Positions 1 to 33,247 of a stretch of 33,247 nucleotides of DNA are shown here, piece by piece (the first letter of the stretch is position 1; each line of letters starts with the position of its first letter). A program made the translations under genes and the position numbers. Source of the stretch: a bacterium (GTDB taxonomy: Bacteria > Cyanobacteriota > Vampirovibrionia > Gastranaerophilales > Gastranaerophilaceae); NCBI GenBank assembly GCA_017512405.1, contig JAFWGJ010000010.1, positions 1-33,247 on the forward strand, read 5' to 3'. The notes under the pieces are model-generated. The model saw nothing but the letters and a program-made list of their open reading frames with translations, was not told the origin of the DNA and ran no database searches.

Positions 1-1
1 A

Positions 2-1210
2 AAAATTATACATAGAGGATGTTATTTAAATTTAATATTTTTTTCAATATCTTTTTTCTTTATGTTTAAACTATTAAGTTTAATAAAAAAAGATGATAAT
101 TTTATAATTTTGGGTTTATTATTTGGTTTTGTTTGCATTGGCAGTACATTAACAATGTTATTGATGCGTCCTTATGCATTGCAAGAATGTTTGTTTATCA
201 TAGTTAATTACACGTTAATTCTTCTGTGGAAAAAGATAAAAAATAATGAAAAACTTAACATAAAAGATATATGTTTATATTCGTTAGTTTTTTCTTTATT
301 TTTACAGACGGGATATTTTACTCTTATATATGCGGGTATTGTTTTTGTATTTACAATTATTGCTTTGATTTTATATAAAAAGTCTTATTACCTGAAAAAC
401 TTTTTATTAATATCGAGTTTGGCAATTATTTTTACATGGATTTGTTATCCCGGATATTTTGATTTTCATACTGATAATGAGCATATTGAGACTGTTTCAA
501 AAGCAGCTAATAGCTTCAATTGGACTGTTTTAAAAAATACTGCCGGCAATTTATTAGAATATTTAAAAGCATTTATTATTTATCCTGTAATTTTTATACC
601 GTTATTAATTCTTTTTATTTATGGAAAATTAGTACCAAGCGTGAGAAAATTTCTTTTTGACGATAGAATATTAGCCAAAGAACAACTGTGTATTTGTCTG
701 TCAATTATTTCATTTTGTATTATGTGGGCAATTATATCTTGTTACATTGCTCCATATCCGACATTTCGATATATAGCTGCTGCAAGTGTATTTTTTGCGT
801 TACTTTCAGCTATGCTGTCTTATAATTTTAAAAGATATATACAAATTTTAATTTTAATAGTGTATTTTATTTGTTCCATAAATACATCAAAATTAAATAT
901 ATATCCTCAATATCATTATACTATCGGTGGATTGCAAGTACCTTTTTTGATTACTAAGAATCACGAGTCAGCCTTTTTTAATAATATTGCTAAACAAAAT
1001 ATACCTGTAATTGTTGTTCCAAAACATTGGTATAATGTAAATTATTTTATATATTTTGATAACAGCCAAAAAATTAAATTTGAAGATACAGATTATATTA
1101 ACAGTTCAGAATATTCAGAATATATAATTATTACAAATGGGTATGTTTATAAACAAAGTATGAATAATGTTGTTAATAATATGGGTAATAGTTCTATTAA
1201 AAACAAATAG
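2..1210 (+). CDS. Polytopic membrane protein, GT-C glycosyltransferase-like, 5' end cut off by window
   Basis: The frame is open from the first bases of the window, and the first ATG (position 62) has no ribosome binding site, so the true start probably lies outside. The visible protein has about eight to nine hydrophobic segments separated by short basic loops (for example KKIKNNEK and KLVPSVRKF). A final soluble domain of about 90 residues contains the stretch IPVIVVPKHWYNVNYF. A membrane bundle followed by a small extracytoplasmic tail is the layout of GT-C / PMT-like lipid-linked sugar transferases, and the segment YPTFRYIAAASVFFALLSAM resembles their late membrane helices. The catalytic acidic loop expected near the N-terminus is not in the window, so the function is inferred only. 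It converges on the isocitrate dehydrogenase gene with 17 bp between stops and no clear terminator. Confidence 0.55.
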   Translation, partial: KIIHRGCYLNLIFFSISFFFMFKLLSLIKKDDNFIILGLLFGFVCIGSTLTMLLMRPYALQECLFIIVNYTLILLWKKIKNNEKLNIKDICLYSLVFSLFLQTGYFTLIYAGIVFVFTIIALILYKKSYYLKNFLLISSLAIIFTWICYPGYFDFHTDNEHIETVSKAANSFNWTVLKNTAGNLLEYLKAFIIYPVIFIPLLILFIYGKLVPSVRKFLFDDRILAKEQLCICLSIISFCIMWAIISCYIAPYPTFRYIAAASVFFALLSAMLSYNFKRYIQILILIVYFICSINTSKLNIYPQYHYTIGGLQVPFLITKNHESAFFNNIAKQNIPVIVVPKHWYNVNYFIYFDNSQKIKFEDTDYINSSEYSEYIIITNGYVYKQSMNNVVNNMGNSSIKNK

Positions 1211-1227
1211 AATTTCGTTGTATAAAA

Positions 1228-2226
1228 TTATTTTAAATTTTTTATTATTTCATTTGTAAATTCTGCTGTTGTTGAATTTCCGCCGAGGTCTGTTGTCAAA
1301 ATTTTGCCCTCTTTTAAAACACAAAATAATGCTTTTTCTATTCTTTGGGCTATTTCCGTTTGATTTATATATTTAAGCATTTCTATTGCAGACAATAAAA
1401 GTGCCGTCGGATTTGCCTTATTTTGACCTTTTATATCAGGTGCGCTTCCATGTACAGGTTCAAAGACTGCTATATCTTTGCCAATATTAGCCCCCTGTGC
1501 TACGCCTAAACCGCCTATTAAACCTGCGCATAAGTCTGAAACAATATCTCCGTACAAATTAGGAAGAACCAATACATCAAATTTTTCAGGATTTTGAACA
1601 AGCTGCATGCACAAGTTATCAACCAATATTTCCTTGTATTCAATATTAGAATATTTTTCAGCAACTTCTCTTGCACAATTTAAAAATAAACCGTCTGTTA
1701 ATTTGCAAATATTGGCTTTAGTTACTGCTGTTACACTTTTTCTGTTATTTTTTACTGCGTAATCAAATGCAAACTCTGCTATTCTAGTTGATGCTTTTTT
1801 AGTTATAATTTTTATGCTTTCGGCACTGTTTTCATCTATTTGTCTTTCAATACCCGCATACAAATCTTCTGTATTTTCTCTTACTATTACTAAATCTACG
1901 TTATCAAACCTTGTTTTTATTCCGTCAATATTTTTACAAGGTCTTAAATTTGTATATAAATCTAAGGCTTTTCTTAATTGTACATTTACACTTCTAAACC
2001 CTTTACCGATAGGTGTCGTTACAGGCGCTTTCAGAGCAACTTTATTTTTTTTGATAGAGTCAATAACTCTTTCAGGAAGCGGTGTTCCTTCTTGTTCTAT
2101 AACGTCTGCTCCTGCACTTTGAATATCCCATTCAATTTCAGCACCTGCTTCCTTTAATATAGAAACTACGGAATTTGTTATTTCAGGTCCTATACCATCT
2201 CCGGGAATTAAAGTTACTGTTTGCAT
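1228..2226 (-). CDS. icd: NAD-dependent isocitrate dehydrogenase-like protein (IDH/IPMDH family)
   Basis: Oxidative decarboxylase of the isocitrate/isopropylmalate dehydrogenase fold, 332 residues, typical length. N-terminal GDGIGPE is at about 9-15. The substrate loop reads S79-x-N81-x-x-L-R85-K, followed by R95 and R116-E-N-T-E with Y123. Ser and Asn in this loop are the isocitrate pattern of mitochondrial-type IDH; isopropylmalate enzymes carry Leu there. The nucleotide loop HGSAPDIKG has Asp after Pro, the NAD pattern, whereas NADP enzymes have Lys. It is the last gene of a four-gene minus-strand operon, 10 bp after the hydratase small subunit. Known for the family: isocitrate + NAD to 2-oxoglutarate + CO2. 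Inference: it completes an acetyl-CoA to 2-oxoglutarate route here. A homoisocitrate role cannot be excluded from sequence alone. Confidence 0.85.
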
Positions 2227-2236
2227 TTTAAATCTC

Positions 2237-2740
2237 CTAAACTAAATCAAAATCACCATGTTTTTTGATATGCTCAATTAATCCGCCTTCGTTCAGAAGT
2301 TTAATCATAACGTCAGGTAACGGAGGAAACGGTAATTTTATATCCTGAGTTTTGTTATAAACATAACCTTGTTTGATATCTACTTCAAGTTCATCACCTG
2401 CATTTATTTTATCTGTGTCACATTCTATAAGTAAAAGTCCTATATTTATTGCATTACGATAAAATATTCTTGCAAAGCTCTTTGCCAAAACAGCACCAAC
2501 ACCTGCAATTTTTATAATTTGAGGAGCGTGTTCCCTTGATGAACCTAAACCAAAATTATTTCCGCCGACAACAAAATCACCTTTGCTCATTTTTGATGCA
2601 AATTCAGGATCTGCATCTTCTAATACATGTTTTGCGAGTTCAGGTAAGTTAGAACGTAAATGAAATAATCTTCCCGGTGCAATGTGGTCTGTTGAAATGT
2701 TATCACCGAATTTAAACGCTTTTCCTTGTAATAATGTCAT
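2237..2740 (-). CDS. Aconitase/isopropylmalate isomerase-type hydratase, small (swivel) subunit
   Basis: LeuD-type swivel domain of 167 residues, the usual size for the stand-alone subunit. Visible landmarks are GDNISTDHIAPGR near the N-terminus, GGNNFGLGSSREHAP (the GSSR active-site loop) and the SFARIFYRNAINIGL helix. The substrate loop after STDHI reads GRLFHLRSN, unlike the YLRT loop typical of archaeal-type isopropylmalate isomerases. This and the IDH-like neighbour suggest a citrate-type substrate. Its ATG overlaps the stop codon of the large-subunit gene by one base (TAATG), so translation is probably coupled. It pairs with the large subunit to interconvert citrate and isocitrate (inferred) or a homologue such as homocitrate. 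Confidence 0.85.
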   Translation of the reverse strand: MTLLQGKAFKFGDNISTDHIAPGRLFHLRSNLPELAKHVLEDADPEFASKMSKGDFVVGGNNFGLGSSREHAPQIIKIAGVGAVLAKSFARIFYRNAINIGLLLIECDTDKINAGDELEVDIKQGYVYNKTQDIKLPFPPLPDVMIKLLNEGGLIEHIKKHGDFDLV

Positions 2741-3993
2741 TATAACACCTCTCTTACATCTGCTATATAACCTTTAATCGCACTGTATGCACAAGTTGCG
2801 GGAGATGAAAGATATATAAAACCTTCTGTATTACCCATTCTGCCCTGAAAATTTCTGTTTTGACTCGATAAACAAACCTCGCCATCACCCAAAATTCCTG
2901 CATGTACGCCAACACAAGCACCGCAACCTGAGGTTACTATTGATGCTCCTGCGTTTACCAAATCAGTTATTAAACCTTCTTCAAGTGCCTTCAGAAAAAC
3001 TTTTCTTGATGCAGGTGCAACTAATAAGCGAACACCTTCTTTTACGTGGTTGTTTTTTAATATTTTTGAAGCTATTCGTAAATCTTCTATTCTTCCGTTT
3101 GTACAGGTTCCGATATAAACTTGATTTACGTCTATCTTAGGCATTTCTTCAATGTTTTTTGTATTATCAACCGTATGAGGAAGAGATATCATCGGCTTTA
3201 ATTCATTTAAATTTATATTAATAACCCTTTCATATTCTGCATCTTCGTCGGCTTTTATTTCAACGAATTTATCTTCTCTGCCGTGTTCTTTTAAGTATTC
3301 TTTTGTCTTTTCATCAGTTTCAAACAAACCGACTTTTGCACCTGCTTCTACTGCCATATTTGATATTGTAAAGCGGTCAGACATACTCATATTTTTAACG
3401 GCACTTCCCGTGAACTCTAATGCTTTATAGGTTGCACCGTCAGCGCCTATCAGACCGATTAAATATAAAATTAAGTCTTTTGCATAAACGCCCTTTTGAA
3501 ATTCACCTTCAATCACAATTTTGTAAGTTGACGGAACTTTTAACCATGTTTTGCCAAGTGCCATTACAACGGCAATATCCGTTGAACCTACGCCTGTTGC
3601 GAATGCGCCTAATGCTCCCGATGTACAGGTGTGAGAATCTGCACCTAAAAGAACTTCTTCCGGATTAACAAAACTTTCGATTAATCTTTGATGACAAACA
3701 CCTTCGCCAACTTCTGATAAAACGGCTCCGTATTGTTTGGCAAAATCTCTTAATATGGTATGAGTGTTAGAAAGTTCTTTTCTTGGGCTTGGTGCTGCGT
3801 GGTCTATAAAAAGAATTGTTCTGTCAGGGTTAAATAATTTGTCTTTACCCATTTTTTTGAATTCATTTACTGCCAACGGACCTGTTCCGTCCTGAACCAT
3901 TACAACATCTATATTTGATATTATCAATTCGCCGGGTTTTACTTGATGTCCTGCATGTTTTGACAAGATTTTTTCAGCTATAGTTTGTCCCAT
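2740..3993 (-). CDS. Aconitase/isopropylmalate isomerase-type hydratase, large [4Fe-4S] subunit
   Basis: LeuC-type catalytic subunit, 417 residues, full length. The three cluster ligands are visible as Cys297 (GTCTNGR) and Cys357 plus Cys360 (SGCGACVG). Other family blocks are LLGADSHTCTSGALGA (about 116-130) and FIDHAAPSP (63-70). It forms the heterodimer with the swivel subunit encoded one base downstream. The stand-alone LeuC/LeuD architecture serves isopropylmalate, homoaconitate, dimethylmalate or citrate in different organisms. The flanking synthase and NAD-IDH-like genes point to the citrate-to-isocitrate step (inference). It starts 8 bp after the synthase stop, within one operon. The cluster implies oxygen sensitivity, in keeping with an anaerobe. 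Confidence 0.86.
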   Translation of the reverse strand: MGQTIAEKILSKHAGHQVKPGELIISNIDVVMVQDGTGPLAVNEFKKMGKDKLFNPDRTILFIDHAAPSPRKELSNTHTILRDFAKQYGAVLSEVGEGVCHQRLIESFVNPEEVLLGADSHTCTSGALGAFATGVGSTDIAVVMALGKTWLKVPSTYKIVIEGEFQKGVYAKDLILYLIGLIGADGATYKALEFTGSAVKNMSMSDRFTISNMAVEAGAKVGLFETDEKTKEYLKEHGREDKFVEIKADEDAEYERVININLNELKPMISLPHTVDNTKNIEEMPKIDVNQVYIGTCTNGRIEDLRIASKILKNNHVKEGVRLLVAPASRKVFLKALEEGLITDLVNAGASIVTSGCGACVGVHAGILGDGEVCLSSQNRNFQGRMGNTEGFIYLSSPATCAYSAIKGYIADVREVL

Positions 3994-4001
3994 GATTTCT
4001 C

Positions 4002-5312
4002 CTATACAAATAAATGAGGTTGTGTAATAAAATTATTATCAACTCTCTTTTTAAGATTTCCTGTTGGCATGTAATAAGGTGTAACAGTCATTATTTTTGC
4101 CGCAATATCAGGATAATAATATATAAACTTAAGTTCGCTTTGAGTCAAAGGTTTTTGTGTATGTACATTGGCGTAACGTGCAAGTTCAAGAATGTTTCTT
4201 GCTTCATCCTCATCTTGAAACTCTATTTCCATCTTTTCATAAACATTTCTAAAACCTTTAATACCGCCATATTCACCTGTTGTAATCATTCGTCCTGTTT
4301 CAACTATTTCAGGTTCACCTCTGCCTAATTCTTCGTAGGCATATAATTCGTAATTTAATCTGTCTTTTAAGGCTCCATCCGCATGAATACCTGATTCATG
4401 AGCAAATGCATTCGCTCCTGTTGCAGGCTGATTAATCGGAAGCGGTACTCCAAAAGCGTAAGAAGTGTATTTAGCAAGTTTCCAAGTTTTTGACAAATCA
4501 ATATTTGGGTCGATTTTGTATCCACCCATTCCTGAGGATTTTAAAACGCCTAATAGACAGGAGATTAAATCTGCATTTCCTGCTCTTTCTCCCATACCGT
4601 TGACTGCTGTATTTATATACGCATTTACACCTGCATCTATTGCCGCTTTTGCTCCGATAACACTGTTTCCTGCTGCCATTCCTAAATCGTTATGAAAATG
4701 TAATTCTATATCCATTTGGGTTTCGGATGCTATTTTTGAAATTCTTTCGTATGCGCTTATAGGATTATCAAAACCTAATGTGTCGCAATATCTTAATTTT
4801 TGTGCCCCGTGTTTTTTTGCTTCCGTTGCAAATGTTATTAAATAATCGATATCACTTCTTGATGCATCTTCAGCATTTACACCGATGGATTGAGCACCAC
4901 AGGCTACTGCTGCGTCAATAGCTTTTATTGTTGATTTTATAATGTCGTCTTTTGTCTTTTTACCGCCGAATTTACCTTTTATCATTTGGTCTGAGGTTGA
5001 TACTGATAAATTAACGTATTTTAAACGAGGAACATTTTGAAATGATAAATATACGTCTTCTTCTATACCTCTCATCCAGCCTTCAAGTTTTGTTTTTGTA
5101 ATAACACCTCTGTCTACAAGTTCCAAATTCCCGTTTAAATAATTAAGTTCGTGTCTTGTTGTCGGAAATCCAAACTCGGATTGTGTTATACCAATATCAT
5201 CCAACATTAAATTAATAATGGTTTTCTGTAACTTTGCCAAACCAAGTCTTGATGTTTGTACTCCGTCCCTGTTGGTAACATCTATAAAATATATATGTTT
5301 ATTGTCTGTCAT
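4002..5312 (-). CDS. Homocitrate synthase / Re-citrate synthase-like acyltransferase (DRE-TIM family)
   Basis: First gene of the operon, 436 residues. The HMGL-like TIM barrel shows the N-terminal catalytic R15-D16-G17-x-Q19 motif, GVNAEDASRSD in mid-barrel, the metal-binding H205-F-H207-N and the closing NTAVNGMGERAGNADL block. A C-terminal region of about 120 residues follows, but there is no LeuA-type allosteric regulatory domain of full size, as in homocitrate synthases and the clostridial Re-citrate synthase. Known family chemistry: acetyl-CoA plus a 2-oxoacid (2-oxoglutarate or oxaloacetate). Inference: with aconitase-like and NAD-IDH-like genes immediately downstream, it would act as a citrate synthase that feeds 2-oxoglutarate and glutamate. 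Homocitrate formation is the main alternative. The SD AAGGATGAGG precedes the ATG. Confidence 0.82.
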   Translation of the reverse strand: MTDNKHIYFIDVTNRDGVQTSRLGLAKLQKTIINLMLDDIGITQSEFGFPTTRHELNYLNGNLELVDRGVITKTKLEGWMRGIEEDVYLSFQNVPRLKYVNLSVSTSDQMIKGKFGGKKTKDDIIKSTIKAIDAAVACGAQSIGVNAEDASRSDIDYLITFATEAKKHGAQKLRYCDTLGFDNPISAYERISKIASETQMDIELHFHNDLGMAAGNSVIGAKAAIDAGVNAYINTAVNGMGERAGNADLISCLLGVLKSSGMGGYKIDPNIDLSKTWKLAKYTSYAFGVPLPINQPATGANAFAHESGIHADGALKDRLNYELYAYEELGRGEPEIVETGRMITTGEYGGIKGFRNVYEKMEIEFQDEDEARNILELARYANVHTQKPLTQSELKFIYYYPDIAAKIMTVTPYYMPTGNLKKRVDNNFITQPHLFV

Positions 5313-5342
5313 TAAAACAACCTCATCCTTTATTACAGAAAA

Positions 5343-5370
5343 ATTATATCATAATAAAAGTTTTTAACAT
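5343..5370 (-). promoter_or_regulatory. Candidate promoter of the 2-oxoglutarate operon
   Basis: On the minus strand a perfect TATAAT (5348 to 5343) lies about 30 bp before the synthase ATG, giving a leader of roughly 24 nt that contains the SD. The -35 is weak (ATGTTA at about 16 bp spacing), so activation by a regulator is possible. Confidence 0.5.
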
Positions 5371-5441
5371 ATTTCTTCTTATTGTTACATTTTATTAAGC
5401 TTGGGTTTACTAATATAATTGCATTTCAGGGAAAATAACAC

Positions 5442-5470
5442 TTGCAAAAAGGTTTTTTTTGAATTATAAT
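5442..5470 (+). promoter_or_regulatory. Promoter of the LRR-protein gene
   Basis: TTGCAA (5442-5447), 17-bp spacer, TATAAT (5465-5470): a near-consensus sigma70-type promoter with a leader of about 50 nt. An AAGGAG SD at 5516-5521 sits 7 nt before the ATG at 5529. Confidence 0.8.
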
Positions 5471-5528
5471 AGCAAAAAAGTTTATGTTTTAATTTAAAGT
5501 ATACGTAAGACATGATAAGGAGCATAAA

Positions 5529-6347
5529 ATGGAAATAGGCAAAGTTAACGTACCAAATGTTCAACCTGCAAAAGAAGCAGAACCGCATCAATATTATTCT
5601 CAGATGCTTAAATATGATCAAGACATAATTGATCAAAATGTGAAATATGCAGCTGAACAAAATAAAAAGCAACATGAAGCCGAATTGGATGGTGTTCAAG
5701 CCAAATTAAAAGGCGCTCAGGACAGTGTTGAAATTTTTAATCGCTTAGGAATGGAAGCAGAAGCTGATGAAGAAGGTAAAATAACACTTTCTCATTACAA
5801 TCAGCCGGGTAAAACAGTTACTTTTGCTGATATGGGTATAGATGAAGCAAAATTGATGGAAAATGTAAAAGAAATCAAAGGTAATGCAAATTTTGCAAGA
5901 ACATCTTTGACATCAGTTGATTCTCTCCAAAAAGTAGGTGGAAAACTTGATGTAATGCATACAAAAATTAAATCTATGAAAAATCTTGAAGAAATTGGCG
6001 GTATTGCTCAAATGAATAACTCACTTATTGAAGAATTGCCAAAATTAAAAACAGTAGGTGCAATGGCAAGTATGTCAAGTACGAAAATTAAGGAATTACC
6101 TGCTCTTGAAGAAGTAAACGGTAATTTGGATTTACAAAATACACCGATTGAAAAAATGCCTGCTTTAAAGAAAGTTAAAGGTGATGTAAATATTATAAAT
6201 ACAGGCATGACAAAAGAAGATATAACCGCAGAAGTTGGCGGAAAAGTTAAAGATAAAAAAGATCCTGTATTACCTATAAAAACAGATTACAGTTATTTAT
6301 GGGATAACTCAGATAGAGTTGAACATTTTAAAGAACTAAACAAATAG
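5529..6347 (+). CDS. Leucine-rich-repeat-like protein with charged coiled N-terminus
   Basis: A 272-residue soluble protein without signal peptide. Residues 1-80 are charged and probably helical (repeated KYAAEQNKKQHEAEL-type stretches). From about 110 to 225 there are six repeats of 20-21 residues with the pattern G-x-hydrophobic-x-x-x-x-T-x-I-x-x-hydrophobic-x-x-L-x-x-V-G-G, such as NLDLQNTPIEKMPALKKVKG. The pattern gives one beta strand and one turn per repeat, like L-domain/leucine-rich solenoids used for protein binding. The lysine-rich tail ends in SYLWDNSDRVEHFKELNK. It is monocistronic, with its own near-consensus promoter and a perfect terminator, so it is probably well expressed. 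No enzymatic motif is seen; the function is unknown and protein-protein interaction is the reasonable guess. Confidence 0.75.
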   Translation: MEIGKVNVPNVQPAKEAEPHQYYSQMLKYDQDIIDQNVKYAAEQNKKQHEAELDGVQAKLKGAQDSVEIFNRLGMEAEADEEGKITLSHYNQPGKTVTFADMGIDEAKLMENVKEIKGNANFARTSLTSVDSLQKVGGKLDVMHTKIKSMKNLEEIGGIAQMNNSLIEELPKLKTVGAMASMSSTKIKELPALEEVNGNLDLQNTPIEKMPALKKVKGDVNIINTGMTKEDITAEVGGKVKDKKDPVLPIKTDYSYLWDNSDRVEHFKELNK

Positions 6348-6363
6348 TTCAAAGTAAAAGTAG

Positions 6364-6401
6364 AAAAAGAAATCCGAAACTTAGGTTTCGGATTTCTTTT
6401 T
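6364..6401 (+). terminator. Strong rho-independent terminator
   Basis: A perfect 17-bp inverted repeat (arms 6364-6380 and 6385-6401) with a 4-nt loop TTAG. The right arm ends in a T-run. It ends the LRR-gene transcript and, being symmetric with A-rich/T-rich ends, could also work on the other strand. Confidence 0.92.
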
Positions 6402-6539
6402 CTATATAAATCGTAAAAATGTTGCTTGTAAATTAATATTAAAAATTTTTTTTCATATAGCAATTTTTTTTGATGATTTTTAATTTACGTGTATTAATAA
6501 TTTATAAAATGTCAGAGTATTTAGAAAGGAAATGTTTCA

Positions 6540-6779
6540 ATGCCGCAAATGATGTCAACAGGATACTTAAAAGTCGGAAATGATTACATAAATCCTCATA
6601 ATATAGCTCATATAGCAAAGGGCAAAGACGGTAAAACTTTTGTTGGTTATAACACATTTGTTCAAAGTCCTTTTGGCGTTATTCCTATGTCAGACAGAAT
6701 AGATGTTGACACTGATAAATTTGCAAAATGTGCTGTTAAAGCTATGCAAACAGGTGAAATTATTGACGTAATGGCATAA
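6540..6779 (+). CDS. Small conserved-looking protein of unknown function
   Basis: A 79-residue protein with an AAAGGAA SD 8 nt before the ATG. No signal peptide or membrane segment. The visible sequence alternates short strands (YLKVGNDYINPHNIAHIAKG, DGKTFVGYNTF) and ends in a helix DTDKFAKCAVKAMQTG. This is compact enough to be a small alpha/beta domain, with one Cys. I do not recognise the family. A possible promoter TTGATG-17-ATTAAT with an upstream TG lies in the 140-bp gap before it. It is monocistronic between the LRR-gene terminator and two convergent minus-strand genes. Confidence 0.65.
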   Translation: MPQMMSTGYLKVGNDYINPHNIAHIAKGKDGKTFVGYNTFVQSPFGVIPMSDRIDVDTDKFAKCAVKAMQTGEIIDVMA

Positions 6780-6809
6780 ATTTATTAGTCTTGTTTATAA
6801 AAAATTAAT

Positions 6810-7196
6810 TTAAGGTATCCAGAAATTACCTTTTAAAATGAAGTTGTCAGTATTTAGCATGTTGCGGCAAATTTCTTGTGCTCGTTTTCCTTTATTTGTT
6901 CCGCTTTCCAACTCAATTGTTTCGCCGTTATATAAGTATACGTATATTTTGTATGAACCGGAATGAGGAGAATCTTTTTCATAATTGGATTTTAATTCCC
7001 TAATATCAGAAAGTTTGAACTCGTTAATTAATTCGGTTTCTCCTGAAATAATATTTCTTGAGTAGATAAAACAGGTATTTTTAGATTTTGAACACTCAAC
7101 ATCCTGTAACGGTATAAATAAACGCATAATGAATCCAAGCAGTAATGTTACGCAAAGTGCTATTATTAATGAATATTTGTGATAGAATTCTTTCAT
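6810..7196 (-). CDS. Small membrane-anchored protein, unknown
   Basis: The chosen start MKEFYHKYSL gives 128 residues. Longer readings would run back into the upstream gene's coding region, and this ATG lies 16 bp after that gene's stop. A single transmembrane helix at about 9-30 (IIALCVTLLLGFIMRLFI) is followed by a periplasm/surface domain with two Cys pairs (ECSKSKNTC and EICRNM). The mid-part NEFKLSDIRELKSNYEKDSPHSG followed by YKIYVYLYNGETIEL resembles small PH-like or bPH-type beta domains, but this is weak. The SD is poor, suggesting translational coupling with the secreted protein upstream on the minus strand. Function unknown. Confidence 0.6.
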   Translation of the reverse strand: MKEFYHKYSLIIALCVTLLLGFIMRLFIPLQDVECSKSKNTCFIYSRNIISGETELINEFKLSDIRELKSNYEKDSPHSGSYKIYVYLYNGETIELESGTNKGKRAQEICRNMLNTDNFILKGNFWIP

Positions 7197-7212
7197 AATT
7201 ATGCATTCAGTC

Positions 7213-7596
7213 TTAGTAGGATTTATAAATGTTTTTTGGCGATAAAACGTAACTTGCTCCTGTTTCATCAAGGATAAATTTTACGGGAACATTGTATATT
7301 TCGGAACACGCATTTACGGTCCATAATTCTTCCCAAAAACCTTCAACTGCTTTTTCTCCTACATATTTCAGATTATAAGGCGGTTTTATTACTTTTGTAT
7401 CTATAACTTTCATGTTTCCGCAACCGGTTGTTTGAGTTCCAACTGCCATGTATACGGCTCTTAAAGTATCATATTGCAGTTTATTATTGGCGATTGATTT
7501 ACCCGGTAAAGGAAAAACTTTGTTAAAATCTTGTGCCAAACAAGAATTAATCAAAGAAAAAGTTAGAAAGATAGTTGTAATAATAAGTTTTTTCAC
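7213..7596 (-). CDS. Small secreted protein, unknown
   Basis: A 127-residue protein with a classical Sec signal peptide: basic MKK, a hydrophobic core LIITTIFLTFSLINS, and probable cleavage after CLA before QDF. The mature domain of about 105 residues contains two cysteines (TGCGNMK and NACSEIYN) that could form a disulfide. It also has the segment GFWEELWTVNACSEIYNVPVKFILDETGASYVL, reminiscent of small periplasmic beta proteins. The Cys in LINSCLA is not in a good lipobox context. It is the first gene of a two-gene minus-strand unit with the membrane-anchored protein. Family not recognised. Confidence 0.65.
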   Translation of the reverse strand: MKKLIITTIFLTFSLINSCLAQDFNKVFPLPGKSIANNKLQYDTLRAVYMAVGTQTTGCGNMKVIDTKVIKPPYNLKYVGEKAVEGFWEELWTVNACSEIYNVPVKFILDETGASYVLSPKNIYKSY

Positions 7597-7622
7597 GTTA
7601 TAGTTTCTCTTGTTATTTTTAA

Positions 7623-7781
7623 AATGTCGATAAGGTTACTATTTTGGAACCCAACAACAAAGAAATTCTATCACAAGAAATACTCCCTGACAATATTTAT
7701 CAACGTATAGTTCATATCATGAAACAGTCCACACAGGAATACTACAATATGAGAATAGTATTAGGACTAGAAAGTAAATAA
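7623..7781 (+). pseudogene. Gene fragment, copy 1 of a duplicated 53-codon C-terminus
   Basis: The frame reads NVDKVTILEP ... IMKQSTQEYYNMR ... LGLESK and then a stop. An in-frame TAA stands immediately before it (7620-7622) and there is no start codon, so it is a remnant. A second copy of exactly the same codon length lies about 480 bp downstream, with 38 of 52 residues identical. At DNA level the best block covers the 30 bp around the codons for KQSTQEYYNMR. Probably the leftover 3' end of a multicopy or mobile-associated gene; its identity is unknown. Confidence 0.6.
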
Positions 7782-7808
7782 TTTTTGGTTTTTCACTAAC
7801 TTCTCTAC

Positions 7809-8066
7809 TTAGTTCTTTTTTTCTTTTATTGACGTAACTATACTGAGTGTAAGAAAAACTGCAAATAATAAAGCAAAAAATATATTTAGAAATGTTAAAT
7901 GTTCTACAGATATATTTTTTAGAAAAGAGTAATCTATAATGTTGCTATAATGATAAAATTTTGTTTCTACACCAACATGAAGATTGTTTATTACATTGCC
8001 CCAGAATATAGAAATAAAATACATAACGCAAGATAATATTAAAAATATTAATGACTTATTCTTCAT
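7809..8066 (-). CDS. Small two-helix membrane protein, doubtful
   Basis: 85 residues with two clear membrane helices, SLIFLILSCVMYFISIFWG at the N-terminus and LNIFFALLFAVFLTLSIV near the C-terminus, and a lysine-rich end (IKEKKN). An AAAGAAG stretch close before the ATG is a weak SD. It sits between the two degenerate repeat copies. The opposite strand of its 5' part is an open frame joined to copy 2, so this stretch may be inserted or decayed DNA. No family recognised. Confidence 0.4.
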   Translation of the reverse strand: MKNKSLIFLILSCVMYFISIFWGNVINNLHVGVETKFYHYSNIIDYSFLKNISVEHLTFLNIFFALLFAVFLTLSIVTSIKEKKN

Positions 8067-8106
8067 TCTTCTTTATAAATTTGTTTTTGCACCGAATTCT
8101 TTAAAT

Positions 8107-8265
8107 AATGTCGACGAGGTTACTATTTTGGAACCCTACGACAATGAAATTTTATCACAAATTATGCGGTCAGACAACATTTATCACAGGATTGTATCTA
8201 TTATGAAACAGTCCACACAGGAATACTACAATATGAGAATGGTGTTAGGTCTCAAAGTTGCATAA
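8107..8265 (+). pseudogene. Gene fragment, copy 2 of the duplicated 53-codon C-terminus
   Basis: Reads NVDEVTILEP ... IMKQSTQEYYNMR ... LGLKVA then stop, the same length as copy 1. The frame is open upstream as far as an ATG at 7984, but that extension overlaps a membrane-protein gene on the other strand and has no SD, so it is more likely accidental. Both copies are preceded by a similar TTTAAA(TA)ATGTCGA stretch, showing that the duplication begins a little before the frame. Confidence 0.55.
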
Positions 8266-8285
8266 AATATTATCTTGATTATGTA

Positions 8286-8314
8286 TTGACATAATCAAAT
8301 TATGGTGTTATTCT
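8286..8314 (+). promoter_or_regulatory. Promoter implying a leaderless or near-leaderless mRNA
   Basis: TTGACA (8286-8291), 17-bp spacer, TATTCT (8309-8314). The expected transcription start falls at about 8320-8322, right on the ATG at 8321. That ATG has no SD. Confidence 0.6.
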
Positions 8315-8320
8315 TTTATC

Positions 8321-8935
8321 ATGAGATGTTATGAAAAATTTGGATGGGGCGGTAAGCGAGAACAAGCAGGTAGAAAGAAAACTTGTCTTAAAAAAGTGCC
8401 GTTTAACAGAAGAATTAACGAAAATATTTTGAATATTTTGCATGATTATGCCAAAAGACATAATATAACTGATACGGAAGCGTTAGAAAGTGCTATTTTA
8501 TTACAAAGTAATATTGAAAAATTAAAAGGAGATAAAGTTATGAAAATTTGTATTCCGACAAGTGAAGGTAAACTGTGTGGACACTTTGGGCATTGTGATT
8601 CATTTACTTTTGCAGAAATCAACCCTGAAACAAAAGAAATTTTAAGTATAGAAGAAAGAGTTCCTGAAGAAGGGATTTCCTGTCAAAGTGCAAGTTGGAT
8701 TTCAGAACAGGGTGTAAGTAAGGTTTTAGCAGGCGGTATGGGTGGCAGACCTATGATGATGTTTGCAATGAACGGTGTTGAAGTTGTAGCAGGTTGCCCT
8801 GAATTAAAAATAAAAGAATTATTAGAAAAATATATGGCAAATACTCTTGAAACAGGTGAAAATACTTGTGGCGGAGAAGGATACGACCACGCACATTGCC
8901 ACCATCATGGCGAAGGACATCATTGCCATCACTAA
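8321..8935 (+). CDS. RHH-like N-terminus fused to NifX/NifB-type cofactor-binding domain, His-rich tail
   Basis: 204 residues. Residues 8-20 read GWGGKREQAGRKK, the basic lead found before small ribbon-helix-helix DNA-binding domains. Residues 25-70 (VPFNRRINENILNILHDYAKRH...) fit such a domain. From residue 74, MKICIPTSEGKLCGHFGHC begins a dinitrogenase iron-molybdenum cofactor biosynthesis-type domain (NifX/NafY fold) with GGMGGRPMMMFAMNGVEVVAG. The protein ends in a Cys/His-rich tail (HAHCHHHGEGHHCHH) suited to metal binding. The Met at 74 has its own perfect SD, so a separate 131-residue NifX-like product (8540-8935) is likely. In non-diazotrophic anaerobes these domains bind Fe-S or other metal clusters; the precise role is unknown. 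Confidence 0.78.
   Translation: MRCYEKFGWGGKREQAGRKKTCLKKVPFNRRINENILNILHDYAKRHNITDTEALESAILLQSNIEKLKGDKVMKICIPTSEGKLCGHFGHCDSFTFAEINPETKEILSIEERVPEEGISCQSASWISEQGVSKVLAGGMGGRPMMMFAMNGVEVVAGCPELKIKELLEKYMANTLETGENTCGGEGYDHAHCHHHGEGHHCHH
8524..8542 (+). promoter_or_regulatory. Internal ribosome binding site and start inside the RHH-NifX gene
   Basis: AAAAGGAGA followed by 7 nt and ATG at 8540, in frame with the longer gene. It is far better than the SD-less first start. Either two proteins are made from one frame, or an old stop between two genes was lost. Confidence 0.7.
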
Positions 8936-9018
8936 AAACATATTTCTAAACTTGGAACCAGTATAAGGCTCTTAAATACTGAAATAGAGCCGAATTTTGT
9001 GGACTCTAAAAACTTAAA

Positions 9019-9036
9019 TGTCGAAGGGGGGACTTG
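9019..9036 (-). repeat. Partial copy of tRNA-Leu 3' end; candidate left attachment site
   Basis: Eighteen bases (TGTCGAAGGGGGGACTTG on the plus strand) are identical to 30254-30271, the 3' end of the intact tRNA-Leu including the discriminator base, 3' acceptor strand and part of the T-arm. Same orientation, 21.2 kb apart. This is the usual mark left by integration of an island into a tRNA 3' end, with the island on the tRNA's 3' side as expected. About 100 bp further on, TGAACCCCCGTG resembles the next part of the T-arm. Confidence 0.65.
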
Positions 9037-9067
9037 TCTTGCTCGTTCGCGTTTAACGGGTCTACGG

Positions 9068-9104
9068 TTTTTCTTTTCAGAAACTTTGTTTCTTCAAAAG
9101 AAAA
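9068..9104. other. Hairpin inside a GC-richer intergenic block
   Basis: Arms around CTTTTCAGAAAC and GTTTCTTCAAAAG with a 3-nt loop form an almost perfect stem of 12-17 bp with one bulge. It sits in the middle of a GC-richer stretch (9019-9141) between the tRNA-derived 18-mer and a second T-arm-like block. Possibly a terminator or a small repeated element; no coding capacity. Confidence 0.5.
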
Positions 9105-9195
9105 GACCTTCGCCCTCAGCTCACTCGCGCTGAACCCCCGTGTAATTTAGCATACAGAACAAGATTAAATTAACTGTGAGATGGAGATGGGGAAA

Positions 9196-10992
9196 TTATT
9201 CATAAAAACCGTATCTCCCATAATTTTTATTTCCAGTAAATTTTACATAATTTGAAATCTTTTTTACCTCTTCATTTGGTTCTTTATTGTCAAATATTAT
9301 GATTTGCCTATCTTTATTTGTATTTGATAAATCTTTCCAAAAAGCATTTTGGATAGTATTTGATAATTTTTCAGCATCATAATCTGCTTCTTTTAAAGAC
9401 AATAACGGTGAATCTAATATAATAAAAGCAGGAAAAGAAAAATCATTATTGTACATATAATTTTGTAAACCAACAGAAAATGCTGCATGTGTTAAAGCAC
9501 GATGACCCTTTCCAAGGTGTCCACGGGGTTTCCCATCGATTTCAATATCATAAGTGTTGGTATCGAAAATTACATTACAGTCATCTTTATACTTCCAGTT
9601 ATCTAAAAATATTTTAATTGTATTAGCAAAGTTTATATAGTATTTATTGTCAATTATTGGACTTTCGTTATTTACCTTATACGCATCTAAGCTGTTTTGG
9701 CATTCTTGCCGATACGATGTATAACTTGTAATATCATTTCGTAATTTTATTTTCAGTTCAACCTTTTTTTGCAATGCCAAAATATTATCAATTCTGTTTT
9801 TTAATACTTTTGAATGCGGTTTTAATTCATTATCTATTTCGATTGTCAAATTATAAATTTTATTATTTAAGTCATTTATTTCTTTATTATATTTTTCAAT
9901 ATTGGATTTTTCATCTAGAATAGTTTGATTTAAATCATTAATTTTAATTTTAATTTTTTCATTCTCTTTTTCACAAGATGCAAATAGTTTATTAAATTTT
10001 TCTTCTTTATTATCAATATTGTTATTACAAATAGGACAAGGATAGTCTTTTAATTGGTTTAAATAAAAAGTACCTTCTTCCACAAAATCAATTCTTTCAA
10101 TATCGTTAATATAATATTCTTGCAATAAAGTATATTTATTCAATAAACGAGAACTTTCAATAATTAAATTTTTTAATTTTTCTACATCTTTAATATATTC
10201 GGCTCTTTCTATTGTTTTTTTGTTTAATAGGGTAGTATTATATTCATACTGACCTTCTAAAGAATTGATTTGTTCATTTAAATCTTCTATTTTGAAATCT
10301 TCTAATTCTTCAACTTTTACGGAGGTTTCTTTTATTAGGTTATTATATACTTCTATTTTTGCTAATAATTTCGCTTTTGTTATTTTGGGATCTTCAATTT
10401 CTTGCAAATCTGAATTATCTTTATTTGTTAATAAAAAATTAAATAAGGATTTTTTGTAAATTGCTTCATAGTTATCTGAAAATATTGGAGATTCTTCACT
10501 TATTATATTAGTTTCATTTACAATTACAAAATCGACAATCTCACGTAAACTTAGTAGTTTAGTTTTATTAGTTCTAATTTTAGATAATATTTTTTTATCA
10601 CTATATTTCATCAAATCTAAAACATAACTTGAAACTGATTCTTTTGTTTTAGCGTTTATTCCAAGTTCTTTGTATTCATTTTTTTCTATGTTTTTAATAG
10701 CACATTCATACAGATAGATAACTTGAGTATTATCACCACGTAAATATCTTTTTATAGTAAAAGGTTTTGAATTATATTCCAGTTCAAGTAATAAAAAACT
10801 ATAATTTTTACTTTCGTTAATGTCTTTGGGAGGATTTTCTGCCCCAAATAAGTAATCAATACAGTTTATTACATACGATTTTCCCGTATTAGAAGCTCCC
10901 GTTATTATATTTAACCCCTTTTTAAATTCTAATTTGGCAACTTTTTCAGGTGAAACACTCTGTAATTCATTTATAAAGAGTCTATTTTGCAT
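9196..10992 (-). CDS. SMC/Rad50-like ABC ATPase, ABC-three-component (ABC-3C) system
   Basis: Start chosen at MQNRLFINELQ (598 residues): a GAGGG SD precedes it, and the longer frame would run deep into the upstream gene. Walker A GASNTGKS is at 32-39. A long coiled coil occupies about 205-440, interrupted by a zinc-hook-like CPIC (319-322). The C-terminal lobe has LGKGHRAL (about 493-500, signature-like) and Walker B FIILDSP (about 523-529). This is the Rad50/SbcC-type layout used as the motor or sensor in ABC-3C conflict systems. Its start overlaps the middle component by 11 bp, third gene of a coupled three-gene unit. Inferred role: sensing aberrant nucleoprotein (phage DNA) and licensing the nuclease component. 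Confidence 0.8.
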   Translation of the reverse strand: MQNRLFINELQSVSPEKVAKLEFKKGLNIITGASNTGKSYVINCIDYLFGAENPPKDINESKNYSFLLLELEYNSKPFTIKRYLRGDNTQVIYLYECAIKNIEKNEYKELGINAKTKESVSSYVLDLMKYSDKKILSKIRTNKTKLLSLREIVDFVIVNETNIISEESPIFSDNYEAIYKKSLFNFLLTNKDNSDLQEIEDPKITKAKLLAKIEVYNNLIKETSVKVEELEDFKIEDLNEQINSLEGQYEYNTTLLNKKTIERAEYIKDVEKLKNLIIESSRLLNKYTLLQEYYINDIERIDFVEEGTFYLNQLKDYPCPICNNNIDNKEEKFNKLFASCEKENEKIKIKINDLNQTILDEKSNIEKYNKEINDLNNKIYNLTIEIDNELKPHSKVLKNRIDNILALQKKVELKIKLRNDITSYTSYRQECQNSLDAYKVNNESPIIDNKYYINFANTIKIFLDNWKYKDDCNVIFDTNTYDIEIDGKPRGHLGKGHRALTHAAFSVGLQNYMYNNDFSFPAFIILDSPLLSLKEADYDAEKLSNTIQNAFWKDLSNTNKDRQIIIFDNKEPNEEVKKISNYVKFTGNKNYGRYGFYE

Positions 10993-11476
10993 AGCTATAA
11001 CCCTCATGAAATAATCCATATGTAGAAAATTCACTATCCCATTTAGACATAGTTTTCTCAAAGTACTTTTTTATATTTTGTTCATCATATTTTTTAAAGT
11101 GTTTTTTAACCCATTTTGCTTGTTTTATCAACTTTTTCGAATATGTTGATGTCAATTTATTTATGAATAAACTTGTTAATTTATTATTTAAATAATAAAT
11201 TCCATTTTCATTATAAATAATATCTATCAATTGTTTTTGAGCTAATATTTTTAGGGCATTTTTAATTAATTTTACTTTGATAGAAAGTTCTTCTTTTCTA
11301 AATGGGGAATTTGGCAGGATGCTAATTTGTTTTTTATCAAAATCATTAGAATGTAATAACGCATAATCATAAAAAATGATTAACTGCTCATCAATAGCAT
11401 TACTTATTGTATTAATTATAATAAGGATTCTTAGAGCCACTTCTATTTCATTATTTAAAAGTTCCATATTATTCAT
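10982..11476 (-). CDS. ABC-3C middle component-like protein
   Basis: 164 residues, mostly helical. The N-terminal half resembles a winged-helix unit: EVALRILIIINTISNAIDEQLIIFYDYALLH, then LIKNALKILAQKQLIDIIYNENGIYYLNNK. The C-terminal helix is rich in Lys and aromatics (AKWVKKHFKKYDE). Size, position between a nuclease-bearing protein and an SMC-like ATPase, and overlaps of 8 and 11 bp on both sides match the middle component of ABC-three-component systems. The call rests mainly on gene order; the sequence itself shows no catalytic motif. It probably bridges the ATPase and the effector. Confidence 0.65.
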   Translation of the reverse strand: MNNMELLNNEIEVALRILIIINTISNAIDEQLIIFYDYALLHSNDFDKKQISILPNSPFRKEELSIKVKLIKNALKILAQKQLIDIIYNENGIYYLNNKLTSLFINKLTSTYSKKLIKQAKWVKKHFKKYDEQNIKKYFEKTMSKWDSEFSTYGLFHEGYSYAK

Positions 11477-12551
11477 GCTCAGTCCATTCTATACTTTCAT
11501 CTTCATTTGCTACCTGATGCAAAATTCCTATTCTATCATTTGTCTTTAAAAACTCTGATAATGAGTTATTTCCAATATTTAATGTTGTTGCTACTGCTAT
11601 TGCAGAATTTAAGCATTCTACGCCGTTTTTGTATGTATTACATAAGATTTGCGATTTTACAGGATCCATAATTTGATTTTGTAAATCGTTAAAAGTTTCA
11701 TCTGTTGGTAATGAATCTCTTGAAAATTCTTTTAGACCTTCTGCTGAATAAAAACATTTTCTCTGTATGCTAAAATGTTCTTGATACTTATTAGATAATT
11801 GTTTAAAATTTGTTATCGAGGACTTATTGACACTTCCATATGCTCTATATAATTTATTCACATATGTTAATTCATTATTTTCTATTATATTAGATGGCTC
11901 TGGTGGAGTTTTTCTCTTAAACTTACGAAGCCCAAACCAACTTGAATAATATTTCGTTTTTTCGAATTCTTCTAAAAAATTTAATGGAGTAATTTCATTT
12001 ATAATACTAAAATCGAAATTTTTGATAAATGTTTCGAATTCAGTATTTAGTTCTATACTTTTTTCTTTTGTTATAGTACTTTTACAATTGTTGTTCCAAT
12101 TTTGTATTATCGCGCTTTTGAATTTTTCTGGATTTTCTATTAATTTTGTTAGTGCAGTTCCACATCCTTTACTAGAAATAATATAGTAATTTTTAGGAAC
12201 GACATATTCCTGATTGTAAGTATAATATAATAGTTTTCCAATTTCTACATATATATTGGATGGGGTTAGCTTGTTATTATAATGTTTACACTGATATATA
12301 TCAAGGATGGTCATATTTTCATCTTGATAAGCAAAAATATCTCTTCCTTGATCACCAGAAGCACCAATCCTTTTTACGTACTTATAACGATCTTTCATAG
12401 AAAAAAGCCATTGTTCTGTCATTAGTTCAAAATCATCTTCTGATACTAACGAAAAAATTTTTATATCTGGCACATCCTTTCCGGAAAGAAGTTGCAAATT
12501 CGTTTTTTCTTTAATCTTAGGTTTTTCTAAATCAATAAATTCCAATATCAT
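11469..12551 (-). CDS. ABC-3C effector-like protein with Mrr/PD-(D/E)xK nuclease domain
   Basis: 360 residues. Residues 36-130 carry a restriction-endonuclease-like fold with an acidic helix FELMTEQW (E46), then GASGDQGRD (D71) and YQCKHY (Q87-x-K89), the Mrr-type catalytic set. The remaining 220 residues are helical (for example NKLYRAYGSVNKSSITNFKQLSNKYQEHF) and have no recognised enzyme motif, as expected of the C-terminal docking domain of ABC-3C proteins. It is the first gene of the unit; a TATAAT at 12573-12568 (minus strand) sits 17 bp before the start with a short GGAG SD. Inferred role: DNA cleavage triggered by the ATPase. A stand-alone type IV restriction enzyme is the alternative. 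Confidence 0.75.
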   Translation of the reverse strand: MILEFIDLEKPKIKEKTNLQLLSGKDVPDIKIFSLVSEDDFELMTEQWLFSMKDRYKYVKRIGASGDQGRDIFAYQDENMTILDIYQCKHYNNKLTPSNIYVEIGKLLYYTYNQEYVVPKNYYIISSKGCGTALTKLIENPEKFKSAIIQNWNNNCKSTITKEKSIELNTEFETFIKNFDFSIINEITPLNFLEEFEKTKYYSSWFGLRKFKRKTPPEPSNIIENNELTYVNKLYRAYGSVNKSSITNFKQLSNKYQEHFSIQRKCFYSAEGLKEFSRDSLPTDETFNDLQNQIMDPVKSQILCNTYKNGVECLNSAIAVATTLNIGNNSLSEFLKTNDRIGILHQVANEDESIEWTEHE

Positions 12552-12636
12552 ACTCCATTGTATACAAATTATAATACAAAATAGGCGATTTTACTTAAAT
12601 ATGAACATTACTAAATAATTGTCATTTTGTTAGTGC

Positions 12637-12651
12637 TATAATTATTGCATG
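12637..12651 (+). promoter_or_regulatory. Extended -10 promoter directly on the AbiEii-like start
   Basis: TGC-TATAAT (TATAAT at 12637-12642) is an extended -10 without a usable -35. The predicted transcription start coincides with the ATG at 12649 and no SD is present, so the toxin mRNA would be leaderless. It diverges from the ABC-3C promoter (TATAAT at 12573-12568, minus strand). Confidence 0.5.
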
Positions 12652-13530
12652 ATAGATGCAAATGAGTTTTTAAAGATTAAAAGATTAGCATTAATATCAT
12701 TAGTTTCTGATGATATTTTAATAGACAAGCTTGTCTTAAAAGGTGGAACTTGTCTTGAGCTTGCCTATAAAATTCATTCTCGTTCATCAAAAGATATTGA
12801 TTTCTCGATTGATAATGAATTTTCTGATGCTGAAATTGCTCAAATTATGAGCGATTTACCCGAAATATTTAACAAGAATTTTAGTAAAATCGGATATTAT
12901 GCTTTTGATTTTAGAATAAAAAATAAACCTGTTCACATGCCTATTGATATTAAAATGACAGGTTACAATTTATCGTTCAAATTAGTTTCAAATGATGTTC
13001 ATAACGAGTTCAAAGATAATATTGATAAATTACGCAATCGAGCACTATCCCTTGGACAGTCTGACAAAAAGGACTTTGTTATAGATATAAGCAAATTTGA
13101 ATATACTCAAAACAAAGAAGAAAAAGAAATTGACGGACACAAAATATATGTTTATCCGCCAGTAATGATAATTTGCGAAAAATTGAGAGCAATTTGTCAA
13201 AAGATGAAAGAATATAGGAATAATCCGGGTGATGCAGACCTACCAAGAGCAAGAGATTTTTGGGATATATTCTTAGTTCAAGAAAACTTACCAAGAGTGG
13301 ATTTTAAGCTTCCAGAAAACAGAAATATTTTAAAACATGTTTTTGATGCAAAAGATGTAGATATGAATTTATTATTAAAACTTGAAGAAAAAAGGCATAT
13401 TCATGAAGATGATTTTAGGAATGTTCAATTAACAGATGCTGCAAATAAAAAATATCCGACTCATTTTGATTTTTATTTTGAATATGTTTTGGATTTAATC
13501 AAAGATTTAGAGGAATTCTGGATAGTATAA
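12649..13530 (+). CDS. AbiEii/AbiGii-type nucleotidyltransferase toxin
   Basis: 293 residues. The nucleotidyltransferase core is plain: LKGGTCLELAY (GGT at 32-34) followed by R45, S47 and DID (Asp49 and Asp51), the GG(T/S)-DxD arrangement of AbiEii-like toxins. A second block IYVYPPVMIICEKLRAICQ (about 165-185) and ARDFWDI match the conserved helices later in the family. Known for relatives: nucleotide transfer to tRNA 3' ends, blocking growth during phage infection. It is convergent with the AbiEi-like gene and their 3' ends overlap by 24 bp, rather than forming the usual antitoxin-toxin operon. The start has no SD and lies on the predicted transcription start. Confidence 0.82.
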   Translation: MIDANEFLKIKRLALISLVSDDILIDKLVLKGGTCLELAYKIHSRSSKDIDFSIDNEFSDAEIAQIMSDLPEIFNKNFSKIGYYAFDFRIKNKPVHMPIDIKMTGYNLSFKLVSNDVHNEFKDNIDKLRNRALSLGQSDKKDFVIDISKFEYTQNKEEKEIDGHKIYVYPPVMIICEKLRAICQKMKEYRNNPGDADLPRARDFWDIFLVQENLPRVDFKLPENRNILKHVFDAKDVDMNLLLKLEEKRHIHEDDFRNVQLTDAANKKYPTHFDFYFEYVLDLIKDLEEFWIV

Positions 13531-14403
13531 ATTCCATCTTTCGCTATATTTTCGGTCTTTTTCTTTAAGTTCCCGCTGAATAAAAAAGCGTAATTCTTTG
13601 TCGTAGTCAAATAATTTTAAATCATCCTCTTTATATCCGGCTTTTTCTAAATAAAACCCAATGGCTTGATGGTGTGGATAAATATAATCTAATTTTATCA
13701 ATATGTCATATAACTTTTGAATATTTACACGGCCTTTTGCCTTTTTATAAACATTTAAAACCTCAAAACAACCACCGCAATAATATGGGCTTACAGCAAT
13801 ATCAATGAGTGTACGTTCTATATTCGTTATATTGATTTTTGCATTATTATAATTTGCTTCTATTATGCCTAGCTTATTACTATATTTGCTCTGTAATAAA
13901 TTTATAGAATAAATATCTTTAACCGTCAGATTTTTACTGATTCGCGCCGGCATATAAAAGGCTTTGTTAATTTCTTCTTGAATAAGTTGCTTTTTAGTAG
14001 TTTCTTTTAATGGTTTTGATTTTTCTAATGATACAAATATAGTTTTAGGAATATTATTAGTTAAATTATGGTATTCTACAGCGGAATAATGACTGAAATA
14101 TGCATTAGAGCTAATACTTTGTATTGCTCGATATAAACTAGGGCTTTCAACAAAATATCTTGTATATGTTTTGGATGGAAATTCCAGTACAAATTTTTCT
14201 TTATAAATATCATTTTGAATTAAATATTTTTGAAAAGCCGTAAATGTTGTTGCAGAATAAATATATTTTTTATCAATACATTCTTTATAAATTTTTCTAA
14301 GCTCGCGAATCCTGTAAAATTCAACTTTTTCATTGAAAAAAGAAAGAATATTCTCTTTATTCTTTTCCATTTTTAATTGAATTGTAGATTTTGAATTACT
14401 CAT
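13507..14403 (-). CDS. AbiEi-like antitoxin / transcriptional regulator
   Basis: 298 residues. The N-terminal part (NILSFFNEKVEFYRIRELRKIYKEC ... SATTFTAFQKYLIQND) looks like a winged helix. The middle, AYFSHYSAVEYHNLTNNIPKTIFVS, is the recurring block of the AbiEi antitoxin family, followed by INITNIERTLIDIAVSPYYCGG, its usual C-terminal signature. AbiEi proteins bind inverted repeats in their own promoter. Here a perfect 11-bp inverted repeat sits directly downstream of the -10. The gene faces its presumed toxin tail to tail with a 24-bp overlap, so transcription of one produces RNA antisense to the other's end. Confidence 0.75.
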   Translation of the reverse strand: MSNSKSTIQLKMEKNKENILSFFNEKVEFYRIRELRKIYKECIDKKYIYSATTFTAFQKYLIQNDIYKEKFVLEFPSKTYTRYFVESPSLYRAIQSISSNAYFSHYSAVEYHNLTNNIPKTIFVSLEKSKPLKETTKKQLIQEEINKAFYMPARISKNLTVKDIYSINLLQSKYSNKLGIIEANYNNAKINITNIERTLIDIAVSPYYCGGCFEVLNVYKKAKGRVNIQKLYDILIKLDYIYPHHQAIGFYLEKAGYKEDDLKLFDYDKELRFFIQRELKEKDRKYSERWNLYYPEFL

Positions 14404-14411
14404 TTCTGTTT

Positions 14412-14463
14412 AATCGGTATTATGTATAATACCGATTATAACATATTTTTTATCAAATTTCAA
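14412..14463 (-). promoter_or_regulatory. Promoter plus operator of the AbiEi-like gene
   Basis: Minus strand: TTGAAA (14463-14458), 17-bp spacer, TATAAT (14440-14435). A perfect inverted repeat follows, with 11-bp arms AATCGGTATTA / TAATACCGATT (14412-14422 and 14427-14437) and 4-bp spacer, covering the start of transcription. This suits autorepression by the encoded winged-helix protein. Confidence 0.8.
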
Positions 14464-14501
14464 CCCCTCTTTAGAATTATTTTTTAAAATTAAGTTATTA
14501 C

Positions 14502-14535
14502 GAATTAAAAGTATCTTGTAAGATACTTTTAATTC
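14502..14535 (-). terminator. Perfect 16-bp inverted repeat, probable terminator of hsdR
   Basis: Arms 14502-14517 and 14520-14535 with a 2-nt loop. It lies about 70 bp after the hsdR stop on the minus strand. The AT-rich outer arms give a T-rich tail, so it can serve as a terminator. A protein-binding palindrome is the alternative. Confidence 0.6.
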
Positions 14536-14604
14536 AAACATAAATAAATTACAATAGTCCTAAAGTATTATATTTTAGACAAAATTATTTCTTAAAATTT
14601 AACA

Positions 14605-17600
14605 TTATTTATACAACTTAGCATTTTTGTTGATTTCATTAATCAAATAAATAATATTATCTGCATCTTTTGGAGCAAAAACTCCGTCTAAGCCTTCGGT
14701 ATTGATAAAAGTGAAAGGTTGTTCAAACAATTTCCCGGTATCCATTGTTCCATTACATTTAATATAGTCAATGATAGTTTCAACAAATCTGATTTGATTA
14801 GAATTAAATTTATTATTATCAAGATATTCGCTGAATACTTTCTCTATTTCGGTTCTTTCAACACCAACAATTGAACGAATAAATTCGCCTAACCCTTTAC
14901 CTTCTTGAATTGTTTGCAGTTGCTCACGAGAACCTATATCAGAATTTTCAAACAATATTTTTTCTAACTGCTCAATATCAAGTTCCGTCAAAGGCTTATT
15001 AAATTTAAGTTTATTTATGCAAATATCATTAACATGCGCCTGCAAAAATGCTTCAACTTTTTTCTTATATTGTGCTATATCAACGCCGCTTGCAGTATTG
15101 ACCGATACGGTTCCCGGTATAGGATCAAGTTCATCTTCAAAATCACTATAAATAATATCTCTTTGGGCATAGTCTATCAGATTTACAAGATTTCTCAATT
15201 TAATACGGACTTCTTCAAGAGTAGATATTGTAACATTTGCCCAAAATTCATCAGTCAAAATACTTTGAATTAATTCTAAATTCTGTTTTACTAGCGGAAT
15301 TGATGATTTTTCTTCTAATCTGAAAGCAATTTCTTTGATATTCTTTTGATATTTTTCAAATTTAACCATATCATGCGCATAATATGATAATTGCGTATTT
15401 AATATCATCAAATCAAAGCGTTTTGCATACTCATCTTCTTCCGGTAAAGTAGTTGGTAAATGAGAAACTCTGTCTTTTATTGTGATAAAGTCGATATCGT
15501 CAAGACTGTTCCATTTTTCACGGTTAGAGAACTCATCAACTGCTCGCAAATGCCGTCTTACAATGAAATTATCCCTATTCATTGTTTTAACGGTATTATA
15601 CAAATCATCCTTAATTTTGTTTGATAAAAGTTTTAAAACTTCATCATCATCTTTAATTTTTTCTGCAAGTTCCAGTTTTTTAAGGAATATTTTTTGTCCT
15701 AAAGACATTTGGTTTAAAGATTTTGCACCTTCCGGATTAATAGAAAAATATTCAAAGTTTCCGCAAGCATCAAATATAAAGAATTTCTTCTTGTCATCCT
15801 TCGGTCCGAATAATTCAGGACAAAGTCTTGTTCCTCTACCTATCATCTGATGGAATTTTGTGCGAGAACGAACGACTTTAAAAAATACCAAGTTCACAAT
15901 TTCCGGAACATCAATACCGGTATCAAGTTTATCAACAGAAATTGCAATAACAGGATCTTCCTCTTTTGTGGCGAATTTATCAATCAAATTCTGGGAATAT
16001 TGAGTTTTATGCGTAATAACTCTTGCAAATTTACCGTTATATTGTTTGTAATTTGCATCAAATCTTTCTGCTATAAATTGTGCATGATTTTCATTTGCTG
16101 CAAAAATAATGGTTTTGCCAAGTTTATCGCCACCATTAACTTTTATACCGTTTTCCATTAGACACTCAAGTATTTTATCAACGGTATCAATGTTAAATAA
16201 CCACTTGTTTAATTGTGCAGCATCAATTTCTTCCGGCAAAGTTTCAGTTTCTTCGTCATAAAACTTTGTTTCGTACTCTTCTTTTTCTTCCGCAGAAAGT
16301 TCATTATATTTAATGCCTTCTCTTAAAAATTTAGTAGCACAGTCAAATTGCTCATAAGGAACTAAATATCCTTGTTCTACTGCTTCGTCGTAATCATAAT
16401 AATCAGTCGGTACGCCGTCTTCAAGTTCAAAGACCTTATAGGTGTTTTTATCGACTTCATCTCTTGGCGTTGCAGTTAAACCAAGTAACAAACCATCAAA
16501 ATAATTAAATATTTCACCAAATTTTTTGTAAATACTTCTATGCGCTTCATCTATTATAATTAGGTCAAAATGCCCTACTGAAAACAGTTTTTCATTTGCC
16601 TTTTTAGCATCAATCAAGTTCATCATAGTATGATAAGTTGAAACAACAACTCTGTTTTCAGCACCATCAACTCCAACTTTAGTAATATCAACAGGGTTCA
16701 AATCCGGCAGGTATTTCGCAAATGCTCTTTGTGCTTGCGTAACAAGTGGTGTTCTATCTGCTAAAAATAAAACTCTTTTTACCCAATTATAACGAGTTAA
16801 AATATCAACAATAGATATTGCTACACGAGTTTTACCTGTTCCTGTTGCCATAACGAGCAATGATTTTCTGCTCTTTTTTGCATAATTTTCACAAACACTT
16901 TTAATTACTCTTTCTTGATAAGGTCTGCCGGAAATGTCCTTGTTGATATCTATATCGACTAAGTCTTTTCTAATGGTTCTGCGAGTAATTAATTTTTCTA
17001 AATCTTCTTTTGAATAAAATCCTGCAACTTCTCTTGGCGGAAAATTCAAATCATCCCAAATAAAATGTTCATAACCGTTTGTATAGAACATTATTGGTCG
17101 TTGTCCAAATTTTTTCTCTAAACAGTTTGCATAAAGCTCTGCTTGTTCTCTACCTATTTTGGCATCCTTCATTGTACGTTTTGCTTCAACTAGCCCCAAA
17201 GGTTTACCGTCGTCTCCCCATAGAACATAGTCAACATAACCAAGGCCCGTCGGATTTGGCATGCCTTGAACTTCATATTCTGTTGCATTAGGAGCAGAAA
17301 TATCCCAACCGACTTCTTTTAGCAAAACATCAATAAAGTATTTTCTTGTTTGCGCTTCGTTATAATCATAATCAAGCGGCTTTGATTTGTTTTGAGCTTT
17401 AATTTGTTTTATTTGTTCAAGAAGTTCTGCATTTTCTTTTTCTAAATCTTCACGGGTTATATTGATAGTATTTTGCTCTTCAATGATTTTTTTTAGGCGT
17501 TCAATTTCTTCCTGTTCTTTTGTTTTTGTTGGAACTTTAGATATATCAAACTTTAATCCGTGTACTGGCTCATCTTTAGAATATGTAAGATATAACCAAT

Positions 17601-17949
17601 AAAGAAAATGAAAAAGTTCAAATGTTGTTTGCAGGGCATCTTTATCGTTAATTCTTTGTGGATTATGTGCTGCAGTATTTCCGTTAATCCTAATTAAATT
17701 AACCTTTTGGAACAACGGCGGAACAATAACATTTTTAAATGATTGCTCATGAACTAATGAATTTAAGGTGCAATCATAGGGTTCAACCAAATCGATATCA
17801 TTTTTGTACATCCACTTTACGGCAGATTCCAAAGCATTACGGCATAAGATACAAGTATAAACCGGCTTTGAATACACACATTCTTCAGCTTCGCTTGCCA
17901 GCTTGTATATATCTAACCATTCAGTTTTTAAGAATTCAAAATTGCTCAT
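14605..17949 (-). CDS. hsdR: Type I restriction endonuclease subunit R with N-terminal DUF4145-like domain
   Basis: About 1114 residues from ATG 17949, which has an AGGTG just upstream; a GTG at 17955 is possible. Order of domains: a DUF4145-like helical domain (about 1-125, with ALESAVKWMY and RINGNTAAHNP); a coiled coil (145-190); the PD-(D/E)xK nuclease (VDYVLWG D240 ... E255-A-K257); the SF2 helicase with ATGTGKT (368-374), IIDEAHRS and the later QMIGRGTRLC; and a C-terminal helical region that docks on HsdM. It provides ATP-driven translocation and cleavage of unmodified DNA. It is preceded by a folded RNA segment with an intrinsic-terminator-like hairpin, which separates it from the rest of the hsd genes and may control it. 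Confidence 0.93.
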   Translation of the reverse strand: MSNFEFLKTEWLDIYKLASEAEECVYSKPVYTCILCRNALESAVKWMYKNDIDLVEPYDCTLNSLVHEQSFKNVIVPPLFQKVNLIRINGNTAAHNPQRINDKDALQTTFELFHFLYWLYLTYSKDEPVHGLKFDISKVPTKTKEQEEIERLKKIIEEQNTINITREDLEKENAELLEQIKQIKAQNKSKPLDYDYNEAQTRKYFIDVLLKEVGWDISAPNATEYEVQGMPNPTGLGYVDYVLWGDDGKPLGLVEAKRTMKDAKIGREQAELYANCLEKKFGQRPIMFYTNGYEHFIWDDLNFPPREVAGFYSKEDLEKLITRRTIRKDLVDIDINKDISGRPYQERVIKSVCENYAKKSRKSLLVMATGTGKTRVAISIVDILTRYNWVKRVLFLADRTPLVTQAQRAFAKYLPDLNPVDITKVGVDGAENRVVVSTYHTMMNLIDAKKANEKLFSVGHFDLIIIDEAHRSIYKKFGEIFNYFDGLLLGLTATPRDEVDKNTYKVFELEDGVPTDYYDYDEAVEQGYLVPYEQFDCATKFLREGIKYNELSAEEKEEYETKFYDEETETLPEEIDAAQLNKWLFNIDTVDKILECLMENGIKVNGGDKLGKTIIFAANENHAQFIAERFDANYKQYNGKFARVITHKTQYSQNLIDKFATKEEDPVIAISVDKLDTGIDVPEIVNLVFFKVVRSRTKFHQMIGRGTRLCPELFGPKDDKKKFFIFDACGNFEYFSINPEGAKSLNQMSLGQKIFLKKLELAEKIKDDDEVLKLLSNKIKDDLYNTVKTMNRDNFIVRRHLRAVDEFSNREKWNSLDDIDFITIKDRVSHLPTTLPEEDEYAKRFDLMILNTQLSYYAHDMVKFEKYQKNIKEIAFRLEEKSSIPLVKQNLELIQSILTDEFWANVTISTLEEVRIKLRNLVNLIDYAQRDIIYSDFEDELDPIPGTVSVNTASGVDIAQYKKKVEAFLQAHVNDICINKLKFNKPLTELDIEQLEKILFENSDIGSREQLQTIQEGKGLGEFIRSIVGVERTEIEKVFSEYLDNNKFNSNQIRFVETIIDYIKCNGTMDTGKLFEQPFTFINTEGLDGVFAPKDADNIIYLINEINKNAKLYK

Positions 17950-18047
17950 AAACACCTATTTGCCGAAATTATTATATCATAAATTTGTGAATTGCTTTTA
18001 CATTTCTTCATGAAAAACTTGATTTTTTTATTAAGAAGTGTAAAAAT

Positions 18048-18224
18048 AAAGAGACAGGAGAAACACTCCTGTCTCTTTAACCACCTGCTAAATGAAGACT
18101 GACGGTGGATTTTAAGGAGTCGGATGTATAGCCTCTAGGGTAAATGAGACCCTAGCCGACTACACATACCAACAAGTTAAATAGTCTGTCTGACCGTCAA
18201 ATCTACAGACTATTTTCTATTTTT
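18048..18224. ncRNA. Candidate structured RNA between the HTH gene and hsdR
   Basis: Four stacked helices in 177 nt: H1 with 13-bp arms (18048-18060 / 18066-18078); H2 CCACC/GGTGG (18081-18085 / 18104-18108); H3 AGTCGG/CCGACT (18118-18123 / 18156-18161) enclosing CTAGGGT/ACCCTAG (18135-18141 / 18149-18155); H4 AATAGTCTG/CAGACTATT (18180-18188 / 18206-18214). A 7-bp long-range pairing (18100-18106 with 18193-18199) competes with H2. On the plus strand a promoter-like TTGATT-16-TAAAAA (18019-18046) and H4 plus a T-tract make a self-contained RNA. On the minus strand H1 plus TTTATTTTT is a terminator ahead of hsdR, so it could be a leader/attenuator. The strand is undecided. The block is GC-richer than its neighbours and has no frame of note. 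Confidence 0.6.
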
Positions 18225-18228
18225 AAAT

Positions 18229-18630
18229 CTAAAAAGGTATTTTATATTTCCAAATATTTATACCTATTTCTTCTACCTCTTCACACGCTCTCAAGTATTT
18301 TTTAGTTGCATTCTCACTAAGTTTTAAGTGGCTAGCAATTTCAGAAGTTGTTGCAGAAATTTTTTCACCTAAAAAATCTGTAATAGATCTAAACCTTAGT
18401 TTTTTTTCTCTTTCTTGTCTTGCTTGTTGTGCCATTTTCATTTTTTCACGTGCTTGAGGCGTTTGATTACCTTTTTGTGTTTGTTGATAAGAAGATTGAT
18501 CTTCATCTTCATTTTTTAAAACTTTGAGGTAATCTCTTGCTACTTTTATTTTGTTTTCAATTCTGCTTTTTTGACATTCCAAATTTTGAATTTGAGTTTC
18601 AATCTGTAAAATCATTTCTTTTTCGTTCAT
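18229..18630 (-). CDS. Small coiled-coil plus helix-turn-helix protein in the hsd locus
   Basis: 133 residues. Residues 1-40 form a coiled coil (MILQIETQIQNLECQKSRIE...). A polar Gln/Lys-rich linker (about 45-80) follows, and a winged-helix-like C-terminus (TSEIASHLKLSENATKKYLRACEEVEEIGINIWKY) resembles small DNA-binding regulators. A strong GGAGGTG SD precedes the ATG. It lies 104 bp after hsdS with TATACT/TATAAG -10-like sequences in the gap, so it may have its own promoter. It sits just before the folded RNA segment that precedes hsdR, making it a candidate regulator of the restriction subunit. Family not recognised. Confidence 0.65.
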   Translation of the reverse strand: MNEKEMILQIETQIQNLECQKSRIENKIKVARDYLKVLKNEDEDQSSYQQTQKGNQTPQAREKMKMAQQARQEREKKLRFRSITDFLGEKISATTSEIASHLKLSENATKKYLRACEEVEEIGINIWKYKIPF

Positions 18631-18734
18631 GTCACCTCCACTACTTATAGTATAACTCTTGTTTTCTAAAGTTTCTAGTTGTTACATATACTTATTTACA
18701 AAAATTTACATATAAGTTTATAAACTACAAGCAA

Positions 18735-19880
18735 CTAGTATTTACTACATACAAATGCTCGTTGGGATAGGGAGTTGAAGAGGTTGTTCATTTGCTCTAT
18801 GACAAGCTCATTCTTCTGCTTCTGCACTTCAACCTGCTCTACTATCTGAACATATTTTCTTTGTTGTTCAATCGGAGGAAGTATAATGTTAAAGTTCTTG
18901 ATTGTTGTCAGATTAAGACAAGGTTGTCCTGCACCTTTAACTTGGCGAACTATATACTCTCTATATGTGTCCATATTCATTTGCAATAACAAAAATTTGT
19001 TAATAATTTTCGTATTATCGCAAGTTATTTTACAAACACCAGTAGTTGATAGTAATGCTTTCTTATGTTGGTCGTACAAACAGGATTTACCTATTGTATT
19101 TCCAACCCTTGCCATTAATACATCACCGTAATCAACCTTGCTACGAATTAATTGTTCATACTTTGACTCTTTGATATACTTAAACTCATCATTATAAAAC
19201 CTACACGGTCTAATGTTATTTATCCTTATAATTGGAATTCCACTTTCATAATAATCTTCATTCTTAAGACTTGAGCCAAAAGGCCCGTCAACAATAGAGT
19301 TCTTCTCAGATGCCTTTATATAATCAATACAAACTTTCTTTAAATTCTTTTCATTCCTTACGGGGTCGCCGAACATGGAGATGAAGGTGGACTTGAGGAA
19401 CTCATCCAGCTTCTCATTCGCCAGCTTCTTCTTCTGCCGAATCTCATCTGCCAACTTCAACTGTGCTATTATTTTTCTTTGTTCTTCAAGGTCAGTAGGA
19501 TATGAAATCAACATTCTTTTGAAGGAAGGAATCTCAAGGTTTCTTTGTCCTGCACCTCTTCCCAAACTATATATTTCGTCATTTTTACTTAATAGGTACC
19601 AGTCTAAATATTCTTGAAGTAGCAAGCTATTGTCTTTGGTAGATACAGTTAGACCACTGTCATTTAGAAAAATCTTTTCATTTACATATCTTGTACACTT
19701 TGGAGACATTGCAAATCTTGACACAACAACACAATTTTCTCGGTTGTATTTGTTTATTCTAAAAGTTTCACCACCACCACCATAAACAGGGTACTCATCA
19801 CCTTCGACTTTGGACTTTACAACTCTTGTACCATAATCTACATTTGCAATATCTTCTAATTTAACTACATTTACCCCCAT
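18735..19880 (-). CDS. hsdS: Type I restriction-modification specificity subunit S
   Basis: 381 residues with the standard two-half plan: first target-recognition domain (about 5-120, with YPVYGGGGETFRINKYN), conserved helical region (LEEQRKIIAQLKLADEIRQKKKLANEKLDEF), second recognition domain (about 180-330, FGSSLKNEDYYESGIPIIRI) and second helical region (PPIEQQRKYVQIVEQVEVQKQ). It chooses the bipartite DNA site for the HsdM/HsdR complex. Its ATG overlaps the hsdM stop by one base (TAATG), which couples their translation. Both halves look intact. Confidence 0.92.
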   Translation of the reverse strand: MGVNVVKLEDIANVDYGTRVVKSKVEGDEYPVYGGGGETFRINKYNRENCVVVSRFAMSPKCTRYVNEKIFLNDSGLTVSTKDNSLLLQEYLDWYLLSKNDEIYSLGRGAGQRNLEIPSFKRMLISYPTDLEEQRKIIAQLKLADEIRQKKKLANEKLDEFLKSTFISMFGDPVRNEKNLKKVCIDYIKASEKNSIVDGPFGSSLKNEDYYESGIPIIRINNIRPCRFYNDEFKYIKESKYEQLIRSKVDYGDVLMARVGNTIGKSCLYDQHKKALLSTTGVCKITCDNTKIINKFLLLQMNMDTYREYIVRQVKGAGQPCLNLTTIKNFNIILPPIEQQRKYVQIVEQVEVQKQKNELVIEQMNNLFNSLSQRAFVCSKY

Positions 19881-21337
19881 TACAGCATCCCCTCAAGTTC
19901 ATTAAGAGAAGTCTGTACTTCGGATTCAAGTGCTTTAATATCAGCCAAAATCTTACTTGGAGCTTCATACTGTACTTCTTCGTATTCAACTTCTTTGTAT
20001 TTGTTAATAGAGAGGTCATAACCGTTCTGCCTTATCTCATCAGCTTCTACAAAGAAATGCTTTGCCTTACGGTCAGAATTATCTTCGTTGTGTCTGTTTT
20101 TGTAGGAGCTTATAATGTCTGGTATATCATTCTCTTCTATCGGAGTACGGTTATCGTTCAAGGTGAAGCCGTCATTCTGCATATCGTAGAACCAAACTTT
20201 ATCCGTACCACCAGAATTAGTCTTTGTGAATATCAGAATAGCTGTTGAGACTCCAGCATAAGGTTTGAAGACACCACTTGGCATTGAAATAACAGCTTCA
20301 AGTTTTTGATTATCAATAAGTTTCTTTCTAATTGATGTATGAGCATTAGATGTACCAAATAAAACTCCGTCAGGAACAATTACGCAAGCTCTTCCACCTG
20401 TTTTAAGTATTCTTATCATCAATGCAAGGAACAAAAGTTCAGTCTTAGTTGTAGAAACTTCGCTTGCTAAGTTCTTTGCAATAGTGTCTTTATTCAAAGA
20501 GCCCTTAAATGGTGGATTTGCAATAACACATGTGCAAAATTCTTTTAATCCGGAAGCATCTTCTGAAAGTGAATCTTGATAATAAATATTCGGGTTTTGG
20601 TGCCCGTGAGACATCATATTCATAGATGCGATACGAAGCATTGAGTAATCAAAATCAAAGCCGTAAAACATATCATTATTGAAGTGCTGAAGTTTTGCAG
20701 TATCCATAAACATTTCAGGATATTTTTCTTTCAGATACATAATTGCACAAATCAAGAAACCTGCAGTTCCGCAAGATGGGTCGCAAACAATATCATTCGG
20801 TTGAATATCGGCTAGTTCAACCATCATTTTACCAATATGCCTTGGAGTTCTGAATTGACCGTTTACACCTGCTTGAGCAATTTTTGATAAAAGGTATTCG
20901 TACAAATCGCCTTTTGTATCCAAATCCTGCATTTCAAGTTTATCAATCATATCAACCGCAGTTGCCAAAAGTGCCGGAGACGGAATCATAAAAACAGCAT
21001 CTTTCATATATTTGGCAAAATTTTCGCCGCCCATATTTTTGATAAACGGAAATACATCTTCCTGAACAATTTTATACATCTCACTTGGTGCAAAATCTTT
21101 AAACTTTGACCAACGCATATTTTGCTGTTTTGGAGTTTCATCAAAAACAGGGTTTTCAATCGGTCTATTAAGACGATTAGCTTTTCTTTCTTCACGAGTG
21201 TGTTTTTCGTCCAACTCTTTTATAAAGAACAAATATGAAATCTGTTCGATAACTGTCAGCGGGTTCGAAATACCGTTTGACCAAAATGTTTCCCAAAGTT
21301 TATCAATCTGTGCCTTTTGCTCTAATATTGTAGCCAT
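19880..21337 (-). CDS. hsdM: Type I restriction-modification DNA adenine methyltransferase subunit M
   Basis: 485 residues, usual length. An N-terminal helical domain (LEQKAQIDKLWETFWSNGISNPLTVIEQISYLFFIK) is followed by the Rossmann-like methylase core: AdoMet motif DPSCGTAGF at 186-194, GFDFDYSMLRIASMN as the next motif, and catalytic NPPF at 274-277. The C-terminus carries the HsdS-binding helices. It methylates adenine at the site chosen by HsdS. It lies 36 bp after the methylase-like fusion gene with its own SD, and overlaps hsdS by one base. The catalytic residues are intact, so this is the active methylase of the locus. Confidence 0.94.
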   Translation of the reverse strand: MATILEQKAQIDKLWETFWSNGISNPLTVIEQISYLFFIKELDEKHTREERKANRLNRPIENPVFDETPKQQNMRWSKFKDFAPSEMYKIVQEDVFPFIKNMGGENFAKYMKDAVFMIPSPALLATAVDMIDKLEMQDLDTKGDLYEYLLSKIAQAGVNGQFRTPRHIGKMMVELADIQPNDIVCDPSCGTAGFLICAIMYLKEKYPEMFMDTAKLQHFNNDMFYGFDFDYSMLRIASMNMMSHGHQNPNIYYQDSLSEDASGLKEFCTCVIANPPFKGSLNKDTIAKNLASEVSTTKTELLFLALMIRILKTGGRACVIVPDGVLFGTSNAHTSIRKKLIDNQKLEAVISMPSGVFKPYAGVSTAILIFTKTNSGGTDKVWFYDMQNDGFTLNDNRTPIEENDIPDIISSYKNRHNEDNSDRKAKHFFVEADEIRQNGYDLSINKYKEVEYEEVQYEAPSKILADIKALESEVQTSLNELEGML

Positions 21338-21373
21338 TGCTATTCTCCTTGTTTTAATTATACATGCTGATTA

Positions 21374-22942
21374 CTAAAAATCTTGTTTCGTTCCGCAAAT
21401 AATGTCGTTTACATCCTGCTCCAGTTGCATAATATCATTTTTTATTTGCTCAAGTTGTTTCCTATATTTTTCCATTTTTGAGGTGTAGTTTTTTATAAGT
21501 TCCTTTTGTTTGGTTAAAGCCGGAACAATTACGGCAATACCTTTTAAATCTTCATGGTTTATAAATGGCATTGCAGTTCCTCTTAGTAGTCCTTTAATTA
21601 ATTTTTGACCTACTGCACTGCGTAAATATGTCAAAAGATATTCAGAACTTATTTGCTTATTATCAGGATGGATTACAAGCAAATTTGCCGATGCAATACA
21701 ATTTTTGTCACTATTTTTATATAAAACAACTTTTGAAGTATTGCCTTTATTTGGGATTAATAAATCTCCGTCTTGCAAATATTCAGAAGATAAATCTTTA
21801 TCGAGTCTATATTTTTTAGCTTCTGAAAAATCGATACCATCCTCTTTTATTGCACGCATATCAAGGTAAATGAAATCTTCATTTTTGTTTGTTTCTTGTG
21901 CATATTTTGATAGAGGCTTTCCCCTTAGTATAGTTGATATTTCTGATAATTTTTTATGGTCTTTATTTAAGACATTTACGATATCTTCATCTTCCTCCTT
22001 GAATGGTTTTTCAAAATCCCAGGTTGAATCAACATTTGTAACTTCAGTTAAATTGTATTTTTCACCTAATGTATCAATCGAATGTGATATAAATAAGTTA
22101 TCAGAATACTCTTTGCTAAACTTATACAAATATGTTTTTATGTTTGTATTACTAAATGTCCCCGATGGTAAATCGATTACCTCAATAAGATTTTTCTCGT
22201 ATGCCTGCCTAAAATGAGCTTCTGTTTGAGAAAAATTAACTTTGCTTGGCATGATTATTGATAAAGTTCCGTCATCTGCCAAATTATTTTTAAATAATAA
22301 TTCTGCTGCAATCGTAGATGAATCATTGCCATAATATTTACCTCTTTCAAAACGACGTTTCAACCCAAATGGTGGAATACACAGTATGTTCTTGAATTTT
22401 TCTTGTTCTTCAAATTGATTATTGTATATATCAACTGCTTTGATGCTTATGTTTTTATTATTTTCATAATCAAAAGCTAAAAGTTCTTGAATAAATGTAT
22501 CAATCGTCCACATTGTAATTTTTTTATTTAATGAACACATTGAAGGAATCTGGTTCAAAAACGTTTCTGCGTTTACAATTAAAATATTGTCTTTATCATT
22601 CAGTAATGTTGAAAAATTAATATTAACATTACAAACAGAATTTAATCTTGGAGATAATGAAACTATTATTGAATAAATTTCTGTTAACGTTAGTTCATTA
22701 AAATTTTTCAAAATCTCAACCAAACCTCTATCGCCTAAAAATCTGTAACCTAAAACGTTGTTTTCTACCAAGTATGTTTCTTGGCTTGAAGATGATAATT
22801 TTTCAAAATTGTGATCATCCCTTTTTGCATACAAATATTGTTTACATGCATTAATGTACTGTTCTTCCGTTAAAACGGAAATTTTAAAGTTTTCTTTGAT
22901 TCTAAGTTCTTTTGTTCTGTTGTCTGATCCAATCGTTCTCAT
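21374..22942 (-). CDS. Degenerate adenine-methylase domain fused to one HsdS-like specificity half
   Basis: Start chosen at MRTIGSDNRTKE (522 residues): an AAAGGA SD precedes it, and the first possible Met of the frame overlaps a TATAAT (23003-22998, minus strand). The N-terminal part follows the type I methylase fold, but the AdoMet motif is not recognisable, and the catalytic NPPF is replaced by CIPPFG (188-193), which lacks the Asn. LLFKNNLADDGTLSIIMPSKVNFSQ is the usual strand after motif IV. From about 340 comes an HsdS-like recognition domain (LSEISTILRGKPLSKYAQ ... YLDMRAIKEDGIDF ... GDLLIPNKGN) and a coiled coil (about 460-515). It is the first gene of the hsd operon. Probably catalytically dead; it may act as an alternative specificity or control subunit. 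Confidence 0.75.
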   Translation of the reverse strand: MRTIGSDNRTKELRIKENFKISVLTEEQYINACKQYLYAKRDDHNFEKLSSSSQETYLVENNVLGYRFLGDRGLVEILKNFNELTLTEIYSIIVSLSPRLNSVCNVNINFSTLLNDKDNILIVNAETFLNQIPSMCSLNKKITMWTIDTFIQELLAFDYENNKNISIKAVDIYNNQFEEQEKFKNILCIPPFGLKRRFERGKYYGNDSSTIAAELLFKNNLADDGTLSIIMPSKVNFSQTEAHFRQAYEKNLIEVIDLPSGTFSNTNIKTYLYKFSKEYSDNLFISHSIDTLGEKYNLTEVTNVDSTWDFEKPFKEEDEDIVNVLNKDHKKLSEISTILRGKPLSKYAQETNKNEDFIYLDMRAIKEDGIDFSEAKKYRLDKDLSSEYLQDGDLLIPNKGNTSKVVLYKNSDKNCIASANLLVIHPDNKQISSEYLLTYLRSAVGQKLIKGLLRGTAMPFINHEDLKGIAVIVPALTKQKELIKNYTSKMEKYRKQLEQIKNDIMQLEQDVNDIICGTKQDF

Positions 22943-22997
22943 AATTGTTTTGTCCTTTCCAACTTTTGTAATACATTTTATAATTTCAATATACATC

Positions 22998-23003
22998 ATT
23001 ATA
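22998..23003 (-). promoter_or_regulatory. -10 box upstream of the hsd operon
   Basis: TATAAT on the minus strand about 55 bp before the chosen ATG; no good -35 at 16-18 bp. It supports the shorter start because the longer one would lie within the promoter. Confidence 0.4.
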
Positions 23004-23222
23004 AAATAAATTTCAAGAGTTAGAATACAATTTATAACTTATTTTGTTACAAAAGTTAATATTTTACTTTTGAAGTTGTATGTTTTTCATTGATTATATT
23101 GCATTTTAGCAACTTTCACTTATTTCAAAAAATTATAATATACACATGTGTCAAATACGGACATTGTTACATAATTGTTGTTATACTTGTTAAATAGCGG
23201 TATTTAGTATTACTATATAGGA

Positions 23223-24002
23223 ATGACAGCCAAAACTATTAAAAATATTTGCCAGTTCTGCGAGCAAGAAAAGAAACTGATTAAAGCACACATTATTCCT
23301 AAAAAATTTTATTTAGGAATAAAAAAAGATAAATGCTTATGTATAAATTCAAAAACCGGAGAATATATAATTCAACAACAGGGTGGATATGATTCTAATA
23401 TCTTATGTGGAGATTGCGATAACCATATTATAGGAGAGTTTGATAAAGAAGGTTATAAGATTTTACTTGGAGATTTTAGCAAGTATAAATACATGCAACT
23501 GCATCCTCGATATAGAATTTATCAGCTTGATAATACTGAATTTGATTATGGCAAGCTCCGAAAATTTTTTATTTCAATTTTATGGAGAGCTTCTATTTCA
23601 AAATTAGAAGAATGGTCAAATATAAACTTAGGAAGTTACGAGAAAAAGGCTTTTGAAATATTAAAAGGCAAAAGGGAGTACGACGAATTATTCAAGATTT
23701 TAATATACAAAAACTGTTTTGCAGAAGATATAAATCAAGAAGTACTTATTGCCAAAGGAAAAGCAAAAACTTATAAAAAATATGTTATTCAAATGGCAGG
23801 ATATCGTATTGAAATTATAGTGGATTCAAGCAGACTTACAAAACAATATAAGCAACAATATGAAAAATATTTCTTGAATCCAACGTATGCACATATAATA
23901 GAAACTCCAGAAGTATCACAACGCATAAATAAAGAATATAATACTCGAATGTTTGAATTATATAAAAAAGGCTTTGTTCCACCAAAACCTCCGGGTGTTT
24001 AA
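23223..24002 (+). CDS. HNH-like (treble-clef zinc) protein, unknown
   Basis: 259 residues. The N-terminus shows CQFC at 10-13, then KAHIIPKKFYLG (His in an HIIP motif) and CGDCDNHI at about 62-69: two CxxC pairs around a His, the layout of an HNH/treble-clef nuclease domain. The rest is a helical and basic region (FFISILWRASISKLEEW, AKTYKKYVIQMAGYRIEIIVDSS) without further motifs, ending in PPKPPGV. It lies directly upstream of the small-gene cluster but is separated by that cluster's own promoter motif. It could be an orphan restriction/defence nuclease. The catalytic HNH residues are only partly visible, so activity is uncertain. Confidence 0.6.
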   Translation: MTAKTIKNICQFCEQEKKLIKAHIIPKKFYLGIKKDKCLCINSKTGEYIIQQQGGYDSNILCGDCDNHIIGEFDKEGYKILLGDFSKYKYMQLHPRYRIYQLDNTEFDYGKLRKFFISILWRASISKLEEWSNINLGSYEKKAFEILKGKREYDELFKILIYKNCFAEDINQEVLIAKGKAKTYKKYVIQMAGYRIEIIVDSSRLTKQYKQQYEKYFLNPTYAHIIETPEVSQRINKEYNTRMFELYKKGFVPPKPPGV

Positions 24003-24009
24003 CAATCGA

Positions 24010-24040
24010 CTTGACTTTAAATGCCTTTAGAGTGATGAAT
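24010..24040 (+). promoter_or_regulatory. Shared bipartite motif, site A
   Basis: CTTGA, 15 nt, GAGTGATGAAT; 22 nt lie between the motif and the ATG at 24063, with AAAGGAGG in between. The same 31-bp architecture occurs at 24369-24399 and, on the minus strand, at 29896-29866. Read as a promoter, TTGACT would be the -35 and GATGAA(T) an atypical -10 at 17 bp. Confidence 0.7.
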
Positions 24041-24062
24041 ACGACACGTTAAAGGAGGTCGT

Positions 24063-24284
24063 ATGGAAAAAGTCGGATTGAATATCAATCCAAAAGAGTT
24101 TAAGCAATTGAGCAAGTGGTCGGAGAATATTTATAATACTGCAGTTGTTATTGATTATTTTGTTGCGAATCAGCCGGAAATTGAAGAATGTTATAATCTT
24201 GCACCGGTAGTTAAGCACCTACGAAATAATGCGGATGTTTTGAATGCATTCTTTATAGACCGTGAAAAAGATGTCGAAATTTAA
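24063..24284 (+). CDS. Tiny phage-like protein, unknown (motif-controlled gene 1)
   Basis: 73 residues, with one of the best SDs in the window (AAAGGAGG, 4-5 nt before the ATG). Predicted all-helical: LNINPKEFKQLSKWSENIYNTAVVIDYFV, then EIEECYNLAPVVKHLRNNADVLNAFFIDRE. Acidic C-terminus (KDVEI). No membrane segment. Size, strong SD and clustering with further tiny genes are typical of early phage or mobile-element genes, including anti-defence proteins. The function is not recognised. Its leader carries the motif shared with the transposase operon. Confidence 0.7.
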   Translation: MEKVGLNINPKEFKQLSKWSENIYNTAVVIDYFVANQPEIEECYNLAPVVKHLRNNADVLNAFFIDREKDVEI

Positions 24285-24288
24285 ATAC

Positions 24289-24332
24289 TGTTTAAAAGGT
24301 GTTTAAAAGCCGTTTAAATCGTGTTCAAAAAT
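24289..24332 (+). repeat. Four tandem 11-bp repeats (TGTTTAAAAGN type)
   Basis: Units TGTTTAAAAGG, TGTTTAAAAGC, CGTTTAAATCG and TGTTCAAAAAT follow each other without a gap. The period of 11 bp is close to one DNA turn, placing the A-tracts on one face. Non-coding, between the two motif-controlled genes. Likely a protein-binding array or curved DNA. Confidence 0.65.
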
Positions 24333-24368
24333 TATTGTGTCCAAATGATACGATTTTAGACACATATA

Positions 24369-24399
24369 CTTGATGTTTCCCGCTGAAAGAGTGATGAAT
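24369..24399 (+). promoter_or_regulatory. Shared bipartite motif, site B
   Basis: CTTGA, 15 nt, GAGTGATGAAT, identical in both half-sites and spacing to site A; the 15-nt middle is unrelated. It is followed 11 nt later by AAAGGAG and the ATG at 24424. A GTGTC/GACAC inverted pair (24337-24341 / 24359-24363) lies just upstream. Confidence 0.7.
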
Positions 24400-24423
24400 T
24401 GTGTAGCTTGAAAGGAGCATATT

Positions 24424-24636
24424 ATGATTGAAATCGGTAAAAAGTACAGATTGAAAAAGTTAAAAGGCTGGTTTGAAAAAGATAGCGAAGATTTTACGGT
24501 TGTTTGCTTTGGAGAACACAATATTGTTGGTTGCGTTGCCCAAAATGGTGAAAGATATGTATTTGATAAAGATTTTTTGATTGATCCTGAGAAACCGGAC
24601 GAGATATACGCTGATATTACAATAACGAAAGGTTAA
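24424..24636 (+). CDS. Tiny beta-rich protein, unknown (motif-controlled gene 2)
   Basis: 70 residues, AAAGGAG SD. Pattern of short strands: KYRLKKLKGWFEK, FTVVCFGEHNIVGCVAQNGERYVFDKDFLID, then an acidic/hydrophobic end. It looks like a small SH3-like barrel. The part around GCVAQNGERYVFDKDFLI resembles TCVDKTGKRYNIELDNI of the next gene, so the two may be distant paralogues. First of three genes that follow one another with gaps of a few bases or overlaps. Role unknown; mobile-element accessory gene likely. Confidence 0.65.
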   Translation: MIEIGKKYRLKKLKGWFEKDSEDFTVVCFGEHNIVGCVAQNGERYVFDKDFLIDPEKPDEIYADITITKG

Positions 24637-24639
24637 ACT

Positions 24640-24840
24640 ATGGTTGAAAAAGATTACAAGTTGTACGGGACAAAGATTTTGAATCTTAAAACACAAGAAA
24701 TCGGTTTGCTGATTTGTTTATGGGAGAACAGATTTGCTGATAAAACAGTAGATTTTGCAACTTGTGTTGACAAAACCGGCAAACGATACAACATTGAACT
24801 TGATAATATAAGAGGGTTTGAAGATGATTTTGAAAAATAA
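24640..24840 (+). CDS. Tiny beta-rich protein, unknown, likely paralogue of the preceding gene
   Basis: 66 residues. It starts 3 bp after the previous stop; the SD (ACGAAAGG) is inside the end of that gene. Sequence blocks KDYKLYGTKILNLKTQEIGLLICLWE and TCVDKTGKRYNIELDNIRGFEDDFEK mirror the strand order of the upstream protein. Its 3' end overlaps the next gene's start by 17 bp. No catalytic motif. Confidence 0.6.
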   Translation: MVEKDYKLYGTKILNLKTQEIGLLICLWENRFADKTVDFATCVDKTGKRYNIELDNIRGFEDDFEK

Positions 24841-25057
24841 ATTAACCAAAGAAACATTGGATATTCCGTATTCTGGATTCAGGAAGAAGTTTGCTAAAGA
24901 AATTCAAGATGCGTTTGAAAGTTACCGCCAAACACAATTGAATAAATATTCTTGGAACTTCAAAGACGACAATTCCTTGGAGTTTAATTTTTATTTTGAA
25001 CTTCATTGGAATTTTAATCACTTCGGAATTTCAAATTGGTATATAGAAAGAATCTAA
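24824..25057 (+). CDS. Tiny aromatic-rich protein, unknown
   Basis: 77 residues from MILKNKLTKETLDIPYSG. The ATG has GAGGG 8 nt upstream, inside the previous gene, with a 17-bp overlap in another frame. A basic/acidic helix (FRKKFAKEIQDAFESYRQTQLNKYS) is followed by an aromatic strand-rich end (WNFKDDNSLEFNFYFELHWNFNHFGISNWYIERI). Last gene of the small cluster. No recognised family. Confidence 0.6.
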   Translation: MILKNKLTKETLDIPYSGFRKKFAKEIQDAFESYRQTQLNKYSWNFKDDNSLEFNFYFELHWNFNHFGISNWYIERI

Positions 25058-25225
25058 ATTCTAAAACTCATTATATCTGATATTGTGATTTAAATTAATA
25101 TTGTAATGCTTTGGTGCAACAAGTATCCATTTTTGTCATATTTAACAAGAATAGTTTGATACAATTATCATTAATAAATAATGCCTTATACATTAGTAAA
25201 AATTTGCTAATATTTGAAATTAACC

Positions 25226-25253
25226 TTGTTCAGAATAAAATATACTTTATAAT
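25226..25253 (+). promoter_or_regulatory. Promoter of the DUF3800 gene
   Basis: TTGTTC (25226-25231), 16-bp spacer, TATAAT (25248-25253); AAAAGGA SD before the ATG at 25301. The 243-bp gap upstream is AT-rich with no other structure seen. Confidence 0.6.
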
Positions 25254-25300
25254 ATGCTTATCTTGAAGGTTTAAGATATTAAAATAAAAAAGGACTATAT

Positions 25301-26473
25301 ATGGTTATTAAACAAAAATTACAAGAGATTTTTTTTGATGAATCTGGATTCACTGGTGCAAACTTACTTGACGAAAAACAACCCTTTTTTGTCTATGCCG
25401 CTGTTGCAATAGATGAAAAAGAAGCAGAACAAATTGTAATGAATTTAAAATCAAAATATCATTTGCAAGGAAACGAATTAAAATTTTCTAACATTAGAAA
25501 ACGCTCAACTCAAAAACGTTCTCAAATAATTTCAGATATATTAAAAGAAGTTAATGGCAGATTTTCTTTTGCTTGTTTTGAAAAAAAATATGCTTTGTGT
25601 GCAATGTTTTTCGAGTATATATTTGAACCATGTTTATCAGATAACATAGGGTTGTTTTATTGTGCAGGTTTTCATCATTATATTGCGTACTTATTATACA
25701 ATATATTTTTCAATAAAAAGAGTACTTATTCTATGATGTTTGATTTCGCAAATATTATGAAAGTAAATAATAAATCAAAATTAATTGTAGATTTTATTAC
25801 AAAGTATAAACAAGAAAGGCTTACATCAAAATCGAATAGCATTATAGATATTTTAAAAATTTTTATTAGTAAAAATAAAGATAAAATCATAGAAGAAATG
25901 AAATTATTATCTGGAGATTCTGTCATAGACAAATATACTGGAGACCTAACTTTAACCTCGGTATTTCATATTTGCTCATCTATGTGTAAAAAATTTAACT
26001 CTATTAAAATTACATATGATAAATCTAATATGTTAGATGCGCACATTGATATATTAAAAGATATTTCCAATCATGAATTTTTTATACCAAATTATAATCC
26101 TTTAAATATGGAAAAAAAAGCACGAATAAATATTGATAAAAATATAGAAGATAAAGATTCTAAACAAAGTTATGCAATCCAAGTGGCAGATATGATGTCT
26201 GGAATAATTAATGATTGTTTCAAAACTAAAGATAAAAACATGTTAAAATTACTACTAAAAAATACTATTTATTCTTGTGTTGTTATTCCAGAAATTCATA
26301 TAAATTCGTTTGTTGAAGAATTTGAAATATGTTATTGGAATGTACTAATGTCATTAGTGGAAAATTCTATTAATCAAAAACCACTAGTAGATGACGAAAT
26401 TATTAATAAACTTAATTTATTAACACAAGGTAGCAGATATTATACACAACTAAGTTATATTTATAATTCATAA
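25301..26473 (+). CDS. DUF3800 family protein (RNase H-like fold)
   Basis: 390 residues. It begins with the family hallmark IFFDESGFTG (Asp13, Glu14), then FVYAAVAI and a Lys/Arg-rich helix. Asp240 (KITYDKS) and YAIQVADMMSG (Asp297) complete the three-acid set expected of the DUF3800 RNase H-like core. The middle 110-210 is an inserted helical region (EYIFEPCLSDNIGLFYCAGFHHYIAYLL). Members of this family occur often in defence islands and next to mobile elements and are thought to be nucleases; the target is unknown. It has its own sigma70-type promoter and lies tail to tail with the transposition module, 26 bp apart. Confidence 0.8.
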   Translation: MVIKQKLQEIFFDESGFTGANLLDEKQPFFVYAAVAIDEKEAEQIVMNLKSKYHLQGNELKFSNIRKRSTQKRSQIISDILKEVNGRFSFACFEKKYALCAMFFEYIFEPCLSDNIGLFYCAGFHHYIAYLLYNIFFNKKSTYSMMFDFANIMKVNNKSKLIVDFITKYKQERLTSKSNSIIDILKIFISKNKDKIIEEMKLLSGDSVIDKYTGDLTLTSVFHICSSMCKKFNSIKITYDKSNMLDAHIDILKDISNHEFFIPNYNPLNMEKKARINIDKNIEDKDSKQSYAIQVADMMSGIINDCFKTKDKNMLKLLLKNTIYSCVVIPEIHINSFVEEFEICYWNVLMSLVENSINQKPLVDDEIINKLNLLTQGSRYYTQLSYIYNS

Positions 26474-26499
26474 TGCATTTATATAATATAAAATAACAT

Positions 26500-26913
26500 T
26501 TAAATATGTTCCATTCCTAAAATTTCTCTTTCAATTTGGTGAATAATATCTGGTGTTAATCCTTTCTTTTCAGATTTTTGTTCTGGTTGTAAAGAGTCCG
26601 TATATTGTTTTACAAGCGGAATGTTTTTCAATATATTTATTAAAGAGTAAATTTCAGGCGGTGGAGTTTTTTTATTATTATCAATATCTGCAGAAATTTT
26701 ATTCATTATTTTTCTTGCAAAATCAAGCAACTCTTCACTGAAGCAATATTTTGTATATTCAACTTTAAATCGCTTTTTATCCCAATCGTATTCTTTTTTC
26801 CAATAGAATAAAGTCCTGCGCGAAAGGTCGAGTTTTGTGCCAATCACATCAAGCGGTTGTTTATCGTACACATACATATGCTCTGCCTGTTTTAATTTAT
26901 CTAATTTTGTCAC
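26500..26913 (-). CDS. DUF1804 / small-terminase-like HTH protein of a Mu-like element
   Basis: 137 residues. The N-terminal 45 residues (LDKLKQAEHMYVYDKQPLDVIGTKLDLSRRTLFYWKKEYDWDKKR) are a typical helix-turn-helix opening of Mu-like phage DUF1804 and small terminase proteins, with the WKKEYDW signature. A helical linker (FARKIMNKISADIDNN) and a short C-terminus ending in EREILGMEHI follow. It is last in the minus-strand transposition operon, 2 bp after the integrase-like gene. No large terminase or structural genes follow, so it is either a remnant or a DNA-binding accessory factor. Confidence 0.65.
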   Translation of the reverse strand: MTKLDKLKQAEHMYVYDKQPLDVIGTKLDLSRRTLFYWKKEYDWDKKRFKVEYTKYCFSEELLDFARKIMNKISADIDNNKKTPPPEIYSLINILKNIPLVKQYTDSLQPEQKSEKKGLTPDIIHQIEREILGMEHI

Positions 26914-26915
26914 AG

Positions 26916-27470
26916 TTATACCTCCATAATAATTCTATCTAGTGTAAAATTTGTTTTATCGGATAATCTTCGTACCTGAAAATTGCAAGTCCTATCTATT
27001 ATTCCGAGATTTTGAAAATATTTAATCATCTGATTTAAAAGAGCGAGTGTGTTTTTCAATACTTTTGGCGGTAAATTTCTGTTTTTACAAAAATTGAAAA
27101 ATTTCTGAATATCAGCACATGTAATATCATTTAAGTTTTTATTTTTGTAAAATGGTGCAATGTAGTATTTTAATATTCTGCGATATCTTCTGTAAGTATT
27201 TAATTTGCAATTGTTTTTGACATAATTTTCTAAAAAGTATTCAATCGCAGAATCAATTGTAATAACCTGATAATTTGTCACTTGTTTTGTACAAATGATA
27301 AATTCTTGCTTTAGCTTTTCTTCCTTGTATTTATACAAACCTTGTTCAAATACAATTTTATTTTCGTTCAATAGCCGTTCAAGTTCTGTTTTACAATCGC
27401 ATTCTGCAATCATTTCGATTTCATTCAGGGTAAATTCTTTTAAATGTCGCACCAATTTTTCTATGTTCAT
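26916..27470 (-). CDS. Integrase-like protein with core-binding (SAM-like) domain only
   Basis: 184 residues. The N-terminal half (LNEIEMIAECDCKTELERLLNENKIVFEQGLYKYKEE) resembles a winged helix. Residues about 75-175 (TIDSAIEYFLENYVKNNCKLNTYRRYRRILKYYIAPFY ... DITCADIQKFFNFCKNRN) form the N-terminal core-binding domain of tyrosine recombinases. The catalytic domain with its R-H-R-Y residues is absent, and the protein ends in an orderly way 2 bp before the next gene. It overlaps the AAA+ gene by 4 bp (ATGA), so it is part of the operon and not simply a broken end. Possibly a DNA-binding accessory or target-choice subunit. Confidence 0.65.
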   Translation of the reverse strand: MNIEKLVRHLKEFTLNEIEMIAECDCKTELERLLNENKIVFEQGLYKYKEEKLKQEFIICTKQVTNYQVITIDSAIEYFLENYVKNNCKLNTYRRYRRILKYYIAPFYKNKNLNDITCADIQKFFNFCKNRNLPPKVLKNTLALLNQMIKYFQNLGIIDRTCNFQVRRLSDKTNFTLDRIIMEV

Positions 27471-28147
27471 ACTACTTGCTCCATAATTTCTTTTGTAATT
27501 TCTGTAAAATTATTGTCGTTGGCAAATGTTTCCATCTGGTTTATTAACTGAACAATTTGTCTAAACCTGTTGTATTTTGAATGAATATGTTCAATAGCAT
27601 CGGGGGTAAATGAGATTTCTGACAATTGGTTTATAATCTGTGACAAATCATTTACTCCAAAAGTTTCAAACTTTAGAATCTCCGAAAACCTGTCATAAAG
27701 GTGCTTGTATCTTTCAAGCTTTCTATGCGCCAAACCCATACCGATGAAGATTATCGGACAGTCAGTTTCATCGTGAATATCCCTGAGGGTTTCAATCGTT
27801 TTATAATTATTCATCAGATAATCAATCTCATCAATAAAAATCACTTGCGGATTTTGTTTCAGCTTTTTAACTACGATATTAAAATTATCTGAAGTCAGAA
27901 ATCTCGGAATCTCATCAAGTTCTTTAACAATCTCTTCAAGTAGCCATCTGCCTGTCATAAGGTTTGATGCCCTTAAATAAATTCCGTCATACTTACAAGC
28001 AAGCCATAACGCCGTTTGAGATTTGCCAAGTCCCGGCTCACCGTAAACCAAACCCATTTTTGGAATATTTTTGGGCTTATTAATCAGGTTTTCAACAAGT
28101 CCGATAAAGTTTTTGACATTAGTAGTTTTTACAAAAATTTTATTCAT
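27467..28147 (-). CDS. AAA+ ATPase of the MuB/TnsC/TniB type
   Basis: 226 residues. Walker A GEPGLGKS at 36-43, Walker B VIFIDEID (Asp106, Glu107), sensor-like IIFIGMGLAHRK, and a C-terminal helical lid (LSQIINQLSEISFTPDAIEHIHSKYN). This is the transposition regulator that binds target DNA and activates the DDE transposase. It overlaps the transposase stop by 8 bp and the next gene by 4 bp. Compact like MuB/TniB, without the long N-terminus of Tn7 TnsC. Confidence 0.85.
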   Translation of the reverse strand: MNKIFVKTTNVKNFIGLVENLINKPKNIPKMGLVYGEPGLGKSQTALWLACKYDGIYLRASNLMTGRWLLEEIVKELDEIPRFLTSDNFNIVVKKLKQNPQVIFIDEIDYLMNNYKTIETLRDIHDETDCPIIFIGMGLAHRKLERYKHLYDRFSEILKFETFGVNDLSQIINQLSEISFTPDAIEHIHSKYNRFRQIVQLINQMETFANDNNFTEITKEIMEQVV

Positions 28148-29846
28148 ACAGCAACTTATACTCCTTTGTAGTTTTAAATTCCGTTATCCAGGAATTATTC
28201 GGTTCATTTGCAACTAAATACTCATATTTTTCTGAATTATTTTTGAACAGCGTTTGAACCCTTTTTGAATCCGATTTGAAAGGCATTTGAAGGGGTAAAT
28301 GAGAATCAGATTGTTCTACTTGTGTTTCAAGCAATTTTATATCCTCACTTTGAAGATATTTTTTAACAGATTCAACAGTTTTCTTTTTTAATTGGCGCTG
28401 TCTAACGATTTTTTGCTTGTAATCTTCAAAATCTTTGACATCACCGAGTAATTTTGCCATAGGATGAGTTTCTGTTACGCGCTCTGCAGTGCATAAATAC
28501 TCGCCTTTTGGGGTGTAAACTTTAATACTTGTTAGATCAAAAAGATTGTATTTTATAAGAACTTTGCTCTTAAAACCATATAACCTTTCATCAAAATAAT
28601 CACAATTTAAAAACCTGATACCATTTCGCTGAATTGTTTTTACTTCCGTTGCAAGCATTAAATCGTCAAGAGTACTAATATCAATATTCTGTCTTTCTCT
28701 TTTGGATAAAATTTCCGAAATCGTTTTATCCGGAACAGTCGGGCAGGGCTGTGAATTCTTAAAACTCAACCACATATCAATCATTTTTATTGTTTCTTCA
28801 ATAGTTGGTATGTATTCGTTATGAAGGTTTTTGTGGAACTTTTCATTCCTCATCATATAGGCAGGTTTATTATTTATTGATGAACCAATATAGCTTGGCA
28901 AAAGTTTTTCAAAACCTTCCTGAAATTCTTTGAAAAATCTTTCAATTACTTTGGCTCTGGCATTATACGGGCGAGCAAAAACAGTTTCTATTCCGAGTTT
29001 TGAGTGTAGACCTTGAAAGCCAAGCTCAGTAAAACCCTTATCATCAGTAAAGTATTTAGCTCTAAAAGCTCTGCCGTTGTCCTGATAAACAACTTTCGGT
29101 ATCATATCAAGATTTATTATTGCGTTGCGGAGTGCATTTGCGACACACTGAGTATTTTCTTCAAGCATGATTTCATAACCAACTAGTGCTGTTGATTTCC
29201 AATCCAAAAATCCGACTAATGTCGCTCTGCAGGGTTTGCCTGTAAACGGATTAATAACCTGAAACGCTAATTTATGCCCGTCTGCAACAAGAATATCCCC
29301 GACTTCAAGTAAACTTGCATCACGCTTTATATAGGGTTCAACTTTGTCTGAAAGTGCTTTTTCGCCATCACGTGCCAAAATCCATTTGTCGTAATTGTTA
29401 TTCTTAAACCATTTTGCATATCTTCTAAATGTAATATCAGCAGGGATAAAACTTTGTCCCTTTTCTTTCAGTTTGTATTTAGTTAGCGAAATTGCTTTTC
29501 CAATAGACATTCTATTTGGGTGTAAAAGCAAACCCATAAATATTTTTATTTCTTCATCATTCAGAACTGTTCGGTATTCCAGAACAGTTGAATATTTATA
29601 TTGCGGCAGAAGTTTTGTATAATCTTCGGTTCCGTTTAACATAGCATACCAGCGGTGTAAACTTCCTCTGGAAATTTTACCTATAATCTCAAATAGATGT
29701 GAGTTTGAAGTATTATGTAATTTCGCAAAATCATAATCTGCCTGAAGTTTATTTTTAGATTGTTTTCTAAACTCAAGCCATTTATGAACAACGTCTAATC
29801 TTGCTAGAGCTATTTGTTTACATTTTTCTGGTGTGAAGTTTGTCAT
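28140..29846 (-). CDS. Mu-like DDE transposase (MuA/TnsB family)
   Basis: 568 residues. An N-terminal helical DNA-binding region (1-160) is followed by an RNase H-type catalytic core with Asp189 (ILVADGHKL), Asp256 (VVYQDNGRA) and Glu302 (AKVIERFFKEFQ), all three catalytic acids present. A Mu-type beta-barrel C-terminal domain (about 370-460, with RFLNCDYFDERLYGFKSKVLIKY) follows, then a charged tail that in MuA contacts the AAA+ partner. First gene of the four-gene minus-strand operon. Its start carries motif site C and a GAGG SD. It should cut the element's ends and join them to target DNA. The catalytic core looks intact, so mobility is possible. Confidence 0.88.
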   Translation of the reverse strand: MTNFTPEKCKQIALARLDVVHKWLEFRKQSKNKLQADYDFAKLHNTSNSHLFEIIGKISRGSLHRWYAMLNGTEDYTKLLPQYKYSTVLEYRTVLNDEEIKIFMGLLLHPNRMSIGKAISLTKYKLKEKGQSFIPADITFRRYAKWFKNNNYDKWILARDGEKALSDKVEPYIKRDASLLEVGDILVADGHKLAFQVINPFTGKPCRATLVGFLDWKSTALVGYEIMLEENTQCVANALRNAIINLDMIPKVVYQDNGRAFRAKYFTDDKGFTELGFQGLHSKLGIETVFARPYNARAKVIERFFKEFQEGFEKLLPSYIGSSINNKPAYMMRNEKFHKNLHNEYIPTIEETIKMIDMWLSFKNSQPCPTVPDKTISEILSKRERQNIDISTLDDLMLATEVKTIQRNGIRFLNCDYFDERLYGFKSKVLIKYNLFDLTSIKVYTPKGEYLCTAERVTETHPMAKLLGDVKDFEDYKQKIVRQRQLKKKTVESVKKYLQSEDIKLLETQVEQSDSHLPLQMPFKSDSKRVQTLFKNNSEKYEYLVANEPNNSWITEFKTTKEYKLLYE

Positions 29847-29865
29847 AATAAATTACCTCACACAC

Positions 29866-29896
29866 ATTCATCACTCACCTTTCGGAATAAATCAAG
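29866..29896 (-). promoter_or_regulatory. Shared bipartite motif, site C (transposase operon)
   Basis: On the minus strand: CTTGA (29896-29892), 15 nt, GAGTGATGAAT (29876-29866), then GAGG and the transposase ATG 19 nt later. Same half-sites and same spacing as sites A and B upstream of two tiny genes 5.5-5.9 kb away. Confidence 0.7.
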
Positions 29897-29952
29897 CCTC
29901 AAATCTCAATCTCAGAGACATTTCGACACATATCAAACTAAAAGATAATTTA

Positions 29953-30080
29953 TTTTTGCACTTTATTGCACAAAATTGCATTCACTAAAAGTCAAACACC
30001 AAGCAGGATAGATGCTGAAACAAGTTCAGCATGACTAAATATCGGTGCAAAAGAGTGCAAAAATTGTGACAAAAGTGCAA
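29953..30080. repeat. Cluster of five TTGCAC boxes, two pairs in inverted order
   Basis: Plus-strand TTGCAC at 29956 and 29966; minus-strand copies (GTGCAA) at 30045, 30055 and 30075. The two pairs each have 10-bp spacing. As 19-mers (29953-29971 versus the complement of 30045-30063) they match at 17 of 19 positions. Helically phased, inverted binding sites near a transposase gene suit transposase end-binding sites or an operator. Confidence 0.6.
30003..30035. repeat. Short palindromic intergenic repeat
   Basis: ATGCTGAA / TTCAGCAT arms (30012-30019 and 30025-30032) around ACAAG, preceded by AGCAGGATAG and followed by GAC. This exact style of small palindrome is widespread in intergenic DNA of many bacteria (REP-like). 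It lies between the two TTGCAC groups. Confidence 0.55.
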
Positions 30081-30217
30081 GAATAGTCCGGCAAATCTCT
30101 ACAATATAAACTTGCCTTAAATTAGCAACAACTCGGCATTATCGCCAATAAAAACGCATCCAAACCGTCCTGAAAGATTATACCCCGAAAAGTGATTAAA
30201 GTCCTACCCATAACATT

Positions 30218-30250
30218 AAAAGAGGACAAGAAAAAATCTTGTCCTCTTTT
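30218..30250 (-). terminator. Terminator of tRNA-Leu
   Basis: 13-bp perfect arms AAAAGAGGACAAG / CTTGTCCTCTTTT with a 7-nt A-rich loop. It lies 4 nt beyond the tRNA 3' end on the minus strand and ends in TTTT. It may also stop transcription entering from the island. Confidence 0.88.
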
Positions 30251-30253
30251 AAT

Positions 30254-30334
30254 TGTCGAAGGGGGGACTTGAACCCCCACGGATTGCTCCATACGCACCT
30301 GAAACGCACGTGTCTACCATTTCACCACTCCGAC
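30254..30334 (-). tRNA. trnL: tRNA-Leu (anticodon CAG)
   Basis: The 81-nt minus-strand sequence folds as a class II tRNA. Acceptor GTCGGAG pairs with CTTCGAC (one G-T pair), discriminator A. The D-arm contains TGGTAGA. The anticodon stem TGCGT / GCGTA carries loop TTCAGGT, giving anticodon CAG (CUG codons). There is a long variable arm and a T-arm GGGGG-TTCAAGT-CCCCC. CCA is not encoded. Its last 18 bases are repeated exactly at the far left end of the island. Confidence 0.93.
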
Positions 30335-30403
30335 TTATACACATACATATTAGCACAAAAATTTGTTTATTCATATTTTTTACAATCACTTGCATTTAAT
30401 TTT

Positions 30404-30501
30404 TGATATAGTAAAATCTTCTTACACCGTAAAGCCAATATTTTGGTGTTGGTATACCAAGTGTTGTGTAGGTGCTTATTAGATAGTAAAGGAGAAGTAA
30501 A
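30404..30501 (+). promoter_or_regulatory. Promoter and folded leader of rpmI-rplT
   Basis: Extended -10 TGA-TATAGT (TATAGT at 30407-30412) gives a leader of about 80 nt. The leader contains ACACC/GGTGT (30424-30428 / 30445-30449) and a perfect 12-bp palindrome TTGGTATACCAA (30449-30460). In other bacteria L20 represses this operon by binding its leader; the folded segment is a candidate for such control (inference). Confidence 0.5.
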
Positions 30502-30711
30502 ATGCCAAAGATGAAAACACACAAATCCGGTGCTAAACGTTACAAAGTTACCGGTACAGGTAAAATTACCCGCAGAAAAGCAGGTATTGGACACTTACTT
30601 GCAAACAAATCTTCAAGCAGAAAAAGAAAACTGTTCAAAACAACAGAAATCGCTGCTTCACAAGTAGATTTAGTTTCAAAAGAATTACCGTACAAGAAGT
30701 ATTCAAGATAG
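30502..30711 (+). CDS. rpmI: 50S ribosomal protein L35 (bL35)
   Basis: 69 residues, full length, opening with [21 protein letters not shown] and rich in Lys/Arg, the family signature. AAAGGAG SD 8 nt before the ATG. A small protein of the large ribosomal subunit. It forms a two-gene unit with rplT, 13 bp downstream. The usual leading gene infC is not next to it here; the tRNA-Leu on the other strand and the island edge lie upstream. Confidence 0.97.
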
Positions 30712-30724
30712 GAGTAAGTGAACA

Positions 30725-31075
30725 ATGAGAGTAAAACGTGGTAATGTATGTCGCAACAGACATAAAAAAATATTAAAATTAGCTAAAGGTTTTAAAGGCG
30801 CTAGAAGCAGAATTTTTAAAGTACCTAATATTGCTGTTATGAAAGCTTTAAAATATGCTTACAGAGATAGAAAAGCTACAAAACGCAATATGAGAAGATT
30901 ATGGATTATCAGAATTAACGCTGCTGTTAGAGAAAATGGTATGAGCTATTCAAGATTCGTAAATGCTTGCAAAAAAGCTGACATTATCGTAAATAGAAAA
31001 ATGCTTGCTGATTTGGCTGTAAATGATAAAGAAGCTTTCCAAGTTGTTATGGAAACTGCAAAAGCAGCTCTTTAA
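30725..31075 (+). CDS. rplT: 50S ribosomal protein L20 (bL20)
   Basis: 116 residues, full length. The typical opening [18 protein letters not shown] and the conserved [11 protein letters not shown] and [15 protein letters not shown] blocks are present, ending in a helical C-terminus. Early-binding assembly protein of the large subunit and, in many bacteria, translational repressor of its own operon. It shares the leader of rpmI and ends at a perfect terminator. Confidence 0.97.
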
Positions 31076-31097
31076 GTCTTTAGAATATAAAAATTAT

Positions 31098-31134
31098 TAA
31101 ACCGTTCGAGAATTTTCAATCGAACGGTTTTTAT
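31098..31134 (+). terminator. Terminator of rpmI-rplT
   Basis: 11-bp arms AAACCGTTCGA / TCGAACGGTTT with a 10-nt loop, followed by TTATTT, 22 bp after the rplT stop. Confidence 0.9.
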
Positions 31135-31158
31135 TTAAAGTAGTGTAAGGTGATTATT

Positions 31159-32136
31159 ATGAGAAAAATGCTTGTTGTTATTGATAGAATTGAGTTGAAA
31201 TATTTTGAATTTAATCAACTTGTTACAAATTTTTGGATGATTAAAGGGTTGCTTGAAAATAATGTAGAAACCTATATTACAACTATTGATAACCTTTCTT
31301 TGAAAAACGGTAAAGGTTGTGCAAAGTGTTATAAAACTTACGAAAAAAACAATGATATTTTTTATGAAAAGCAAATGATTGATTTTGTTTTGGAAGATTT
31401 TGAAAAAATATTTTTCCGTCCTGATCCTCCTGTTGATAGCGATTACATTAACGCTACTTATATTTTTGATTTTGTAGACAGAGAAAAAACTCAAATTATT
31501 AATGATACAAAATCAATAAGAGATTTTAACGAAAAATTACACGCTAATTTATTCAGACAATTTATGCCTGAAAATATTGTTACTGCTTCAAAAGAAGAAA
31601 TAGAAGAATTTTTGAATATTCATAATGAAATTGTTTTAAAACCGTTGAATAATTGCTTCGGCTCAGGTGTTATGTATCTAAAACAAGGTGATAAGAATAC
31701 TTTAAGTATAATTAAAACACTTACAAACAATTTTAAAAGTATTTGTATGGTTCAAAAATATATTCCTCAAATTCAATACGGAGATAAAAGAGTTATTATT
31801 TTAAACGGTGAAGTTTTAGATGAATGTGTTTTAAAAATTCCGACTAATGATGATTTCAAATTTAATACACACAGCGATGAATATATTAAAAAAGCAGTTC
31901 TTACAGAAAGCGAAAAAGAAAAATTTACGATTGTTGCGCAAGGTTTAAAAAATCTTGGTATAACAATGGCAGGATTGGATGTAGTTGACGAAAAAATACT
32001 TGAAATCAACGTAACAAGTCCATGCTTTTTTATAAAAGAAATAAATGAAAGATTTTCAATTCATTTGGAAGAAAAACTTAACGAGTTCATGCTTGAAACT
32101 AACTCTTACATTACGATAGCTCGAACTATTTTATAG
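31159..32136 (+). CDS. gshB: Glutathione synthetase (ATP-grasp)
   Basis: 325 residues from ATG 31159, which has an AAGGTG SD 6 nt upstream; a GTG three codons earlier would fall inside that SD. Family landmarks: FFRPDPPVDSDYINATYIFDF (about 85-105), the ATP-grasp strand NEIVLKPLNNCFGSGVMYL, GDKRVIILNGEVL, and GLDVVDEKILEINVTSP near the C-terminus, which supplies the metal-binding Glu and Asn. Reaction: gamma-glutamylcysteine + glycine + ATP to glutathione. Length is close to the usual 315. No gshA is visible in the window. Its last 31 bp overlap the 3' end of the convergent XRE gene. Confidence 0.9.
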   Translation: MRKMLVVIDRIELKYFEFNQLVTNFWMIKGLLENNVETYITTIDNLSLKNGKGCAKCYKTYEKNNDIFYEKQMIDFVLEDFEKIFFRPDPPVDSDYINATYIFDFVDREKTQIINDTKSIRDFNEKLHANLFRQFMPENIVTASKEEIEEFLNIHNEIVLKPLNNCFGSGVMYLKQGDKNTLSIIKTLTNNFKSICMVQKYIPQIQYGDKRVIILNGEVLDECVLKIPTNDDFKFNTHSDEYIKKAVLTESEKEKFTIVAQGLKNLGITMAGLDVVDEKILEINVTSPCFFIKEINERFSIHLEEKLNEFMLETNSYITIARTIL

Positions 32137-32423
32137 ATATCCGTTATTTTATCAGGATTTGAATTTATCATGTTAAAGACTAATTCTTTTAAATCGGAAG
32201 ATGTTTGTAAATGTTCAAAATCAAAAAGCTCCGATGCTGTTACATCAAGAACACAGGTTAATTTTTCAAGCGTATTTCCGGAGGGCATACCTCCGCCCGA
32301 TTCAATTTTTCTCAATGACCTAACACCAATATCAAGTTTTTCTGCCAGTATTTCTTGTGTGTAGCCTTTATTTTTTCGGAGTTCCTTAATTCTTGCTCCT
32401 AGTTTCTGTTGTAGCCCTGTCAT
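32106..32423 (-). CDS. XRE-family helix-turn-helix regulator
   Basis: 105 residues. The Cro/CI-type domain spans about 8-65: LGARIKELRKNKGYTQEILAEKLDIGVRSLRKIESG. The C-terminal tail (DLKELVFNMINSNPDKITDIYKIVRAIVM) is a short dimerisation-type helix pair. AAGGA SD before the ATG. It is divergent from the prepilin gene, with a perfect 7-bp inverted repeat over the prepilin -35, so it may repress that promoter (inference). It overlaps gshB at the 3' end. Confidence 0.85.
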   Translation of the reverse strand: MTGLQQKLGARIKELRKNKGYTQEILAEKLDIGVRSLRKIESGGGMPSGNTLEKLTCVLDVTASELFDFEHLQTSSDLKELVFNMINSNPDKITDIYKIVRAIVM

Positions 32424-32483
32424 TATTAATCCTTCATTTATAATTATAAAATTTTATTAAAATATTCAACAGGCTATATTAAT

Positions 32484-32516
32484 ACCTATTGACATTAAAA
32501 TAGGTGTTGTTATATC
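32484..32516 (+). promoter_or_regulatory. Prepilin promoter with overlapping operator-like inverted repeat
   Basis: TTGACA (32489-32494), 16-bp spacer, TATATC (32511-32516). Inverted repeat ACCTATT / AATAGGT (32484-32490 / 32499-32505) with 8-bp spacer overlaps the -35. A second TATAAT (32518-32523) is too far from the -35. Confidence 0.6.
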
Positions 32517-32596
32517 CTATAATAAGAATTATTGATACACTATTCGACAAAAAGGGGAACCGAAATACCCTTGTTGTAGAAAATTTTGGAGCTCAA

Positions 32597-33247
32597 ATGA
32601 AGAAATTTATAGCGTTTACGTTAGCAGAGACATTAATTGTAATTGGTGTAATCGGCATAGTTTCAGCATTGACTTTACCTAATTTAAACAGCTCAACCGG
32701 TGATAAAGAGCGTGTTGCTAAGGTTAAAAAAATATACCAAAACTTGCAAGATGCATTTGGTCGTGCTGAAGCCGTATACGGACCTTATGAAGAATGGATT
32801 AAAACTACAGATACGACTGACGGATTAAAATCAAAACGTATCGGCGAACGTATAACAGAGTTTATGAAATTATCTAAGAATTGTGAAACATCTACAGATG
32901 CAGCCTGCAATGGTCCTTCAATTACACCTGATTACTACAAGGTTATAACAGCTGATGGAACGTGGATTTCTTTTAATCGTAGTGAAATAGATGTTGATAT
33001 AGATGGATTGCAAAAAGGGCCATCTGAGTATGGTGTAGATTTGTTCAGATTTGTAATTAATGAAAATTTAGGTATAGTTCCAAATGGTACGCAGCTAAAT
33101 CTTACTTTTCCTAACATGTTAAGGGATTTAGAGGCAAGAAGGGGTTATGCTGCTTACTGGATAATAAAATATGACAATGCCGATTATTTGCAAATAAAAG
33201 AAGTTAGCGGCGATAAAGCAAAATGCAAAAATGATAACATAATGACC
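32597..33247 (+). CDS. Type IV prepilin / pseudopilin-like protein, 3' end cut off by window
   Basis: 217 codons are visible and the frame is still open at the window end. Class III signal: MKKFIA then FTLAETLIVIGVIGIVSALT, with Glu5 of the mature protein in place and a 20-residue hydrophobic helix. Position -1 is Ala and not the usual Gly. The globular part has four Cys (KNCETSTDAACNG and later ones), WISFNRSEIDVDIDG and LFRFVINENLGIVPNG. Such prepilins are numerous in Gastranaerophilales and form pilus-like or secretion-system filaments after cleavage by a prepilin peptidase. GGAG SD 5-6 nt before the ATG. Single gene as far as visible. Confidence 0.85.
   Translation, partial: MKKFIAFTLAETLIVIGVIGIVSALTLPNLNSSTGDKERVAKVKKIYQNLQDAFGRAEAVYGPYEEWIKTTDTTDGLKSKRIGERITEFMKLSKNCETSTDAACNGPSITPDYYKVITADGTWISFNRSEIDVDIDGLQKGPSEYGVDLFRFVINENLGIVPNGTQLNLTFPNMLRDLEARRGYAAYWIIKYDNADYLQIKEVSGDKAKCKNDNIMT

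Follow-up and report, generated by a model that had tools for sequence, protein, structure and literature searches.

We have studied a bipartite sequence motif that occurs three times in a contig of 33,247 nucleotides from a member of the Gastranaerophilales (the whole stretch analysed, hereafter the window). Two copies precede tiny genes, and the third precedes the operon of a Mu-like transposase. What kind of signal is this, does it belong to the transposon, and what reads it? The initial annotation offered two answers, a promoter with a TTGA −35 element and an unusual −10 sequence, or the binding site of an activator of the Mor/C type found in phage Mu, and considered the motif to be element-specific.

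The motif and the transposon in the window

The window contains exactly three exact matches to CTTGA-N15-GAGTGATGAAT, with identical spacing. Copy 1 (24010–24040, plus strand) lies upstream of tiny gene 1, copy 2 (24369–24399, plus strand) upstream of tiny gene 2 and copy 3 (29866–29896, minus strand) upstream of the transposase operon. The motif ends 22, 24 and 19 nt, respectively, before the ATG codons at 24063, 24424 and 29846, and the sequence of the 15-base spacer is not the same in any of the three copies. Our analysis thus reproduces the three exact sites, the 15-nt spacing with differing spacers and the distance of 19–24 nt to the start codons that had been annotated initially. The accompanying judgment that chance was a very unlikely explanation is also upheld; with up to three mismatches the window has four matches against 0.47 expected, none of 100 shuffled sequences reached four, and control patterns gave few matches in the wider searches described below.

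Tiny gene 1 (24063–24284, plus strand) encodes 73 amino acids and is conserved with transposons of the same family. Tiny gene 2 (24424–24636, plus strand; 70 amino acids) is predicted from a weak fold match to encode a small SH3-like barrel; comparison of the fold with the PDB gave no significant match, with no E value below 0.001. Two more tiny genes of 66 and 79 amino acids (24640–25057, plus strand) apparently belong to the same transcription unit as tiny gene 2, and the 79-amino-acid product matches phrog_34337.

The minus-strand operon comprises four genes. The transposase (28140–29846; 568 amino acids) is a Mu-like DDE enzyme (Mu-transpos_C, 1.1e-14; phrog_310, 7.7e-85), and it is accompanied by a MuB/TniB-like AAA ATPase of 226 amino acids (27467–28147; AAA_22, 3.2e-13; TniB, 2e-7; phrog_296, 1.8e-39). 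A MuA-type transposase and a MuB/TniB ATPase are both encoded, as in Mu-like transposons. A 184-amino-acid protein (26916–27470) matches the integrase SAM-like N-terminal (DNA-binding) domain, and no integrase catalytic domain was matched in the domain searches. The fourth product (26500–26913) is a helix-turn-helix protein of 137 amino acids (phrog_756 DNA binding protein, 2.6e-12), whose structure model has a pLDDT of 82 and gave weak matches in the PDB, none of them significant.

The right terminus of the transposon is placed at 30167–30183 on the minus strand (TATAATCTTTCAGGAC / TATARNCTTTCAGGAC) by a break in similarity to related insertions; the terminus is conserved, and similarity stops there in many independent insertions with different flanks. 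This end, near 30183, adjoins a tRNA gene, and no left-end partner for it was found within the window. To the left of the transposon there is a defence island (9196–22999) with LmuA/LmuB (Lamassu-type), AbiEi/AbiEii and a type I restriction-modification set, the last including a second specificity-like protein. Of 288 genomes of the host family, 192 encode a relative of the transposase, and those that are named are mostly rumen and gut Gastranaerophilales. Four records labelled Clostridia, Acinetobacter, Fusobacterium and Clostridiaceae (L225, L234, L251 and L270) have transposases 78–90% identical; they are probably mislabelled or mixed assemblies.

Distribution of the motif

The three copies in the window are the only exact ones in the whole host genome (1.93 Mb in 161 contigs). 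Near copies, CTTTA-N15-GAGTGATGAAT and CTTTA-N15-GAGTGATTAAT, are present in a phage-like contig of the same genome (C99), where they precede a 293-amino-acid gene and a homologue of tiny gene 2. This contig encodes a serine recombinase, and no MuA-type transposase was seen among its ORFs. These observations bear on the proposal that the motif binds the tiny genes into one element with the transposase. It holds in so far as many loci have the tiny-gene block (24009–25060) close to this transposase, but since tiny-gene homologues carry the motif in C99 too, sharing of the motif is by itself no proof of a single element.

A looser form, TTGA-N15-GAGYGATKAAT, was found in 159 of the 288 genomes of the host family, with at most 10 sites in each; the reversed pattern was found in one genome. 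Elsewhere in the phylum there were 15 matches compared with 3 for the control, in about 160 genomes. In 80 related loci chosen for the transposase (L208–L287; 1.32 Mb), TTGA stands exactly 15 nt upstream of GAGYGATKAAT in 79 of 83 copies. Among upstream offsets of 5 to 29 none came near this count except 29 (31 of 83 copies), possibly reflecting leader sequence shared by related transposons.

The motif is also widespread in phages of other bacteria. The exact form is present in at least 120 IMG/VR phage contigs, with 28–66% GC among the matches listed, while the backwards motif was found in 3 contigs, a 14-nt gap in 6 and a 16-nt gap in 17. A sister form, CTTGA-N15-GAGTGATATAT, which ends in GATATAT, is at least as common, with at least 120 IMG/VR contigs (within L357–L475). 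Gardnerella phage vB_Gva_AB1 is a named carrier of the exact motif, and variants were found in Streptococcus phage Javan105 and in Ca. Heliusvirales phages of Coprococcus and Evtepia. The −10 region differs between taxa mainly towards A/T (GATGAAT, GATTAAT, GATATAT). Because the viral sites were picked by exact match, among the matches listed, the true consensus may be looser. Evidently the motif is not element-specific, as had been supposed, given its presence in 159 of 288 family genomes and in hundreds of unrelated phage contigs. A candidate betaproteobacterial form, GAGCGTTCATA or GAGCGTGAATA, was noted in an Eleftheria terrae plasmid (L324), upstream of positions 5665, 6405, 6865 and 7338, where it precedes a DUF3489 gene and neighbouring small genes.

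Which genes follow the motif? In the 80 transposase-bearing loci an ORF follows at 88 sites (53 transposases, 34 tiny genes and one other) and is lacking at 13; as the loci were selected for the transposase, these counts show which element genes bear the motif and not how frequently host genes do. In other phages the motif precedes serine recombinases, small genes of the DUF3489 type and of what we take to be the DUF2924 type, and other short ORFs. The sister form mostly precedes recombinases (serine recombinases among them), DUF4314-like genes and other small genes. At unrelated sites a ribosome-binding site and an ORF start mostly follow about 20–45 nt downstream. One contig (L153) has seven copies, each before one of seven small genes. 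In L069, L090, L093 and L097 the small-gene cassettes are oriented against the structural genes, and therefore need a promoter of their own. A recurring copy, CTTGACTTTTATTGCTACAAGAGYGATTAAT, is followed by a ribosome-binding site with no ORF in L271, L273, L275, L276 and L286; as a bare reading, such copies might mark a non-coding or decayed gene.

Promoter-like architecture

An alignment of 108 non-redundant sites reveals A/T tracts upstream of the motif, phased at intervals of about 11 bp. The A/T content peaks at positions −3/−4 (0.92), −14 (0.78), −25 (0.78) and −38 (0.79), with a baseline of 0.58. If CTTGA is taken as the −35 box, the peaks fall at about −41, −51, −62 and −75, the region where the α domains of RNA polymerase bind UP elements. 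The sites thus possess the A/T tracts of an UP element. They also have a TTGACA-like −35 sequence, in which TTGA was fixed by the query and is mostly followed by T or C. They lack a TATAAT-like −10 sequence at 16–18 bp, having GATGAA or ATGAAT at 17 or 18 bp. TGA-TATAT is found only at 19 bp and in the sister form, and the best fit to an extended −10 requires a 19-bp spacer. The −10 region is instead an 11-mer that is nearly constant across distant hosts, with no match to TATAAT at normal spacing. Visual comparison with the consensus sequences of σ28, σ32, σ54 and σH led to the rejection of each, because either the spacing or the sequence did not fit.

The presence of the motif, its fixed spacing, its position before genes, the phased A/T tracts and its wide spread are direct observations, and they support the view that it is under strong selection. 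The strict 15-nt gap, the location just before the ribosome-binding site and the phased upstream tracts are the grounds for reading it as a promoter. On the sequence evidence it is probably a σ70-like promoter with an UP element and a non-standard −10 region, representing a class found in phages and other mobile elements; that such a class is real and common to mobile elements, despite the failure to find a standard −10, we consider just as probable. The initial proposal of a promoter is to this extent supported, as a promoter-like signal, by the fixed gap, the UP-element-like tracts and the placement before genes.

Where transcription starts, the contacts made by α, the need for an extra factor and the timing of expression we infer. 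CTTGA(C/T) would serve RNA polymerase as the −35 box, with the α C-terminal domains on the phased tracts and GAG(T/C)GAT(GA/TA/AT)AT occupying the −10 region. Transcription would begin 6–7 nt past the motif, just before the ribosome-binding site. Using the phase of the UP element, the predicted starts in the window are at about 24046–24047 for copy 1, 24405–24406 for copy 2 and 29859–29860 (minus strand) for copy 3. The motif would then drive single small-gene cassettes and integrase or transposase operons separately from the structural genes, in the manner of a moron promoter. With a −10 region that is invariant yet unlike TATAAT, the housekeeping σ would probably need help from a dedicated factor for recognition.

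Comparison with known systems sharpens this description. σ70/σA promoters with UP elements share with the motif the TTGA −35, A/T tracts at about −41, −51 and −62 and a start just before the Shine-Dalgarno sequence, but they have TATAAT where the motif has GAGTGATGAAT or GAGTGATATAT, an 11-mer near-invariant across phyla. Phage moron promoters likewise drive small genes one at a time, in some cases against the direction of the structural genes. Morons as a rule rely on ordinary, unrelated host promoters, whereas here one specific motif is common to many carriers. In the recombinase cassettes of Bacillota phages (Ca. Heliusvirales, vB_Gva_AB1, Javan105) the exact motif or a close variant lies just upstream of recombinase or small genes; these differ from the window in having serine recombinases rather than a Mu-like transposase, and in many a σ-region-4-like helix-turn-helix gene lies upstream. 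No description of the motif was found among open-licence papers, including those on moron promoters, and text matches to the motif string were unrelated.

Alternative readings and the presumed recognizing factor

Recent duplication of one leader, or chance, would be the simplest account of three matching sites, and leaders are indeed partly homologous within the transposon family. But the spacers in the window differ, the backwards and wrong-spacing controls gave few matches and the carriers include unrelated phages; the control patterns have already refuted this reading, to which we give practically no weight. The activator alternative of the initial annotation has not been borne out either. 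Four genomes with motif-bearing full Mu-like phages do have Mor-family genes (PF08765) near the motif genes, and the motif resembles Mu middle and late promoters, which are activated by Mor or C, in being a phage promoter with an imperfect core. Those promoters have an upstream activator dyad and no −35 box. The motif retains its −35 box and has no conserved upstream dyad, or indeed any conserved upstream bases except the phased A/T; most carriers are without Mor, which is absent from the window's genome (92% complete) and from 48 motif-bearing virus records; and in the full Mu-like phages the motif does not stand in front of the transposase. The motif is outside the Mor/C promoter class, and that it is a site for such an activator is very improbable.

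A better case can be made for an operator overlapping an ordinary promoter, with a repressor or activator occupying both half-sites in tandem. The half-sites share TGAT (TTGAT and GTGAT) at a separation of 21 bp, two helical turns, so that they resemble a direct repeat on one face of the helix, and the invariant 11-mer is far from a σ70 −10 box. Yet position 6 varies between T and C in the first half-site and is an invariant T in the second, the motif is not palindromic, the carriers do not all have a regulator gene in common, and the geometry of polymerase accounts better than an operator for a site whose distance to the start codon is fixed across phyla. We regard it as unlikely, if less so than a role in the RNA. 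The latter might be a structured leader, or a promoter set in a hairpin that masks the ribosome-binding site in read-through RNA, as in some T4 late genes. Long complementary arms do occur in a subset (11 bp in L148, 12 bp in L166, and in L061/L064, L063, L088, L202 and L150), those of L061 and L064 differing by a compensatory change, and leader self-pairing exceeds that of shuffled sequences (combined p = 8e-5). Against this, the native read-through RNA of 61 leaders is no more closed than shuffled RNA (p = 0.13), the three leaders of the window show no closing effect on read-through, Rfam gave no leader family match (only tRNAs exceeded the gathering threshold, and weak matches were chance-like), and a spacer held strictly at 15 nt is not what RNA stems usually show. 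An RNA function for the motif has little to commend it. The inverted repeats are a feature of a subset only; in L148, L166, L061, L064, L063, L088, L150 and L202 the spacer of 15 nt contains one arm, and its partner is close to the ribosome-binding site. In some leaders the 5′ arm is upstream of the predicted start, which a pure promoter leaves unexplained. A box C/D kink-turn was also considered for GTGATGA; the sister form GAGTGATATAT does not preserve it, and the idea was set aside.

Returning to the promoter reading, the same signal stands before mobile genes of very different bacteria, and we therefore infer a widely shared recognizer. No recognizing factor common to all motif carriers was found. 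It is conceivable, and we put it forward tentatively, that a dedicated initiation factor or σ-appropriating protein with one conserved specificity (TTGA-N15-GAGYGAT) serves unrelated mobile elements across several phyla, with integrases, transposases and small accessory genes forming a shared, horizontally portable regulon. If so, one portable promoter would mark sites of integration and accessory genes in the mobile elements of very different bacteria, and the motif would provide a simple sequence handle for finding such cassettes, many of unassigned function. The questions raised are which factor reads the non-TATAAT −10 region, and whether the factor of one element activates the genes of another.

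The 137-amino-acid helix-turn-helix protein of the window is a candidate regulator solely through its membership of the operon. ParB-type proteins are frequent in motif-bearing phages, but there are none in the window's genome, and σ-region-4 proteins are common in Bacillota records and missing from many others. Most matched cases in Bacillota phages have, 140–202 nt upstream of the motif, a σ-region-4-like helix-turn-helix gene with zinc-finger cysteines; that of vB_Gva_AB1 bears the annotation RNA polymerase subunit sigma-70. This gene was present in 28 of 120 and 27 of 120 loci compared with 1 of 25 controls, but in none of the 80 Gastranaerophilales loci, and was rejected as a general recognizer. 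It adjoins the motif and recombinases in L063, L079, L081, L103, L104, L119 and L325, and in L104 the motif stands before the helix-turn-helix gene itself.
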